Below, in pieces: positions 1-64,000 of a stretch of 64,000 nt of DNA (the stretch's first letter is position 1; the number at the start of each line of letters is the position of its first letter). Below the pieces are notes generated by a model. It was not told the origin of the DNA and ran no database searches. It saw only the letters and a program-made list of their open reading frames with translations. The translations under genes and the position numbers were made by a program. Location of the stretch: contig NZ_CP019300.1 of NCBI RefSeq assembly GCF_001953955.1, positions 1,054,001 through 1,118,000 of the forward strand, given 5' to 3'. The DNA comes from Prevotella intermedia ATCC 25611 = DSM 20706. Lineage in GTDB: Bacteria; Bacteroidota; Bacteroidia; Bacteroidales; Bacteroidaceae.

Positions 1-78
1 GGTGAATATGCAAGCTATCTACATAAGTTTATTAATACTTTATAATACTATGGAAGTATTTTATTTTGAAGTTTTTTG

Positions 79-86
79 TACTTTTG
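79..86 (+). promoter_or_regulatory. -7 box upstream of the BadF-type kinase
   Basis: TACTTTTG matches the Bacteroidota -7 consensus TAnnTTTG and lies 17 nt before the ATG at 104. This is why 104 is preferred over the longer open frame that begins at the window edge. No clear -33 box is seen. Confidence 0.55.
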
Positions 87-103
87 CAAGCAAAACAAAG
101 CGT

Positions 104-976
104 ATGATACTGATAGCAGATAGTGGCAGTACAAAAACCGATTGGATAGTTTCGGGCAATGAAGGAAATAATGATAAGGTTATTTCAACGCAGGGAATCA
201 ATCCTTTTCATCAATCAGACAGCGAGATAGAACTTATTTTAAAGAATGAAGTTCTACCTCAATTAGTATCTGTTTTAGATGATACCGATGCAGCAAATCT
301 GATTAAATCTGTTGCATTCTATGGGGCTGGTTGCACCGAAGGCGTACAACCTAAGATGAAAAAATGTTTGTCTGAAACTTTTGTGGAAGCAACTGTGGAA
401 GTTGCCGGCGACTTGCTTGGCGCAGCCAGAGCCTTGTGTGGCGACACATCGGGCATTGCCTGCATATTGGGAACAGGCTCTAACAGTTGTTTTTACGATG
501 GCAAGACAATCGTAAAGAGTGTTCCTCCGTTGGGTTATATCTTAGGCGATGAAGGCAGTGGGGCGGCATTAGGCAAACTCTTTATGAACGGAATATTTAA
601 AGGCGGACTGCCCGAAGCAATCCGAGAATTATACCTTCGTGAAGAAAATCTCACCTATCAGGAAATCATTGAAAGAGTTTATCGCAAGCCATTGGCGAAC
701 AGATTCTTGGCTTCTACTGCACAATTCATAAACCGACACTTGGATTTGCCCGAATTGGAAGCATTGGTACAGCAAAACTTTGAACTTTTCTTTGAACGCA
801 ATGTGTGCGAATACGCTTGTTACGGAGTAAAGAAAGTGTCGGCAATAGGCAGTATTGCCTACCATTTCCGCAATGTTTTTGAAAAGGCAACTGCAAAGTT
901 TGGTTTTGAAGTAGATAAGGTAGAGAAGTCGCCCATTCGTGGAATGCTGGCTTATCATCAGGCCAAACAAGCATAG
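104..976 (+). CDS. BadF/BadG-family ATPase, GlcNAc kinase-like
   Basis: Predicted 290-residue sugar-kinase-fold ATPase of the BadF/BadG/BcrA/BcrD family, which in Bacteroidales is usually annotated as N-acetylglucosamine kinase-like. Visible signatures are the N-terminal phosphate-1 loop DSGSTKTDW (about residues 5-13), a second nucleotide loop GTGSNSCFYDG, and the adenosine-loop-like GYILGDEGSGAALGK. The frame is open back to base 2, but the extra 34 codons would cover the -7 box at 79-86 and do not look like the family start, so ATG 104 is chosen. The enzyme probably phosphorylates an amino sugar in the cytoplasm; the substrate is inferred from the family only. It stands alone, followed by 206 bp before exbB. 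Confidence 0.85.
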   Translation: MILIADSGSTKTDWIVSGNEGNNDKVISTQGINPFHQSDSEIELILKNEVLPQLVSVLDDTDAANLIKSVAFYGAGCTEGVQPKMKKCLSETFVEATVEVAGDLLGAARALCGDTSGIACILGTGSNSCFYDGKTIVKSVPPLGYILGDEGSGAALGKLFMNGIFKGGLPEAIRELYLREENLTYQEIIERVYRKPLANRFLASTAQFINRHLDLPELEALVQQNFELFFERNVCEYACYGVKKVSAIGSIAYHFRNVFEKATAKFGFEVDKVEKSPIRGMLAYHQAKQA

Positions 977-1182
977 AAGTGTAGCTTTGTAGATAAATAT
1001 ATTCTGCCGAAACGCTGTCATAGAAGATATTCTGCCAATCGTTTGGCGGTTATTCATAAAATTAGTATTTTTGAAATTCAAAAGCATAAGGGCTGCATTG
1101 TTGAGTAAAAGAACATAGCTTCGATGCTTCGTACAAGCTCTTTCGGCATTTAATTATAAGATTTTAGAAAAGAAATATCAGT

Positions 1183-2025
1183 ATGAAAAAAATAATTGCT
1201 TGTCTTGCAATCTTCGCAACCATCTTGTTTTCTTGTCCGCTTGGCAGTATTGCGCAAAACGCTGATGCAGCACAGCAGAAACCAAACGTGGAGGCAAATG
1301 CGAGCGGAGGCGCACAAAGCAGCGATGCACTCGACGCCCTCGGAGTGGAAGAAAATGCTCCGAAGGTGCAAAAAGCATCGACAGAAAGTGTAGGTTTCCA
1401 CCAATCGTTGAAGCGAAAGTTCATCGACGGCAATGCAGGCTTTATGTCGCTTGTTGCCTTAGCTTTGGTGTTGGGCTTGGCTTTCTGTATAGAACGCATT
1501 ATCTATCTTAGCCTTTCGGAGATTGATGCAAAGCGTTTTATGGGAAAGCTGACCGACCTGATAGTTGCAAAAGACATTGAAAAGGCGAAAGAACTTAGCA
1601 AGAACACCCGTGGCCCTGTAGCTTCTATCTGCTATCAAGGACTTCTCCGCATCGAAGGTTCTATCGAAGACATAGAGCGCAGCGTGGCTTCCTACGGCAG
1701 TGTGCAGAGTGCCAATTTGGAGAAAGGCTGTTCGTGGGTAACCCTTTTCATTGCTATGGCACCGTCGTTGGGTTTCCTCGGTACGGTAATAGGTATGGTA
1801 ATGGCTTTCGACCAAATACAAGTTGCGGGCGACATCAGTCCTACCATTGTGGCTTCGGGTATGAAAGTGGCTCTGATAACCACCATCTTCGGTATCATTG
1901 TAGCTTTGGTCTTGCAAGTATTCTACAACTATATACTTTCCAAGATAGAGCATCTGACGGCTCAGATGGAAGAGTCGGCAATCTCTTTGTTAGACGCTAT
2001 CATGGTGTATAAACTGAACCGATAG
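1183..2025 (+). CDS. exbB: ExbB/TolQ/MotA-family proton channel
   Basis: Inner-membrane proton-channel subunit that, with ExbD, energises TonB-dependent outer-membrane transport. The 280-residue protein starts with a signal-like hydrophobic segment (MKKIIACLAIFATILFSC), has a charged linker, and then three membrane segments: about residues 87-105, a second containing APSLGFLGTVIGM, and a third with the conserved Thr pair in ALITTIFG. The extra N-terminal hydrophobic segment is common in Bacteroidetes ExbB. It heads a tight four-gene operon (3-nt gap to the next gene) ending with two ExbD genes, as is typical for this phylum. Confidence 0.9.
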   Translation: MKKIIACLAIFATILFSCPLGSIAQNADAAQQKPNVEANASGGAQSSDALDALGVEENAPKVQKASTESVGFHQSLKRKFIDGNAGFMSLVALALVLGLAFCIERIIYLSLSEIDAKRFMGKLTDLIVAKDIEKAKELSKNTRGPVASICYQGLLRIEGSIEDIERSVASYGSVQSANLEKGCSWVTLFIAMAPSLGFLGTVIGMVMAFDQIQVAGDISPTIVASGMKVALITTIFGIIVALVLQVFYNYILSKIEHLTAQMEESAISLLDAIMVYKLNR

Positions 2026-2028
2026 GCT

Positions 2029-2538
2029 ATGAACTTAAAGAATAAATTTGCAAAATTGGCAGAAGAACGAATATCGCAGCGCGTCTTGTACCTGCTGATA
2101 GGCATTGCTGCCCTTGTTTTTGTCTTGTTCTTTTCAGTTGGTTTCTATGCTCCGTTTGCCGAAAATCCTGCTTTCAATGCGCCCTTGCTTACCGATGCCC
2201 TTATTGTCTTTATGTGGATACTTCTCGGTCTGACGGTTCTTGTCATGCTGTTGTCTGTGTTCCATACGGTGAAGACAATCTCCGTGAAACAGCGTGTAGT
2301 GAACGGAATTCCAACCTACAAAATAACGATAGCTGTTTTTGGCACTACTTTCCTGTGTCTTGTGTTGTCGTTTCTCTTCGGTTCTTCCGATTCGATGGTC
2401 ATAAACGGCACAACCTACGCCGATAAGTTTTGGCTGAAAGCTTCCGATATGTTCGTTACCTCATCGCTTATATTGCTGCTTGCAGCCATTGGAGCATCTG
2501 TTTTTGGTGCAACGCGCTATTATAGGAAGAGAAAATAG
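2029..2538 (+). CDS. membrane protein of the ExbB-ExbD operon
   Basis: 169-residue protein with about four hydrophobic segments (near residues 20-42, 58-80, 98-115 and 140-160) and a basic C-terminus (RYYRKRK). No enzymatic motif is visible. It lies 3 nt after exbB and 8 nt before the first exbD. A membrane protein of this size between exbB and the exbD genes is a recurring Bacteroidales arrangement, so it is probably an accessory of the energy-transducing complex. Function unknown. Confidence 0.75.
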   Translation: MNLKNKFAKLAEERISQRVLYLLIGIAALVFVLFFSVGFYAPFAENPAFNAPLLTDALIVFMWILLGLTVLVMLLSVFHTVKTISVKQRVVNGIPTYKITIAVFGTTFLCLVLSFLFGSSDSMVINGTTYADKFWLKASDMFVTSSLILLLAAIGASVFGATRYYRKRK

Positions 2539-2546
2539 ATAAGCCT

Positions 2547-3086
2547 ATGTTTAAACGTGCCAAGCGAAAAGTTCCAGGACTGAACACTTCTTCAACAGCC
2601 GATATATCGTTTATGCTGTTGATTCTTTTCCTCGTTACCACCTCAATGGAGGTAGACGAGGGCTTGGAACGCCAGCTTCCGCCTATGGAGAAAGAAAAAA
2701 CAGAGGTTCCGACAATGGTTGATGCACGCTTGGTGCTGAAGTTTCAGATACTTGCCGACAATGAATTGCAGCTCAATGATAAACCGATGGCTTTGCAAAC
2801 TGTAAGGCAAACGGTTGAGAACTTTGTAGCATCGAAAGGGAAAAAACACATCATTCAAATTCAGACGGATAGAAAAGCGTCTTACAACACTTATTTTTCG
2901 CTCCAAAACGAGATAGTGGCAGCCTACAACAATCTGCGGAATAAGCGTGCCGAACAACTGTATGGCAAGCAATATCAGCTTTGTACCGTTGAACAGCAGA
3001 TACAGATAGCCGAGGAAATACCGCAGCGCATTTCGGAAGTTTACGAAGTAAAAGCCATCAACGGCGAGGAAGGAGGCACACGATGA
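2547..3086 (+). CDS. exbD: ExbD/TolR-family protein, first copy
   Basis: 179-residue ExbD/TolR-type protein: short cytoplasmic N-terminus (basic, residues 1-15), one membrane helix (about 20-38) containing the conserved Asp of STADISFMLLILFL, then a periplasmic domain. The Asp in the helix is the proton-carrying residue of the family. It shares its last 4 nt with the next gene, so the two ExbD paralogs are translationally coupled. Confidence 0.88.
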   Translation: MFKRAKRKVPGLNTSSTADISFMLLILFLVTTSMEVDEGLERQLPPMEKEKTEVPTMVDARLVLKFQILADNELQLNDKPMALQTVRQTVENFVASKGKKHIIQIQTDRKASYNTYFSLQNEIVAAYNNLRNKRAEQLYGKQYQLCTVEQQIQIAEEIPQRISEVYEVKAINGEEGGTR

Positions 3087-3559
3087 GTATCTACCGACGC
3101 CACAAACGAAGTATTCCCGAACTGAATACAGCTTCTTTGCCCGACCTTATTTTTACGATTTTGTTTTTCTTTATGCTTGTTACCCACATGCGTAAAACCA
3201 CTGTCAAGGTAAAGTATCAGGTGCCACAGGGCACGGAACTCACCAAGTTGGTGAAGAAGTCTGCCATATCCTACATATATATAGGTACGCCTATGAATGC
3301 TGCGGGCGCAGTTTCGGGCGATAGCTTGTGCGTGCAACTCAACGATAAGATAGTAGACTTGAAAGATGTAAAAGGCTATCTGTCTAAGGAACGCCTTGCT
3401 ATGTCGGCAGCCGATAAGAAGCAAATGAGCGTCAGTGTGCGTGCCGACAAAGCCACACCGATGGGCACAATAAACGACTTAAAGCAAAGTTTGCGCGAAA
3501 GTAATGTGCTGAAAGTAAACTTTGCAGCTACGTTTAAAAAGCAACAAACCTCTTTGTAA
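3083..3559 (+). CDS. exbD: ExbD/TolR-family protein, second copy
   Basis: 158-residue ExbD paralog. The membrane helix (about 18-34) contains the conserved Asp in LPDLIFTILFFFML. The periplasmic domain is diverged from the preceding copy. The start overlaps the preceding stop (ATGA). Two ExbD subunits per ExbB are usual in Bacteroidetes, where the many SusC-type transporters need TonB energy. The operon ends here, followed by 368 bp without a gene that contain a dispersed repeat. Confidence 0.88.
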   Translation: MSIYRRHKRSIPELNTASLPDLIFTILFFFMLVTHMRKTTVKVKYQVPQGTELTKLVKKSAISYIYIGTPMNAAGAVSGDSLCVQLNDKIVDLKDVKGYLSKERLAMSAADKKQMSVSVRADKATPMGTINDLKQSLRESNVLKVNFAATFKKQQTSL

Positions 3560-3682
3560 TCTACAAGCGTATAGGGTTTCTATGATTTGGTATGCTTGTT
3601 AAATCGGAAAGAAGTGAAGCATTTTTGTCCAATTCTTGCATCGATTTCACGTTGTTTTATGACCGAAAAGAAGAGGATAAAG

Positions 3683-3882
3683 GTGTAAATATTTTTCGCA
3701 AGCATATCTATTGCTTAACTCTTTAATTATCAATGTGTTACAAAATCTATTGTTTTGCATTCTAAAAGCGGCTGTTTTGCACGGTAAAAGCGTAGGTTTT
3801 GCATCGCAAAAGAGCCGCTTTCGCAACGTCAAAGCGCAGTTATCACTTTTTAACAGAATTATCTTTACAAAGCAAAGCGAAA
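3683..3882 (+). repeat. dispersed 22-bp-unit repeat, copy 1
   Basis: About 200-bp module. It opens with GTGTAAATATTTTTC, then has four 22-bp units of the form TTTTGC-NNNNN-AAAAGCG plus a linker, and closes with CAGTTATCACTTTTTAAC and TTATCTTTACAAA. Related copies are at 13700-13802 joined to 32101-32194, at 47131-47336, and reversed at 51686-51887. In this copy the second unit carries ACGGT in its centre, as in all others. It fills most of the gap between exbD and the lipoprotein gene. There is no coding potential. Confidence 0.9.
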
Positions 3883-3927
3883 AACTTCGCACTGCTTCAT
3901 AGGGGAACTTGCTAAAAAATACCTATC

Positions 3928-4326
3928 CTAATATTCGCCCTTCTTGTAAGTTTGGTCGAATAGAACAGTTTTGGGTGCTTTACCCGAATGGTAAGTGTAG
4001 CGGAAGTTGAAGCCAGCTTCCTTATATATCTTTGTGCCCATATCTTTCTTTACCGCAGCAAGCAATGTCTGGCGGAGTTCCTGTTTGTGTGCCGCAATGA
4101 TTTCTTTGTTGTCGGCTTCGTTGAAAAACGAGTGATAATAGTGTATGGTGCGCGTGTCGGCTTCATACACCATACTGTCCATTCGTGTGTTTTCTACTAT
4201 TGGTGTAGGGCATTTTTTTTGTGTGTAATCTTTGCATTCCTTCGCTGCACGGTCTTCCAAACTCTCGTGGCAACCCACAAGTGCGACGCAAACAATTGAT
4301 ATGAAAAGGGCTTTGTTTAACTTCAT
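3928..4326 (-). CDS. small lipoprotein of unknown function
   Basis: 132 residues with a type II signal peptide: basic start, hydrophobic stretch, and lipobox VALVGC with the lipidated Cys at residue 19. The mature part is charged, with a Cys pair (CKDYTQKKC), and shows no family motif I recognise. It is monocistronic and divergent from lepA. A minus-strand -7 box TACCTTTG (4375 to 4368) lies 42 nt upstream of the start, supporting expression. Likely anchored in the outer or inner membrane facing the periplasm. Confidence 0.75.
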   Translation of the reverse strand: MKLNKALFISIVCVALVGCHESLEDRAAKECKDYTQKKCPTPIVENTRMDSMVYEADTRTIHYYHSFFNEADNKEIIAAHKQELRQTLLAAVKKDMGTKIYKEAGFNFRYTYHSGKAPKTVLFDQTYKKGEY

Positions 4327-4406
4327 CTTCTTGCCTAATAAATGTGCTATCTTTACCTAAGATGATGCAAAGGTAAGCCTTTTTGAGCAATTTTATGATT
4401 GGTTCC

Positions 4407-4437
4407 TTTGTATTTCTCGCTTTTATTGTTAATTTTG
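4407..4437 (+). promoter_or_regulatory. lepA promoter
   Basis: Textbook Bacteroidota promoter: TTTG (4407-4410), 19-nt spacer, TAATTTTG (4430-4437). The lepA ATG follows 23 nt later. Confidence 0.75.
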
Positions 4438-4460
4438 CATATTAAAAGACGAAAATTTTA

Positions 4461-6242
4461 ATGAACCAAATAAGAAATTTCTGCATCATAGCGCATATAG
4501 ACCACGGTAAGTCTACACTTGCCGACCGCTTATTGGAATACACCAAGACCATTCAAGTTACAGGAGGACAAATGCTTGACGATATGGACTTGGAACGCGA
4601 ACGTGGCATAACCATTAAGAGCCACGCCATACAGATGGAGTACGAACAAGATGGAGAGAAATATGTTCTTAATCTTATAGATACTCCAGGACACGTAGAC
4701 TTTTCTTACGAGGTATCAAGAAGCATTGCAGCGTGCGAAGGTGCGCTGCTCATAGTAGACTCTACGCAAGGTGTGCAGGCGCAAACCATATCGAATTTGT
4801 ATATGGCAATCGACAACAACCTTGAGATTATACCTGTAATCAACAAGATTGATATGCCGAATGCAATGCCCGAAGAGGTGGAAGACGAAATTATCGACCT
4901 CATCGGCTGCGAGCGAAGCGACATAATTCGTGCCAGCGGAAAAACAGGCGCAGGCGTTCCAGAAATCCTGCAGGCTATCGTTGAGCGTGTGCCTGCTCCG
5001 AAAGGCGACAAGAAAGCACCGCTGCAAGCACTTATTTTTGACTCTATTTTCAATTCGTTCCGTGGCATTATAACCTTGTGTAAAGTAACAAACGGCACCA
5101 TTCGCAAAGGCGATAAGGTGAAGTTCGTACAGACAGGAATGGAGTACGACGCCGACGAAGTGGGTGTTTTGAAGATGGATATGAAGCCCAAGAATGAGCT
5201 ATCGACTGGCGAAGTGGGCTATATTATATCGGGAATAAAGAATGCACGCGAGGTGAAGGTGGGCGATACAGTTACCCACATAGACCGTCCCTGCGAGAAA
5301 GCCATCGAGGGTTTCCAGCTGGTGAAGCCGATGGTGTTTGCAGGAGTCTATCCAATCGACCCTAACGATTATGAAAACCTGCGTGCATCGCTCGAAAAGT
5401 TGCAGCTAAACGATGCTTCGCTCACTTTCTCACCCGAAAGTTCGCAAGCCTTAGGTTTCGGTTTCCGTTGCGGTTTCTTAGGTTTGCTGCATATGGAGAT
5501 TATCCAAGAGCGACTCGACCGTGAGTTCAATATGGACGTTATCACCACCGTGCCGAACGTTAGCTATATGGTGTACGACAAGTTGGGCGAAAGCAAGGAA
5601 GTGCACAACCCGTCTGGCTTGCCCGAACCAACGATGATTGAACATATAGAAGAACCTTATATAAAGGCGTCAATCATTACATCGAGCGACTATATTGGTC
5701 CGATAATGACACTTTGCCTTGATAAACGTGGCGAGCTTGTCAGTCAGAACTATGTCAGCGGCAACCGCTTGGAGCTTATCTTTATGATTCCATTGGGCGA
5801 AATTGTCATCGATTTCTACGATAAATTGAAGAGCATTTCCAAAGGATATGCCTCTTTCGATTATCATATTGATTCATTCCGCCCGTCTAAATTGGCAAAG
5901 TTGGACATTCTTTTGAATGGCGAACCAGTAGACGCACTTTCTACTTTGACGCACGAGAGCAATGCCGTAACATTTGGCAGACGTATGTGCGAAAAACTGA
6001 AAGAACTGATACCGCGCCAGCAATTCGATATTGCCATACAGGCAGCCATTGGCGGAAAGATTGTGGCACGCGAAACAGTGAAGCAGGTACGTAAAGATGT
6101 TACCGCAAAATGTTACGGTGGCGACGTCAGCCGTAAGCGTAAACTGTTGGAAAAACAGAAGAAAGGCAAGAAGCGTATGAAGCAAGTGGGCAATGTGCAA
6201 GTACCACAGAAAGCATTCTTGGCAGTATTAAAATTAGATTAA
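4461..6242 (+). CDS. lepA: elongation factor 4 (LepA) GTPase
   Basis: 593-residue translational GTPase, the normal length for LepA. It binds ribosomes and promotes back-translocation or resolves stalled ribosomes. G-domain motifs are clear: G1 AHIDHGKS (11-18), DTPGH in the switch II region, and NKID. The LepA-specific C-terminus is lysine-rich ([19 protein letters not shown]) and ends AVLKLD. It is not preceded by lepB as in proteobacteria. The Crp-type regulator follows after 21 nt and may be cotranscribed. Confidence 0.97.
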
Positions 6243-6263
6243 ATCCAATAAGGAGGTATAGAT

Positions 6264-6857
6264 ATGAAAGAAACCTTTGACACCAGAGACATTGCACGTG
6301 AGTTGGCTCGGAAGTACAGTACAATGACACACGAGGAACTTGATGTGCTTGAAAGTATTCTCGTTCCTATGAAATTTGCAAAGGGCGAGATGATTTTGAG
6401 CGAAGGAGAGGTATGCGAGAATATCTATTACATAGAGCGTGGGCTTATTCGTCAGTTCTATTTTAAGAATGGAAAGCAGATAACAGAGCATTTGGGCGAA
6501 GACCGAACTATTTTTATGTGTATCGAAAGCTTGTTCCGCGAAGAGCCAACGAAGTTGCAGGTAGAAGCGATAGAGCCTACAACCGTGTATGCATTGCCTA
6601 AGCGACGACTTGAGCAAGTGGCATTGCACAATGTAAATATACAGATTCTCTATCGCAAGATATTGGAAGAAAGTCTTATCATTTCACAAGTGCATGCCGA
6701 CCTTGTGCGCTTTGAAACTGCACAAGACCGTTATAAGAAAATGTGTAAATTAAGTCCACAAGTTATTTTGCGTGCGCCATTGGTTTATATTGCCAGTTAT
6801 TTGCAAATGACACCAGAGACGTTGAGCCGTGTTCGTGCTGCTACATTGTTGGAATAA
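6264..6857 (+). CDS. Crp/Fnr-family transcription regulator
   Basis: 197-residue regulator with an N-terminal cyclic-nucleotide-binding beta-roll (about residues 30-120, with GEMILSEGEVCENIYYIERG) and a short C-terminal HTH (LVYIASYLQMTPETLSRVRA). No Fnr-type Cys cluster is visible, so the ligand is unknown. The ATG is preceded at a 7-nt gap by AGGAGG (6251-6256), a full Shine-Dalgarno that is unusual in this phylum and fixes the start. Located 21 nt after lepA. Confidence 0.85.
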   Translation: MKETFDTRDIARELARKYSTMTHEELDVLESILVPMKFAKGEMILSEGEVCENIYYIERGLIRQFYFKNGKQITEHLGEDRTIFMCIESLFREEPTKLQVEAIEPTTVYALPKRRLEQVALHNVNIQILYRKILEESLIISQVHADLVRFETAQDRYKKMCKLSPQVILRAPLVYIASYLQMTPETLSRVRAATLLE

Positions 6858-6900
6858 ACCTGGACTTTGTAAGGAGAAAATAGCAAGGCTATAATTTAGA

Positions 6901-8181
6901 ATGATGCGTAAAATTTACTTGTTTTTATTTGCAATAAGTTTCACGTTGGCTGTTTCTGCCCAAGTGAATGGCTCTTTAGCTGTAAAGCAAATGAATAATG
7001 ATGGTTCGAATGGTGTGCTTCGGACTTATATGGACTCTTTGTTTTTAGCAAAAAATAAAATCTTTAACGAGGCGAGTAGGAAAGGAGCGGCTTATAAAGG
7101 CGATGTTTTCCAGCTTGCTCGTTTGTTTTTGCCTACCACCTATTATAAGAATATTGTAAGCAATGCGTTTGCTTTGAAAGAGAACGATGCTTATAGCAGG
7201 CACCTTTTAGACATTTATCTGCATCGCCCATCGTTGGTAAGAACGACCGATGATGAACTTCGGGGAAAGCAAACGGCAACGGTAGATGTGGAAATGCCTA
7301 TACAGCAGAATGTGGAAATAGTGGATAAGGTTGCACCTTTGCCAGTGGAATCTACCTTTTCTCCTGTTGAAGTGCTCATAACGAAGCCCGATTTTTGGAA
7401 ATATAAAGGCGATTATGCTTTGCAGTTGTTGCAGAATTATGTTTCTAACAATTGGCATAAAGGCGGCGAAAGCAACTATTCGGTGTTGTCATCAGCACTG
7501 TTGGAAGCTAATTATAACAATAAACAGAAGGTGAAATGGGACAACCGCTTGGAACTGAAGTTTGGTATTCAGAGCAGCAAGTCCGATTCGTTGCATAGTT
7601 TTAAAACTACGGAGGACTTGATACGCCTTACTTCCAAGTTCGGTTTGCAGGCTACCAAGAGATGGTACTATTCGGTTCAGTTTGTTGGTTATACGCAGTT
7701 CACGCATTCTTACCGCTCCAACGACCCTTCGTTGTATTCAGACATTCTCGCCCCATTGAATATTAACCTGTCATTGGGTATGGATTATACCCTTGACTGG
7801 TTAGACCATAAGTTGAAAGGAAACGTACACTTAGCTCCTTTGGCTTACAATGTGAAATATACTCGCTTGAAGAATTTGGCGGGCAGATTAGGCATTGAAG
7901 AAGGCAAGCACGCACGGCACGATTTCGGTTCTGAACTTACTGTAGACTTTGAGTGGAAGTTGATGGACGCTCTTACTTGGAAAACGCGTCTTTATGCTTA
8001 TGCCACTTACAAGCGAACAGAGTTCCAATGGGAGAATACAATCAAGCTTCAGTTTAACAGATACATAGGCGCACAGCTGTTTATCTACCCCCGATTTGAC
8101 GATGGTGTAAAACGAGATGGGCGTCATGGCTATTGGCAACTGAAAGAGTTTGCCTCTATTGGTTTCCAATACAGCTTTTAG
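6901..8181 (+). CDS. DUF3078 secreted/outer-membrane protein
   Basis: 426-residue protein with a Sec signal peptide (cleavage after VSAQ, about residue 21). The second half is rich in alternating aromatic/hydrophobic residues and contains NNWHKGGESNYSVLS, characteristic of the Bacteroidetes DUF3078 family. Its C-terminus IGFQYSF ends in Phe as outer-membrane barrels do. Function unknown; outer-membrane localisation is inferred. A start at the second Met (6904) is equally possible. Confidence 0.8.
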   Translation: MMRKIYLFLFAISFTLAVSAQVNGSLAVKQMNNDGSNGVLRTYMDSLFLAKNKIFNEASRKGAAYKGDVFQLARLFLPTTYYKNIVSNAFALKENDAYSRHLLDIYLHRPSLVRTTDDELRGKQTATVDVEMPIQQNVEIVDKVAPLPVESTFSPVEVLITKPDFWKYKGDYALQLLQNYVSNNWHKGGESNYSVLSSALLEANYNNKQKVKWDNRLELKFGIQSSKSDSLHSFKTTEDLIRLTSKFGLQATKRWYYSVQFVGYTQFTHSYRSNDPSLYSDILAPLNINLSLGMDYTLDWLDHKLKGNVHLAPLAYNVKYTRLKNLAGRLGIEEGKHARHDFGSELTVDFEWKLMDALTWKTRLYAYATYKRTEFQWENTIKLQFNRYIGAQLFIYPRFDDGVKRDGRHGYWQLKEFASIGFQYSF

Positions 8182-8188
8182 TTTGAAG

Positions 8189-8240
8189 ATATTAAGGATT
8201 AACAGTTTATCGTATAGTGCGAGATGTTAATCCTTAATAT
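8189..8240 (+). terminator. terminator-like inverted repeat after the DUF3078 gene
   Basis: Perfect 16-bp inverted repeat, ATATTAAGGATTAACA (8189-8204) and its complement (8225-8240), 7 nt after the stop. The T-tail is weak (GTTGTTTTG), so it may act as an RNA stabiliser as much as a terminator. Confidence 0.6.
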
Positions 8241-8287
8241 GTTGTTTTGTGAATAAAAGTCGCAAAAAGTAAAGAATTATGCCAAAA

Positions 8288-8319
8288 TTTGGAAAATTAG
8301 CTATTTATGCTTATCTTTG
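8288..8319 (+). promoter_or_regulatory. sppA promoter
   Basis: TTTG (8288-8291), 20-nt spacer, TATCTTTG (8312-8319). The predicted leader to the sppA ATG at 8414 is roughly 90 nt. Confidence 0.7.
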
Positions 8320-8413
8320 CATAGATATAATGTATGTATTGGCGAAATAGTAGAATGTAGATTTTGCCGAGCCTACAATGCTTTAAATAGAAATATATTA
8401 AATAATTGTCTTT

Positions 8414-10183
8414 ATGAAGGACTTTTTTAAGAATGTCTTTGCCACCTTTGTTGGCGTATTCCTTTTTGGTTTAGTAACGTTGTTGTTAGGTCTCGTTTGT
8501 ATATTTGGAATGATATTGTCGAGCGATGAAACAGCAGAAATAAAAGATAATTCTGTATTGGTGGTAGACTTGTCAGGAGTACTGAACGAACGTTCCAAGG
8601 AAGATGTTATGGCTAAGTTTACTGGCAGAGTTGCTGCTAATATAAGCTTGGAAGATATTATTTCAGGTTTGAAGAAAGCCAAAAACGACGATAAAATAAA
8701 AGGTATCTATCTTGAAGCGGGTGCTTTTGCGCCTGGTTCGTATGCGTCTTTGCAAGAAATAAGAGACGCTTTGGTAGACTTTAAAAAAAGCCGTAAATGG
8801 ATAGTTGCTTATGGCGACAACTATACACAGAGCGCTTATTATTTGGCTTCGGTGGCTGATAAGATATATTTGAACCCACAAGGTATGTTGGATTGGCACG
8901 GTTTGGCATCGCAGCACGTCTATCTGAAAGATATGTTGGCTAAGTTTGGTGTGAAAATGCAAGTATCTAAGGTTGGTAAATACAAGAGTGCTACCGAAAC
9001 TTTCACAGAAGAAAAGATGAGCGATGCCGACAGATTGCAAACCACTGCGTATTTGAATGGCATTTGGAAACATTTGACAAAAGGGGTCAGCGAGAGTAGA
9101 AATGTGTCTGTTGCAAAGCTCAACGAGTATGCCGATAGTATGATAACATTTGCCACACCAGGCGATTATATCAAAATGAAGCTTATAGACCAACTTCTTT
9201 ATACCGACCAAGTGAAAGGCGAAATAAAGAAACGATTGGGTATTAATGTAGATGACGAAATCCATCAGGTGTCGCTTGCCGACCTAAGTACGATAGATGA
9301 GGAAAAGAAGGGCGAAGAAATTGCTGTTTACTATGCGTATGGCGATATCGTTGATGCACAGATAGCAGGGGCTTTTTCTGATAAAGATGTCATTGTAGGA
9401 AAGGACGTTTGCAAAGATATAGAGAAACTGATGAAGGACGATAATGTAAAAGCTGTTGTCATTAGGGTTAATTCTGGTGGCGGTTCTGCTTTTGCTTCAG
9501 AGCAGATGTGGCATCAAATAATGGAGCTGAAGAAAGTAAAACCTGTTGTCATAAGTATGGGTGGCTATGCTGCATCGGGCGGTTACTATATGTCTGCACC
9601 TGCCAATTGGATTGTTGCTGAGCCAACAACGATAACAGGTTCAATAGGTATCTTCGGTATGTTCCCAGACTTTAGTGGATTGGCTTCAGAGAAATTAGGC
9701 ATTAAGTTCGACGAAGTAAAGACCAATAAGAATGCTGCTTTTGGCTCAACTGTACGCCCTTATAGTGCAGAAGAGTTGAGAATGTTGCAAACCTATATAG
9801 ACCGTGGCTATGCAACCTTTAAGAACAGAGTTGCTCAAGGTAGAAAACTGACAATGCAACAAGTAGAAACGATAGCTCAAGGACACGTTTATACAGGTGA
9901 AGATGCACTGAAAATAAAGTTAGTAGACGAACTTGGAGGATTGGACAAAGCAATCGCAAAGGCAGCAAAGTTGGCTAAGATAGAGAAATATCATCAAGTA
10001 AGCTACCCTGCTCCTGTAAGTTGGATAGACCAAATATTGGGCAGTGATGTGCAAGGCAATTATCTTAACGACCAGTTACGCAGTTCGTTGGGTATGCTTT
10101 ATGAACCATTCTCAATGTTGAGAACCATTAATCAGCAGTCTGCAATCCAAGCAAGAATACCTTATTATATTAATATAAACTAA
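8414..10183 (+). CDS. sppA: signal peptide peptidase SppA, 67K type
   Basis: 589-residue membrane protease with two tandem ClpP-fold domains, the long (67K) SppA form that degrades cleaved signal peptides. An N-terminal membrane anchor spans about residues 8-33. The first domain contains SKVGKYKSATE, with the likely catalytic Lys. The second contains GGYAASGGYYMS, with the nucleophilic Ser, and TGSIGIFG. It is first in a run with lpxK (about 50 nt downstream) and punA, an arrangement seen in Bacteroidales. Confidence 0.93.
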   Translation: MKDFFKNVFATFVGVFLFGLVTLLLGLVCIFGMILSSDETAEIKDNSVLVVDLSGVLNERSKEDVMAKFTGRVAANISLEDIISGLKKAKNDDKIKGIYLEAGAFAPGSYASLQEIRDALVDFKKSRKWIVAYGDNYTQSAYYLASVADKIYLNPQGMLDWHGLASQHVYLKDMLAKFGVKMQVSKVGKYKSATETFTEEKMSDADRLQTTAYLNGIWKHLTKGVSESRNVSVAKLNEYADSMITFATPGDYIKMKLIDQLLYTDQVKGEIKKRLGINVDDEIHQVSLADLSTIDEEKKGEEIAVYYAYGDIVDAQIAGAFSDKDVIVGKDVCKDIEKLMKDDNVKAVVIRVNSGGGSAFASEQMWHQIMELKKVKPVVISMGGYAASGGYYMSAPANWIVAEPTTITGSIGIFGMFPDFSGLASEKLGIKFDEVKTNKNAAFGSTVRPYSAEELRMLQTYIDRGYATFKNRVAQGRKLTMQQVETIAQGHVYTGEDALKIKLVDELGGLDKAIAKAAKLAKIEKYHQVSYPAPVSWIDQILGSDVQGNYLNDQLRSSLGMLYEPFSMLRTINQQSAIQARIPYYININ

Positions 10184-10233
10184 TAAGCAAAACAGTATTG
10201 GCAACGCCATGTTACTGTTTGTTGCAAGTAGAA

Positions 10234-11421
10234 ATGGAAGGCGACTTTATAAAAATACACAAAGGACTGTTACCTCTAAGCTGGCTTTATGGGTTAGGGG
10301 TAATGGTTCGTAATGAACTTTTTGAACTTGGTGTATTAAAAAGTCGTAGCTTCGATGTACCTGTAATATCGGTTGGCAATATTACAGTTGGTGGTTCAGG
10401 AAAGACACCGCACGTGGAATATCTTGTACGTTTGCTGAAAGACGTATCACAGGTGGCAGTACTGTCGCGAGGATATAAACGTAAAAGCACGGGATACGTG
10501 CTGGCTGAAGCTGATACACCTGTGGAAATGATTGGCGATGAGCCATTCCAAATGAAGCAGAAGTTTCCAAATGTTTATGTTGCCGTAGATAAAAAGCGTT
10601 GCGAAGGTATTGATAAACTAACGCAAGACGAGCAAACAAAAGACACAGATGTGGTATTGCTCGACGATGCTTTCCAACATCGGTATGTGAAGCCAGGCAT
10701 CAACATCTTGTTGGTAGACTATCACCGCCTTATTATTTATGATAAGCTACTGCCTGCGGGACGCTTGCGCGAACCGCTGTCGGGAAAGAATCGTGCCGAT
10801 ATAGTGATAGTAACAAAGTGCCCCAAGGAGTTGAATCCCATTGACTACCGCGTACTGAACAAGGCAATGAACCTATATCCTTTCCAAGAGTTGTTCTTTA
10901 CAACGTTGGAATATTGCGACCTTGTGCCAGTATTCGACGATGTGGCTAATGAAAAGACAATCCCACTGACCGATATACACAATAAAAATGTGTTGCTGCT
11001 TACAGGTATTGCATTGCCAAAGCAGTTGGAAGTAGATTTAAGTCAGTATGTTGAGGCTTCACGTGTGCAATCGGTGGCATTCCCAGACCACCATTCTTTT
11101 AAACCTAAAGATGTGGTGCTCATCAATGAAACCTTTGCAGCGATGGATAATCCAAAGATAATTATTACCACAGAGAAAGACAAAGCGAGGTTATTGAACT
11201 TAGAAGGATTGGATGAAGAAGTGCGGAGAAATATCTATGCACTGCCTATACAGGTTAAGTTTATGCTTGATAAGGAAGAAAAGTTTAACGAAAAAATATT
11301 ATCCTATGTACGAAAAAATTCAAGAAACAGCATCTTGGCTAAAGGAAAGAATGAAAACAAGTCCGAAAACGGCAATCATTCTCGGAACAGGTCTCGGACA
11401 ATTAGCTTCAGAGATAACTGA
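10234..11421 (+). CDS. lpxK: tetraacyldisaccharide 4'-kinase (lipid A)
   Basis: LpxK phosphorylates the 4' position of the lipid A disaccharide at the inner membrane. The P-loop VGNITVGGSGKTP and RADIVIVTKCP are characteristic. The frame is open from a TTG at 10198, but ATG 10234 gives the usual start (MEGDFIKIHKGLLPLSWLYG) and is used here; 395 residues. The last ~38 codons overlap the first 116 nt of punA in another frame. They encode an S/N/K/R-rich tail that looks like out-of-frame punA sequence rather than an LpxK domain. See findings. Confidence 0.93.
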   Translation: MEGDFIKIHKGLLPLSWLYGLGVMVRNELFELGVLKSRSFDVPVISVGNITVGGSGKTPHVEYLVRLLKDVSQVAVLSRGYKRKSTGYVLAEADTPVEMIGDEPFQMKQKFPNVYVAVDKKRCEGIDKLTQDEQTKDTDVVLLDDAFQHRYVKPGINILLVDYHRLIIYDKLLPAGRLREPLSGKNRADIVIVTKCPKELNPIDYRVLNKAMNLYPFQELFFTTLEYCDLVPVFDDVANEKTIPLTDIHNKNVLLLTGIALPKQLEVDLSQYVEASRVQSVAFPDHHSFKPKDVVLINETFAAMDNPKIIITTEKDKARLLNLEGLDEEVRRNIYALPIQVKFMLDKEEKFNEKILSYVRKNSRNSILAKGKNENKSENGNHSRNRSRTISFRDN

Positions 11422-12115
11422 TAGTTACGAATTCTCATATAAAGATATACCTAATTTTCCTGTATCAACAGTAGAGGGACACGCAGGTTGCCTTATCTTC
11501 GGAAAGCTTGGTGGTAAGGACATTATGGCGATGAAGGGTCGCTTCCATTACTACGAAGGCTACCGTATGGAGGAAGTTACGTTCCCAATCCGTGTCATGC
11601 ACGAGTTAGGCATCGAGACTTTGTTTGTTTCCAACGCTTCGGGTGGTATGAATCCAGAGTTTAAAATTGGTGATTTAATGATTATTACCGACCACATTAA
11701 CTTCTTCCCAGAGCACCCATTGCATGGTCCTAACTTCCCAACAGGTCCTCGTTTCCCAGATATGCACGAAGCATACGACCATACCCTCATAGCAAAGGCA
11801 GACGAAATTGCAAAGGAAAAGGGCATCAGAGTAATGCATGGTGTTTATACAGGTGTGCAAGGCCCTACCTTTGAAACCCCTGCAGAATACAAAATGTACC
11901 GTATTTTAGGTGGCGATGCTGTAGGTATGAGTACCGTTCCTGAAGTTATTGTTGCACGCCATTCAGGCATAAAGGTGTTTGGTGTTAGCGTAATTACCGA
12001 CTTAGGAGGCTTCGACGTACCTGTTGAAGTAAGCCACGAAGAGGTTCAAGAGGCAGCCAACAAGGCGCAACCTTTGATGACTGAAATTATGCGCGAAATG
12101 ATAAAGCGTGCTTAA
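11306..12115 (+). CDS. punA: purine nucleoside phosphorylase
   Basis: 269-residue trimeric (class II) purine nucleoside phosphorylase. It cleaves purine nucleosides with phosphate to base plus ribose-1-phosphate. Motifs: ILGTGLGQLA (phosphate site), FPVSTVEGHAG, SNASGGMNPEFKIGD and MSTVPEVIVARH (base/ribose site). The start is set at ATG 11306 (MYEKIQETASWLKER); the longer frame upstream codes only lpxK sequence in a wrong frame. thiL follows after 31 nt. Confidence 0.93.
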   Translation: MYEKIQETASWLKERMKTSPKTAIILGTGLGQLASEITDSYEFSYKDIPNFPVSTVEGHAGCLIFGKLGGKDIMAMKGRFHYYEGYRMEEVTFPIRVMHELGIETLFVSNASGGMNPEFKIGDLMIITDHINFFPEHPLHGPNFPTGPRFPDMHEAYDHTLIAKADEIAKEKGIRVMHGVYTGVQGPTFETPAEYKMYRILGGDAVGMSTVPEVIVARHSGIKVFGVSVITDLGGFDVPVEVSHEEVQEAANKAQPLMTEIMREMIKRA

Positions 12116-12146
12116 CATAACTTATGCTTAATCCTATAAAAGCAAT

Positions 12147-13247
12147 ATGGAAATAAAAGAATTGGGCGAGTTTAAGCTGATAGAACGCCTGACTAAGGAT
12201 ATTAAACCAACTAATCCTTCAACAATTATGGGAGTTGGCGACGATGCTGCAGTGCTTCGTTATGCCGATAAGGAAACACTTGTGTCTTCTCATCTGTTTA
12301 TGGAGGGCATACAGTTCGACCTTACCTACATTGATATGGAGCACCTGGCATACAAATGTGCAATGGTTGCAATGAGCAATATATTTGCAATGAATGGGCA
12401 ACCACGCCAAATAGTTGTTTCAATAGCCTTGGGAAAGCGTATTAATGTAACTAATCTCGACCAATTCTACGTTGGACTGAAAGCTGCTTGCGCTAAATGG
12501 AATGTTGATATAGTAGGTGGCGATACCACATCTTCTTATACTGGGCTTGCCATAAACATTACGTGTATAGGCGAAGTTGCCAAAGAAGATATTGTATATA
12601 GAAAGGGAGCACAGCCAACCGATATAATATGCGTATCGGGCGACCTTGGTGCAGCCTATATGGGCTTGCAGGTTTTGGAACGCGAAAAGGTGGTTTACTA
12701 TCAGCAAGTAGAAGAATTCAACAAGAAACTGAAAGAAGCGCAGGCGGATAATAATAAGGTGAAGCTCGAAGCACTGAAAGTTGAACGCGCTGCGATAGAA
12801 AGTTTCCAACCCGATTTTGCAGGTAAAGAATACCTCATAGACCGACAGTTGAAACCTGAAGCTCCCGGCGAAGTGTTGCAACAACTTCGCGAAGTAGGCA
12901 TACGACCTACTGCAATGATTGATATTTCTGATGGTCTTTCGAGCGATTTGAAGCATCTTTGCAAAGAGGGCAATGTAGGTTGCAGGATTTATGAAGATAA
13001 AATACCTATCGACTATCAAACTGCTGCAACCTGCGAGGAATTCAATATGAACCTTACAACAGCTGCGCTGAACGGTGGGGAAGACTATGAACTCTTGTTC
13101 ACCATACCTATCAGCGACCATGCAAAGATAGAATCTATTAAGAATATTCGGCAAATAGGCTATATTACCGAAGCAAAATTGGGAGAATATCTTATTGCAA
13201 GAGACGGCAACGAGTTCAAACTAACGGCACAAGGTTGGGTAGAATAG
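12147..13247 (+). CDS. thiL: thiamine-monophosphate kinase
   Basis: ThiL makes thiamine diphosphate from thiamine monophosphate and ATP. Visible metal/substrate sites are GVGDDAAVL (about residue 30), VGGDTTSS (about 127) and DISDGLSSDL (about 260). The usual N-x-S-D-I-x-A-M motif reads here AMSNIFAMNG, so the conserved metal-binding Asp of this loop appears to be Asn (see findings). At 366 residues it is longer than the usual ~320-350; a charged insertion around residues 190-220 is common in Bacteroidales ThiL. Confidence 0.9.
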   Translation: MEIKELGEFKLIERLTKDIKPTNPSTIMGVGDDAAVLRYADKETLVSSHLFMEGIQFDLTYIDMEHLAYKCAMVAMSNIFAMNGQPRQIVVSIALGKRINVTNLDQFYVGLKAACAKWNVDIVGGDTTSSYTGLAINITCIGEVAKEDIVYRKGAQPTDIICVSGDLGAAYMGLQVLEREKVVYYQQVEEFNKKLKEAQADNNKVKLEALKVERAAIESFQPDFAGKEYLIDRQLKPEAPGEVLQQLREVGIRPTAMIDISDGLSSDLKHLCKEGNVGCRIYEDKIPIDYQTAATCEEFNMNLTTAALNGGEDYELLFTIPISDHAKIESIKNIRQIGYITEAKLGEYLIARDGNEFKLTAQGWVE

Positions 13248-13385
13248 CATTTTACCTGATTTGTGAAGTTTTTAATATTGTGGTGGTAAAACTTAGGAAT
13301 TATTGAATTTCAGTCGGTTAAGCATAGTGTAGCTGTATTTCCTTAGTGTGAATGAAAGTTAAGCGTTAAAATATATCACAGAATA

Positions 13386-13417
13386 TTTGTGGGAATGGGG
13401 AAAAATAACTACCTTTG
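13386..13417 (+). promoter_or_regulatory. tRNA-Phe promoter
   Basis: TTTG (13386-13389), 20-nt spacer, TACCTTTG (13410-13417). The mature tRNA begins at 13468. Confidence 0.7.
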
Positions 13418-13467
13418 CACTCGCAAATCAGAAATGATATTAATTCATTCTGAAAACGCAATAGAAT

Positions 13468-13540
13468 GGTACCATAGCTCAGTTGGTAGAGCAAAGGACT
13501 GAAAATCCTTGTGTCCCCGGTTCGATTCCTGGTGGTACCA
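13468..13540 (+). tRNA. tRNA-Phe (GAA)
   Basis: 73-nt cloverleaf. The acceptor stem is GGTACCA paired with TGGTACC, the D-loop has AGCTCAGTTGGTAGAGC, and the T arm is CCGGTTCGATTCCTGG. The anticodon stem AAGGA/TCCTT encloses loop CTGAAAA with anticodon GAA. CCA is not encoded (CTC follows the discriminator A). It is not the integration site of the nearby element, whose att core lies 250 bp further on. Confidence 0.97.
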
Positions 13541-13556
13541 CTCCTCCTTTCATTAG

Positions 13557-13586
13557 AGCGGTTCTCGTTTGGGGCCGCTTTTTTTG
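13557..13586 (+). terminator. terminator after tRNA-Phe
   Basis: Stem AGCGG (13557-13561) and CCGCT (13575-13579) followed at once by a run of Ts. Confidence 0.65.
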
Positions 13587-13699
13587 TGCCCATTTCTCTT
13601 CTATAATCGTCATTCTAAAGTTGAAATAAGTTTTCAAAGAAGAAGTAGAAAGTTTATGGAAACAACCCGTTTTATAGGTGGAAACAAAGAAATTAAACT

Positions 13700-13802
13700 G
13701 TAAATATTTTTCACAAGCATTTCTGTTGTTTAACTATCTCTCTATCAGCGTATTGCAAAACCTGTTGTTTTGCATTCCAAAAGCGTAGGTTTTACACGGT
13801 AA
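13700..13802 (+). repeat. dispersed repeat, split copy, left half
   Basis: Left half of a dispersed 22-bp-unit repeat. It has the opening GTAAATATTTTTCACAAGC and the first one and a half units, then stops abruptly after TTTTACACGGTAA. The sequence that should follow is found at 32101-32194, so the mobile element has split the copy. Confidence 0.9.
13792..13802 (+). repeat. attL core of the mobile element
   Basis: TTACACGGTAA, repeated exactly at 32101-32111. It lies at the point where the chromosomal repeat is interrupted. Just inside are TAATCA (13805-13810) and AAAATG, mirrored inside the right end. Confidence 0.85.
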
Positions 13803-14036
13803 GATAATCATCAAAATGTATCTAATTGAAAATAAATAAGTTACCTTGTTGGTATAGCTAAACTGGTAACGATTTGGAAACGAGCGAGCTACTTGGCTCC
13901 GCTGTTTTTTGCCTAACAAAGAACGCTTGTCATTCTGTTTGCAAAGATAATACTTTGCTGGCGAATAACAAGCGTTTTTAATGAGATATTCTTCTTTCTG
14001 CATTTTTGTAATGCTGTGTTTGTCGTTGGAGTGGGA
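13803..14036. other. left-end noncoding region of the element
   Basis: 234 bp between attL and the relaxase stop. A minus-strand -7-like TATCTTTG sits near 13940-13950 and would transcribe outward over attL. An open frame of 89 codons crosses attL but has no family features and is not called. Confidence 0.5.
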
Positions 14037-15098
14037 CTATAATCCTCGTCTGCGCTTCTTCTTTCTGCTGGCTTGGTTTCTGAGTTTACGCTGCCACGCT
14101 GTTTCTGCATAGTCATCGCCTTGCGCAGTTGGTGTCATCAAATCGCCTAACCCTTCCACAACTTCATCGGCTGCGCTAACAATAGTGTCTGCCACTGCAC
14201 CCATGGAGTTCTGCACTTGTGGGGTGTCATTGTCTCGTGAGATTGAGGAACGGCTTTTGGGTACAAGTTGATAATCTACATTAGGTTGTTCGTTCTTTTC
14301 TGCCGGGTCTTGTATTGTTTGGTGTGGGTTCTTGTATTCTTCTTGGTTAGTTGCTTCAAAGTTCTTCTGCAAGGAACGGTAGCCGAATTCCCTGCCGATT
14401 TCGGAAGCCTTGAATGATAGTCCTCCGTATGAGAACTTCAAGCCATATACCTTGCCCTGCTTGTTCTTCATACGCTCTATGGAAATGCCGTTCTTGTGAA
14501 GTTCGTAGAGAAACATAGAGTGTCCCGTGATGCCTGTACCTTTGTATTTGTCAAGCAAGGCATAGCAGATTTGCTGTACCTGCTGTTTTGTTTGCTCTCT
14601 CGTGGGATTAGCCTTTGTCTTTTGGTGTTTCCTTTCTGCCTTGACCTCTTTTGCAATGGTCAAGCCTTTCTCCCTGCTGATTTCCTCTGCCACCCTTGCA
14701 GCCCTGTTGCTCACAAAAGTGGTATCATAGACCTCTCCATATAGGTTGATGCGGTTGGCAATGATATGAATGTGTCTGTTGTCGGTGTCCTTGTGCGTTA
14801 CTGCCACCCATTGGTGGTTGTCAAGTCCCATTCGCTTGGCAAACAAATGGGCTATCCTCATAAGTTCGGACACAGGCAGCTTTTTCTCGTCCTGAGGTGC
14901 GATGCCTATTTCGATACGGAGAAACTTGTTCCTGCAACGGCTGTTGTAGTCGCTGACCACTTTCATTTCCTCATAGATTGCCTTTGGCTCCCTGCTGCAA
15001 AGATTGTGGAAGGCAAGCCGATAGCCGAGCTTGCCCTCTCTGAAAATATAGCCCAGAGCCGTGCTGCCGTGCGCTATCGCCTTACATTTTCCTATCAT
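14037..15098 (-). CDS. relaxase, MobA/BmgA-like (MOBP type)
   Basis: 353-residue mobilization protein that should nick oriT and pilot the strand into a recipient using a helper element's transfer machinery. The N-terminal relaxase domain contains HQWVAVTHKDTDNRHIHIIA with the metal-binding H-x-H. A Tyr nucleophile candidate lies near the N-terminus (YIFREGKLGY). The C-terminal third is charged and unstructured. Its start overlaps the end of mobC by 17 nt, so the two are cotranslated. Similar pairs occur on Bacteroides mobilizable transposons. Confidence 0.9.
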   Translation of the reverse strand: MIGKCKAIAHGSTALGYIFREGKLGYRLAFHNLCSREPKAIYEEMKVVSDYNSRCRNKFLRIEIGIAPQDEKKLPVSELMRIAHLFAKRMGLDNHQWVAVTHKDTDNRHIHIIANRINLYGEVYDTTFVSNRAARVAEEISREKGLTIAKEVKAERKHQKTKANPTREQTKQQVQQICYALLDKYKGTGITGHSMFLYELHKNGISIERMKNKQGKVYGLKFSYGGLSFKASEIGREFGYRSLQKNFEATNQEEYKNPHQTIQDPAEKNEQPNVDYQLVPKSRSSISRDNDTPQVQNSMGAVADTIVSAADEVVEGLGDLMTPTAQGDDYAETAWQRKLRNQASRKKKRRRGL

Positions 15099-15513
15099 TT
15101 CTTGTTAGATTTAAGACCTTATATACCTCATCTTCCACACGAAAATGAGGGTCGTAAAACCGCTTAAATGCTTCTTTTGCACATAGTGATAGGTTCTTTG
15201 TGATGAGTACCCACCTTTCGTCCTTGACCTTGATGAGATTGGATACCTGTCCATAGAACTTTCCTGTATGATGGAGAATGGCAATGGCTTCCCTCTCATT
15301 GTCTGTCATCTTGGGAACGGCTGTTACTTCTCCGTTAAGGAGTATCTCACGGCAGTAATCTGAGAACTTCCGCCCTGCACTTTCCGCTTTTGACTTGATA
15401 CGCTGCTTCTCTTCTAAGGTGCATCTTACCTTGATGAACTCCGTTTTGTTCATCCGCTGTTCTTCCTTATCCTGTTGCTGCCATCGGGCAGCTTTTCCAT
15501 TGTATCTGCTCAT
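15082..15513 (-). CDS. mobilization protein MobC/BmgB-like
   Basis: 143-residue accessory protein of the relaxosome. The core TEFIKVRCTLEEKQRIKSKAESAGRKFSDYCRE region resembles a ribbon-helix-helix DNA-binding domain and continues into the MobC domain (GKFYGQVSNLIKVKDE). Start MSRYNGKAARWQQ is preceded by the oriT-like region at 15600-15666, the expected binding place. It overlaps the relaxase gene by 17 nt. Confidence 0.85.
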   Translation of the reverse strand: MSRYNGKAARWQQQDKEEQRMNKTEFIKVRCTLEEKQRIKSKAESAGRKFSDYCREILLNGEVTAVPKMTDNEREAIAILHHTGKFYGQVSNLIKVKDERWVLITKNLSLCAKEAFKRFYDPHFRVEDEVYKVLNLTRNDRKM

Positions 15514-15599
15514 ATAAGTTTCCTTGAAAGTTTATCATTGTAGATGATTCATTGTTTCTTAATTCCTGAATACTGACCGATGAGAACGGAGTGATTACG

Positions 15600-15666
15600 G
15601 TCTTATCTCCCCGACAATCGAACGAGGGGAGCAAGAGCAGTTTGTGGGTACAAACTGACGTCTTGC
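15600..15666. other. candidate oriT
   Basis: Upstream of mobC. It contains CTCCCC (15607-15612) with GGGGAG (15625-15630), and a strong hairpin: outer arms GCAAGA (15631-15636) and TCTTGC (15661-15666), inner arms CAGTTTGT (15638-15645) and ACAAACTG (15650-15657) with loop GGGT. Position next to relaxase and MobC plus the nested inverted repeats fit an origin of transfer; the nic site is not identified. Confidence 0.6.
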
Positions 15667-15782
15667 AATGCTACCGAACAAATTATTTACGCTTAAAACG
15701 TTTTATAGCCTAAAAATGAATTCCGTGCATTCTATGACTAACTGCGTTCGTGGCATTCTCACAGAGAACTAAGCCGAAGAAG

Positions 15783-15886
15783 AAAAGGTAGACCCTTTTA
15801 GCAAAAAAGGTAGACCTATTTGCTTGAAAAGGTAGACCTATTTTGAAGAAAGGGGAGACCTTTTCCCAGAAAACCGTCTACCTTTT
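15783..15886. repeat. 22-bp iterons (AAAAGGTAGACC)
   Basis: Four direct repeats begin at 15783, 15805, 15827 and 15849, an exact 22-bp period. The first three have AAAAGGTAGACC; the fourth is AAAGGGGAGACC. One inverted partial copy GTCTACCTTTT lies at 15876-15886. They lie between the DUF3408 gene and mobC. They are a plausible binding array for a replication, partition or relaxosome protein. Confidence 0.8.
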
Positions 15887-15895
15887 CCTTGTGGT

Positions 15896-16366
15896 TTACA
15901 ATCTTCTCCATTCCTCTATGTCTTCACCATATTCCTCCAGATGCTGACGAACTATGTTCTCAACGAAGCTTGAAAGGTTGCTGCCTTTGTCGCCTAATCT
16001 ACGCACAATGAAGTCGGCACGTTCCTGTGTTTCCCTACTCAGATAGACCGCCTTCCGGTTGTTCAACTTGGTCGGCACAAGATAGGCTTGCTTGTAGGCT
16101 TCGAGTGTTTTCTTTCTCATCTTGGCACTGATGCGTTTCTGAACGGTTACGTTCTCCGTGTTCCGTGTATGCTCGGATTGCTCAGAAGCGATGTCCGCTT
16201 CTCCTTGAGTAATACGGTCCTTCTTCATTTCTACGTCCGTTGTTGTTTCCTCCACAGGAACGGGTTGTACTTCCGTCTGTGAGATTACCTCATTGTCCAT
16301 TTCATCATCTTGGCATTCCAAGAACCATGAAAGGTCTTTGTCGCTCATCATAGTTTTCTTTTCCAT
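15896..16366 (-). CDS. DUF3408 mobile-element protein
   Basis: 156 residues. An acidic, Glu/Thr-rich N-terminal half is followed by the conserved basic C-terminal domain (KLNNRKAVYLSRETQERADF and LSSFVENIVRQHLEEY) of DUF3408, found on nearly all Bacteroidetes conjugative or mobilizable elements. The C-terminal part looks like a ribbon-helix-helix DNA-binding fold, so it may bind the iterons just downstream (inference). It lies 2 nt after the primase gene. Confidence 0.85.
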   Translation of the reverse strand: MEKKTMMSDKDLSWFLECQDDEMDNEVISQTEVQPVPVEETTTDVEMKKDRITQGEADIASEQSEHTRNTENVTVQKRISAKMRKKTLEAYKQAYLVPTKLNNRKAVYLSRETQERADFIVRRLGDKGSNLSSFVENIVRQHLEEYGEDIEEWRRL

Positions 16367-16368
16367 TT

Positions 16369-17373
16369 CTATTTCATTTTAAGTTTGACTTGTTTTGATT
16401 CTTTGTTTTGATTTTGATCTGTAATTGACATGTGTGCCTGTATCTGCCCTTTATGCTTCTGTCGCTCACGGACACGGCTGACATGATATTCGTTGAGATC
16501 TTTGAAGTCCTTGTAATATTGGGACATATCTTCCACCTTGAAACCAGCCCTTACAAATTCTTGCACGGTTCTCCGCCCAGCATCGTCATTGTCAAGGAAG
16601 GCACGGATATGGGTCAGGTGTCGATCGTTCAGATAGCGGACAGTCCTTGCCACATTGCTCACGGAGTTCATCACAAGACAGTGGTTGGTGATTTCTTCTT
16701 TCATTGAAAGAAAGGATAGGAAGTCCATAAATCCCTCAAATACACATACAGGCGGTGTCTTGTCTGCTGCGTGTTCTGCCTGTTTGTCCGTGAATATCGG
16801 AGTAATGTCTTTCGGAGCTACCGTTCCCTTGAACGAACCATTATCCCGAAGTTCATACCCTCCCGATGGATTGGCAAAGCCGATGGCTTGATATCGCCTA
16901 TCCCTTACCTCATAGCTGATACATTTGAGAAACGGCATAGCCCTCTCCAAATCAATGCAGCGTACTTTTGTAAGGTACTCCTGTAAATGTGGCGGCAAGG
17001 TGTCTGATATACTTATCAGTTTCCTTGCCTCGCTTGCAGCCATTGCTGGTTGGGAATTGTTTGGTGTGAAGTCATTGTGAGGACTATATGCAGTATCATC
17101 GGGAGCAGTCTGTCCCAAACGGCGGATGGCTTCCGATAGCGTGCAGTTCTCCAAACGCATAAAGAGGTCGATGATACTTCCACCCCTGCCTTCGGCATAG
17201 TCTATCCAAAGATTCTTTTCTGTGTCTACCTTGAAACTCGGATGCGTTTCCTCTCTGAGTGGTGAGCGGTACAGCGCATAGGAAGGTGTCCTACGTACAG
17301 GCTTGATACCTTTCCTTTCAAGATACTCCACGATGGGGTATCGCTTGATTGCTGATAAATCTTCTTCTTTCAT
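16369..17373 (-). CDS. TOPRIM/CHC2-type primase
   Basis: 334-residue primase-like protein. The N-terminus (residues 1-85) follows the CHC2 zinc-finger pattern (YRSPLREETHPSFKVDTEKN, GRGGSIIDLFMRL), but the zinc Cys residues are not obvious. The TOPRIM domain has CVFEGFMDFLSFL (catalytic Glu) and AFLDNDDAGRR (the D-x-D). It probably primes the element's DNA after transfer or during replication. Preceded by a 236-bp A+T-rich region with direct repeats. Confidence 0.88.
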   Translation of the reverse strand: MKEEDLSAIKRYPIVEYLERKGIKPVRRTPSYALYRSPLREETHPSFKVDTEKNLWIDYAEGRGGSIIDLFMRLENCTLSEAIRRLGQTAPDDTAYSPHNDFTPNNSQPAMAASEARKLISISDTLPPHLQEYLTKVRCIDLERAMPFLKCISYEVRDRRYQAIGFANPSGGYELRDNGSFKGTVAPKDITPIFTDKQAEHAADKTPPVCVFEGFMDFLSFLSMKEEITNHCLVMNSVSNVARTVRYLNDRHLTHIRAFLDNDDAGRRTVQEFVRAGFKVEDMSQYYKDFKDLNEYHVSRVRERQKHKGQIQAHMSITDQNQNKESKQVKLKMK

Positions 17374-17411
17374 TGTGATATGTTTTAATTGAATTGATTA
17401 AATAATTTTTG

Positions 17412-17460
17412 TTTGAATGATAATGATGTGTTTGAATGATATTTGAATGGTAGTTGAATG
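17412..17460. repeat. TTTGAATGAT direct repeats
   Basis: Copies at 17412, 17431, 17442 and 17453 (the last as GTTGAATG), spaced 19, 11 and 11 bp, upstream of the primase gene. The ~one-helical-turn spacing suggests a protein-binding array or an unwinding element. Confidence 0.5.
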
Positions 17461-17609
17461 ATTATTGAAAGAAAATCTCTTTTCCCAAGTTTTTCCCCTC
17501 CAAACTTTTTCATCTTTCTTCTTACTACATACTATTTTAAGTTAAGTAATTGATTTACAATGTATTTTTGTAGTACCAAGTCATACTACGAACTTACGAC
17601 ATACGGCTA

Positions 17610-18899
17610 CTACATTTGGTTGCTGCAATAACTTGGCAAGGGACAAGGAAGAATCTTCCTTACCTTATATACATAGATGGGACTGCCGCCCTCACGCCTC
17701 TTGCTCACTTTCTCAAAGCCTGCTCTTTTCAAGGCTTCGCCCATGTGCTTCAAGGATAAGGGATGATGCGTATAGTAGCCTAAATAGGTAATTATCTCTG
17801 TGGTGGTCATGTAGGAGCAATGGGGATTATCATCAGTTGGTTTCTCAAAACAGCACAGCAGCAGTTCCATCTCTGCGGTCTGCACTTGAAAATCCTCGCT
17901 CTCCCTGTATAGTTCCGCTATCTCGTCCTCGTCAAACCAATAGCGGAAACCTGATTTTAACAAGGCTTTGGCTTCCGCATAGACGGTATCCATAGAGATA
18001 GCCTTTGCCTTGTTGATGTCTATGGACAACACTTCAAAGGGTAGGAACCGTCTACTGCCCGTGGGGTCTGTCAGAAAGTCGTTGCCGTTCACCGATGCAA
18101 CGAAGCTCGCCAAGTGGGGATGTTCCTCCACATATTTGTCATAGGACATACGATACTTGACCATCGGGCAGGTAATGAGGTTCTTCAGTTCGTTTTCGTC
18201 ACGCTTGTTGAGGGCTTTGAGTTGGTCGTCAATATTTACGATAAGATTCTGTCCGATATAGGTGAGCGTGTCCTTCTCTTGCGGATATATCTTTCCCGTG
18301 TAACTGTAACCATGAAGTGCAGGCGGACAAAGCAGATCAAGGAACGAGGTCTTGAACTTGCCCTGTTCGCCTGTGAGCACGAGGCAGGTATGGTTACGGC
18401 ACTCACGGTCGTCCATTGCGTTGGCAACCACTGCCACGAGCCATTTGGTGAGGTACGGTAGCCATTTGTCGGAGTTGCGCACGACAACGCAACTTGCCAA
18501 GTCGGGAATGGCTTTCAGTGAAAGGGAAACTTTATTTCCACAATCAGGGTTACTGCTGCCTATATCCGTTGCAGACAACTTTTTGAAATACTCCTGTATG
18601 GGGTTGATGCGTGGAGAGAAACTACTCTCGATGATGGAATAGAGATTATCGGAAGATGTGATAATCCCGATGTCGTAGTCTATCTCCCTTCGGAGCGTGT
18701 TGATTTCATAGCGACCCACTTTTGAGAAATGAGCATCGTTCTTACTTCGATATTCGGTTCTTCCCAACACCGTATTGTATCTGAACTGGTAGTAAGAGGA
18801 GAGATAGGTTTCTATCTCACCGTTTTTGGAGGAAGTCTTCCTTTGCTTGGGAATATTGTTTCCGCCCTCCGATTTGCCTTTATCTGCATTCTTTTTCAT
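17610..18899 (-). CDS. VirE/VapE-type P-loop ATPase
   Basis: 429-residue protein if started at MKKNADKGKSEGG (18899). The frame is open to 19067, but the extra 56 residues have no family features. It resembles the VirE (DUF3874) primase-helicase family of Bacteroides elements, with Walker A GEQGKFKTSF, a following Walker B-like LIVNIDDQ, and the region FVASVNGNDFLTDPTGSRRF typical of this family. It probably acts with the TOPRIM primase next to it in element replication. Confidence 0.82.
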   Translation of the reverse strand: MKKNADKGKSEGGNNIPKQRKTSSKNGEIETYLSSYYQFRYNTVLGRTEYRSKNDAHFSKVGRYEINTLRREIDYDIGIITSSDNLYSIIESSFSPRINPIQEYFKKLSATDIGSSNPDCGNKVSLSLKAIPDLASCVVVRNSDKWLPYLTKWLVAVVANAMDDRECRNHTCLVLTGEQGKFKTSFLDLLCPPALHGYSYTGKIYPQEKDTLTYIGQNLIVNIDDQLKALNKRDENELKNLITCPMVKYRMSYDKYVEEHPHLASFVASVNGNDFLTDPTGSRRFLPFEVLSIDINKAKAISMDTVYAEAKALLKSGFRYWFDEDEIAELYRESEDFQVQTAEMELLLCCFEKPTDDNPHCSYMTTTEIITYLGYYTHHPLSLKHMGEALKRAGFEKVSKRREGGSPIYVYKVRKILPCPLPSYCSNQM

Positions 18900-19331
18900 T
18901 ATATGCTTGGTTTGGTTTCCAAGAGTGAAGTTATCAAGAGAATGTGAAAGTTCCAAGCATTCGGAGAGTGCTTGCATAATGTTGCGCACATTGGCAATGA
19001 ATTTCTCACGAATTTTTGACAGGAAACTGTCGGGAAGCATGGATTTAAGCCCCAAACAAGAGGACAAGTGCGTAAAGGATACAAGAAAGGCAGGTGCTTA
19101 TTTGCTACAATCCGCATCGTATTGCATCGGCTAAAACGGATATGATAAAATGGAGTGAGGAGGCAAAGAAAAAAGGCTAAAATTAAAACCGCCTTTCCTT
19201 ATTTTTCCCTGAATTTCCCTGCTGTTCCCTCGTGCTTTGAAGTATGGCAAACACTCCCTACTTTTGCAGGTAGAAACGTGCGGTGAAGCGCAAAACAAGA
19301 AAAGGAATTACAAACAAACAACAATAGAATT
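18900..19331. other. divergent regulatory gap
   Basis: Separates the leftward replication/mobilization genes from the rightward HTH genes. The plus promoter TTTG (19236-19239), 19-nt spacer, TACTTTTG (19259-19266) drives the first HTH gene. I see no clear minus-strand promoter. Confidence 0.55.
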
Positions 19332-19616
19332 ATGGGATATTTTATCATTACGGATTCAAACTGGGCAAGGCTCAGGAATGAGATACTCAGCCTTGCCGAG
19401 ACCTGCCACAAGGCATTCGGGGAACAGAGCAAGCACACCGATTGGCTGCACAACGGTGATGTGTGCAGGCTGCTCAACATCAGTAAGCGTACCTTGCAGC
19501 ACTACCGTGATACGGGTGTGTTGCCCTTTGCTCAAATCGGGCATAAGTGCTATTACAAGCGTGAGGACGTAGAGAGGTTGCTCCAAACCAAATCAGAGAA
19601 ATCAAAAAACGGATAA
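19332..19616 (+). CDS. HTH (excisionase/MerR-like) protein, first
   Basis: 94 residues with a DNA-binding domain at about 40-88: LHNGDVCRLLNISKRTLQHY, then GVLPFAQIGHKCYYKREDVE. This is the winged-helix pattern of Xis/MerR-type proteins common on Bacteroides elements. Together with its neighbour it probably regulates excision or transfer. Textbook promoter directly upstream. Confidence 0.85.
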   Translation: MGYFIITDSNWARLRNEILSLAETCHKAFGEQSKHTDWLHNGDVCRLLNISKRTLQHYRDTGVLPFAQIGHKCYYKREDVERLLQTKSEKSKNG

Positions 19617-19646
19617 AACTAAAATCAACAAATAAATAGGAAGAGT

Positions 19647-19937
19647 ATGGAACAGGTAAGAGACTTGAACATGGAGGCTGACGATATGCAGGTGGTGCTG
19701 TCCGCTATCAGCGGAGTAAGCAAGAGAATTAAGGAAGTGGCACAGACACACAAGCCGCTGTTTGGCGGTGAGCACTTCCTCACAGGTAAGGAAGTATGCG
19801 ATCGGCTGTATATCAGCCCACGCACCTTGCAGGACTATCGGGACAGGAGGATTATTCCCTATACGCAGTTCGCAGGGAAGATACTATATAAGGAGTCGGA
19901 TTTGGAAAGGTTGTTGGAGGATAGCTATAAGGAGTAG
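19647..19937 (+). CDS. HTH (excisionase/MerR-like) protein, second
   Basis: 96-residue paralog of the preceding protein. A longer N-terminal helical part is followed by LTGKEVCDRLYISPRTLQDY and IIPYTQFAGKILYKESDLER. It lies 30 nt downstream and is probably cotranscribed. Such pairs are standard in Bacteroidetes mobile elements. It marks the boundary between the mobility genes and the cargo. Confidence 0.85.
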   Translation: MEQVRDLNMEADDMQVVLSAISGVSKRIKEVAQTHKPLFGGEHFLTGKEVCDRLYISPRTLQDYRDRRIIPYTQFAGKILYKESDLERLLEDSYKE

Positions 19938-19998
19938 CAAACATGTTATCTTCTGAATATGTTATAAAATCTAAAATAATCAACAATGTGATTAATTA

Positions 19999-20044
19999 TT
20001 ACACTTTTGTGTAGAGTATATATGCTTTATTACATCTACTTTTG
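19999..20044 (+). promoter_or_regulatory. operator plus -7 box of the ThiF-like gene
   Basis: Operator TTACACTTTTGTGTAG (19999-20014, one mismatch to the palindrome), 22-nt gap, then TACTTTTG (20037-20044). No TTTG is found at the -33 position; the operator occupies its edge. The same geometry recurs at two other promoters, indicating an activator-dependent promoter. Confidence 0.8.
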
Positions 20045-20064
20045 CCTAAAATAATTATTTCGTT

Positions 20065-20814
20065 ATGGAAGAAAGATATAGTAGAAACAGGCTCTATGTG
20101 AGCGTGAAAGAGCAAAGTGTGATAAAGGATTATAAGATATTCCTTGGTGGTGCAGGTATAGGCAGCATCGTGGCAGAGTGTGCCTTGAGGTTTGGCTTCG
20201 AGCATATCACCATTGTTGATGGTGATAAGGTTGAGGAAAGCAACCTGAACAGGCAGAACTATACAGAGAATGATATTGGCAGATACAAGGCAGAATGTTT
20301 GGCAGAGCGTTTGCAAAGTATCAATCCTGATGCGCAGATAGATTACCATACAGAGTTCCTTAACCCTGATAACATCGAAGAGATGTTGAATGGGCATAAT
20401 GTTGCCATCAATGCATTGGACTTTAAGGACGATACGCCTTTTATCTTTGATAGGATTTGCAAAGAAAGAAAAATTCCCGTACTGCACCCATACAACTTTG
20501 GTTGGGCTGGCTTTGTTACGGTTGTAGACCCATTGGGGCATTCCTTATCTGAACTGACTGAAGAGCCAAAGGGATTTGAATTAAAGGTGGCTGAGTATGT
20601 TACCGGACACTGGGCTTTTTGGAATCAGCCTAAAGAGTGGTTAGACAAAATTGTAACCCAATATAAAAAGGAAAGCGAAATGCTACCACCTCCACAATTA
20701 TCCATAGCCTCGTGGATTACCGCAGGCTTGTGTACAACGGCAATGTACAATCTTGCTACAGGAAAACCTGTGAACTATTTTCCAAAATTCTATTTCTCTT
20801 CACTTTTGCAGTAA
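20065..20814 (+). CDS. ThiF/MoeB/E1-like adenylyltransferase
   Basis: 249-residue single-domain E1-like protein. It has the ATP-binding loop FLGGAGIGS (about residues 28-36), the acidic and Arg residues of DGDKVEESNLNRQ (about 54-66), and NALDFKDD. The family adenylates the C-terminus of a peptide or ubiquitin-like protein. The zinc-binding C-x-x-C pairs of MoeB/ThiF are absent and no catalytic-Cys motif is evident, as in compact peptide-modifying members such as MccB-like proteins. Its promoter carries the same operator as the N-acyltransferase and peptide genes, so it belongs to the cargo regulon. Its substrate could be the precursor peptide; this is inference. Confidence 0.85.
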   Translation: MEERYSRNRLYVSVKEQSVIKDYKIFLGGAGIGSIVAECALRFGFEHITIVDGDKVEESNLNRQNYTENDIGRYKAECLAERLQSINPDAQIDYHTEFLNPDNIEEMLNGHNVAINALDFKDDTPFIFDRICKERKIPVLHPYNFGWAGFVTVVDPLGHSLSELTEEPKGFELKVAEYVTGHWAFWNQPKEWLDKIVTQYKKESEMLPPPQLSIASWITAGLCTTAMYNLATGKPVNYFPKFYFSSLLQ

Positions 20815-20837
20815 AGTAAAATATCGTTTTAGAACAA

Positions 20838-21581
20838 TTAGTTTAAGGTAGCTCTTGAAATAGCTTCGGTGATATTCGCCACGCCTAATTTGTCAAAGGC
20901 GTGGCGTTTATAGGTTTTGATAGAATCTAACGAGCGGCACATTCTGTCCGCAATTTCCGTCATGGTAAGCCCTGCTGCCGACAACCGTAGCACCTCAAGT
21001 TCTTCTTTTAAAGACATTCCTTCACACTCTTTCCATCGATGCCCCTCGAAAGAGTATTTCCAATAGTTTCTGAGCCCATTCTTGTGGAACTCTACATGCC
21101 CCACTGTTTTATGTGAAGATAGTGATACGACACACATACCTATCCATATCTTGCCCTCATCTGTCAATAAAATGGGAGTAAGCTGATGGTTTATCAGATT
21201 GCTTTTTGTTCCACTCTTCAGATGAAAGTGATAGGACATAGAACATTGGTATTTATCGACGTTATCGAAAGTATCAAAGAACTTAAACCCACTGCTGTTT
21301 AGCTCAACGAGCATTTTTTGTTCGTCCTCTGGGACATGCTCTAAGTAAAAGCTGTACCCTAATTCCTTTACTTCCTTTGCCGTATGCCCACAAAGAAACA
21401 AAGGGTTGTCCGACACATAAAGAAATTCCTGCCTGTAATAGTCTATCAAGTAAACACTTTGATAGGTAACACGAGCAAAAGCCTCTACGGTTTGCACCAA
21501 CGTAGAGAGTACATTAGAATCATAGCCAGGTGCATTACGCACGGTATTTGATGCTATAAAGAAATCTTTTATGTCTGTCAT
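20838..21581 (-). CDS. LuxR-type regulator with PAS-like sensor
   Basis: 247-residue regulator. The N-terminal two thirds look like a PAS-type sensor (VYLIDYYRQEFLYVSDNPLFL then EEYQ-like strands). The C-terminus is a LuxR/GerE HTH (LSAAGLTMTEIADRMCRSLD then KTYKRHAFDKLGV). The open frame starts at 21632, but that ATG lies upstream of the -7 box TACTTTTG (21629 to 21622), so MTDIKDFFIA at 21581 is taken as the start. It is divergent from the N-acyltransferase and has operator palindromes in between. It is the obvious candidate to bind them. Confidence 0.85.
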   Translation of the reverse strand: MTDIKDFFIASNTVRNAPGYDSNVLSTLVQTVEAFARVTYQSVYLIDYYRQEFLYVSDNPLFLCGHTAKEVKELGYSFYLEHVPEDEQKMLVELNSSGFKFFDTFDNVDKYQCSMSYHFHLKSGTKSNLINHQLTPILLTDEGKIWIGMCVVSLSSHKTVGHVEFHKNGLRNYWKYSFEGHRWKECEGMSLKEELEVLRLSAAGLTMTEIADRMCRSLDSIKTYKRHAFDKLGVANITEAISRATLN

Positions 21582-21621
21582 ATATGCTAAACGTGCTAAG
21601 GTTCTCTGATATATTTCACTA

Positions 21622-21674
21622 CAAAAGTACATTTTTTATGTGAAATACCGCAAAAAGATTACACAAAAGTGTAA
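21622..21674 (-). promoter_or_regulatory. luxR-type gene promoter with upstream operator
   Basis: Minus-strand TACTTTTG (21629 to 21622) with TTTG (21654 to 21651) 21 nt upstream: a complete promoter, unlike its targets. A perfect operator TTACACAAAAGTGTAA (21659-21674) lies just upstream, suggesting autoregulation. Confidence 0.7.
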
Positions 21675-21697
21675 AAAACAAAGAGAGAAATGCCAAA

Positions 21698-21743
21698 TTA
21701 CACAAAAGTGTAATAGATGATATTTGCATAGGAAGTATTTTTG
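21698..21743 (+). promoter_or_regulatory. operator plus -7 box of the N-acyltransferase gene
   Basis: Perfect palindrome TTACACAAAAGTGTAA (21698-21713), 22-nt gap, TATTTTTG (21736-21743), and no -33 box. The -7 box lies inside the longest open frame, so it sets the gene start at 21772. The operator at 21659 is 39 bp away, start to start. Confidence 0.82.
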
Positions 21744-21771
21744 CCGTATAAATCAAGAAACAAAAAGCATT

Positions 21772-22401
21772 ATGGAAAAACAGATTGCAACATTTAAGGA
21801 CTATGCTATCTTCATGGCAGACAAAACGAGTCTGATGGAAATAGCACAGTTTGTGGTCAGGGAAAATTACTCCCATCACTTATCTTCATTTACAGAGAAA
21901 GAAGTAAATGAAGACATCAAATCAGTGCTTGAAGAAGAGGAATATCTGTATGATAACAAATCTCATATCTATATTGCAAGGGATGCCTTTGGGAATATAA
22001 TTGGCTGCATCAGGAGTTTTCATTGGGATAAACACAAGACTCTTCCTATCGAAAAAATATATGGGATAAACCCACTGAATGCTATTCACCAGGAAAGTAA
22101 ATATAGTTTTTGGCATATCGGACGCTTTGCCGTTGCAAAGGATTCGGGAATATCAACATTGACATTGTTCAAGCGGTTAATGGCTTTGGCAGTAAAGCCG
22201 ATAGTTGAGGACAAGTACAGCTATATGATTGCAGAGATTGACAGCAAACTATTGAAAGTAATGAAGGTGTTGGGATTTGGTACACGTCAAATCGGAAAAT
22301 CCATCGACTACCTGACATCCGAAACCGTTCCTGTATGTTCCAGTAAGAGAGGTATTATGGGCTTCTTTTCCAGATATGGTGAACTTTGCAAGGCTGCATG
22401 A
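21772..22401 (+). CDS. LuxI/FeeM-like N-acyltransferase (GNAT fold)
   Basis: 209 residues starting at MEKQIATFKDY. Its pattern matches autoinducer-synthase-like and N-acyl-amino-acid-synthase proteins: IYIARDAFGNIIGCIRSF (about 66-83), then WHIGRFAVAKDSG (114-126) and the helix LFKRLMALAVKPIVEDKY. Such enzymes transfer a fatty acyl group from acyl-ACP to an amine. It is divergently paired with the LuxR-type regulator and shares its operator, so it could make a signal. Alternatively it could acylate the peptide, as GNATs do in selidamide-type RiPPs. I cannot decide which from sequence. Confidence 0.75.
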   Translation: MEKQIATFKDYAIFMADKTSLMEIAQFVVRENYSHHLSSFTEKEVNEDIKSVLEEEEYLYDNKSHIYIARDAFGNIIGCIRSFHWDKHKTLPIEKIYGINPLNAIHQESKYSFWHIGRFAVAKDSGISTLTLFKRLMALAVKPIVEDKYSYMIAEIDSKLLKVMKVLGFGTRQIGKSIDYLTSETVPVCSSKRGIMGFFSRYGELCKAA

Positions 22402-22486
22402 TTACACTTTTGTGTAATATTTCAGACAACAAATTCAGAATTACACAAAAGTGTAACGATATAATTTGGAGATATAAATATATTTG
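22402..22486 (+). promoter_or_regulatory. double operator and -7 box of the peptide operon
   Basis: Two perfect palindromes, TTACACTTTTGTGTAA (22402-22417, directly after the acyltransferase stop) and TTACACAAAAGTGTAA (22441-22456), start 39 bp apart as in the luxR/acyltransferase gap. From the second there is a 22-nt gap to TATATTTG (22479-22486). No -33 box. Confidence 0.85.
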
Positions 22487-22582
22487 CAACAGAAATAATC
22501 AAGTCGACAAGATTATAAAACAGACCTAACTGTTAAAAGGAGCAATGCCGGAAGCTATAAGATGGCAATAAATAATAAAAAT

Positions 22583-22714
22583 ATGAAAAAGAATTTTGAT
22601 GCAGAAAAGGAGTTCGGTTTCGAAGAACTCGAAGATCGTTTGGAAATGGCTCAAGTAGCCGCAGGGGACGTTGCTCGTTGTGGTGGAACAGTCGAACACG
22701 AAAAAGTAGTTTAA
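22583..22714 (+). CDS. candidate RiPP precursor peptide
   Basis: 43-residue peptide too short for routine calling. It starts MKKNFDAEKEFG, continues FEELEDRLEMAQ (13-24), then VAAGDVARCGG (25-35), and ends TVEHEKVV. An alternative start at 22562 adds seven residues (MAINNKN) and has GGAAG 7 nt upstream. The acidic helical leader with a double-glycine step is typical of secreted ribosomal peptides. If processed after Gly-Gly the core would be 8 residues. Arg32 is next to the Cys-Gly-Gly and is the only Arg downstream of the likely helical leader. First gene after the operator-controlled promoter; an 11-bp hairpin separates it from the modifying enzymes. Confidence 0.7.
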   Translation: MKKNFDAEKEFGFEELEDRLEMAQVAAGDVARCGGTVEHEKVV

Positions 22715-22829
22715 TTCCAACACACAAAATGTTATAATGAATCCTGCGTGATAAAAATTATGTTTTGGCTGAAATAAAAATCCTTTACTCGATTTAACAC
22801 GCATTAGTTTATTTAACAAGATGTTCACT

Positions 22830-22868
22830 AAGGGTTGTGTTGGAGTCTTAAATTTCGACACAACCCTT
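22830..22868 (+). terminator. hairpin between precursor and enzyme genes
   Basis: Perfect 11-bp stem AAGGGTTGTGT (22830-22840) and ACACAACCCTT (22858-22868), 17-nt loop, with only a weak A/T tail. Probably a leaky terminator or RNA processing signal that keeps precursor mRNA in excess over the enzyme mRNA. Confidence 0.65.
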
Positions 22869-22884
22869 TAAATATTTAAAGAAT

Positions 22885-23984
22885 ATGGATATAAATAACA
22901 TACATTTATCTGCTTATGGAAATACTTACATTGCCACGATTGCAAGCAAAGCTTACAAAATTAATGCTACTTTTTATAGAGTTCTATGCTGTATAAAGTC
23001 TGGGCTTTCCGTGGAAGATGCTATTTATCAGGTTTCTGTTGAAATAGATACAGATTATGATGTGTTGTTTGAGAAATTCTGTTCTTTTATAAAAAGAACT
23101 CAAAGGGTTAAACACGAAAGTTATATACGATACAAGCGTGCTGTAATAAAGGAAAAGTTGGTAAATAAAATTGCTTGTTCATTATTATTTTTGTACTCAA
23201 AGTATGTGTTCATATTATTGCTTTTTGCATGCATAACAACAAATGCCACCTATCTTTATTTTAATTACGAGCACTTTGGAAGCCCCTCATACTATACTAT
23301 AGAAATGGGCATTATGGTGTTTATCGGTTATATATTATCACTTATTATACATGAAATTGGCCATGCAACAGCTACAGCATCAATGGGGAAAAGAGCTAAA
23401 GAAATAGGTTTTGGATTTTATATAATCTTTCCTGTATTTTATACAGATGTAACATCTGTTTGGAATATGAAAAAAAAGAGCGCATTCTTGTAAGTTTCGG
23501 AGGTGTATATTTTCAACTTCTGGTTAACGTTTTTATCATAGGCTTAATCTACTTTTTTCCACTGTGTGCATTGATAAGAGTCATGGACGGTTTGGTTATC
23601 TCAAATATATTGGTTGTTATGATCTCTATGACACCATTCTTTAGAAATGACGGCTATTGGATATTATCGGATTTTTGGGATATTCCGAATCTGTTGAAAA
23701 AATCTGATGATGCTCTTCTCCATCCTTATTCCCGACAAGAATATGACAACAAAAAAGAAAGATTTAAACTTATAGTGTTTGGTTTTGCCAATAATATGTT
23801 TAGGATATATGTATTTATACGTTTAGTACTAAATTTATTTAGCACTCTAATAGCCATGATTGGTATGATGACTCAAAATATAATGCTAAACGTAGTAAAC
23901 ATAATCATATCTATCATTGGTATATATTGGATTCTTACGAGTTACTATAAAATATTTCAATATGGAAATAAGAACAGATATTAA
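22885..23984 (+). CDS. PqqD-like/M50 metalloprotease, -1 frameshift
   Basis: Two overlapping frames (22885-23493 and onward to 23984) form one M50 site-2-protease-type membrane protein. Residues ~1-75 look like a PqqD-type winged helix (YKINATFYRVLCCIKSGLSVEDAIYQV). Then come membrane segments, catalytic HEIGH (156-160) and the third ligand in FYTDVTSVW (Asp188). The reading frame stops after KKKSAFL. A -1 shift at A_AAA_AAG (23472-23478) continues as KKKERILVSFGGVYFQLL, the expected M50 continuation, giving about 366 residues. It could be programmed frameshifting, a homopolymer sequencing error or a decayed gene. Probable role: intramembrane processing of the modified peptide. Confidence 0.75.
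23467..23493 (+). other. slippery site A_AAA_AAG and zero-frame stop
   Basis: ATG (23467) is followed by eight As and G. In the zero frame the codons are AAA AAA AAG, so the heptamer A_AAA_AAG known from dnaX-type -1 frameshifting is present. The zero-frame TAA is at 23491-23493. I see no strong downstream hairpin. Confidence 0.6.
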
Positions 23985-25026
23985 GAAAATCATCTTCCAA
24001 TATGCTGATATAGAAATAGGCATGGAACATGAGCAACGGGAAAAATATTTGCGTTTTCAGCGCAACGTAGAAAAGATATTTGGCCTGAAAGTAGGCATGG
24101 ATGAATACAATAAATTATGTGGTGTACTTGCTTTAAATCATACGTGCGAACAAAATCTAATGATGGATAATACTTTTCATGTAACGGAGTATCAACCATC
24201 AATGTCTCCCCGTATTTATATTACTCTACACCTTGGATGTTATGAAGAAATCGCTTACTACCTTATCAATAAGGAAGGAAAGATTTGTGTACCAGTGACT
24301 GAACGAGTCTATATGCACGAGATAGAGCATTATAATGCAAATTTAGGGAAGAGAGGCATAAAACCCTCTCAGCTGGTTTTTGTAAATATAGAGTCCAACA
24401 CGGGACTTCGACAGATGATACGATATGCTCAAGCAGGATATAGCCTGCTATGCTACATTGATGGTAATTCTGGCATTGGAGGAATGACAAGAAGTGACTC
24501 TAAATTAGAAAGAATCCATTTCTTCAACACAACAATTCACGTCCGTAAAGGTATCGAATACATAGTCAGAATTCTAAATCGGAAAGTTGTCCCTATTTAT
24601 ACCTACATCGAGGATATAAACTATCAACTAAAAATCGTTCTTATGCCTCCCATTGAAAAGATTCCTTGTCATTCCCTTACTGCCAGTTTGTGGCAGTCTT
24701 TTCTTCATGTTATATGGAATTATTATTGGCAATGGGAAGCATGGCTCTATGTTGATGAATTTATTGAACAATCTGCCGAAAGGGAATCTGAGCAAAGCCG
24801 CTATATGCTCAACACAGACCGATATCTTCCACTCATAAAGTCTAGCATATGTTATTATTATGATAGAAAGACAAACAATTTGGTAAAAGTTGGTAAAAGA
24901 TTGTTCAGATTGTTAAGTGACTTAGAACAATCATCTATTAGCTCATATTCTGAATTGATAAAGTATATTCCCAACGAAACGCTTGTCAATGACATTCTCA
25001 CCAAGAAATTAATAATAAGAATATGA
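23962..25026 (+). CDS. LpxL-like acyltransferase with C-terminal PqqD-like module
   Basis: 354 residues from ATG 23962, overlapping the protease stop by 23 nt. It resembles lysophospholipid/lipid A acyltransferases: HLGCYE (90-95) is the H-x4-E active site, and YIDGNSGIGG stands where the family's second conserved block lies. The last ~65 residues (CYYYDRKTNNLVKVGKRL, then LSDLEQSS, ending TKKLIIRI) look like a PqqD-type domain, which is foreign to lipid A enzymes. This points to a peptide rather than lipid A as acceptor. Translationally coupled (ATGA) to the arginase-like gene. Confidence 0.75.
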   Translation: MEIRTDIKKIIFQYADIEIGMEHEQREKYLRFQRNVEKIFGLKVGMDEYNKLCGVLALNHTCEQNLMMDNTFHVTEYQPSMSPRIYITLHLGCYEEIAYYLINKEGKICVPVTERVYMHEIEHYNANLGKRGIKPSQLVFVNIESNTGLRQMIRYAQAGYSLLCYIDGNSGIGGMTRSDSKLERIHFFNTTIHVRKGIEYIVRILNRKVVPIYTYIEDINYQLKIVLMPPIEKIPCHSLTASLWQSFLHVIWNYYWQWEAWLYVDEFIEQSAERESEQSRYMLNTDRYLPLIKSSICYYYDRKTNNLVKVGKRLFRLLSDLEQSSISSYSELIKYIPNETLVNDILTKKLIIRI

Positions 25027-26216
25027 CGCTTACCACATCAAGAGCTTGGCAGATAGTTCAAAAAGATTCAAGGGTCGTTGTTTCGAACATCTTGACAGGA
25101 CGTAGTTTGTCAGTCGAATCCCATATAAGGACATTATTGGATTTTTGCAAAACTGCAAAAGCGGAAAAAGATATTGTTACATATCTTAAACAGTTTATAC
25201 CCTCCGCCTCTATAGATGCAACAATTTCTACTCTTTTAAGAAAGAGAATTCTAGTTTCTGATGAAGATGATATTTTTACTGATACGATTCCTGTTCGTCC
25301 AACGTTATGGGGATGTGCTCATTCTGTAAGTTCAAGTACGCAGATTGTCATATTGGGAGCGCCGTTTGGCTTGGGTAATGCCGAGGATATTAGATGCAAG
25401 AATTTTCCGTTACATCTTCGCGATTTCGTCCATGGCTATTATTCTTTTAGAAATCAGGTAGATAATCTTGATAGATTAAATCCTATCGTAGTTGGTCCTT
25501 GGTTTGATTTCCCTAATTTTAAGGAAACACTCCGAAGTAAATCCATTGCTGATATCGGCGATGTTATTTTCTACTGCGGAGAAACACCTGAGATGTTTTA
25601 CACCCGTTTGAAAAATATTTCCAAGGACATAGTTCATAATGGATTAATCCCCATATGTATAGGTGGTGACCATTCTATAACTTATCCAATAGTCGCAACT
25701 CTTAACGAAATAAACACACCATTTGTCATACTTCATTTTGACGCTCATGCCGATATGAAGAATGGTGTAGTGATGAAATTGCATGAACTATCAGGCTATA
25801 AACTTGTAAACCATGCCAATGTTATCAAGCACATTATTGGTTTTGAGAATGTTGAACATATTTATCAGATTGGCATCCGCGAGCCATTCCTTTACGACAA
25901 CAAAAAAATTACAAGAATTAGCGTTCAAGACATAAACTCTTCAAAAAACACAGACATTTTAAAAGAGATAGAGACGCCTGTGTATATTACTTTCGACGTA
26001 GATTTTTTCGATCCTTCACTTGTTCCAGGAACGGCAACGGTATTGCCGAATGGAGGAGATTATAACAACACTTTTCGATTTCTGGCACAGATATTAAAAC
26101 ATAAACGTATCTTAGGCATGGATATAGTGGAAGCTAATCCAGCACTTGATGTACAAAACAAAACAACACTTCTGGTAAATAATTTATTAATGCAAATAAT
26201 CAGTCAAATAAAATGA
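25023..26216 (+). CDS. arginase-fold enzyme with N-terminal PqqD-like module
   Basis: 397 residues. Residues ~1-85 resemble PqqD (VVVSNILTGRSLSVESHIRT to LLRKRILVSD). Residues 100-397 form an arginase/agmatinase domain with the manganese ligands CIGGDHS (His217), FDAHADM (Asp240, His242, Asp244) and TFDVDFFDP (Asp325, Asp327). In RiPP pathways, peptide arginases convert Arg side chains to ornithine; the fused module and the gene position make that role likely here. A free-substrate arginase or agmatinase is the alternative. It shares ATGA with genes on both sides. Confidence 0.82.
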   Translation: MTLTTSRAWQIVQKDSRVVVSNILTGRSLSVESHIRTLLDFCKTAKAEKDIVTYLKQFIPSASIDATISTLLRKRILVSDEDDIFTDTIPVRPTLWGCAHSVSSSTQIVILGAPFGLGNAEDIRCKNFPLHLRDFVHGYYSFRNQVDNLDRLNPIVVGPWFDFPNFKETLRSKSIADIGDVIFYCGETPEMFYTRLKNISKDIVHNGLIPICIGGDHSITYPIVATLNEINTPFVILHFDAHADMKNGVVMKLHELSGYKLVNHANVIKHIIGFENVEHIYQIGIREPFLYDNKKITRISVQDINSSKNTDILKEIETPVYITFDVDFFDPSLVPGTATVLPNGGDYNNTFRFLAQILKHKRILGMDIVEANPALDVQNKTTLLVNNLLMQIISQIK

Positions 26217-28336
26217 AGAAGTATTTAATCAGCTTGCTTGTCATGCAGGTAACATTATACTGCATGGCTCAGAATGTTACGAAAGACAGTACAAGCGCAG
26301 AAAAAACGAACAAGTTTGATTCTACACAGGTACTGAAAGAGGTTGTCGTAAAGGCTTACCGCCCTGTCTCGAGAGTAACTCGCGAGGGATTTACCTATTC
26401 CGTGAAGGGCACACCGCTTGCACTGTCAGGCTCGCTGACTGATGTTCTTGAACAGATGCCCATGGTCAAGAAAGGTCTGGGCGGCTTTGAGGTTGTGGGC
26501 AAAGGCACAGCCGTATTCTATCTAAACGGACGGAGAATGTACGATATATCCGAATTGAATAGCATCGCGGCAAAGGATGTGAAAAATGTGGAGGTCATCA
26601 CTTCGCCTGGGGCACAGTATGATTCGTCCATCAGTTCTATTATCAAGATTACAACCACGTCAAATGACTTGGAGGGTTTAACCGTGGATGCTCGTAGCAC
26701 ATGGTATCAAAATCGACATAGCAGCTGGATAGGGCAGTTGGACATGCGCTACAGCACAAAGCGTTGGACAATCTACGACAACATCAAGTATCAGACCGAC
26801 AACGACTTGACGTGGAAAAACCTTACTCAGACTGTGTATGCCGACTCGCTTTGGCATGAGGTCAGTGCTGAGAGTGAGTATCGCAAACAACGTAAACTCA
26901 GCAATATTTTCGGCATAGACTATCAGTTCTCTGAAGGTAATTTTATCGGAGGCCGCTATTCTCTGACTTACGGCTTTCGCAACAGCATGTTCCTTGAGTC
27001 AACAAACGACATCATGGCCAATGGATCGCATTATGATTTCCTGATGACAACGGGGGAGGAACGGGACCATAAACGTCCGCAGCACCTTTTCAACATCTAT
27101 TATTCAGGCAAACTAAGCGGTTATATACTGAATGCTGATGTTGATTATCTCACAAACTCAGTTGTGAAGGATAACGTCTACACGGAAACCAGCGAAGCAA
27201 ATGCGAACCGTATGGTTGACGCACTTAGTAATGTTAGAAATCGTATGCTCTCGCTGCGCACTTCCATCGGCCATAAGCTTTTTGGCGGTGACGCAACCAT
27301 CGGCATGGAATATCGAGACACCAAACGAAATGACGATTACACGAACTCGGGCGAGTATATCCCTACCTCCATCAGCCTTCTGAAGGAGACTCTATACGCA
27401 CCATTCGTGGATTATTCTGTTCTTACCAAGACAGGTCTATTCGGATTGGGAGTACGCATGGAGAGCACGAAGTTCAGATATTACGCAAATGGCGAGTATG
27501 TGCCTGAACAAAGCCTGTCAATGACAAGGCTTTTCCCCAAATTATCTTGGGGCATCCGTTTTGGCGCATTGCAGGCACAGTTGAAGTATTCTACTGGCAT
27601 CAATCGTCCAACTTACCGACAGTTGAGCAGCAACATTCTCTACGGAAGCCTCTATACCTATCAGACAGGTAATCCATTACTCCGTCCAGAATACATACAC
27701 GAACTGACATTGCAAGGCTTATGGCGTTTCATTCAGTTCCAAGCAACCTATTCAGACACTCGCAATGCAATTATCAATTGGGCCACGCAACTCGAATCAC
27801 AGCCAGCGGTATCGGTCATGTCTTATAAGAATCTTCCGTCTGTCAGGCAGATACGTCTTGCAATGGTATTTTCTCGGACATTTGGCACCTGGAGTCCGCA
27901 ACTGACACTCGCAATGAATAAGCAGTACCTTCACCTTGACACTCAGTTGGGAACTGTCAGTTTGCATGATCCCATTTGGGTGGTTAAGTTTTCCAACAGC
28001 CTGAAGGTGAGCCCGACATTTACGATGTTCCTTACAGCCAACTATCAGAGTACGGGCGATTATCGCAATGTTCACCTCACCCATCATGTATGGTCTGTCA
28101 ATTTCAATGCTACCAAGCGTTTTTGTCATGACCGCTTCAGCGTGCAGCTCAAGGTCGGCGACATATTCAATACGCAAAAGGATGGCAACAAAATTCATAG
28201 CGACCGCATGATTATGAACCTTCTGAATACCTACGACTTCCGCGCAATCTCCTTGACCCTGCGTTATCAATTACATCAAAAGGACTACAAGCATCATCAA
28301 CACGGCAATGTGGATGAAGAGTTGAGACGACTATAA
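26213..28336 (+). CDS. TonB-dependent receptor-like outer-membrane protein
   Basis: 707 residues with a signal peptide (cleavage after YCMAQ, about residue 20), a plug-like domain with LKEVVVKAYRPVSRVTREG and VEVITSPGAQYD (about 45-150), and a C-terminal beta-barrel of the OMP_b-brl_3 type. There is no N-terminal CarboxypepD domain, unlike most SusC-type receptors. The start overlaps the arginase-like stop, so it belongs to the peptide operon. It may export the product or take it up, or give immunity; none can be shown here. Its base composition is visibly more G+C-rich than the four genes before it. Confidence 0.85.
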   Translation: MKKYLISLLVMQVTLYCMAQNVTKDSTSAEKTNKFDSTQVLKEVVVKAYRPVSRVTREGFTYSVKGTPLALSGSLTDVLEQMPMVKKGLGGFEVVGKGTAVFYLNGRRMYDISELNSIAAKDVKNVEVITSPGAQYDSSISSIIKITTTSNDLEGLTVDARSTWYQNRHSSWIGQLDMRYSTKRWTIYDNIKYQTDNDLTWKNLTQTVYADSLWHEVSAESEYRKQRKLSNIFGIDYQFSEGNFIGGRYSLTYGFRNSMFLESTNDIMANGSHYDFLMTTGEERDHKRPQHLFNIYYSGKLSGYILNADVDYLTNSVVKDNVYTETSEANANRMVDALSNVRNRMLSLRTSIGHKLFGGDATIGMEYRDTKRNDDYTNSGEYIPTSISLLKETLYAPFVDYSVLTKTGLFGLGVRMESTKFRYYANGEYVPEQSLSMTRLFPKLSWGIRFGALQAQLKYSTGINRPTYRQLSSNILYGSLYTYQTGNPLLRPEYIHELTLQGLWRFIQFQATYSDTRNAIINWATQLESQPAVSVMSYKNLPSVRQIRLAMVFSRTFGTWSPQLTLAMNKQYLHLDTQLGTVSLHDPIWVVKFSNSLKVSPTFTMFLTANYQSTGDYRNVHLTHHVWSVNFNATKRFCHDRFSVQLKVGDIFNTQKDGNKIHSDRMIMNLLNTYDFRAISLTLRYQLHQKDYKHHQHGNVDEELRRL

Positions 28337-28809
28337 GTTTGTCAAGCGGAGGATGTTATATAAATTAAGTGACTGGTTGATAGTAACCTAATTTATAGAA
28401 CTTCTCTAAGAATAACTTAAGAGTTTTCCCCGTTTCATCTATAGATTCAAGCGGGTTATGGGGGAATTCGAAGAGTATCATACGAACCATCTGGGACAAA
28501 AGATGCTATAGCTTGCGGCAAATGGGAATGAGTTTATATCACAGATACCTATAAAGGAGTGTAAGTATAAATTATAATGAGCGAGATATCTGTCACTGCT
28601 TCTTTGCCTATGAGCCTGAGATTATTCTTCAAAGGAATGTCCAGCAAATAACGATGAAGCAATAAAAGAAGAAAGACAAATGTAGTTACTGCGTAGTATA
28701 ATTATTTCGAGCACTTTACTACATGCAAATCTTTTCCCTTTCACCGTTTTATCCTTACTGTAGTTATGTAGTAAGATAATATCAATGAAAGAGAAAAGAT
28801 ATCAAATAA
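28337..28809. other. structured gap between cargo and integrase genes
   Basis: 473 bp between convergent gene ends. Two inverted repeats are present: TATAAATTA (28359-28367) with TAATTTATA (28389-28397), and a 15-bp pair with one mismatch, ATCTTTTCCCTTTCA (28729-28743) with TGAAAGAGAAAAGAT (28786-28800), whose loop holds CTTACT/AGTAAG. Likely terminators for the two converging transcripts. No gene is seen. Confidence 0.5.
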
Positions 28810-29226
28810 TCAATTATTCACATTTCCCAATAAGAGAATTGGAGTTATGACGGATACAGATAGATTTAACTTATTATAGACGTACTTCCTGAACAACTGT
28901 TCTTCGGTACTGTCTAGCAGAAAGGAGAGGCTGATGATAATTGAAAGAGGATAGATTGGTGCATAGCCTTTGAGTTGTCCGTTGATGATGACTTCCTCTT
29001 CACCTGCACCCATCTCTCTGGGAGACAGATTGGAGGATTTCATTATCATTTGCAATCTGTGGTTGAGTTTTCTCCACGTTACACCGAAGAACCTCACGAG
29101 TTCGCTCGCCGTCATGGCTATCTCTCCGTTTCCCTTGCGAATGACCTGCATATTGCAGCCCCAATCAAAGAAACTGCGCTGATTGTCCGTGCTGGTCATA
29201 GTTCTTGGTTTATAGTTCGTTTTCAT
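28810..29226 (-). CDS. small element protein downstream of integrases
   Basis: 138 residues. The region MTASELVRFFGVTWRKLNHRLQ (about 38-59) looks like an HTH, followed by GYAPIYPLSIIISLSFLLD, a pattern I associate with element-borne proteins, not named with confidence. It lies 40 nt after the second integrase on the same strand and is probably cotranscribed, so it may influence integration or excision. Function unknown. Confidence 0.6.
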   Translation of the reverse strand: MKTNYKPRTMTSTDNQRSFFDWGCNMQVIRKGNGEIAMTASELVRFFGVTWRKLNHRLQMIMKSSNLSPREMGAGEEEVIINGQLKGYAPIYPLSIIISLSFLLDSTEEQLFRKYVYNKLNLSVSVITPILLLGNVNN

Positions 29227-29265
29227 GCCGTTTCCTCCATTTTACAGATGGATATATCCAAAGGT

Positions 29266-30516
29266 TCATAAGCCTCTCTCCGCAGTCCTCTTTCTCTTTG
29301 CCGATTGCTTGACAATGAGTCTGTCCATATCCTCAGATATTTTCTTGTCCGTTACCTGTGCGTAAATCTGCGCGCTGGATATGGAGGCGTGTCCCATCAT
29401 CTTGGCTATGCTCTCAATGGGTATTCCTGCGCTCAGGCTCATCGTACCGAAAGTGTGCCGTGCAACATGGTACGACAATCTCTGTCTGATACCGCAAGCC
29501 TTACCCACAATGCACAGGTTCTTGCCCATCACGCTACGGCTGCAATGCGGTTGGAAGACAAGGCTGTCGCCTTTTTCTTTTACAGTCTGCTGTTCTTCGT
29601 TTCCTGCCTGCGCATTCCTACAATAGTTGATGATGGCTTCAGCTACGGGATGCAGCGGTACGACAAACTCAACCTTTGTTTTCTGTCTCTCCTTGCGGAT
29701 ATACCTCTGTCCGTCTGCTGCCGTTTGGATATGCCTATATTCCAAAGTCTCCATATCAGCGATAGCCATACCAGTGAAGCAGGAAAAGACAAACATCAGC
29801 CGTGCCAACTCTGCTTTCCTGTCATTCATCCTCATTGCCATAAGTTTCATTACATCACTCTTTTGCAGGAAGCGTATCTTCTTTTCCTCCTTCTCATACT
29901 TGGCGTTCTCAAAGGGATTGCAGCGGATAATCCTCTTGCTCACCGCACGAAACATAAGTCGGCTCAGCCAACAGAGATTGGTATTGACAGTCGATGCTTT
30001 CAGCCCACGCTTTTTCAGGAAGAAACGGTATTCCTCAACCAAACTCTCCGTAATGGTGACTATGGGTATGTCCTTTAGTCCTTTATTTCCGATAAAATCA
30101 CGGAGGTTTCTATCAGAATAGGATAGGTTCAGAAAAGTCCCCTCTGCCCTTGACTTGCCCACGCTCTCTTGGACGGATTGTAGTTCCGCCTTACTCATAT
30201 CAAGGAGCGTTGTCGGATTGGTGGCAATACCTTGCAGGTGGTTCTTGATAAGTTCCACGCTTACTACTCCGTCCCTCGTCAATATGTCCCGATAGGTTTT
30301 TTCTATCAATTCACTGAACTCGCAGATTCTTTGATTTGTCTTCCTATTGGTTGTCAAGCTTTGCTTGGCGTTCCACTCGGAGGGCTGGCACCCTTCGCCT
30401 GTGGTAATGGCTGTGTTCTTTCCGTCTATGGTGATACGGCAGAGAATGGGGGTATTGCCGTCTGACTTTATTTTCTGTCTGTTGATATAGAACAGTATCT
30501 TGAATGTACTTCTCAT
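29266..30516 (-). CDS. tyrosine integrase, second of tandem pair
   Basis: 416-residue phage-type tyrosine recombinase. The Arm-binding N-terminus begins LFYINRQKIKSDGNTPILCR, followed by a SAM-like core-binding domain (about 105-205). The catalytic domain has HVARHTFGT (H-x-x-R), GHASISSAQIY and the Tyr nucleophile in QIYAQVTD. The first catalytic Arg position reads FTGMAIADMETL, as in other Bacteroidetes integrases where this Arg is shifted. It lies 65 nt after the other integrase. Confidence 0.92.
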   Translation of the reverse strand: MRSTFKILFYINRQKIKSDGNTPILCRITIDGKNTAITTGEGCQPSEWNAKQSLTTNRKTNQRICEFSELIEKTYRDILTRDGVVSVELIKNHLQGIATNPTTLLDMSKAELQSVQESVGKSRAEGTFLNLSYSDRNLRDFIGNKGLKDIPIVTITESLVEEYRFFLKKRGLKASTVNTNLCWLSRLMFRAVSKRIIRCNPFENAKYEKEEKKIRFLQKSDVMKLMAMRMNDRKAELARLMFVFSCFTGMAIADMETLEYRHIQTAADGQRYIRKERQKTKVEFVVPLHPVAEAIINYCRNAQAGNEEQQTVKEKGDSLVFQPHCSRSVMGKNLCIVGKACGIRQRLSYHVARHTFGTMSLSAGIPIESIAKMMGHASISSAQIYAQVTDKKISEDMDRLIVKQSAKRKRTAERGL

Positions 30517-30581
30517 AATGATCTTGATTGAATTGTCCGTGTTTTATTTGACTAAATACAATAGTGTATGAAAGCAAATGG

Positions 30582-31811
30582 TCAGATAGCCAACTGCATA
30601 TCTTCGGTGAAAGAAAGGAAGCGGTCAAATTCCTCAAAGAGTTTCTGTGGTGTTACTTTTGCATAGCGCTCGGTCATACTTACGTTGCTATGTCCGAGCA
30701 TCTTGCTCACCGTTTCAATGGGCACGCCCTGTTCAAGCGTGATGAGCGTTGCAAAAGTGTGCCTTGCGGTATGCGTGGTAAAGGGAAACGATATACCTGC
30801 ACGAAGCCGCAGGGCTTTCAGGCAGGTCTGGTAGTTCTTGTACTTCATGTATGGAAGCAGCGTTTCCCTTTCATCGCTGTGGAGTTTCTCCATCAGCCTA
30901 ATAGCTTCGGGCAACAATTTGATGCGGCAGAGTACGCCTGTCTTTTGGCGGTTGAACTTCAGCCACAAACTTCCCTCGTCATCACGGACAAGATGTGTCT
31001 TACTTAATTCCATCAAATCACAATACGCAGCACCTGTATAACAGGCAAAGAGAAAAATATCCCTTGCAGTTGCCATGTCCTCCTCTAAGTCCTCAAAGCG
31101 GAGAGTCTTTAACTTGTCCAAAGCCTCCCTGTCAAGTGCCTTTGGAACTTTCTTGTCTCCCCTTTCTATGTGAGCTTTGTCAAACATCAGAGTATCGGCT
31201 ATCCCCTCACGATATGCCAACTTGCAGACTGTTTTCAAATGGGATGCCACTGCGAAGAAAGAACTTTCTTGGAAACCGCATACTACCAAGTAGTATTGGC
31301 GAAACTCATAGATAAAACTCTCTGTCAATTGTGAAAAAGCCAAATCCGAAACCCTATATCTCTTCTGAATGAACTCCTGCAAGCGGCTTCTCGTAGAATG
31401 ATAACTTGACAGGGACTCTTTCTTGATATCCACACCGATATGGCTTTCTTTCTCCTTGATGAGCATATCCAGCCTTTCGATAAGCATACAGCGAGTCTGC
31501 ACGCTCCCTTGAAACAGCTCTTTCACATCGGTTGCGTCAAACGGGCAACCTTTGGAGAGCAGGGACTGATAAACCGACTGAACTGACAAAAGCAGATTCT
31601 CCAACCTGCCGTTTATCTCCACCGCCTCATGACTCTTTCCGTCCATTCTACTTTCACGGGGATTCCACAAATCAGGATTGCAGGAGAGTTTACAACTGAA
31701 CTGCGCAACATTCCTTCCAAGTGTGATACGCCCCATAATCGGAGCCTTCCCTGACTTGGCAAGACCGCTCTTTTTAAGGTAGAGCAACACCTTCATTTTC
31801 TCTTGCTTCAT
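30582..31811 (-). CDS. tyrosine integrase, first of tandem pair
   Basis: 409-residue tyrosine recombinase of the same subfamily: N-terminal LLYLKKSGLAKSGKAPIMGR, core-binding middle, and catalytic HTARHTFATL, GHSNVSMTERY with the Tyr in ERYAKVT. A minus-strand -7 box TAATTTTG (31838 to 31831) is 20 nt upstream of the start. It is the gene nearest the right end, 290 bp from attR. The tandem pair suggests both may be needed, or that each uses a different target. Confidence 0.92.
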   Translation of the reverse strand: MKQEKMKVLLYLKKSGLAKSGKAPIMGRITLGRNVAQFSCKLSCNPDLWNPRESRMDGKSHEAVEINGRLENLLLSVQSVYQSLLSKGCPFDATDVKELFQGSVQTRCMLIERLDMLIKEKESHIGVDIKKESLSSYHSTRSRLQEFIQKRYRVSDLAFSQLTESFIYEFRQYYLVVCGFQESSFFAVASHLKTVCKLAYREGIADTLMFDKAHIERGDKKVPKALDREALDKLKTLRFEDLEEDMATARDIFLFACYTGAAYCDLMELSKTHLVRDDEGSLWLKFNRQKTGVLCRIKLLPEAIRLMEKLHSDERETLLPYMKYKNYQTCLKALRLRAGISFPFTTHTARHTFATLITLEQGVPIETVSKMLGHSNVSMTERYAKVTPQKLFEEFDRFLSFTEDMQLAI

Positions 31812-32100
31812 ACGCTTTGATGTTTTGTGACAAAATTACCAAATTCAAAGCGTTCCTCACTTATGCAGAAGACTGCCGACCGAAGCAACAGCCACACGAG
31901 CGAAAATAATTCAGTTACCGAACATTACTCCATCGTTACCTATCCCAAAATCAGGTAATGCTTTGGTAACTGAACTTCTGCCTAAATCTGCATATTCCTG
32001 CCCTTTTTGAAAAGAGTACTTCTATGCAAATCGTTCCGTTTCTCCCACATTATCAGTTAGTTTTCGCCAACTTCGATTTTGCTTCATTTTCTGTGATTAG

Positions 32101-32111
32101 TTACACGGTAA
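32101..32111 (+). repeat. attR core of the mobile element
   Basis: TTACACGGTAA, identical to attL at 13792-13802. Immediately inside, read on the minus strand, come TAATCA and AAAATG, mirroring the left end. Confidence 0.85.
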
Positions 32112-32194
32112 AAGCGGCTGTTTTGCGACGCAAAATAGCCGCTTTTGCAATGCCAAAGCGCAGTTATCACTTTTTAAGAGAATTATCTTTACAA
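32101..32194 (+). repeat. dispersed repeat, split copy, right half
   Basis: Resumes at ACACGGTAAAAGCGGCTG and runs through units three and four to TTATCTTTACAA. With 13700-13802 it makes one complete copy that fits the other three copies. Confidence 0.9.
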
Positions 32195-32275
32195 GATTAG
32201 AGATATTTTCAACACTTGCTTTGGGAAGTAGAAAGAAAATCAACATCTCTAATATGTAGTGGTTATCATTATAAA

Positions 32276-32318
32276 AAGAAGAGGGAATAGCGTATAAAGT
32301 ACGCTGTTCCCTCTTTCT
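32276..32318 (-). terminator. ahpF terminator
   Basis: Long stem AGAAGAGGGAATAGCGTA (32276-32294 area) pairing with TACGCTGTTCCCTCTTTCT (32300-32318), followed on the minus strand by CTTTTTAT. Confidence 0.75.
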
Positions 32319-32353
32319 TATATATTCTTGTTTGACTTTGTTCTAAGTCTTTA

Positions 32354-33913
32354 TTAGATTATTCCACGTAAACGGTCGTCGAATGCCGACAAGGCTGCTT
32401 TTGCACCTTCGCCCATAGCAACAATGATTTGTTTGTATGGAACATTAGAAACATCGCCTGCTGCATAGACACCCGAAATGGCAGTACGGCAGAACTCGTC
32501 TACTTTTATTTCGTTGCGTGGTGTCAATTCCAATTCTTCTTTGAAAGCATCGCTATTGGCTGCAAGACCTATTTGCACGAAAACGCCGTCAAATTCGTAG
32601 TCTTTTTCTTCCTCTGTCAGGCGGTCTTTAACGGTCAGTGCTGTCAGTTTCGTACCGTCGCCCTTCACGTTGGTTGTCTGTGCATTGGTAAAAATGCTCA
32701 TGTTTTCTATTTGCTTAGCCTTTTCCTGCAATACGGTATCGGCACGAAGGGTATCGCCAAACTCAAATACCGTAACTTTATTGCAAATGCCTGCAAGGTC
32801 GATGGCAGCTTCCAAACCAGAGTTTCCGCCACCAATCACGGCAACATTCTTGCCTTTATAGAAAGGTCCGTCGCAGTGTTGGCAGAAGTGTACGCCGTGT
32901 CCGATGTACTTAGCTTCGTCGCCGACATTCAGTCTGCGCCAGTTAGCACCTGTTGCGATGATTACGGCAGGAGCCTTGAACACCTCGCCACCTTTCACTT
33001 TGATACTCTTTGTCTTTTCTTTCAAACTTACACTTGCAATTTTTCGGTGTTCGAAAAGCTCGATAGGGTAGTCGGAAAGGTGTGCTTTTAGGTCGGCAGC
33101 AAGCTGTGTTCCGTTTGTATTGGGCACAGAAATAAGATTCTGAATGCCTGTCGTGTCGTTTACTTGTCCGCCAATTCGCTCTGCCACCAAGCCCACTTTC
33201 AAGCCTTTGCGTGCAGAATAAATTGCTGCTGACGCACCAGCAGGACCGCCACCTACGACAATCACATCGTATTCGCGTTCTATTGACTCTTCGTTTTCAA
33301 GTGCTTCGCTGCCCACCATATCTTCCAACTCTTGCAAGAGTATGCCAAGGTCGCCTCGTCCGATGTGCAACGACTCGTTGTTGCAGTACACAGCGGGTAC
33401 TCCTTGTATGTTTAAGTCGCTTACTTCCTGCTGATAGATACCGCCATCTATCATTTCGTGCTTAATGTTGGGATTGATGAGCGACATGAGGTTGAGTGCC
33501 TGCACAACGTCAGGACAGTTGGTACAGGTAAGTGAAACGTATGTTTTCAGTGCAATTTCGCCTTTCAGCGATTTTATTCTGCGCTGTATTGCTTCGTCTG
33601 GGAAATTCTTGCCCTGTCCGTCGGTGTTGAGAACAGCCAAAAGGAGCGATGTAAATTCGTGTCCGTTTGGTATCCCACGGAATGTTATACCCGTTTCGTT
33701 GTTGTCTTTTAGTAGTTTAAAACTGAGTTGTGCGTTTTCTTCTTCAGTGAAACTAACCGACAATTTTTCTGATGTTGAAGCTATATCGTTGAGAAATTCT
33801 TGCAATTCGCCTTTTTTCTCGTCGTCTTTTTTGCTTGTTGCAGCAAAGGTTATCTGCGATTTAAGCGATGCAAATACACCTCTTACTTGGTCTAATATAT
33901 TCTTATCTAACAT
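32354..33913 (-). CDS. ahpF: alkyl hydroperoxide reductase subunit F
   Basis: 519-residue flavoprotein that passes electrons from NADH to AhpC. The N-terminal thioredoxin-like domain has TCTNCPD; the FAD site is VGGGPAGASAAIYSA, the redox-active pair CQHCDG, and the NAD site IGGGNSGLEAA. Full length for the family. It lies downstream of ahpC on the same strand across a 193-bp gap containing a hairpin, so it is probably transcribed at lower level from the ahpC promoter. Confidence 0.97.
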   Translation of the reverse strand: MLDKNILDQVRGVFASLKSQITFAATSKKDDEKKGELQEFLNDIASTSEKLSVSFTEEENAQLSFKLLKDNNETGITFRGIPNGHEFTSLLLAVLNTDGQGKNFPDEAIQRRIKSLKGEIALKTYVSLTCTNCPDVVQALNLMSLINPNIKHEMIDGGIYQQEVSDLNIQGVPAVYCNNESLHIGRGDLGILLQELEDMVGSEALENEESIEREYDVIVVGGGPAGASAAIYSARKGLKVGLVAERIGGQVNDTTGIQNLISVPNTNGTQLAADLKAHLSDYPIELFEHRKIASVSLKEKTKSIKVKGGEVFKAPAVIIATGANWRRLNVGDEAKYIGHGVHFCQHCDGPFYKGKNVAVIGGGNSGLEAAIDLAGICNKVTVFEFGDTLRADTVLQEKAKQIENMSIFTNAQTTNVKGDGTKLTALTVKDRLTEEEKDYEFDGVFVQIGLAANSDAFKEELELTPRNEIKVDEFCRTAISGVYAAGDVSNVPYKQIIVAMGEGAKAALSAFDDRLRGII

Positions 33914-33991
33914 ATTTCTGCTTTTTAAATTAGTCTGTATTGTTTGTTATAGAATGCAATCTTCTTCGTCTTGTCGGCAGGTTAAATAAAA

Positions 33992-34059
33992 AGTCTCTTA
34001 CTGTCCTATCCTGCCTTTTTACTTTTTGGGGAAGAAGGCTGATAGGAGAGTGAGAGACT
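33992..34059 (-). terminator. hairpin between ahpC and ahpF
   Basis: Imperfect 19-nt arms, AGTCTCTTACTGTCCTATC (33992-34010) and GATAGGAGAGTGAGAGACT (34041-34059), with two mismatches. A likely partial terminator that raises AhpC over AhpF. Confidence 0.65.
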
Positions 34060-34106
34060 GTCCATAATGTTTTGTATTGTAAAACCCTTTTCAGTCAGTC
34101 GGTTGC

Positions 34107-34673
34107 TTAAATCTTACCTACGAGGTCGATGCTTGGTTTCAAGGTTTCAGCACCTTCGTTCCACTTTGCAGGGCAAACTTCGCCTGGGTGAGAAGCTACG
34201 AACTGTGCAGCCTTAACCTTGCGAACAAGCTCGTCAGCGTTACGACCGATAGAGTTGTCTTGCATTTCAGCCAACTTAATCTTGCCTTCTGGGTTTACGA
34301 GGAATGTACCACGGTAAGCCATACCTTCTTCTTCAATGTAAACACCGAAGCCCTTTGCCAATACTCCGAGTGGGTCTGCGAGCATGGTGTACTTAATCTT
34401 CTTGATGCTGTCTGAAGCATCTGCCCATGCCTTGTGTACGAAATGAGTATCGCAGCTTACTGAGAATACCTCAACACCCATACTCTTCAACTCTTCGTAT
34501 TTGTCAGCAAGGTCTACAAGTTCAGTAGGACAAACGAATGTGAAGTCAGCTGGATAGAAGAAGAAAATAGCCCACTTGCCTTTGATATCTTCGCTTGATA
34601 CTGTTTTGAACTCACCGTTTTGGAATGCCTGAACCTTAAATTCAGGAGCTGTTGCATTGATAATTGTTTCCAT
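34107..34673 (-). CDS. ahpC: alkyl hydroperoxide reductase subunit C (peroxiredoxin)
   Basis: 188-residue 2-Cys peroxiredoxin that reduces H2O2 and organic peroxides. The peroxidatic Cys lies in FTFVCPTEL and the resolving Cys in GEVCPAKW. Normal length. Paired with ahpF; oxyR lies 2 kb away on the same strand beyond eno, and in this group OxyR typically activates ahpCF under oxygen or peroxide stress. Confidence 0.97.
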   Translation of the reverse strand: METIINATAPEFKVQAFQNGEFKTVSSEDIKGKWAIFFFYPADFTFVCPTELVDLADKYEELKSMGVEVFSVSCDTHFVHKAWADASDSIKKIKYTMLADPLGVLAKGFGVYIEEEGMAYRGTFLVNPEGKIKLAEMQDNSIGRNADELVRKVKAAQFVASHPGEVCPAKWNEGAETLKPSIDLVGKI

Positions 34674-34786
34674 TTTTCTGTTGTTTTGTTTTCAATGGCT
34701 TTCGGTTTGGCACCGTCGGCTCATCGATAATTATTATTGTTAGTTTAAATTTTCAATTCTATTGTCTGTTGTTTTGTTTGACAATG

Positions 34787-34817
34787 CAAAGGTAGACATA
34801 TATACAATATTGCACAA
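34787..34817 (-). promoter_or_regulatory. ahpC promoter
   Basis: Minus-strand TACCTTTG (34794 to 34787) with TTG about 20 nt upstream (34817 to 34815). The predicted leader is ~105 nt. The A+T-rich stretch upstream (34800-34920) is where OxyR would be expected to bind; no site is assigned. Confidence 0.6.
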
Positions 34818-34970
34818 CAGATAATATCTATCGAGCAATTGAAAATATCTATATAGTACTTTAATTATTTAATTATCAGTGTTTTATATTACTGAAACAA
34901 TGTTTTCAGTATTCTTTTTTTTGTAAACGATATACTATCTTGCAATTTTCAACTTCTATATATAACGAAA

Positions 34971-34999
34971 AAAGGGATAGACAGTTGGTCTATCCCTTT
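34971..34999 (-). terminator. enolase terminator
   Basis: Perfect 12-bp stem AAAGGGATAGAC / GTCTATCCCTTT with 5-nt loop, 23 nt after the eno stop, with a T run on the minus strand. Confidence 0.85.
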
Positions 35000-35021
35000 A
35001 TAATTGTTTATCAAAAAGATA

Positions 35022-36666
<1,645 letters not shown>

Positions 36667-37593
36667 TTATAATGCTTGCTGCATTTTGTTCATTTGGAGC
36701 ATATCTGCTGGAACAGCTGCACGAATCTTGTCTATGATGAGTTGTCGCAGCGAGGTGCGGAGGAAGTTCTTTTGTGTGAGCAATATGATGTCGCGTGTGG
36801 GAATAGGGTGGGCGAAAGAGCGCACCAATTCCTTTTGCACTTCGGTAAGCTGCTCAAGCGCAAGTTCGGGAATGAATGTTACGCCTTTTCCGCTCTCTAC
36901 AATGCGCATAAAGGTTTCGATACTGCCGAGGTTGTATGCCTTCTTGCTTTTCGCAGCCGACTTTAAGTGGCAGAATTTTACGAGTTGTTCGCGAAAGCAA
37001 TGCCCCTCGTCGAGCAGCCAAAGATACTCGCCCGTCAAATCAACCGTGCGAATTGCCTTGTTGTTGAACAAGGCATCGCCTTTCGATACATAGACAAAGA
37101 ACTTCTCAAAGTAGAGATGTTCGCTGTCGAATCCCTCCTGTCCCTCTACCTGTGCAACGATACCAGCGTCTATGTCGCCGTGTTTCAGTGCCTTGTGTAT
37201 GTCTTCTGTCTTCATTTCCGTAACACGGATATCCAACTCGGGGTACTCGTTCATAAGCTGTGGAAGGAAGCGCGGAATAAGGTAAGGGGCGATAGTGGGC
37301 AATACGGCAACGTGGAAAGTTCCCGAAAGCGAATGCCGCTCTTCTTCAACAACTTCTTTCAGTTGCTTTGCCCGTACAAGAATATTCCAAGCCCGCTCTA
37401 TAATGAGCATTCCTTCGGCAGTTGGTTTGATGGGCTGCTTGCTACGGTCGAATATCTTCACACTTAGTTCTTCTTCCAATTTCTGAATCATCGAGCTTAG
37501 CGTAGGTTGGGTAACGTTGCAGTAGTCGGCAGCCTTTGCAAAATGCTTGCATCGGTAAACCGCCATAACATATTCTAATTGTTGAAGTGTCAT
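36667..37593 (-). CDS. oxyR: LysR-type redox regulator OxyR
   Basis: 308 residues. The N-terminal LysR HTH is MTLQQLEYVMAVYRCKHFAK and NVTQPTLSSMIQKLE. In the effector domain, CFREQLVKFC places two Cys nine residues apart, the spacing of the OxyR disulphide pair. It thus very likely senses peroxide and regulates the nearby ahpCF. A minus-strand -7 box TACCTTTG lies at 37634 to 37627. Confidence 0.92.
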   Translation of the reverse strand: MTLQQLEYVMAVYRCKHFAKAADYCNVTQPTLSSMIQKLEEELSVKIFDRSKQPIKPTAEGMLIIERAWNILVRAKQLKEVVEEERHSLSGTFHVAVLPTIAPYLIPRFLPQLMNEYPELDIRVTEMKTEDIHKALKHGDIDAGIVAQVEGQEGFDSEHLYFEKFFVYVSKGDALFNNKAIRTVDLTGEYLWLLDEGHCFREQLVKFCHLKSAAKSKKAYNLGSIETFMRIVESGKGVTFIPELALEQLTEVQKELVRSFAHPIPTRDIILLTQKNFLRTSLRQLIIDKIRAAVPADMLQMNKMQQAL

Positions 37594-37712
37594 ATATATT
37601 AGGAGAGATTAATTCTTTTAGAGATACAAAGGTACTATATTTTTTTAAACAACCTTTAGAGGAAATGCTAAATGTAGAATGTTTTTCGTTTTTTATTTAT
37701 TAATTTTGCGGA

Positions 37713-38414
37713 ATGATTGGAAAAGACAAAATAAAACTGCTTGCTTTTGACGCTGACGATACCTTGTGGGACTGCCAGTCGCACTTCGATGCTGCAGAAA
37801 AGGAATATCAGGATATATTGAGCGATTACGGAACGCCTGCGGAAGTTTCTGCTGCGCTGTTCAAAACCGAAACGGCTAATATGCCCTTGTTGGGCTATGG
37901 ATGCAAGGCATTCGTGCTTTCGCTTATCGAAAATGCCGTTTCGATGAGCAACGACAACCTGTCGGCTGACAAAATAGCACGGATTTTAGACTTTGGAAAA
38001 GACTTGTTGAATATGCCTGCCACTCCCTTGGAAGGTGTTCAGACTGTGCTTAGTACCTTGAGTAGCGCACGAAAAGATTATAAAATGGTGGTTTTTACGA
38101 AGGGAGAGCTGTTAGACCAAGAGAACAAACTGAAGCGTTCCGGCTTGGAAACCTTCTTCGATGCCATCGTTGTGGTGTCTGACAAAACGCAGAAGGAATA
38201 TGAAATGCTTTGCAAACGCTTCGATTGTTCTGTAAACGAACTTGTTATGGTGGGCAATTCGTTCCGTTCCGATATAGCACCAGTCTTGGAATTGGGCGGC
38301 TATGCTATCCATATACCGTCTAAAATATTGTGGCAACACGAACACGCTGACGAGTACGAACACAAGCATCTTGTTACCGTAAACGAGATTAGCGGTATCT
38401 TGCAATATCTTTAA
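37713..38414 (+). CDS. HAD-family hydrolase
   Basis: 233-residue haloacid-dehalogenase-type phosphatase. Motif I is FDADDTLWD, motif II Thr lies in VVFTKGELLDQ, and motif IV is MVGNSFRSDIAPV. The substrate is unknown. A -7 box TAATTTTG (37701-37708) ends only 4 nt before the ATG, so the transcript would have almost no leader. A strong terminator follows the stop. Confidence 0.85.
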   Translation: MIGKDKIKLLAFDADDTLWDCQSHFDAAEKEYQDILSDYGTPAEVSAALFKTETANMPLLGYGCKAFVLSLIENAVSMSNDNLSADKIARILDFGKDLLNMPATPLEGVQTVLSTLSSARKDYKMVVFTKGELLDQENKLKRSGLETFFDAIVVVSDKTQKEYEMLCKRFDCSVNELVMVGNSFRSDIAPVLELGGYAIHIPSKILWQHEHADEYEHKHLVTVNEISGILQYL

Positions 38415-38440
38415 AACCTCTTTTAAGAGTCATTCTGATA

Positions 38441-38477
38441 ATAGGGGAACGTTCTCGCAATGAGAATGTTCCCCTAT
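38441..38477 (+). terminator. terminator after the HAD gene
   Basis: 16-bp arms ATAGGGGAACGTTCTC (38441-38456) and GAGAATGTTCCCCTAT (38462-38477) with one G-T pair and a 5-nt loop, followed by TTTATAC. Confidence 0.8.
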
Positions 38478-38539
38478 TTTATACAACCAAAAAGCAGCTG
38501 TAAGGCTGCTTTTAAAATATATAGTAGGCATATTGGGTT

Positions 38540-38998
38540 CTATAGCTCGGTTTGCTCAACAACGTGAAACATTTTATGACCTGCCAATGTAGGGTTAGAA
38601 TTAACTGTTTCTGTATAAGCCTTTATTGCTTCTTCTGTTTCTAAAAATATCTTGCATTTTTCAACTTCACAAGCTAACTCCTCCTTCGTTACCTTTTTAC
38701 GATAAGGGCTAACTAATGTTCCTTCATTCAAACACTCCCAACCATTCAAGGAAAGGTAATTTTTAGCAGCAACACCACTGTTAAACAATACAGCCTTACC
38801 ATTTTCTGTAACGAGAGCGAACTTGCTATAAGCAACAACTCTAAAAATAGGAGCATAGTATTGACTGAGACTTTTTATTTTAATTGAAGGGTATGAAAAT
38901 AAGGTATAGATATAATATCCATCATCTGTTTTCTTTGTTTGTGCAGAAACAGACAACGTAAACACTGTTACCAATAAAGCAAGTAATATTCTTTTCAT
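38540..38998 (-). CDS. small secreted protein of unknown function
   Basis: 152 residues with a clear Sec signal peptide (MKRILLALLVTVFTLSVSAQ, cleavage near 20). The mature part has no motif I recognise and contains three Cys residues (one in WECLNEG, two in LACEVEKC). A minus-strand promoter, TTG (39060 to 39058), 20 nt, TACCTTTG (39037 to 39030), supports expression. Convergent with the HAD gene. Confidence 0.7.
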   Translation of the reverse strand: MKRILLALLVTVFTLSVSAQTKKTDDGYYIYTLFSYPSIKIKSLSQYYAPIFRVVAYSKFALVTENGKAVLFNSGVAAKNYLSLNGWECLNEGTLVSPYRKKVTKEELACEVEKCKIFLETEEAIKAYTETVNSNPTLAGHKMFHVVEQTEL

Positions 38999-39192
38999 AA
39001 TAAAATAATATGTATTAATTAATTGTATACAAAGGTAATGAATATGTTAAAGAATTACAAGGCTTTTCTATTTTTTAACTTTGAAAAGTAGAAATCCCCA
39101 TAAAATGGCTATTTGAAGCAGTATAGAAATGGATTTATAAAGCTTTGGTATTCACGTACTTAGTTCGCTGTTGTAAAAATCTGATAAATTAC

Positions 39193-39268
39193 TTACACGT
39201 AAATAAATATTTTTCTACGTGTAAGTAAATATTTTTCTACACGTAAGTAAATTATTATTTACACGTAA
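39193..39268. repeat. 22-bp-spaced TTACACGTAA array
   Basis: Four copies of (T)TACACGTAA: 39193-39202, 39216-39224 (reversed), 39238-39246 and 39259-39268, with centres about 22 bp apart and TAAATATTTTTC between the middle ones. Positioned in a 432-bp noncoding stretch (38999-39430). Confidence 0.75.
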
Positions 39269-39374
39269 ATAATTTCACCGAGAAAGATTTTTGCAGTCTG
39301 CACGTTTTTGGGTCATATACTTCTAAAAAAGAATTGGTTGCCGTTTTCTAAAGAGTTGTTTGCGTAAGCACAAA

Positions 39375-39409
39375 AAAAGACCGAACCCCAAGCGAGGGTT
39401 CGGTCTTTT
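39375..39409 (-). terminator. terminator of the MFS gene
   Basis: 14-bp stem AAAAGACCGAACCC (39375-39388) and GGGTTCGGTCTTTT (39396-39409) with a 7-nt loop and A/T tails on both sides. Confidence 0.85.
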
Positions 39410-39430
39410 CTTTTTATCTTGTATGTTAAA

Positions 39431-41053
39431 TTATTCAGTAATGTTTGGTAATTCCAAACCAAGACCTTTCTTCTTGTCTACAATCTTGAGGATAAATCCA
39501 ATTACCAATGCTGCTACACCAAGACCTGCCAACATAAGGAGCGGATTGGTGTAGTCGTACTTCGTTGGGTCGGTAATGCCGACGTTCGAGTTATCGAGCA
39601 CCTTACCGATAACCAATGGGAACAACCACAAGCCGATGTTCTGAATCCAGAAAATAAGTGCGTAAGCTGAACCAATAATCTTTGGGTCTACGAGCTTTGG
39701 CACACTTGGCCACAACGAAGCAGGCACAAGCGAGAACGAAGCACCGAGCACAAGAATTGTGAGGTAAGCTACAACAACACCACCAATAGCATTGCCCTTG
39801 AATGCAGGGAGAACGAATGCAAATGTGAGGTGGCAGCTAATGAGCAACAAAGCACCCAAGATAAGCATTGTAGCAGCCTTACCCTTGTGGTCTACATAGC
39901 TGCCAAGGATAGGTGTGATACCTACTGCGAGCAATGGGAACACGGCAAAGATAGACTCTGCAGACTGACGCATATAGCCCATATAGCAATAGCCGATGAG
40001 CGAAAGGATAGAAACGAGCAGCACAGAGAATTTAACGTTCTTCTTCTTCATGAAGTTGAACATAAACGCTGTTACAGCCACTACCAACATAATGCCGTAC
40101 TGTATAATTGTTACTTCTGTTGAAGCCCAGAACGAATCCTTATCTACAGGAGTGAAGGTGAGGTTACACTGCAACATGTTTACTGCATACTTCTGGAATG
40201 GGAAGATAGCAGAGTAGTAGAGCACGCAGAGCAAAGATACCAACCAGAAACCCATACTGCTGAGGATTTGACCGAGGTCGCTGAGTTTGAATGGATCTTC
40301 TTGTTCTTCAGCCTCGCCAGTTTGTGAGTCGAGCTTCTTATCCATAAAGAAGTAAGCAACGAACATCATTACGGCAATACAGATAAGAACAACACCAAAT
40401 GCCACTGAACGAGAAACGTCTATGCTACCGCCAAACTTAGCAAAGAAAGGCGAGAAAATCATACAGGTAGCAACACCTAAACGTGCAAATGCCATTTCTG
40501 AACCCATAGCAAGTGCCATTTCCTTACCCTTGAACCATTTTACGATACCACGAGAAACCATGATACCTGCCATTTCGGTACCACAACCGAAAAGCATAAA
40601 GCCGATTGCTGCGAGCTTCGCAGAAGCAGGCATACCTTCGTAGAAAGGAGAAACGCCTAACTGTTCGAACAAGGGAACGTAGTTCAAGTTTTCGGTAAAC
40701 CATGTTTCAAGTCCGCTGCCGATGAAGCTTTCGCTAATGGCATAATACTTGATTAAGGCACCTGTAAGCATCACGGCACCAGAAAGGAGGGCTGTGAAGC
40801 GAACACCCATCTTGTCGAGAATGATACCTGCGAAGATAAGGAAGAATACGAATACGTTCAGGAATGTTTCTGAACTTTGCATTGTTCCGAATGCTGTTGA
40901 GTCCCAACCTCTTTGTGAGAGCATCAAGTCTTTGATTGGCGACAAGATATCTACAAAGATGTAAGAACAGAACATAGCGAGAGACAAAAGCAAAAGGGCT
41001 GTCCAACGTGCGGCAGCAGAGTCTCTAAGTGTTTTGTTTATTTGTTCTGTCAT
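39431..41053 (-). CDS. MFS transporter
   Basis: 540-residue inner-membrane transporter of the major facilitator superfamily with about 12 hydrophobic segments, e.g. ALLLLSLAMFCSYIFVDI near the start, FGTMQSSETFLNVFVF, and the inter-helix loop DKMGVRF typical of MFS. A hydrophilic loop around residues 240-250 (QTGEAEEQEDPFKLSD) separates the halves. The substrate is not evident. It lies 59 nt after the S9 peptidase gene, so a peptide or amino-acid substrate is conceivable. Confidence 0.88.
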   Translation of the reverse strand: MTEQINKTLRDSAAARWTALLLLSLAMFCSYIFVDILSPIKDLMLSQRGWDSTAFGTMQSSETFLNVFVFFLIFAGIILDKMGVRFTALLSGAVMLTGALIKYYAISESFIGSGLETWFTENLNYVPLFEQLGVSPFYEGMPASAKLAAIGFMLFGCGTEMAGIMVSRGIVKWFKGKEMALAMGSEMAFARLGVATCMIFSPFFAKFGGSIDVSRSVAFGVVLICIAVMMFVAYFFMDKKLDSQTGEAEEQEDPFKLSDLGQILSSMGFWLVSLLCVLYYSAIFPFQKYAVNMLQCNLTFTPVDKDSFWASTEVTIIQYGIMLVVAVTAFMFNFMKKKNVKFSVLLVSILSLIGYCYMGYMRQSAESIFAVFPLLAVGITPILGSYVDHKGKAATMLILGALLLISCHLTFAFVLPAFKGNAIGGVVVAYLTILVLGASFSLVPASLWPSVPKLVDPKIIGSAYALIFWIQNIGLWLFPLVIGKVLDNSNVGITDPTKYDYTNPLLMLAGLGVAALVIGFILKIVDKKKGLGLELPNITE

Positions 41054-41112
41054 AAAAATATAATTGTTATTATTCTTTCTGTTATCTATTAAAGTTCATT
41101 TGAATCTGCCTT

Positions 41113-43284
41113 TTACTTCTTTAACCAGCGGTCGAGCCAGTTGAAGAATGTGCGTTGCCAGAGTACGCCGTTTTGTGGTTTCAGCACCCAGTGGTTCTCA
41201 TCAGGGAAGAGCAACAACTCTGCAGGAATACCACGCAAACGGGCAGCGTTGAATGCGCCCATACCTTGTGTCGCATTGATGCGGTAGTCCATTTCGCCAT
41301 GAATGCAGAGAATAGGGGTGTCCCACTTGTCTACATCAAGGTGCGGACTGTTCTTGTATGTGCGATCGGCTGCTGCTGTGCGGTCTTTGTTCCAGTATGC
41401 GTCGTCGTATTCCCAGTTGCTGAACCAAGCTTCTTCGGTGTCGGTGTACATACTTTCGAGGTTGAAAGCACCGTCGTGAGAGATGAATGCCTTGAAGCGT
41501 TTGTTGTGGTGGCCTGCCAAATAGTAAACAGAGAAACCGCCAAACGAAGCACCTACTGCACCTAATCTGTCTTTATCTACGTATGGAAGGTTGTTTGCGG
41601 CATCGTCAATAGCCGATAAATAGTCTTTCATACATTGTCCTGTCCAGTCGCTGCTGATAGCTTCGTTCCATTCGCTGCCATATCCAGGAAGACCGCGGCG
41701 GTTTGGTGCAATCACTACATAGCCGTTAGCTGCCATCATTTGGAAGTTCCAACGGAAGCTCCAGAATTGTGATACAGGGCTTTGTGGACCGCCTTCGCAG
41801 TAGAGAAGGGTAGGATACTTCTTGTTTGGGTCGAAGTGAGGAGGAGTGATAATCCATACCTGCATGTCCTTACCATCGGTAGTCTTTACCCAATGTGGCT
41901 TCACATCGCCAAGAGCAAGCTGGTCGTAGATGTGCTTGTTCTCGAAACTAAGCTGCGTTTGCTCGCTTTGTTTCTCTTTCTTTGCAGGGGTAATGGCAAA
42001 TATTTCGTTTGCACTCTTCATACTCTGGCGCAAGCCTAACAGTTTCTTGCCGCTATCGCCCAAAAGCGCAATAGAAGTATAGTTGTGCTGACCGTTGGTT
42101 AATTGCTTCACTTCGCCTTTCAAATTAGTTTGATATGCATTGACAGTAGCATGCCAACAGCCAATGAAGTAGAGGTCTTTAGAGTTTGGAGCCCAAACAT
42201 AATCGTCTACATTAGAGTCGAATTGTTCTGCAACATAAGTCTTTTTGCCTGTGCTGAACTCGTAAACGCAAAGACGGTTGCGGTCGCTTTCGTATCCGTC
42301 GTGCTTCATACTCTGCCATGCAATGTACTTTCCGTCGGGAGAGAACTTGGGATTGACATCGTAACCAACATTGAAATCGCCGTCTTGGTGATTTACTTTC
42401 TGGTTGCGAAGCGTCTTTGTCATATCAATTTCGGGTTCAACATAGTCTGCAGGCTTGCACAAGTTTACAGTTTTCTTTGTTTCTAAGTTATAAAGGAATA
42501 TGTCAGAATCGGTTGATACTGCATATTTTACTCCTTCTTTCTTTCTGCAGGTGTAGGCAATTTGCTTAGAGTCTTTGCTCCAATCAAACTGCTCAATGCC
42601 ACCAAATGGGGCGAGCGGACTTTCGTATGGTTCGCCTTCAATGATGTCTATGTCATTCTTGCTGATACCGTTGGCAGTAACTTCAGCCACAAATGGGTGT
42701 GCTATTGTTTCTACATAATGGTCCCAGTGGCGATAGTTCATATCGGTAATGAGGCGACCTGAAGCCTTTGGAAGGTCTGAAGGGTTCTTCTTAATTGTTC
42801 CGTGGTATGGTAAACTCTTGATAAGTAGAACCTTCTTGCCGTCAGGTGAGAAGCGGAAACCTTCTATCTCGATGTCGGAAGACGACAATTTCTTGCGGTT
42901 GGTTCCGTCTGCATTCATCGTCCAGACTTGTCCTTCGTAAAGGAAAGCGATTGTATTGTTGTCCAACCACGCAGGACTGCTTTCGCTTTTTGCCGATGTT
43001 GTGAGCTGACGGGCGTTCTTTCCGTCCGCATTCATCACATAGATAACTTGGTGTCCTTTGTTTTCTTTTACACTGTAGTAGCCTACTTGGTAAACAATCT
43101 TGCTGCCATCGGGCGATGCCTGCGCACTGCCGATTCTGCCCATAGCCCACAGTGTTTCCGGAGTCATAACATCTTTGCTAAGTGTTATGTTGTGTTTTCC
43201 GATGTTTACTGCTTCTTGGGCATTTGCAACTCCACTGTTCATAACGAGTGCAGTCGCAATAGCAATTGAAACATTTTTGTTCAT
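41113..43284 (-). CDS. S9-family prolyl oligopeptidase (DPP-like)
   Basis: 723 residues with a signal peptide (cleavage after GVANAQ), an N-terminal beta-propeller (WD40-like PD40 repeats such as RFSPDGKKVLLI and KFSPDGKYIAWQ) and a C-terminal alpha/beta-hydrolase domain. Triad: Ser in GASFGGFS, Asp near IHGEMDYRIN, His in DENHWV. It resembles the periplasmic dipeptidyl peptidase 5 type of oral Bacteroidales, which use peptides as carbon source. 8 nt after yidC. Confidence 0.9.
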   Translation of the reverse strand: MNKNVSIAIATALVMNSGVANAQEAVNIGKHNITLSKDVMTPETLWAMGRIGSAQASPDGSKIVYQVGYYSVKENKGHQVIYVMNADGKNARQLTTSAKSESSPAWLDNNTIAFLYEGQVWTMNADGTNRKKLSSSDIEIEGFRFSPDGKKVLLIKSLPYHGTIKKNPSDLPKASGRLITDMNYRHWDHYVETIAHPFVAEVTANGISKNDIDIIEGEPYESPLAPFGGIEQFDWSKDSKQIAYTCRKKEGVKYAVSTDSDIFLYNLETKKTVNLCKPADYVEPEIDMTKTLRNQKVNHQDGDFNVGYDVNPKFSPDGKYIAWQSMKHDGYESDRNRLCVYEFSTGKKTYVAEQFDSNVDDYVWAPNSKDLYFIGCWHATVNAYQTNLKGEVKQLTNGQHNYTSIALLGDSGKKLLGLRQSMKSANEIFAITPAKKEKQSEQTQLSFENKHIYDQLALGDVKPHWVKTTDGKDMQVWIITPPHFDPNKKYPTLLYCEGGPQSPVSQFWSFRWNFQMMAANGYVVIAPNRRGLPGYGSEWNEAISSDWTGQCMKDYLSAIDDAANNLPYVDKDRLGAVGASFGGFSVYYLAGHHNKRFKAFISHDGAFNLESMYTDTEEAWFSNWEYDDAYWNKDRTAAADRTYKNSPHLDVDKWDTPILCIHGEMDYRINATQGMGAFNAARLRGIPAELLLFPDENHWVLKPQNGVLWQRTFFNWLDRWLKK

Positions 43285-43292
43285 AATTTTAG

Positions 43293-45209
43293 TTATTTAT
43301 TTTTATTTAGGTTCTGTCTTCTGCGTTCTAATTCTGCTTGTTGTTTTTGTTGCATTTCCTGAATAGCCTGCATGCGTGCTGCCAATCCGCTTTTCTTCTT
43401 TGGATTTTTCTTGTTTTCTTCGCGTCGAGCTTCCAATATGGCGAGCAATTTCTCTTCATTCGTTGTCTTGCGCAACGTCCACATAATGGCAGCAGAGAAG
43501 AATAGCGAAATGAAATAATAGAAGTTCAAGCCTGAAGAGTAGTCATTGAACATAAAGAAGAAGAATACAGGCATGAGGAACATCATGTATTGCATCATCT
43601 TCATTTGGTCTGCCTGTTGTCCAACCATCTGGTCTTTCTGCTGTTGCATAGTGAACCAAGAGTAAAGGATATTGGCAGAGCAGAAGAGAATACAAGTTAA
43701 TGAAAGGTGATCGCCTATCAACCATAAGTTCTGACTCCACGAAACGATGGGGTCGTACGTGCTAAGGTCGTCTATCCATAAGAAACTCTCGCCACGTAGC
43801 TGTATGGCATTTGGCACAAAGTTGAACATTGCAATCCAAATCGGTGCCTGAATAAGCATTGGCAAGCAACCAGAAAGCGGACTAACTCCATATTCTGAGT
43901 ACATCTGCATCATAGCCTGCTGTTTCTGCATTTGGTCTTCAGGCTTATTATATTGTTTTGTTGCTTCCTCGAGTTTCGGCTTCAACACACGCATCTTGGC
44001 AGAACTCATATAGCTTTTCTTCACCATTGGGTAAGTGATGAACTTCAAAAGCAATGTAATGAGAATAAGAACAACGCCCATTGGGAAGAATTTGCTCAAC
44101 CAATCGAACACGTAGATGGTGAACCAACGATTGATAATACGGAACAAAGGCCAGCCAAGGTCTACAAGTCGTTGCATTTCAAGGTCTTTACCGAAATGGC
44201 TTTCGCTTTCAATATTTTGTAGTAAGCGGAAGTCGTTAGGCCCGAAGTAGAACTCAAACTCTGATGCTTTGGCTCCTGTTGGGTCGAGTTCGGTGCTTAA
44301 ACTTGCCTGATATTGCTTCAAATAGTGCGATTCTTTTTCCAATGGAGTGCTCTTCAGCTTTGCACCTGATACAAAACCGTCTTTGGAAATCATTACAGCT
44401 GAGAAGAATTGGTTCTTGAAAGCAATCCAATCGAGTGCTTCTTCTATCTTCTTATCGGCTTCTTGTGTTTCGCTCAGGTGGTCTGTGCTACCTTCTTTTT
44501 CTTTATAAGTGATGGTAGCGTAACGGTTCTCGAAAGTGTGTCCAAGCTCTTGTTGCTTACATTTCTCTTGCCAATCAACAAGAAGTTGAGTGTCTCCGTG
44601 CTTAAACAAACCATTCATTCCTGTAGCCTTTACACTTAAACGCAACATATAAGTATTGGTGAGCTTATAGTCCAATATAATTGTCTTGCCGTCGTTGGCA
44701 ACGGCTGTCATCATAAGTGTAGAGTCGGTAAGATTAGACGGTGTGAAGTAAAGGTCTTGCGTTTCAATGTTCTGGCTCTTTGTAGCCAAGATAAAGTTCA
44801 GGTTTTGGTCTGCTCCGCTGAAGAGTGTAACATCATTTTGGTCGGTGCTACGGTCTTTGCTTGCTACATTGTGTCCCTTGTAACCTTTTATATTGGCTTT
44901 CCTAACAACGCCACCTTTCGTGTTGAAAGTAAGTTCTACCTTATTATTCTTTAATACAATATCCTTTGCAGTGCCTTTAGATGCTGCGTAGAATAAGGCT
45001 GTAGTGTCTGTACTTGCTTCGTTTGCCTTGTTGGCTGCTTTGGCAGCTGCGTTCTTTTGTTCTGCTATCTTCTGAGCATTTGCGATAGAGTCCTTTACAA
45101 ACTCTATACGTTGTTGAGCGATTTCTTCGTCAGAAGGTTGTTGCCACCACGCAAAACCAAAGAGAACCAGGGCCATAAGTACAAACCCTGTGATAGTGTT
45201 TTTATCCAT
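43293..45209 (-). CDS. yidC: membrane protein insertase YidC
   Basis: 638 residues. N-terminal membrane anchor (TGFVLMALVLFGFAWW), large periplasmic domain (to about residue 350), then five conserved helices with MMQMYSEYGVSPLSGCLPML in the coiled-coil/hairpin region. The basic C-terminus (QAELERRRQNLNKNK) probably contacts the ribosome. Lies 3 nt after pyrG, a conserved Bacteroidales pairing. Confidence 0.96.
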   Translation of the reverse strand: MDKNTITGFVLMALVLFGFAWWQQPSDEEIAQQRIEFVKDSIANAQKIAEQKNAAAKAANKANEASTDTTALFYAASKGTAKDIVLKNNKVELTFNTKGGVVRKANIKGYKGHNVASKDRSTDQNDVTLFSGADQNLNFILATKSQNIETQDLYFTPSNLTDSTLMMTAVANDGKTIILDYKLTNTYMLRLSVKATGMNGLFKHGDTQLLVDWQEKCKQQELGHTFENRYATITYKEKEGSTDHLSETQEADKKIEEALDWIAFKNQFFSAVMISKDGFVSGAKLKSTPLEKESHYLKQYQASLSTELDPTGAKASEFEFYFGPNDFRLLQNIESESHFGKDLEMQRLVDLGWPLFRIINRWFTIYVFDWLSKFFPMGVVLILITLLLKFITYPMVKKSYMSSAKMRVLKPKLEEATKQYNKPEDQMQKQQAMMQMYSEYGVSPLSGCLPMLIQAPIWIAMFNFVPNAIQLRGESFLWIDDLSTYDPIVSWSQNLWLIGDHLSLTCILFCSANILYSWFTMQQQKDQMVGQQADQMKMMQYMMFLMPVFFFFMFNDYSSGLNFYYFISLFFSAAIMWTLRKTTNEEKLLAILEARREENKKNPKKKSGLAARMQAIQEMQQKQQAELERRRQNLNKNK

Positions 45210-45212
45210 TTC

Positions 45213-46820
45213 TTATTTTTTCTTGTTTTCTATTGCAGTCTTAATGAAGTCGAGGAAGAGTGGGTGTGGCTTGAGCACAGTAGATTGATACTCTGGGTGG
45301 AACTGCGTTCCGATGAACCACTTCAGCGATGGTATTTCTACAATCTCTACAAGGTCGCTTTCCGGATTGTGTCCAACACACATCATACCGTTTCTTTCAA
45401 ACTCTTTTTCATAGTTGTTGTTGAATTCGTATCTGTGGCGATGGCGTTCCTGAATGTGCTCCTGTTTGTAGATGTTGAAGGCGTGTGAATTCTGTCGTAT
45501 CACACATTCGTAAGCACCAAGACGCATTGTACCACCCATATTGGTAATGTTCTTCTGCTCTTCCATAATGTCGATAACATTGTGGTCGGTCTTTTCGTCC
45601 ATCTCGCGCGAATTGGCATCGCTGTAACCCAACACGTTGCGGGCAAATTCTATAACCATCATCTGCATTCCTAAACAGATACCGAATGTTGGAATATTGT
45701 TGATTCGGGTGTGTTTGATAGCTATCAATTTGCCTTCAATTCCACGTTGGCCGAACCCTGGACAAATAACAACACCATCAAGACCTTTCAGTTCTTCGGC
45801 TACGTTGTCGTCAGTAAGATGCTCTGAGTTTACAAAGTGAAGAATCGTTTTGTGGTCGTTATAGGTTCCTGCTTGTAAGAGTCCTTCGCGAATACTCTTG
45901 TAAGCGTCTTGCAAGTCGTATTTTCCGACAAGTCCGATGTGTACTTCCTTCGTAGCTTTACGCAGTTTGTCAAGGAACTGTTTCCAAGGACCTAATGTAG
46001 GAGCGGGCTTAACCTCCTCGCCGCATTTGCGCAAAATAGCTGCATCAAGACCCTGTGCCTGCATATTGACAGGTACTTCGTATATACTTGGCATATTTTC
46101 GCTTTGCACAACGCAGTCTAAGTCTACGTTACAGAAAGCAGCCACCTTCTTGCGAATATCATTGTCAAGATGCTTGTCGGTGCGCAATACCAATATATCG
46201 GGCTGAATACCTACACTTTGCAATTCCTTTACGCTGTGTTGCGTTGGCTTTGTCTTCACTTCGCCAGCTGCACTAAGATAAGGTACGTATGTAAGGTGTA
46301 AGTTTATGGCACGTTTGCCCAGTTCCCACTTCATCTGACGAATGGCTTCGAGGAATGGTGCCGACTCTATATCGCCAATCGTTCCACCAATTTCAGTAAT
46401 CACAAAGTCGTAGTGATACTTCTGACCTAACTGCTTGATGTTTCGCTTTATTTCGTCAGTAATATGAGGTACTACTTGAATGGTTTTTCCAAGGTAATCT
46501 CCACGTCTTTCTTTATCAATGACGCTCTTGTAGATGCGTCCCGTAGTCATGGAGTTTGCTCTTGTAGTCTGAATGCCCGTGAATCTTTCGTAGTGTCCTA
46601 AGTCAAGGTCTGTTTCCATACCATCAACCGTAACATAGCATTCGCCGTGTTCATAAGGATTCAGTGTTCCTGGGTCGATGTTGATATAGGGGTCGAACTT
46701 TTGAATAGTAATATTGTAACCTCTTGCTTGAAGAAGTTTTCCAATAGACGATGAAATAATTCCTTTACCAAGTGAAGAAACCACACCGCCTGTTACGAAA
46801 ATGTACTTTGTCTCAGTCAC
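45213..46820 (-). CDS. pyrG: CTP synthase
   Basis: 535-residue CTP synthase making CTP from UTP, ATP and glutamine. The synthetase domain has GGVVSSLGKGI (P-loop) and GGTIGDIES. The glutaminase domain has the nucleophile in FGICLGMQ and HPEYQS near the end. It heads the run pyrG-yidC-S9 peptidase-MFS. A minus-strand -7 box TATCTTTG lies at 46881 to 46874. Confidence 0.98.
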   Translation of the reverse strand: MTETKYIFVTGGVVSSLGKGIISSSIGKLLQARGYNITIQKFDPYINIDPGTLNPYEHGECYVTVDGMETDLDLGHYERFTGIQTTRANSMTTGRIYKSVIDKERRGDYLGKTIQVVPHITDEIKRNIKQLGQKYHYDFVITEIGGTIGDIESAPFLEAIRQMKWELGKRAINLHLTYVPYLSAAGEVKTKPTQHSVKELQSVGIQPDILVLRTDKHLDNDIRKKVAAFCNVDLDCVVQSENMPSIYEVPVNMQAQGLDAAILRKCGEEVKPAPTLGPWKQFLDKLRKATKEVHIGLVGKYDLQDAYKSIREGLLQAGTYNDHKTILHFVNSEHLTDDNVAEELKGLDGVVICPGFGQRGIEGKLIAIKHTRINNIPTFGICLGMQMMVIEFARNVLGYSDANSREMDEKTDHNVIDIMEEQKNITNMGGTMRLGAYECVIRQNSHAFNIYKQEHIQERHRHRYEFNNNYEKEFERNGMMCVGHNPESDLVEIVEIPSLKWFIGTQFHPEYQSTVLKPHPLFLDFIKTAIENKKK

Positions 46821-47518
46821 GATTATATCTTTTATATTTACTGTTCTTTGAAAGTATATTAATTTACAACTTGCAAAGATAGTAAAAATCTAATGAATAT
46901 CCCCTCAATAAACTATTTTTTCTAATAGAATCTAAAATATTTCGCAAATATAAGGTGTAACGGAAGAAATGTTATGGGGTGCTTGCACTGTTGGTGCAGT
47001 GTATATAGCGGTGTTTTATATCAAATCAATGACCACTTTGTTGTGTGTTCCATATCCCACCTTTATTGTTGTTCGCTAAAGCTTTAAGAACGGCAATATT
47101 TGTTTGTTGTATAGATAGAAAAAGAACAAGAGTGTGTAAATATTTTTCACAAGAATATCTATTATCTAACTATCTTGCTGTCAGTGTATTACAAAACCTA
47201 TTGTTTTGCATTCCAAAAGCGTAGGTTTTGCACGGTAAAAGCGGCTGTTTTGCCGTCCAAAACAGCCGCTTTCGCAACGCCAAAGCGCAGTTGTCACTTT
47301 TTAACGAAATTATCTTTACAAAATCAAGGTGAAATCTGCAGATGTTTTTGTGGAATTAAAGTTTTGTCGGATAGCAATAATTCTCTTTATGAAGTTCTTG
47401 TTGGAACTGTTTTTTTTATGTAATTTTGCAGCTACATATATAAAATAGGTGGGATTTAAATAATTACCGCCAGAATTAAACTTATAAATAATGGGTTTGT
47501 CAGAACCCGTCTATGGTG
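46821..47518. other. 698-bp gap with repeat copy 4 and wzi promoter
   Basis: Divergent gap between pyrG and wzi. It holds the pyrG promoter, repeat copy 4 (47131-47336), and the wzi promoter TTG (47398-47400), 20 nt, TAATTTTG (47421-47428). No gene is supported. Confidence 0.7.
47131..47336 (+). repeat. dispersed 22-bp-unit repeat, copy 4
   Basis: The clearest copy. Units centre on ATTCC, ACGGT, CGTCC and AACGC. Units 2-3 form a perfect 15-bp hairpin AAAGCGGCTGTTTTG / CAAAACAGCCGCTTT with loop CCGTC. Opens with GTGTAAATATTTTTC and closes with ATTATCTTTACAAAATC. Confidence 0.9.
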
Positions 47519-49108
47519 ATGAAACGAATACTATCAATCCTTTGTGGCGTATTGGCGTGTACGGCTTCTTATGCCCAGTATGTACCGCCAGTAATGAAAG
47601 ATACAACGAAAGCAAGGGCTTTTAAGAATATTGATTATAAGGTAGAGATGCAAGGTAGCTTCTCTAACACGAAAACACCTTTGTGGCTGAATGCCAATAA
47701 GTACGGACTCAGCTCGCTTGAAAATACAAATGGCTACATTCGTACAGCCATTAATCGTCCTTTATCGGTTGATGAAGAACGAAAATGGGGTATAGGTTAT
47801 GGGCTCGATATAGCCGTTCCTGTAAATTATACCAGTCCTGCCATTGTGCAGCAAGCCTATATTGAGGGGCGTTGGCATCACGGTACGCTTACAATAGGTG
47901 CAAAAGAGCAACCTATGGAACTGAAAAACAATAGTTTAAGTTCTGGTTCGCAAACAATGGGCATCAATGCACGGCCTGTTCCACAAGTGCGGTTGGCGTT
48001 GCCAGACTATTGGACGCTGCCATTTGCAAATGGGTGGTTGCACTTGAAGGGACATATTGCCTACGGAAAAATGACAGACGACAATTGGCAACACGATTTT
48101 ACAAAAAAGCAGAACAAGTATGCCGACAATGTGCTTTATCATTCTAAGGCGGGTTATCTTAAACTTGGCAATGAAGAAGTGTTCTGTCCTTGGTCGTTAG
48201 AGGTTGGTTTGGAAATGGTATCTACGTTTGGCGGTACCGCCTATCGTCCTACTGCAGATGGGAAAATGGAAGTTTTGAAAGGCGAAACAGGCGTGAAAGC
48301 ATTTTGGAAAGCATTCATACCGGGTGGAGCAGATATAGGCGAAACAACCTATCAGAATGCTGAAGGCAACCAATTAGGCTCGTGGGTGACTCGTTTAAAA
48401 TATGCGGGCGAGACGAATAGTTACTCCCTCTATGCTGATAAATATTTTGAAGACCACTCGGGAATGTTCTTTTTAGATTACGATGGTTATGGTACTGGCG
48501 ACGAATGGCAGCAAAAGAAAAAGCGTAGGTATCTTACTTATGGTATGAAAGACTGGTTGTTGGGCTTTGAGTATCACCATCGTGCAGACAGTTGGTTAAA
48601 TTCGGTGGTGTTAGAGTATGTCTATTCCAAATATCAGAGTGGTCCAATCTATCACGACCATACCAAATCCATTGCCGACCACATAGGTGGACAAGATAAT
48701 TACTACAACCATTACATTTATACGGGCTACCAACATTGGGGGCAAACAATGGGAAATCCACTCTATCGTTCGCCCATTTACAATGAAAACGGAAAGATAG
48801 AATTTGCGAACAATAGGTTTGTGGCTTATCATCTCGGTTTGGCAGGAAAGCCAAATGCTTTCTTTGATTGGCGATTTCTTGCTTCTTGGCAGGAAGGTTT
48901 GGGCACTTACCTTGAGCCATATATAAAGGAACGACATAATGTAAGCCTTTTGGCAGAAGCTACTTATAAGTTACATAGCGTTACATTGCCTTGGTTGAAC
49001 GGGATAGATGTAAAGGCTGCGTATGGAATGGACTTCGGTTCTATTCTTGGTGGTATTAATTATGGTTTTCAACTTACAATAACCAAGACGGGTTTATTTA
49101 ATTTATAA
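47519..49108 (+). CDS. wzi: capsule assembly Wzi-family outer-membrane protein
   Basis: 529 residues from the second Met (MKRILSILCGVLACTASYAQ is a good signal peptide; an ATG two codons earlier is also possible). The remainder is a predicted beta-barrel with Wzi-family blocks such as TPLWLNANKYGLSSL, AYIEGRWHHGTLTIGAKE and VPQVRLALPDYW. Wzi anchors or organises surface polysaccharide. It lies close to the exopolysaccharide genes, although on the opposite strand and with its own promoter. Confidence 0.88.
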   Translation: MKRILSILCGVLACTASYAQYVPPVMKDTTKARAFKNIDYKVEMQGSFSNTKTPLWLNANKYGLSSLENTNGYIRTAINRPLSVDEERKWGIGYGLDIAVPVNYTSPAIVQQAYIEGRWHHGTLTIGAKEQPMELKNNSLSSGSQTMGINARPVPQVRLALPDYWTLPFANGWLHLKGHIAYGKMTDDNWQHDFTKKQNKYADNVLYHSKAGYLKLGNEEVFCPWSLEVGLEMVSTFGGTAYRPTADGKMEVLKGETGVKAFWKAFIPGGADIGETTYQNAEGNQLGSWVTRLKYAGETNSYSLYADKYFEDHSGMFFLDYDGYGTGDEWQQKKKRRYLTYGMKDWLLGFEYHHRADSWLNSVVLEYVYSKYQSGPIYHDHTKSIADHIGGQDNYYNHYIYTGYQHWGQTMGNPLYRSPIYNENGKIEFANNRFVAYHLGLAGKPNAFFDWRFLASWQEGLGTYLEPYIKERHNVSLLAEATYKLHSVTLPWLNGIDVKAAYGMDFGSILGGINYGFQLTITKTGLFNL

Positions 49109-49114
49109 AAAGAT

Positions 49115-49558
49115 ATGAAGATAAGAAATATACAAATAATCCTGCTTTCTTTAGTGGCTCTGTTCTGCTTTTCAGCTTGTTCGCTCGAAGGAGATGGCAC
49201 TGCTGCTGGCGATTTAGCGGGTATGTGGAAATGCGTTTATATTGAGAAAGGAGCACAAAGCGTAGAACTGAAAGATAAAAAAGTGTTTTGGTCGTTCCAA
49301 GGAAAGCTGTTGTTACTGGAGGATAAGACGGGTGCTCATAGCTGGATTTTGTACCATTTTAATAAAAAAGGTAATACTTTAGAATTGAGAGAACCTTATC
49401 GTTACGACCGTGAAAACGGCGACGAACCGCTTACAGAGCCTTCACTTTTAGCTTTTTATGGCATCGACGATATGGCTGTAACATTCACAATTCAGCAGTC
49501 GGAAAATATAATGGCACTTGTCAGTAACAAGGTTACGCTTCATTTCAAGAAGTTTTAG
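49115..49558 (+). CDS. lipocalin-like lipoprotein
   Basis: 147 residues with lipobox LFCFSAC (Cys22). The pattern GDLAGMWKCVYIEKG followed by alternating strands resembles the small lipocalin-like domain lipoproteins of Bacteroidetes. It lies 6 nt after wzi and is probably cotranscribed. Role unknown, possibly surface-polysaccharide related by context. Confidence 0.7.
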   Translation: MKIRNIQIILLSLVALFCFSACSLEGDGTAAGDLAGMWKCVYIEKGAQSVELKDKKVFWSFQGKLLLLEDKTGAHSWILYHFNKKGNTLELREPYRYDRENGDEPLTEPSLLAFYGIDDMAVTFTIQQSENIMALVSNKVTLHFKKF

Positions 49559-49587
49559 CAGCACAAAGGGTAGGTGCGGCTTCTTCT

Positions 49588-50700
49588 TTAATCTTCTTGG
49601 AAGGGTTGTTTGTTGTTGCGTTTGATAAAAGGATTCAATACCAACAAGTTGAAGAGGGTAAAAATTGCGATGTCTATTAGAATGGTAACAGTAAAGTTTA
49701 ACCAATTAAACAATACTGTGTTGAGGATAATAAAAGCAATGGCGAACGCTAAAATTGCAATTAATGCCTGATGTTGCGTAAGTCCTGCCCGCATAAACTT
49801 ATGGTGAATGTGGTTTTTATCTGGGTGGAATATGCCATAACCGTGCAACATTCTCACGATGACTACGCGACAAACATCGAAGATGGGTATGATAAGTAAA
49901 GTTACCGAAAGGAATATTGAACCTTTGCGATAAGCCATTACGTTAGGATTATCCATACAGAACTTTACAAGTAGCACACCAAGTATATAGCCTAAAGTAA
50001 GCGAACCAGAGTCGCCCATAAATATTTTTCGATTCTTTTCTTGCTTTCCGAAAATGTTATAGTAAAGAAAAGGCACTAAAACACCCATCAGTCCTGCGAT
50101 GAGAATGGCATAAATCCACATCTTTTCTACAAAGAAGCAGTAGAAGAAACCGCCTAATGCAATGAAGGAAAGGGAGGCGGAAAGTCCGTCGATGCCGTCA
50201 ATTAAGTTGATGGCATTCATAATAAAAACCAGTATGAACACTGTAAGCGGTACACCAACCCAGAACGGAAGTTCGTATATTCCCATAAAACCGTACAGGT
50301 TATTAATGAAAAGCCACGATATGGGAAGCAGGCACGAAACAAAAATCTGTATGATGAACTTCTTTTTAGCCTTGACACCGAAGATGTCGTCGATAAGTCC
50401 TGTGGTATAGATGACAGCCAAACCAACGGCAAAGAATATTGTCCACGGACTGATTTGTATTTTCTTGCCATTGTATGCATACGACCAAACAAACAGTGCA
50501 ACTATGGTTGCAGCAAGCATACTGGGAAGGAACGATACACCCCCCAAGCGCGGAATGGCTCGTTTATGTACCTTTCGAGAATCTGGAATATCGTATAGGT
50601 TCCTGTTTTTGCAAAAGTTCAGAATGCGGGGAATGAAGATAAAGCCGCACGTGATGCTTAAGCAGAAAGCAATAAGGCTAACAACGATGTATATGTTCAT
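49588..50700 (-). CDS. MraY/WecA-family polyprenyl-P sugar-1-P transferase
   Basis: 370-residue polytopic enzyme (about 11 helices) that loads a sugar-1-phosphate, probably HexNAc, onto undecaprenyl phosphate. Motifs: LIDDIFGVKAKKKF, NAINLIDGIDGLSA, FMGDSGSLTLGY and the cytoplasmic HIHH in KNHIHHKFMRAGL. It could initiate a surface glycan separately from the sugar transferase at 62017. Confidence 0.92.
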   Translation of the reverse strand: MNIYIVVSLIAFCLSITCGFIFIPRILNFCKNRNLYDIPDSRKVHKRAIPRLGGVSFLPSMLAATIVALFVWSYAYNGKKIQISPWTIFFAVGLAVIYTTGLIDDIFGVKAKKKFIIQIFVSCLLPISWLFINNLYGFMGIYELPFWVGVPLTVFILVFIMNAINLIDGIDGLSASLSFIALGGFFYCFFVEKMWIYAILIAGLMGVLVPFLYYNIFGKQEKNRKIFMGDSGSLTLGYILGVLLVKFCMDNPNVMAYRKGSIFLSVTLLIIPIFDVCRVVIVRMLHGYGIFHPDKNHIHHKFMRAGLTQHQALIAILAFAIAFIILNTVLFNWLNFTVTILIDIAIFTLFNLLVLNPFIKRNNKQPFQED

Positions 50701-50846
50701 GTTTGTTCAAAGTTTCTTAACAAGTTTAATTACATAACACGTTTCCTTTGCTTTTATTGTGTATAAAGTGAAATAAGTGGTAAAACATTAAAATATTTTT
50801 TAAGTTTAAGCGTTAGTAACAATAATATAATTGGAAAACAGCAAGA

Positions 50847-51602
50847 ATGAAAATATCAATCATAACAGCTACATACAACAGCGAGGCAACCATTGCCGAT
50901 ACGATAAACTCTGTATTGAACCAAGAATATTCTGATATAGAGTATTTGGTAATAGATGGTGGCTCGTCCGATGGCACTTTAGATATAGTAAAAGCTAATG
51001 CGCCAAGGTTTGATGGCAAGCTCCGTTGGGTATCTGAAAGCGACCGTGGAATATACGATGCAATGAACAAAGGCATAAGAATGGCAACGGGCGATATTAT
51101 TGGTATTTTAAATTCAGATGACTATTATACAAGCAACGATGTGCTTTCTACATACGCAGAGACCTTTAAAACAAGTAAGGTAGACGCTGTATATGGCGAT
51201 ATTCATTTCATAAGGGAAGGGCAACCGCATAAGATTGCCCGATATTATTCCTCTAAAATATTCCGCCCAGCGTTATTAAGGTTTGGTTTTATGCCCGCTC
51301 ACCCTTCCTTTTATGTACGGCGTTCTGTTTACGAACAAGCAGGATTTTACAGTCTTGATTACAAGATAGGGGCAGATTTTGAAATGATGGTGCGTCTATT
51401 TAAGAAACATCGCATAAGCTATAAATACATTCAGAAAGATATGGTAACGATGCGTATGGGAGGCGCAAGTACGAGTGGGCTAGGTAGCCACAAGCTTTTG
51501 CTGAAGGAAGATGCAAGAGCTTGTCGTGAGAATGGTATCTATTCTAATACATTCTTAATAGCTTTAAAGTATTTCTATAAGATATTTGAGTTTAGAATTT
51601 AA
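50847..51602 (+). CDS. family 2 glycosyltransferase
   Basis: 251-residue GT-A fold enzyme. N-terminal SIITATYNSEATIADTINSV and LVIDGGSSDGT bind the nucleotide sugar, LNSDDYY holds the D-x-D-like metal site, and KIGADFEMMVRLFKK is the acceptor-side ED-type motif. It probably adds a sugar to the exopolysaccharide repeat unit. It is transcribed away from the main locus, just beyond repeat copy 5. Confidence 0.88.
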   Translation: MKISIITATYNSEATIADTINSVLNQEYSDIEYLVIDGGSSDGTLDIVKANAPRFDGKLRWVSESDRGIYDAMNKGIRMATGDIIGILNSDDYYTSNDVLSTYAETFKTSKVDAVYGDIHFIREGQPHKIARYYSSKIFRPALLRFGFMPAHPSFYVRRSVYEQAGFYSLDYKIGADFEMMVRLFKKHRISYKYIQKDMVTMRMGGASTSGLGSHKLLLKEDARACRENGIYSNTFLIALKYFYKIFEFRI

Positions 51603-51685
51603 ACACTTTTCTTATAGAGAATAGCTCCTTTGGTAGAATCTTATTGGGAAGACAGAAAGCCAGTCCCTTTAGTGTAATAGAGGAA

Positions 51686-51887
51686 GAATTTCACTTTGAT
51701 TTTGTAAGGATATTTCGATAGAAAATCAATAAAAGTTGTTTTGCGTTGCGAAAGCGGCTCTTTTACAACGCAAAACCTACGCTTTTACCGTGCAAAAGAG
51801 CCGCTTTTGGAATGCGAAAACATAGGTTTTGTAATGTGTTGATAGATAGTGAATTATACGATACATACGCTTCTAAAAAATATTTAC
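51686..51887 (-). repeat. dispersed 22-bp-unit repeat, copy 5 (reversed)
   Basis: Minus-strand copy with GTAAATATTTTTTAG, unit centres ATTCC, ACGGT, GTTGT and AACGC, and closing ATCCTTACAAAATC. The arms are GCGGCTCTTTT and AAAAGAGCCGC, a compensated pair compared with copy 4. It fills most of the 340-bp gap between convergent gene ends at 51603-51942. Confidence 0.88.
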
Positions 51888-51942
51888 AATTTATTGGCAG
51901 ATTCGGCTTATATCAAAGCTGCTTGCAAGTATCGAAACGCTA

Positions 51943-53004
51943 TTATTCACAAAAAGCTAAAACCTTTTCTTCAAATAATTCGTAGTCGGAATAGAAGTCT
52001 TTAAGAAGTTTCTTTCTGTTTTCTTCATACTCCTCTTTGTCGAAAGTGTTTAAGTACGTCGTTATTTCTTCCGCAAGATTAGTTGTGTCTGTGATTGCTA
52101 ATCCCAATTTGTAGTTCTTGGTATACTCGCCTTGTATCGTGTCGGCGGTTGTTATCATGGGCTTTCGGAAGAATATGGAATTATAGAAACGGTTTGATAA
52201 TGCCGTATCGTGTGACAATTTGCGAGGATAGAAAATATTCATCATCGTGCTCTTGTTGATAATTGAAGACTCGTCTTTTTTATCATAATAGCCCGAGAAT
52301 ATTACATTCTTATAGTTTCCTTTCTTTGCAAATTCCTCTAACCGAGGAGCGTCTATACCTCTGCCGACAAAAGATACCAAGAAGTTTTCTCGGTTGCCCA
52401 ATGCTTCAATAACAGCGGCATTCTGTTCGTAATCCCTGATACCACCTATCGTTAAAACGTTGATTTCCTTGTTATTAATGGTGTATGACAAATCATTATC
52501 ATTGATAGCTTGCTTCAATATGTTTATATCAAGGTTGTGGCTTAACACGGAATCGCAGACGTTGGGTAAGCATTTTATGAAGCCTGGCGATGAAACAACG
52601 TGCAATGCTGCCAACTCCATAAGTTCTCCGTATATACCTTTGAAGTTTTGCTCAATAGATAAATCGCGATAATCCAGTATGAATTTATTCTTGTAATGCT
52701 TCTTTAAGAATGATTTTAAGAAGATTGCTACTTGAGGACCAAAGACGATTAGCTTGTCGTATTGCTCTTTTTTGATGGTCTTACGCAAAAACCTTGAATA
52801 GTCCCAATAGTATAATAGCTTGGCCATTTTATTTGCCTTGTCGTCTATTTTGCGTGTATATCTGTATGCAGCTTCTTCTTTGAGTCCTCTTTTGTCGGGG
52901 TATATGATGTCGTATTGAATATTGTTCTTGTCCAATACGTCAGTATATATCTTGACGTAAGGACAAAAATAAATGTTAGTTGGTAACAGTAGTCCAAGAT
53001 TCAT
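51943..53004 (-). CDS. putative glycosyltransferase of the capsule locus
   Basis: 353 residues with a two-domain Rossmann-like pattern (GT-B type): LLPTNIYFCPYVKIYTDVL at the start, KLIVFGPQVAIFL, INVLTIGGIRDYEQ and LVSFVGRGIDAPRLEEF in the C-terminal half. I do not recognise a specific family member, so the sugar and linkage are unknown. Last gene of the leftward exopolysaccharide operon, 12 nt after wecB. Confidence 0.7.
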   Translation of the reverse strand: MNLGLLLPTNIYFCPYVKIYTDVLDKNNIQYDIIYPDKRGLKEEAAYRYTRKIDDKANKMAKLLYYWDYSRFLRKTIKKEQYDKLIVFGPQVAIFLKSFLKKHYKNKFILDYRDLSIEQNFKGIYGELMELAALHVVSSPGFIKCLPNVCDSVLSHNLDINILKQAINDNDLSYTINNKEINVLTIGGIRDYEQNAAVIEALGNRENFLVSFVGRGIDAPRLEEFAKKGNYKNVIFSGYYDKKDESSIINKSTMMNIFYPRKLSHDTALSNRFYNSIFFRKPMITTADTIQGEYTKNYKLGLAITDTTNLAEEITTYLNTFDKEEYEENRKKLLKDFYSDYELFEEKVLAFCE

Positions 53005-53016
53005 AATAGATTCTGT

Positions 53017-54174
53017 TTATAGACTTAACAGGATATTGACGATTCTTTCACAAGCTTTTCCATCTCCATAAGGATTAATAGCCTTTGCCATTTGTTGGTA
53101 GTGGTTGTGGTCTGTCAATAGTTTGCTGACGTTGCTGACAATCTTTTCTTTGTCAGTTCCGACAAGAATGACGGTTCCTGCCTCAACGGCTTCTGGGCGT
53201 TCGGTAGTACCTCGCATTACCAACACTGGCTTTTTAAGGCTCGGAGCTTCTTCTTGTATTCCGCCACTGTCTGTTAAAACAACGTCTGCCTTCTCCATCA
53301 TATATATGAAACTAAGGTATTCCAATGGCTCTATGAAGAACATATTGGAGAAGTGGGATAGGTCGTTGCCCAAGACTTCATATATGGACTTGCGCACATT
53401 AGGGTTAAGATGCATAGGATATACGAAGTCTACGTCAGGGAATTGAGTTGAAAGTTCTTGAATAGCTTGTGCGATATGAATGAAGCCATCGCCAAGATTT
53501 TCGCGTCGATGCCCAGTTATTAAGACCATACGTCTGTTGCCTTGCAGTCTGTCAATGTCGTAACCAAAAGTCTTTATTTCTTCTTTTAGCTTAATGTTCA
53601 GCTGTTGGTCAGACTTTATTTTATTAACAACCCAATACAAACTGTCGATGACAGTATTTCCTGTAATATGAATTGAAGTTTCATTTACCCCTTCTTTTAT
53701 CAAGTTTGTGGAACTTGTTGAAGTAGGGGAGAAGTTATAGTTTGAAATTCTTCCTATCAGTTGTCGGTTTATTTCTTCAGGCCATGGGCTATATATATTA
53801 TAGGTACGCAACCCTGCCTCAACGTGTCCAACGGGTATCTGCTGGTAGTATGCAGCTAAAGCGGCAGCCATAGAGGTGGTTGTATCGCCGTGAACCAATA
53901 CTAAATCGGGTCGAGTTTCTTTGAAAATATCTCGTAATCCCAACAGCACCTTACTTGTAATATCATATAGGTCTTGCCCCTTCTTCATGATATTCAAGTC
54001 GTAATTGGGTTTTATCTTGAATATAGATAACACTTGGTCAAGCATTTCGCGGTGCTGACCAGTTACACATACGATTGTTTCTACTTTATCGCGGTGTTTG
54101 TTTAATTCCAAGATAAGCGGTGCCATCTTTATGGCTTCCGGGCGTGTTCCAAATGTCAAAAGTATTTTTTTCAT
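53017..54174 (-). CDS. wecB: UDP-N-acetylglucosamine 2-epimerase
   Basis: 385-residue non-hydrolysing epimerase interconverting UDP-GlcNAc and UDP-ManNAc. Signatures: LTFGTRPEAIKMAPL, VHGDTTTSMAAALAAYY, HVEAGLRTYN, ITGHRRENLG and LTDSGGIQEEAP. Its product supplies ManNAc units. It shares 4 nt with the WbsX gene upstream. The epimerase suggests ManNAc or a derivative in the polymer, although no WecC dehydrogenase is in the window. Confidence 0.95.
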   Translation of the reverse strand: MKKILLTFGTRPEAIKMAPLILELNKHRDKVETIVCVTGQHREMLDQVLSIFKIKPNYDLNIMKKGQDLYDITSKVLLGLRDIFKETRPDLVLVHGDTTTSMAAALAAYYQQIPVGHVEAGLRTYNIYSPWPEEINRQLIGRISNYNFSPTSTSSTNLIKEGVNETSIHITGNTVIDSLYWVVNKIKSDQQLNIKLKEEIKTFGYDIDRLQGNRRMVLITGHRRENLGDGFIHIAQAIQELSTQFPDVDFVYPMHLNPNVRKSIYEVLGNDLSHFSNMFFIEPLEYLSFIYMMEKADVVLTDSGGIQEEAPSLKKPVLVMRGTTERPEAVEAGTVILVGTDKEKIVSNVSKLLTDHNHYQQMAKAINPYGDGKACERIVNILLSL

Positions 54175-55316
54175 AATATATTCTCCTTTATAGCATTTAA
54201 ATAAGCATGGCCATATTTTAAGTCTGGCTCAACATAATTGCCTTCTCCCCATTCATTCCAAGATTTCAAGAATAGAATTTTATGCTCTTGTGGTTTGGAA
54301 TCTATTATATTTAAAGCTTGTTCGATATGTTTTTTGAAGTTCTCTGGTGTTGAGTTTATATAAATTCCTTCGCTGTTTCCTGCGCGTGGTGTTCTGTCCC
54401 AGCCCGGTATAATCATTGGATATACATTATCCCATTTGTCTTCAGGAGCAAAGAAGTTACTTACGACTTTTGAATATTCTAATTTGAGCGAGGGTAAGAA
54501 TGGCAGCTTCTTGTGTAAAAGTTGTTTAACGATGCGCATCGTTTTGCCTTGATAGCACATTTCGCCTCGCGATTTTCCATAAGAATTGATACCATCAAAC
54601 CCTAAGGCAAGTATATTGTTATAAACTTCTTTGCTATCCTTTAAATTAGGTATGACACGAGTTAAAGTTCCATCGGCATTGCGTTTGATAGTTGATGTGT
54701 TAGCTATCTGTGCAACGAAATAAATTCCAGACAATCCGTTTTCTTCTGCCAACTTTCTCCATATCTCCATAAAGATGCTTACATCTTTAAAGTGATAGGG
54801 GTCATAGATTACGAAAACAGGTTTTCCGTCAATCGTAATGTATCTCTTGTCTTTAAAAGCAGGAAGTACATAATTAAAATGTTCGGTGTAGTCTTTCTCT
54901 CCACCGTATTCCATTGGAGCTATAACTTTGTTCTTTCCGTCTTTCTGCCACGTTTTTGTTGTCCACTCATGATTTGCCCAGCAAAGGCAGAAAGGAAAGT
55001 CAGGCTTACCCGATTCCAATACTTCTTGGAAAGGACGTTGAAGCAGTAGTTTGTCTCTTCCCATCCAATAATGATAATAGCAAAAGCCTTCAATGCCATA
55101 TTCTCTTGCTAAAGCTGCTTGTTGTTCCCTGATTTCAGGCAAACGTAAATCGTAGAAACCAAGGTCTGCAGGTATATGGGGTTGATAATGTCCTCTGAAT
55201 TGTGGTTTTGCTTTTGCAACATTTGTCCACTCAGTAAAACCTTTACCCCATGCCTCGTCGTTTTCAGGAATAGGGTGAAACTGTGGTAAATAATATGCTA
55301 TGACTCTTGCTTTCAT
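54171..55316 (-). CDS. WbsX-family (GH99-like) protein
   Basis: 381 residues of the WbsX/GH99-like family found in O-antigen and capsule loci: VIAYYLPQFHPIPENDEAWG, GFTEWTNVAKAKPQF, EGFCYYHYWMGRDKLL, FPFCLCWANHEWT, and near the end FLKSWNEWGEGNYVEPD. The exact reaction is unsettled; an endo-acting processing or glycosyl-transfer role is assumed. It starts on the last base of the wzy stop and overlaps wecB by 4 nt. Confidence 0.88.
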   Translation of the reverse strand: MKARVIAYYLPQFHPIPENDEAWGKGFTEWTNVAKAKPQFRGHYQPHIPADLGFYDLRLPEIREQQAALAREYGIEGFCYYHYWMGRDKLLLQRPFQEVLESGKPDFPFCLCWANHEWTTKTWQKDGKNKVIAPMEYGGEKDYTEHFNYVLPAFKDKRYITIDGKPVFVIYDPYHFKDVSIFMEIWRKLAEENGLSGIYFVAQIANTSTIKRNADGTLTRVIPNLKDSKEVYNNILALGFDGINSYGKSRGEMCYQGKTMRIVKQLLHKKLPFLPSLKLEYSKVVSNFFAPEDKWDNVYPMIIPGWDRTPRAGNSEGIYINSTPENFKKHIEQALNIIDSKPQEHKILFLKSWNEWGEGNYVEPDLKYGHAYLNAIKENIL

Positions 55317-56626
55317 TATTTATTTTGTTTTTTAAGAGGAAACTTCTCGAGTAATGCTTCGTGATATTTCAAGTAATAATAAAGTAAAGCGAGCACAATT
55401 ATGTTTAAGTTTCTTGTGTCTGAGTACGAAAACAGATACATTCCGCCTTGCGCACTTATGCAGACAGTGAAATATAAAAGTAATAGTTGGTGCAGTTTTA
55501 TCTTATTATTATTTGTCTTGTTTTTCTGAAAAGAATAGATAACGAAGAAGTTGAAAACTATAAATATTATTACTGCGAAGAAGGGACCAAAGTCGATGGT
55601 GAAGTCGCCTACAAACGTAGAAAAGACTTCATCGTTTATTTTTAGTTTTGAATAGGTTTCTCGACGTTCAACATAGTTCATTGAAGTCTTGGAATCTACT
55701 AACCTTTTAAATAGATTTAAAGTTCTGTCGCCATATCTAAGTCCGTTATCATCTAAAGCATGATTGTTGAAATATATATTTCCTTGTCCAATATACCAGT
55801 TGATAAAAGTTGCTACTCCAGCTTTTTCAGAGCCAAAGCGACTGATGGTAATTGCTGCTACGGGCAATGTGATAATGGCTATAAATACGATTCCTATTTT
55901 CTTTATAACCTTATTAAGTCTTTTTGAAAGGTATTGCTTGAATAGGAAATATCCACAGATTATAGTTAGAAAAGCTAAGGCAACTCCACTTCTCTGCCCT
56001 CGCATAACAGGCATAATTAAGTTAATAACATTCGCAAAGAGTAAGCCATAGATGATTTTATGGTTTTTCTTACTCATTGTCATAAAGTAGAACAACAGAA
56101 AAATACCAATGTCAGAGAAAGAGTTAAAGAGGATTGCAGGTATATTGCGAATAGCTCCACCGACGTTCGAGGCATTGTCTATTTGTTCCATATAGGCTTT
56201 TTTTCCTGCTTCTGCATCTGTAAAGATAGACATTAACCCATTACGGAAATCAGACACGATGCCTGGTAGGTTCAAAATAGCAACGACAATGATAATGGTT
56301 GCTATTATTCGTAAGATGTTTGACTGCGGATATTCTATGCTGTCGGTTGAATTGGTATGGTGGTAGATAGCCGGCGTTAGTGCTATCATCATCATCACGT
56401 ATAAATATAAATAAGGGAAAAGCGTTAATGGCTCATAGTTTGTAAGCTGTGGAATGGAATCATCGTTAATCGTCATAATCGAAAAGACGGCATAGATGAT
56501 ATACATTACAATGATAAAGCTACCAGCGTCAAAGTTCTTATTTTTGCGTTGATACCAAATCAAGGTTATTACCCATAGTAGTATGAGAAATGCAGATAGT
56601 ATATAATTACTTTCAATTACCGACAT
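55316..56626 (-). CDS. Wzy-like polysaccharide polymerase
   Basis: 436-residue protein with about 11 membrane helices and a large external loop around residues 270-320 (containing ERRETYSKLKINDEVFSTF). This is the usual layout of O-antigen/oligosaccharide repeat-unit polymerases, which have little sequence conservation. Position between wzx and wbsX supports the call. It overlaps wzx by 10 nt. Confidence 0.8.
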   Translation of the reverse strand: MSVIESNYILSAFLILLWVITLIWYQRKNKNFDAGSFIIVMYIIYAVFSIMTINDDSIPQLTNYEPLTLFPYLYLYVMMMIALTPAIYHHTNSTDSIEYPQSNILRIIATIIIVVAILNLPGIVSDFRNGLMSIFTDAEAGKKAYMEQIDNASNVGGAIRNIPAILFNSFSDIGIFLLFYFMTMSKKNHKIIYGLLFANVINLIMPVMRGQRSGVALAFLTIICGYFLFKQYLSKRLNKVIKKIGIVFIAIITLPVAAITISRFGSEKAGVATFINWYIGQGNIYFNNHALDDNGLRYGDRTLNLFKRLVDSKTSMNYVERRETYSKLKINDEVFSTFVGDFTIDFGPFFAVIIFIVFNFFVIYSFQKNKTNNNKIKLHQLLLLYFTVCISAQGGMYLFSYSDTRNLNIIVLALLYYYLKYHEALLEKFPLKKQNK

Positions 56627-58164
56627 AAGCGTTTTGTTATAAACGAATTAACATAACTATATAGAACCTTCTTCTCTGACTTGTTAGTTCCTAACAATAA
56701 TGCAAATACAATAAAGAAAGTAGGAGAATACAGGAAAATAAAAAGTATTCGTAGAATATTGCTGTCAATGTTTTTTTGTAGCAAGTAGCTACTTCCAACT
56801 CCCAATGTCAATATTATTACTCCAGGAATAATTAAAGTTGTAATATAAGAGCTTATAGAGAACCGATGATAATATTTGCGTAAACAAAATAGTCTTATAA
56901 TATGTGCAAGTGCTGATACGCCTATCATTGAGATAAGAGCAAAATAAGATGGTAAACGTAGTGTAAAGAAAATCCACGAAATGGGTAAGCACAGAAGTGT
57001 CATACTCTCTACTTTTAAGTGGTATTCTTTAACTTTGCCTGTTGCTTGAATAATCGTCGTAATTGGATTATTCATTGATAAGCACACTATATAAATAATA
57101 ATGAGGCGAGCAAATAAAATGAAGTTGTCATCTGTAATATTCAACCACCAATTCAAAATGTTTGGCATTTCTAAGATAATGGGTGTGCCAATAGCTAAAA
57201 GAGCATAGAGTATAAGTTTGTTGCCAACAGAAAAGAGCTTGTTAAGGTAGCTGAAGTTTTCTTCAGCATATGCTTTTATCATTGCTGGGCGCAAAGGAAT
57301 GATAATACTATTGCACAATGCTCCAAAAGCATTATTAATTTGTAAAGCGACACCAAATGCAGCATTTATTGTTGCACCAAAGAATATATTCAGCAAGATA
57401 ATATTTCCTTGCTGCATTCCTATATTAGCAACATTGCCAAATAGTGTCCAACCAGAAAAAGAAAGTAACTCTTTATATAGTTTTCGGTCAGTGGTTTTGT
57501 GGTAATGACATTCTTTATAGTGTGCTTTTCCATACCACAAATATATCGTGAAAATAATGATACTGCTAATTAACAGGCACATACCATAAAAAGAAAGATT
57601 ATCTATCATAAACTTTCCAATAAGTATGGCTGCTCCTAATCTAAGTAAACATTCGACAGTAGATACGACAGCATAGACACCTATATCTTCGTGAGCAAAG
57701 ATAGCTGCAGTATATGGAATTTGAAATAAAGAAAAAATAAATGTGAATATGGTAAATTGATACAACCATATAACAGCAGTCATTCTTGCGGCAGGTATTA
57801 CTAATTGAGTATTAACGAACCATAAGCCGACAGTTTCAAATATGAAAATAATAAGAAGAGACAGTATTGCAATGATGTTAATGCACGATGAATAAATCTC
57901 TGTTTGTTTTTGAGTATCATTTTTCCCAATATAAAAAGAGAAAAATCTTTGGATAGAGAGTGAGAGCACACCTGTTAAAAAAGAAGCAACCGTTACTACA
58001 CCTGCTATTGTATTGAAAATGCCATAATCTTCAACACCTAATCCTTTTATAATGACACGTACAATATAAAGGTTAAGAAATGTAATAACTAACATACGAA
58101 CAAACAAAAATAGTGTGTTCGATGCTATGTTTTTTGTTTTTGCTGATTCTTTTATATCGGGCAT
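56617..58164 (-). CDS. Wzx-like polysaccharide flippase
   Basis: 515-residue MATE/MOP-type transporter with about 12-14 helices, e.g. NTLFLFVRMLVITFLNLYIV and GIFNTIAGVVTVASFLTG at the N-terminus, which is the lipopolysaccharide-flippase pattern. It probably flips lipid-linked repeat units to the periplasm for Wzy. 8 nt after wzz. Confidence 0.86.
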   Translation of the reverse strand: MPDIKESAKTKNIASNTLFLFVRMLVITFLNLYIVRVIIKGLGVEDYGIFNTIAGVVTVASFLTGVLSLSIQRFFSFYIGKNDTQKQTEIYSSCINIIAILSLLIIFIFETVGLWFVNTQLVIPAARMTAVIWLYQFTIFTFIFSLFQIPYTAAIFAHEDIGVYAVVSTVECLLRLGAAILIGKFMIDNLSFYGMCLLISSIIIFTIYLWYGKAHYKECHYHKTTDRKLYKELLSFSGWTLFGNVANIGMQQGNIILLNIFFGATINAAFGVALQINNAFGALCNSIIIPLRPAMIKAYAEENFSYLNKLFSVGNKLILYALLAIGTPIILEMPNILNWWLNITDDNFILFARLIIIYIVCLSMNNPITTIIQATGKVKEYHLKVESMTLLCLPISWIFFTLRLPSYFALISMIGVSALAHIIRLFCLRKYYHRFSISSYITTLIIPGVIILTLGVGSSYLLQKNIDSNILRILFIFLYSPTFFIVFALLLGTNKSEKKVLYSYVNSFITKRLCR

Positions 58165-58171
58165 ATTAAAG

Positions 58172-59209
58172 TTAATGCAGTATGTCCCTTATGACGTAAA
58201 CTGACAATATGATAAAAGCAGATATAAACATTTCGAGAACGAATAACATCCTTTTAGGATCTGAAGGTTTTACAGGAACTTCTGCGCCTTGGATAGTTGT
58301 AAAGACAGGAGTATGCTCTTGCAGTTTCGCATCGGCAGCTTTAAGTTGTGCCATAAGAGTAGTGTAAGTGTTGTATTTCAGCTGCATATCGTTTTCCAAA
58401 TCGTTTTGCTTTAGTTTTACACTTTCCAACACAACATCTATGTCGGCATCACTTATTTGCCCATATTCCTTACGAACCTTTTCGTATTCTTTCTTAGCTT
58501 GATTTACAAGGCTTTGATAATGATTTACATCATTCCTTAGCTTCTTCGTTCTGTATTCAATAATGTATTTTTGTAGTTGTGTTCTTGTAGCATCTGCAAG
58601 CATTTTAGCTACCATTGGGTCTTGCGCTACCGTAGCAATGCTTATAATACCTGTTTTTTTATCAGTGCTTATTTTTATATTATCTCTCATTCCTTTTACA
58701 AGGTCATTATCAATCTTTGACAACTGGTAAGGGTTGAACTTTTCTGGAGCAAAGTTTGCTGTATTTTTAGGCGATAGTTTTTGTAACGCCCATGTATAAG
58801 CTTTCTCCCACCATGTTATTTTTGTGTGGTGTTTTAGATAATCATAATAATTTGTATTGATTCTTTTATCAATAGTTTGTACGTTTACCTTGAATAGTGC
58901 AGTCGCAAAGCCATTATCATTCATTAGGTCAGGATAAATCAAAGGAGAAATAGCATCAGCACTTTTTCCTGTTGGCAAATCGAAACCAAATGAAGAGGCA
59001 ATATCTCCCAAAGCACCAACATCCATAGAAGGACTTGCTTCTGGTGCCATAGCAGTTTCACTTTTGTATGTTCTTGGTACACAAAGAATGATATAAGATG
59101 ATAATGCAATAACGATTGGGAGTGTTATCAAGAATAGTTTCTTATGTTCTCCGATTCTTTTAAACACCAACCGTAAATCTATTTGTTTTACATTTTCTTC
59201 GTTTTCCAT
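58172..59209 (-). CDS. Wzz-family chain-length regulator
   Basis: 345 residues with a membrane helix near each end (LFLITLPIVIALSSYIILCV and MLFVLEMFISAFIILSVYVI) and a long periplasmic coiled-coil region (about 200-300). Pro-rich KPSDPKRM just before the second helix is the Wzz signature. There is no kinase domain. It controls polymer length together with Wzy and the Wza-like exporter. Confidence 0.88.
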   Translation of the reverse strand: MENEENVKQIDLRLVFKRIGEHKKLFLITLPIVIALSSYIILCVPRTYKSETAMAPEASPSMDVGALGDIASSFGFDLPTGKSADAISPLIYPDLMNDNGFATALFKVNVQTIDKRINTNYYDYLKHHTKITWWEKAYTWALQKLSPKNTANFAPEKFNPYQLSKIDNDLVKGMRDNIKISTDKKTGIISIATVAQDPMVAKMLADATRTQLQKYIIEYRTKKLRNDVNHYQSLVNQAKKEYEKVRKEYGQISDADIDVVLESVKLKQNDLENDMQLKYNTYTTLMAQLKAADAKLQEHTPVFTTIQGAEVPVKPSDPKRMLFVLEMFISAFIILSVYVIRDILH

Positions 59210-59295
59210 TAATTTGATACTTTTAATATGGTAGTATTATTAGTCTTTGAAACTAATCTATCTATTTTATCACGTGCTCTTTTGATAAGGATACT

Positions 59296-59334
59296 TACAT
59301 ACAAGTACATCTTTAAAAGATATACTTGTATGTA
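59296..59334 (-). terminator. hairpin between wza-like and wzz genes
   Basis: 18-nt arms TACATACAAGTACATCTT (59296-59313) and AAGATATACTTGTATGTA (59317-59334), one mismatch, 3-nt loop, in the 173-bp gap. It lacks a good T tail; it may tune expression of the downstream polymer genes. Confidence 0.55.
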
Positions 59335-59382
59335 GATACGATTTATTAATATCGTTTTTCCTCTTCATTATACATTTACTTT

Positions 59383-62016
59383 CTATTTCAAGATGTTGGC
59401 AAGTGTAGCCAGCACGGCTGCCATACTTGATGTACTTGAACCGATAGTCATAAGTTCAGCAAGGCTCATCTTTGCGCGCGACTTGCTTGGAACAATGATT
59501 TCGCAACCAGGTCGAACCTTCGCATTGTGTCCAACTTTTGCAAGTGTACCATTCATATATAATATATAGGTGCGGCTTTTCTTTGCGTCAGAAGAGAATC
59601 CACCTGCTTGGTCAATGTAATAGGCTACGTTTTTACCTTCACGGTAGCTTACTGTGTTTGGATACATTACTGCACCATTGATTTTCACAGTACCATTGTA
59701 TTGTGGAATGATAATGCGGTCGCCCTCTCGAAGAATAAGGTCGGCATCGCTGCCTGGTGCTGCCAATGCTTTGTCCAATTCAATTCCAACAGGGTAGCTT
59801 TCTGGAATTTCAAACTTCTTTAGCAGTGAATCTTGCGTTTGTTGTGAAGCCTGAAGAATGCCTGCTGCATTCGAACTCTTCGCAGCAAGGTCAAGGAAAC
59901 TTTTGTTTTCCTGTTCCATCTGCATCTTATAAACAGCCTCCATACGCATTTTCTCTACCTTGTTAGGTTTGCGTTCCAATCTTGCTCCTTGTATATAAGC
60001 TAAGTCTGTTGCGCCACCTGCAGCTTTGAATATGTCTGTCAAGCGAGTGTTGCGACCTGTAAGCGAGTAGTTTCCTTCAAACAGTACTTCACCTTCAATG
60101 CTTACATTCTGTTGCTTTGTTGTACCAGGGCTCTTGCGTACAAATACTTGGTCGAAAGGTGCAAGGATAAATCCTGGTTGTCCATCAATGACAAAGCCAT
60201 CTTTCAAACTGAATGTGAAACTTTGAGCAATAATAGAGTCAGATACCGTTGCCTGTGGATTCACAAATCTTCTCGAAACATCAACTCTTACCGTAGATGC
60301 TGTTTGTTTTAATCCACCTGCCTGCAAAATGAAGTCTTCAAGTGTTTCGTTATCGGCATATTTATACTTGCCAGGATATTGCACTTCTCCATAAATAGTT
60401 AGTATCTGCTCTTCTTGTACATCGGTTCGTGTCGGTACAAACAGTACGTCCTCGTTCTGTAAAGGAATGTCAGCAACCTTTCCAAGTAAAATGCCCTCTA
60501 CATCTACCGAAACGACTTCCAACGTGCGGTCTGCTTTCATACGATGCATTACTGCGTGCGGTCCGAAGGCTACTTCTGTAAGACCTTCTGCTGCTTCTAC
60601 CAATGCACGTACACTGTTAATCTGTCCGCCTACTTCGTACATACCAGGACGGAATACAGCTCCTTTTATTTCAACCATATTCTCGTAACGTGGAATAACG
60701 GAATCAACGCTGATAGAGTCTTCGTCAGAAAGTCTGAAACGGTTCATGTCGAACTCGTTTACATTATATATAGAGTATTGGCGACCCGTTTTTCTTCTTA
60801 CACGAACAGATTTCGTATAGGCATCGCCAGCAAAGCCACCTGCATAGTTGATGAGCGCACCAAGACTTTCGTTACGCTTCATTTCATAATACATTGGGCG
60901 TTTCACCTTGCCACTAACATTTACAAGTACTTCGTAGGCATCAACGGCAATAACGTCATTGTCTGCCAATCGAACGTTACCTGTTAGTTTTCCGCGTTTC
61001 AAGAAATCGTAAACATCGACTGTGCTTATGAGACGTCCCTGTCTGTAAACCTTAATGTTACGAAGTGTACCAAGGTCTGTGATTCCTCCTGCCATATACA
61101 ACGCATTGAATACGGTTGTAAAAGCTGATAACGTGTAAGTACCTGGTGCTTTTACCTCGCCTACTACGTTCACCATTATGGTGTGGGTTTGCCCCACTGA
61201 AAGTCTAATCTTGGAATTGCTGTAACGTTTGCCTAATTTTGCCCTGATTCTTTCATTGGCTTGTTTTACGGTGAGTCCACTCACTTGGATAGGTCCGAAG
61301 CCGTCTAATGTAACAATTCCATCTGGTGCGACAGTTGTTTCATACGACTTTTGCGATGCTCCATAAATATCGATGAACACAGCATCGCCTGGTCCCAAAC
61401 GATAGTTTGCAGGAAGTGCCATATTCATATTAGGCTCGAACGACAAGTTCTTATTGTTGAAAATATTGCGTCCCCAAACTTGTTTCTTCTTTTTCTTCAT
61501 CTGCTTCACAAGGTTCTTATACATTGTGGCAGTGTCTTGTGGCAACCAATCGTTCATTTCCTCTTGTATCAAAAGGAAATCTCCGTCTTCTTCATCGTAT
61601 GTGTTTGGGTAATCAGATTCAGAATCCAATCGCTTGTTTGAATATTTGTTGGCTTCATTTTCCGAGTCTTCGTAGTCTTGCATTGTCTTTTCTGCAATCT
61701 TCTTTTTGTTCATTCCCGGACGTTGCTGCCCATTGTTTTTCCTACTTCGCTCAGTATTGCTTTCCTTACTTGATGCAGCACCTAATGAAGAGTTGCCTTT
61801 CTTCATCTTCTCGTATGTATCTCTGACTCTTCTAATTTGAGAAATGTCTACACCGTTTTGCATCAGTTTTGTAACAATCTGTGTCTGCGATGTTCCCTTG
61901 TTATGCTCTTTTACAATAAACTCCATAACCTGCGTATCGGTCATACCCGATTGTGCATAAACGCTTAGAGCACTTAGCATAACAAAGAGTAAAAGGACGT
62001 ATCTTTTCATATTCAT
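59383..62016 (-). CDS. Wza-like polysaccharide export protein (SLBB)
   Basis: 877 residues: signal peptide (cleavage after LSVYAQ), a helical, charged region (~25-160), the polysaccharide-export domain with YRLGPGDAVFIDIYG, then about six SLBB domains (e.g. VNVVGEVKAPGTYTLS, EIKGAVFRPGMYEVGG, TIYGEVQYPGKYKY, SIEGEVLFEGNYSL, KINGAVMYPNTVSY). Much longer than E. coli Wza but typical of Bacteroidetes. Predicted outer-membrane/periplasmic export channel. It starts 1 nt after the sugar transferase stop. Confidence 0.92.
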   Translation of the reverse strand: MNMKRYVLLLFVMLSALSVYAQSGMTDTQVMEFIVKEHNKGTSQTQIVTKLMQNGVDISQIRRVRDTYEKMKKGNSSLGAASSKESNTERSRKNNGQQRPGMNKKKIAEKTMQDYEDSENEANKYSNKRLDSESDYPNTYDEEDGDFLLIQEEMNDWLPQDTATMYKNLVKQMKKKKKQVWGRNIFNNKNLSFEPNMNMALPANYRLGPGDAVFIDIYGASQKSYETTVAPDGIVTLDGFGPIQVSGLTVKQANERIRAKLGKRYSNSKIRLSVGQTHTIMVNVVGEVKAPGTYTLSAFTTVFNALYMAGGITDLGTLRNIKVYRQGRLISTVDVYDFLKRGKLTGNVRLADNDVIAVDAYEVLVNVSGKVKRPMYYEMKRNESLGALINYAGGFAGDAYTKSVRVRRKTGRQYSIYNVNEFDMNRFRLSDEDSISVDSVIPRYENMVEIKGAVFRPGMYEVGGQINSVRALVEAAEGLTEVAFGPHAVMHRMKADRTLEVVSVDVEGILLGKVADIPLQNEDVLFVPTRTDVQEEQILTIYGEVQYPGKYKYADNETLEDFILQAGGLKQTASTVRVDVSRRFVNPQATVSDSIIAQSFTFSLKDGFVIDGQPGFILAPFDQVFVRKSPGTTKQQNVSIEGEVLFEGNYSLTGRNTRLTDIFKAAGGATDLAYIQGARLERKPNKVEKMRMEAVYKMQMEQENKSFLDLAAKSSNAAGILQASQQTQDSLLKKFEIPESYPVGIELDKALAAPGSDADLILREGDRIIIPQYNGTVKINGAVMYPNTVSYREGKNVAYYIDQAGGFSSDAKKSRTYILYMNGTLAKVGHNAKVRPGCEIIVPSKSRAKMSLAELMTIGSSTSSMAAVLATLANILK

Positions 62017-62637
62017 TTAAAATTTCTTTCCACTTACGATGTTTATAAATGTTTTAATGATAATTTTGAAATCGAGCCATAGCGAACGTCTTTCAAAGTA
62101 GCTTATATCCATTTCGAGACGTCGTAGCATCTTTTCCATTGTATCAGTATATCCGTTATAGAGCGTTGCCTCCGAAGTTAGCCCTGGTCTCATTTTATAA
62201 ATGACAGGGTAGAGGTCGGTATGCTCCATAATCTTATCTATAAAGTATTTGCGTTCGGGTCGTGGACCAACTAACGACATATCGCCACACAACACATTCC
62301 ATAATTGGGGCAGTTCGTCGAGATGGTGCCCACGGAGAAATTGCTCGAGCGGTGTAGAGTTCTTGCAATTCGTTTTTGCTACTAATTGCGGCTTTTCTTC
62401 TTCCACGATACTGCTCATCGTGCGGAATTTAAGTATGACGAATGGTTCTCCCTTATATCCTATGCGTGTTTGTCGAAAGAATACAGGACCATTTCCTTGG
62501 CATTTCATCAAAACAGAAATAATGGCAAAAATAGGCGAAAGCAAGATTAATCCAAGTGCAGCCATAGTAAAATCTGAGGCTCTTTTTATGCCTCGCTGTA
62601 TGCTACCCATGGCATCGGTATGTGTTGCTTTACTCAT
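62017..62637 (-). CDS. undecaprenyl-phosphate sugar phosphotransferase
   Basis: 206-residue bacterial sugar transferase (monotopic PGT) that starts a repeat unit on undecaprenyl phosphate. It has a membrane re-entrant N-terminus (GIKRASDFTMAALGLILLSP), FFRQTRIGYKGEPFVILKFR, LDELPQLWNVLCGDMSLVGP with the catalytic Asp-Glu, and MRPGLTSEATL. First large gene of the leftward capsule operon. A short frame ends 3 nt upstream in the same register. Confidence 0.93.
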   Translation of the reverse strand: MSKATHTDAMGSIQRGIKRASDFTMAALGLILLSPIFAIISVLMKCQGNGPVFFRQTRIGYKGEPFVILKFRTMSSIVEEEKPQLVAKTNCKNSTPLEQFLRGHHLDELPQLWNVLCGDMSLVGPRPERKYFIDKIMEHTDLYPVIYKMRPGLTSEATLYNGYTDTMEKMLRRLEMDISYFERRSLWLDFKIIIKTFINIVSGKKF

Positions 62638-62640
62638 TGT

Positions 62641-62754
62641 CTACTCGGTTCTTATTACTGTCTTGTTTAAAGTCTTTCTGAATGCCTGACCTATGGTCTG
62701 AACATCAGAAAGTGGACGGCTATTCCATAGTGCCCACTTGTATATAAACTCCAT
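62641..62754 (-). CDS. candidate 37-residue leader ORF of the capsule operon
   Basis: MEFIYKWALWNS..., 37 codons then TAG. It begins about 17 nt after a minus-strand -7 box TATCTTTG (62778 to 62771) and ends 3 nt before the sugar transferase ATG in the same reading frame. It could be a real small protein, a coupling leader, or a former N-terminal extension cut by the TAG. No homology is recognised. Confidence 0.4.
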   Translation of the reverse strand: MEFIYKWALWNSRPLSDVQTIGQAFRKTLNKTVIRTE

Positions 62755-62770
62755 TTTCTGAAATTTGTTG

Positions 62771-62818
62771 CAAAGATAATATATTTTTCTTAAATACTTT
62801 TGTTTTTGTGTATCTTTG
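62771..62818. promoter_or_regulatory. divergent promoters of capsule operon and dinB
   Basis: Minus-strand TATCTTTG (62778 to 62771) for the capsule operon and plus-strand TATCTTTG (62811-62818) for dinB, 32 bp apart. No clear -33 boxes. Confidence 0.6.
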
Positions 62819-62837
62819 CACCAGAAAAAACTCAGTA

Positions 62838-63899
62838 TTGCGTAAAATAATCCATATAGATATGGACGCCTTCTTTGCTTCTGTTGAACAAAGAGACGCT
62901 CCAGAGTTAAAAGGTGTGCCGTTAGTGGTGTGCCACGACCACCCACGTAGTGTTGTTACTACAGCAAGTTACGAGGCACGAAAGTATGGAGTACGTTCGG
63001 CAATGCCGTTATCTCAGGCAAAACTGCGTTGCCCACACCTCCTTGTTGTCGAACCGCATTTTCAGAAGTATAAAGAAGTCTCGCAACAGATTCACCGTAT
63101 TTTCCATAGATATACGGATTTGGTAGAGCCTATTTCGTTAGACGAGGCATTTCTCGATGTAACTCATAATAAGCTGGGAATAGAATTGGCGGTTGATTTG
63201 GCTAAAAAGGTGAAGGAAGATATATTCCGCGAAACGCATTTAACAGCCTCTGCAGGTGTAAGTTATAATAAGTTATTGGCAAAAATAGCCTCAGACTACC
63301 GTAAACCGAATGGTATTTTCACGGTACACCCCGACAAAGCATTAGATTTTATAGCAGAATTGCCCATAAGAAAGTTTTGGGGAATTGGTCCTAAAACGGC
63401 GGCAACTATGCACAAAATGGGCATCTACAAGGGCGAGCAACTGCGTAAAGTTTCGCTTACGCATTTGGTGCAAGTGTTTGGAAAAATGGGTTCTGTGCTT
63501 TACGACTTTGCCCGTGGTATAGACAACCGTCCTGTTGAGGCTTATCGTGAACGAAAGTCGGTGGGGTGCGAGCAAACTTTTTTGGAAGACTTAAATACAG
63601 AATCGAAAGTTGTAATAGCACTTTATCATATTGTTATAGAGCTGATTGAAAGAATTAGTAAAAGTAATTTTGAAGGTCATACCTTATCTTTAAAGATAAA
63701 GTGGAACACTAAAAGTCAGATTACACGAAGCATAACAGTGGGCAAGATATTGAAAACAAAAGACGACATTCTGCCTTTAGCAAAGTATCTTTTGCATCAA
63801 ACGGAATATCAGCGTCGTACTATCCGTTTACTCGGACTTTCCGTGAGTGGCGATGCTTCGCATAAATGGGAAGAAGGTTTCTTGGATTTCAGAGGATAA
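62838..63899 (+). CDS. dinB: DNA polymerase IV
   Basis: 353-residue Y-family translesion polymerase. Catalytic motifs are HIDMDAFFASVEQRD (10 residues in) and ISLDEAFLDVT; little-finger domain follows. The open frame extends to a GTG at 62808, but the -7 box 62811-62818 lies inside that extension. The TTG at 62838 gives MRKIIHIDMDAFF, the usual family start, so a TTG start is proposed. Divergent from the capsule operon; the last 100 bp of the window after it hold nothing I can assign. Confidence 0.92.
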   Translation: MRKIIHIDMDAFFASVEQRDAPELKGVPLVVCHDHPRSVVTTASYEARKYGVRSAMPLSQAKLRCPHLLVVEPHFQKYKEVSQQIHRIFHRYTDLVEPISLDEAFLDVTHNKLGIELAVDLAKKVKEDIFRETHLTASAGVSYNKLLAKIASDYRKPNGIFTVHPDKALDFIAELPIRKFWGIGPKTAATMHKMGIYKGEQLRKVSLTHLVQVFGKMGSVLYDFARGIDNRPVEAYRERKSVGCEQTFLEDLNTESKVVIALYHIVIELIERISKSNFEGHTLSLKIKWNTKSQITRSITVGKILKTKDDILPLAKYLLHQTEYQRRTIRLLGLSVSGDASHKWEEGFLDFRG

Positions 63900-64000
63900 T
63901 TCTTTTACTATCTGTGTTTAACGAAGTTGTTTTGTATTTGGTAAAAGTATTCTTTGAGGTAATAGCTTCTTAGGAATTACAAGCATCAAGTTGGCAATCC

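What the first reader, a model, noticed from the sequence alone, without database searches (positions are those of the whole stretch)
19999..28336. Possible new class of lipopeptide RiPP pathway carried on a mobilizable element
Seen: a short Gly-Gly peptide followed by a tightly coupled set (M50 protease, acyltransferase, arginase fold, outer-membrane receptor), with an E1-like enzyme, LuxR-type regulator and LuxI/FeeM-like acyltransferase upstream under one shared operator. Known: peptide arginases (OspR type) and GNAT acyltransferases co-occur in selidamide-type RiPPs, E1-like enzymes occur in microcin C-type systems, and PqqD domains bind precursor leaders. Inference: Arg to ornithine conversion plus fatty acylation yields a lipopeptide. 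I know of no described system with this exact set in Bacteroidota.
Basis: partly seen in the sequence, partly recalled or inferred. Interest (0 to 1): 0.92.

Follow-up and report, generated by a model that had tools for sequence, protein, structure and literature searches.

The report
Probable acylated-peptide operon on mobile element
A Prevotella-type mobile element carries an operon that probably makes a small modified (likely fatty-acylated, arginine-to-ornithine) peptide, placed behind a separate regulatory module that on sister elements sits in front of quite different peptide genes.

Summary
The gene set is real; relatives show it is two things joined. (1) An operon: precursor peptide, M50 protease, LpxL-like acyltransferase (LPLAT), arginase, outer-membrane barrel (22583-28336). 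A same-genus genome (L063) has the same order; Neolewinella has the same enzymes with twelve precursor ORFs. Of 19 distinct LPLAT loci read, 18 have a short precursor-like ORF; all ten with an M50 share an L-x-x-R-L-E leader. All 14 precursors beside an arginase have Arg-Cys in the core; none of 22 elsewhere does. This is a RiPP family of which I found no description, with LPLAT constant and arginase or radical SAM optional. (2) ThiF-LuxR-FeeM with TTACAC-N4-GTGTAA operators is no part of that pathway: it is a regulatory cassette which on sister elements (backbone 83-84% identical in one) precedes other RiPP cargo. Corrections: the arginase is PF00491, not OspR-type; 'Gly-Gly' is not a leader motif; ornithine is unlikely to be the general acylation site; the M50 is split at an A8 run, so activity in this strain is uncertain. 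All chemistry is inferred; no structure could be predicted.

The parts
13792..32111 (.). Mobilizable/integrative element, about 18.3 kb, ends marked by the direct repeat TTACACGGTAA
   Evidence: Backbone homology to L125 begins at window 13779 and ends at 32105, with a replaced middle; the repeat occurs only at 13792 and 32101 in the window. Ends are inferred; no empty site was read.
14037..19067 (-). Backbone: relaxase 14037-15098, NikA-like 15082-15513, DUF3408 15896-16366, toprim 16369-17373, VapE-like 17610-19067
   Evidence: Pfam PF03432, PF21983, PF11888, PF13155, PF05272 over cut-off; 72-88% aa identity to NZ_CP072340.1
19332..19937 (+). Two small helix-turn-helix (excisionase-like) genes
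   Evidence: PF12728 in both; 'excisionase-like' is inferred
19999..20014 (+). Operator copy in front of the ThiF gene (1 mismatch)
20065..20814 (+). ThiF/E1-like adenylyltransferase, part of the regulatory module
   Evidence: PF00899 E 5.3e-37; 93-96% identical in L098, L099, L101
20838..21632 (-). LuxR-type regulator (GerE helix-turn-helix; N-terminal domain unassigned)
   Evidence: PF00196 E 4.4e-10; full-length matches at 86-96% in 6 other same-genus genomes, two of them with internal stops
21659..21674 (+). Operator
   Evidence: exact match
21698..21713 (+). Operator
   Evidence: exact match
21772..22401 (+). FeeM-like N-acyl amino acid synthase, part of the regulatory module
   Evidence: PF21926 27.3 bits, cut-off 27; 94-99% identical in L098, L099, L101
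22402..22417 (+). Operator
   Evidence: exact match
22441..22456 (+). Operator
   Evidence: exact match
22480..22495 (+). Promoter-like TATATTTGC kept in sister loci; backbone homology ends at 22491 (L099, L101) or 22560 (L098)
   Evidence: the Bacteroidales promoter consensus is recalled
22583..22714 (+). Precursor peptide MKKNFDAEKEFGFEELEDRLEMAQVAAGDVARCGGTVEHEKVV (alternative start 22562)
   Evidence: Leader and Arg-Cys shared with L063 (40 aa): over 22 codons 7 identical, 11 synonymous, 4 nonsynonymous; alignment
22885..23493 (+). M50 (HExxH) protease, N-terminal part
   Evidence: daptide_HExxH E 2.7e-11, LiaK E 1e-10, both below cut-off; HEIGH in the translation
23460..23984 (+). M50 protease, C-terminal part in another frame; junction at the A8 run about 23470-23477
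   Evidence: daptide_HExxH E 5.6e-15, below cut-off; single frame in L063, L015, L041
23962..25026 (+). LpxL/HtrB-like acyltransferase (LPLAT) with C-terminal extension
   Evidence: 33% to L063; homologues L041 and L046 pass PF03279; HX4E kept
25023..26216 (+). Arginase-family enzyme with a roughly 95-residue N-terminal extension
   Evidence: PF00491 E 1.1e-47; GGDHS, DAH.D and D.DFFDP conserved with L063 and L041
26213..28336 (+). OMP_b-brl_3 outer-membrane beta-barrel
   Evidence: PF14905 E 1.2e-48
28810..31811 (-). Backbone right arm: 138-aa protein 28810-29226, integrases 29266-30516 and 30582-31811
   Evidence: PF00589 in both integrases, no Pfam hit for the 138-aa protein; 72-89% aa identity in G1056 C117

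Best explanation
A RiPP operon of a Bacteroidota family for which I found no description, carried as exchangeable cargo on a mobilizable element behind a transferable ThiF-LuxR-FeeM regulatory module. Proposed order of events. (1) LuxR, possibly responding to an N-acyl compound made by FeeM, binds paired TTACAC-N4-GTGTAA operators and turns on the cargo promoter. (2) The precursor is made with a leader containing ELEDRLEMAQ. (3) The arginase acts on the conserved core Arg next to Cys, giving ornithine. (4) The LpxL-like acyltransferase, at the inner membrane, transfers a fatty acyl group to the peptide, more likely to the alpha-amine freed by leader removal or to a core Cys/Ser/Thr than to ornithine only. 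(5) The M50 protease cuts the leader at the membrane. (6) The OMP serves release, uptake or self-protection; a host C39 exporter may help. Shown by sequence: gene order, conserved leader, Arg-Cys with arginase, cargo exchange, operator conservation. Inferred: every chemical step, the signal and the regulator-operator contact.
For: Same-genus L063 has peptide-M50-LPLAT-arginase-OMP in the same order (LPLAT 33%, arginase 35%, OMP 32% to the window), then a C39 exporter. Neolewinella L041 has 12 precursor ORFs, M50, arginase, LPLAT, OMP. Leader pattern L-x-x-R-L-E-[MTL] in a small ORF: window plus 9 of 9 other M50 loci, 0 of 9 LPLAT loci without M50, 0 of 28 control loci (0 of 3328 small ORFs) (the pattern was chosen after seeing hits). 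Arg-Cys in the core: 14 of 14 precursors in 3 arginase loci, 0 of 22 in 13 other loci; arginase in no other of the LPLAT loci. Cargo exchange: G1056 C117 matches window 14056-22491 at 84.4% and 28654-31097 at 83.1%; what lies between is replaced there by OMP, a peptide, radical SAM and a C39 exporter. L110 has diverged ThiF, LuxR, FeeM next to OMP, six tandem precursors, radical SAM and an exporter-like ABC gene.
Against: M50 is frame-broken in this strain. The acidic residue of the HX4E dyad is kept in the window but is K, R, L, F or Y in the other 16 LPLATs aligned, so activity is not assured. Recognition domains could not be shown: best hhalign probability 41%; a PqqD hit only at E 0.037 in one relative. 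LuxR shows no autoinducer domain at E up to 1. L027 has an LPLAT but no precursor that I could find. No exporter lies in the window operon.
Confidence: 0.62

Rival explanations
1. Selidamide-like chemistry: the arginase makes ornithine and the acyltransferase then acylates that ornithine side chain.
For: Arginase and LPLAT genes are neighbours in window, L063 and L041. Selidamides carry acyl groups on ornithine (PMC12703449, section 4).
Against: The same LPLAT family sits beside precursors without any Arg in the predicted core at 10 of 13 loci lacking arginase (19 of 22 precursors; core boundary set at a fixed distance from the leader motif), so ornithine cannot be its general acceptor; it is LpxL-like, not GNAT.
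Confidence: 0.15
2. Ornithine-lipid-like synthesis: the arginase supplies free ornithine, FeeM (OlsB-like) N-acylates it and LPLAT (OlsA-like) O-acylates it; the peptide ORF is incidental.
For: One GNAT-like acyltransferase, one LPLAT and an arginase within 6 kb; FeeM also weakly hits Acetyltransf_5 (E 0.053). The Ols comparison is recalled.
Against: FeeM is not found in the loci of the other 18 LPLATs and occurs with other cargo; LPLAT homologues hit PF03279; the peptide changes mostly synonymously.
Confidence: 0.06
3. The product is a metal or nutrient carrier: a Cys/ornithine peptide exported and re-imported through the TonB-receptor-like OMP.
For: An OMP lies in the operon and OMP-like genes lie near LuxR in most of the module loci read. 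Cys in the core at 14 of the 16 loci.
Against: L043 and L067 and L072 lack Cys in the core; no metal regulator or inner-membrane importer was searched for.
Confidence: 0.15
4. The operon in this strain is decaying: the M50 frameshift is a true inactivating change and the cluster is silent cargo.
For: M50 split in two frames while open in L063, L015, L041; no unusually stable RNA fold for programmed frameshifting (z 0.25 and -0.41).
Against: LPLAT, arginase and OMP are open; A8 runs are prone to assembly error and slippage, and the zero frame reads A-AAA-AAG, a heptamer used for -1 frameshifting elsewhere (recalled).
Confidence: 0.3

Closest known systems
Enteropeptins / KgrD arginase (PF00491)
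   Same: PF00491 arginase acting on a RiPP core, Arg adjacent to Cys (as described in PMC12703449, section 4)
   Different: KgrD needs a radical-SAM-made thiomorpholine; no radical SAM in the window by tblastn with two queries; the operon has LPLAT and M50
OspR/FlmR/OhkR peptide arginases (pfam12640)
   Same: Arg to ornithine in a RiPP core; flm and ohk source organisms are Bacteroidota (recalled)
   Different: Different Pfam family; [quoted passage not shown] different precursor ('DD(I/V)LF')
Selidamides (kamptornamide, phaeornamide) and nostolysamides
   Same: Acylated RiPPs, partly on ornithine (passages of PMC13060382; PMC12703449)
   Different: Use GNAT acyltransferases on lanthipeptides; here an LpxL-like LPLAT and a different leader
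Daptide and epipeptide M50 proteases (NF041824, NF058609)
   Same: M50 of the window and of L041 match these models best
   Different: Far below the equivalog cut-offs (42-93 bits against 225-300)
DAG-RiPPs of Bacteroidota (PMC12636315, passages only)
   Same: Lipidated RiPPs, partly from Bacteroidota
   Different: Lipidation through lipobox and the lipoprotein pathway, not a dedicated LPLAT
Bacteroidales GG-motif/C39 exporter RiPP clusters (PMC10352776: abstract, passages and section 13)
   Same: Radical SAM, C39 exporter and OMP clusters like the cargo of L101 and L110
   Different: That main text holds 0 occurrences of M50, arginase, acyltransferase and LuxR

Membership tests
RiPP pathway (general) | Short precursor with conserved leader and variable core next to maturases | tested here: met
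   18 of 19 distinct LPLAT loci; paralogues with constant leader in L041, L045, L046. The ORF of L024 is the weakest case.
RiPP pathway (general) | Modified mature peptide | not testable with these tools
   needs mass spectrometry
RiPP pathway (general) | RiPP recognition element in maturases | tested here: inconclusive
   structure prediction unavailable
OspR-type peptide arginase (pfam12640) | Pfam12640 membership and motifs EEH(N/H)EAF, LDIDLDYFSC | tested here: not met
   PF00491 is the only family over cut-off; motifs not in the translation
KgrD-type RiPP arginase (PF00491) | PF00491 arginase with metal-ligand motifs in a RiPP cluster | tested here: met
KgrD-type RiPP arginase (PF00491) | Radical SAM thiomorpholine partner | tested here: not met
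   tblastn with two radical SAM queries finds none in the 64 kb window or in L063
Selidamide | GNAT acyltransferase in the maturase operon | tested here: not met
   acyltransferase of the operon is LPLAT-like; FeeM goes with the regulatory module
LpxL/HtrB LPLAT | PF03279 match | tested here: inconclusive
   window protein no hit, L041 and L046 homologues just above cut-off, L063 none
LpxL/HtrB LPLAT | HX4D/E catalytic dyad (motif recalled) | tested here: met
   met in window (HLGCYE), not met in the other 16 aligned
GG-leader / C39 exporter bacteriocin | Double-glycine leader end and C39 exporter in cluster | tested here: not met
   no exporter among the operon proteins; GG not in L063; the host genome has 5 PF03412 matches at 4 places, none in the window
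LuxI/LuxR quorum sensing | Autoinducer-binding domain in LuxR | tested here: not met
   only DNA-binding-type hits plus one DUF at E up to 1
LuxI/LuxR quorum sensing | Acyl-signal synthase next to LuxR with shared operator-like sites | tested here: met
   FeeM 27.3 bits, cut-off 27; sites in both gaps
Microcin C-type (E1 enzyme on the precursor) | E1 enzyme tied to the precursor | tested here: not met
   no ThiF by tblastn at E 1e-3 in the loci of the other 18 LPLATs; one search had one remote 472-aa ThiF-like ORF in L070 at E 1.9e-4; ThiF follows LuxR instead

The most novel reading that the evidence does not exclude
A LuxI/LuxR-like cassette (FeeM + LuxR + ThiF with palindromic operators) in Prevotella acts as a plug-in density switch for interchangeable RiPP cargo, and one cargo belongs to a new phylum-wide class of acylated RiPPs made by LpxL-derived acyltransferases; in Chitinophagaceae, where LPLAT and its peptide sit directly before a histidine kinase and a LytTR-type regulator, the lipopeptides are pheromones, a Gram-negative counterpart of Agr.
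Probability: 0.3. Interest if true: 0.88.

Novelty: new variant of a known kind. Interest (0 to 1): 0.7.

Why it matters
If right, lipid A-type acyltransferases have been recruited to make acylated ribosomal peptides across Bacteroidota, adding an acylation enzyme class to the GNAT and lipoprotein routes named in the papers seen. The match of Arg-Cys cores with arginase is a clean prediction that two-gene co-expression can test. The cargo exchange behind a constant operator/promoter shows how Prevotella may trade peptide systems while keeping one control circuit.

Tried and rejected
Rejected: ThiF and FeeM as maturases of this peptide (they follow LuxR, not LPLAT). Rejected: OspR membership (wrong Pfam family). 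Rejected: 'Gly-Gly' as leader end. Considered, not supported: programmed -1 frameshifting of M50; the slippery heptamer is in frame but no unusually stable downstream fold was found. Led nowhere: tblastn of the LPLAT in plasmids, no match; three viral-contig scans with LPLAT, FeeM, LuxR, no relatives; tblastn of the arginase in plasmids, 554 records, the annotated ones among the ten listed being agmatinase or arginase family; LPLAT profile against solved structures, 0 matches; arginase profile there, ordinary agmatinases and arginases, 72 matches; hhalign of the three putative leader-binding domains, weak. Weak LPLAT profile hits (11 loci, best 1.5e-7) were not counted as family; of these I read 3 of 11 (L033, L034, L036), which lie beside ketoacyl-synthase-like genes and look like ordinary LpxL-type enzymes. 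The single genome-contig scan used M50, not LPLAT, so named relatives are few (7 loci).

Literature: nine searches showed no paper on LPLAT-type RiPPs, on the leader motif (0 papers) or on a ThiF-LuxR-FeeM module; apart from the four papers opened I saw only listings, and most subscription journals are not in that library, so this is no proof of absence in print.

Counts and dropped rows: 19 distinct LPLAT loci with context = window, L015/L016/L040 (one genome), L024, L025, L026/L044/L045/L068 (two Edaphocola species, counted once), L027, L041, L042, L043, L046, L063, L064, L065, L066, L067, L069, L070, L071, L072. One search lists L044 and L045 both, and leaves out L024, L025, L027, L072; the precursor ORFs of L024, L025 and L072 have no Arg-Cys as read. 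Among the 12 L041 ORFs one is cut by masked bases and some cores repeat exactly. One search used 9 M50 loci besides the window.

One search was an incomplete submission of mine that was not accepted.
Full report
WHAT IS THERE. The window is bases 1054001-1118000 of contig 1 of an unnamed 2.67 Mb, two-contig genome. I infer a Prevotella-type host: part of the element's backbone (64% of the 13800-22490 query) has 84-85% identical relatives in P. nigrescens F0103 and Prevotella sp. oral taxon 299. Between about 13792 and 32111 lies an 18.3 kb mobilizable element: relaxase, NikA-like, DUF3408, toprim and VapE-like genes, two small helix-turn-helix genes, a cargo slot, a 138-aa protein and two phage-type integrases. 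The 11-mer TTACACGGTAA occurs only twice in the window, at 13792 and 32101, which fits two attachment sites.

THE OPERON. Peptide (start 22583 preferred, because its 22 residues up to RLEM match the length in L063), M50, LPLAT, arginase and OMP follow one another on the plus strand; from the second M50 piece on, each gene overlaps the next by 4-23 bases. Pfam finds PF00491 (arginase) and PF14905 (OMP) strongly, and M50 weakly; NCBIfam's best M50 models are the daptide and LiaK/YydH proteases, below cut-off. The LPLAT has no Pfam hit itself; its homologues in L041 and L046 just pass PF03279, lipid A acyltransferase, that of L063 has none. The arginase keeps its metal motifs and has an extra N-terminal stretch of about 95 residues shared with L063 and L041.

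RELATIVES OF THE OPERON. LPLAT or M50 queries found homologues in 2 of 393 order-level genomes including the own, 5 of 395 phylum-level genomes including the own, 12 of 295 class-level genomes including the own, 7 of the 12 weak, 3 of 160 same-genus genomes including the own and one weak one, 12 of 147 genomes of the family of G432, 9 strong, and 7 loci by M50 in the named collection. Reading the surroundings: L063, same genus, has peptide-M50-LPLAT-arginase-OMP in the window's order, then a C39 exporter; L041, Neolewinella aurantiaca, has 12 precursor ORFs, then M50, arginase, LPLAT and OMP, then grasp/spasm maturases; L015 (Draconibacterium MAG), L045 (Edaphocola) and L046 (Chryseobacterium MAG) have radical SAM and no arginase; L042 and L067 have M50 and LPLAT with a kinase and regulator; L043 has M50, LPLAT and OMP; L072 adds aromatic amino acid lyase and ketoacyl synthase genes and grasp/spasm; L064-L066 and L069-L071 have precursor and LPLAT followed by a histidine kinase and a response regulator, checked by Pfam only for L065 (PF06580; response regulator with LytTR) and by size and look for the rest; L024 and L025 have LPLAT with a different short peptide; L027 has none that I found. 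By tblastn, ThiF and FeeM are in none of these loci, LuxR only through its short DNA-binding part in L024 and L025, and arginase only in window, L041 and L063.

PRECURSOR TESTS. The window peptide and L063 share FEELEDRLEMAQ[VI]AA[GS]DV[AI]RC; over a 22-codon block 7 codons are identical, 11 differ only synonymously, 4 change the residue, as expected of a selected coding sequence. The pattern L-x-x-R-L-E-[MTL] in small ORFs is found in the window (1 of 529 small ORFs) and in 9 of 9 other M50 loci, in 0 of 9 LPLAT loci without M50 and in 0 of 28 control loci (0 of 3328 small ORFs); the stricter LE[ED]RLE[MT] is in the window and in 6 of the 9. The pattern was drawn from the data, so this shows specificity and is no independent discovery test. 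Arg-Cys occurs in the core of 14 of 14 precursors from the 3 arginase loci and 0 of 22 from 13 other loci; by locus, 3 of 3 against 0 of 13 has a chance of 1 in 560 (my arithmetic; 1 in 455 with the two Edaphocola loci merged). Relatedness of loci is not corrected for.

WHAT LPLAT DOES. LPLAT is the constant enzyme of the family; arginase and radical SAM were not seen together. Because 19 of 22 precursors without arginase have no Arg in the predicted core, and L043, L067 and L072 have no Cys there either, a common acceptor such as the amine exposed by leader removal, or a hydroxyl, is more economical than ornithine. A caution: H90, G92, D167 and Q257-W258-E259 are invariant in 17 aligned sequences, but the acidic residue of HX4E is present only in the window sequence.

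THE REGULATORY MODULE. A same-genus search with LuxR matched 88 of 160 genomes at E 0.001 or better, but many matches cover only the DNA-binding domain; full-length matches at 86-96% lie in six other genomes, two with internal stops. I read 17 regions with long matches plus L075, found by FeeM. ThiF and FeeM at 93-99% accompany LuxR in L098, L099 and L101, with the same operators (exact sites: window 4, L098 4, L099 4, L101 5, L100 3, L102 2, L103, L104 and L113 one each, none in the other nine module loci). None of these loci, nor L115-L118, L124, L125, gives a tblastn hit to LPLAT, arginase or M50. The cargo differs: L101 with L115 has OMP-like protein, a 51-aa peptide, radical SAM and a C39 exporter; L098 has OMP, exporter and a short membrane protein; L110, with ThiF 53%, LuxR 42% and FeeM 37%, has OMP, six tandem 64-aa precursors, radical SAM and an exporter-like ABC gene. 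Of ten barrel-like proteins near LuxR tested, eight hit PF14905 and two only carboxypeptidase-regulatory domains, as does that of L101. L108 showed no such gene and L105 ends at a contig edge.

CARGO EXCHANGE. Against G1056 contig 117 the window matches at 14056-22491 (84.4%) and 28654-31097 (83.1%), with what lies between replaced. Homology to L098 runs to 22560 and to L099 to 22491. The four-way alignment shows both operators (one with a mismatch in L099) and a promoter-like TATATTTGC or TACATTTGC kept, then divergence. In P. nigrescens F0103 the same slot holds arsenic-resistance genes without the module.

THE BROKEN M50. The two M50 frames meet at ATG-AAA-AAA-AAG. In L015, L041 and L063 the protein is one frame. 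Assembly error, slippage and true breakage are all open; no unusually stable fold was seen.

EXPORT. The host genome has 5 matches to the C39 peptidase family at 4 places outside the window, two of them in open frames of 721 and 740 codons, so an exporter in trans is possible.

LITERATURE. PMC12703449 (abstract, section 4, the first of three parts of section 5, and a term search) treats peptide arginases as pfam12640 and names KgrD as a pfam00491 case. PMC10352776 (abstract, passages, section 13) mines Bacteroidales RiPPs; its main text holds none of M50, arginase, acyltransferase or LuxR. PMC12636315 and PMC13060382 were seen as passages only. No paper on this family or module was found in the nine searches listed under Tried and rejected.

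LIMITS. No structure could be predicted. Recognition domains, all chemistry, the FeeM signal and product function are inferred. The host name is inferred.

Noticed in passing
window 15782-15891: Four 22-bp direct repeats (AAAAGGTAGACC core), iteron-like, beside the mobilization genes.
   Followed up: no
L064, L065, L066, L069, L070, L071 (and L042, L067 with M50): LPLAT with a roughly 50-aa precursor-like ORF (often core CC[IF]DTxPPxP) directly upstream of a histidine kinase and response regulator (Pfam checked only for L065: PF06580 and LytTR); possible lipopeptide pheromone system.
   Followed up: partly
L110 3338-4672: Six tandem near-identical 64-aa RiPP-type precursors next to radical SAM, an exporter-like ABC gene, OMP and a diverged ThiF-LuxR-FeeM module.
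   Followed up: partly
L124 20426-24875 (Prevotella nigrescens F0103): The same mobilizable backbone carries arsenic-resistance genes in the cargo slot.
   Followed up: partly
L072 544-12243: LxxRLE precursor and M50 beside aromatic amino acid lyase, ketoacyl synthase, LPLAT and grasp/spasm maturase genes; the acyl group may be made in the cluster.
   Followed up: no
L063 upstream of its LxxRLE precursor: A second small peptide with an MGGG-type leader end (MEALDKEGMANIMGGGWYYLPDG...) lies there; the C39 exporter of L063 may serve this one.
   Followed up: no
L125 20405-24688 (Prevotella sp. oral taxon 299): Same backbone with a TetR-like regulator, an 839-aa OMP-like protein and a 397-aa lipoprotein-like gene as cargo; TTACATTGC lies at both element ends instead of TTACACGGTAA.
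   Followed up: partly
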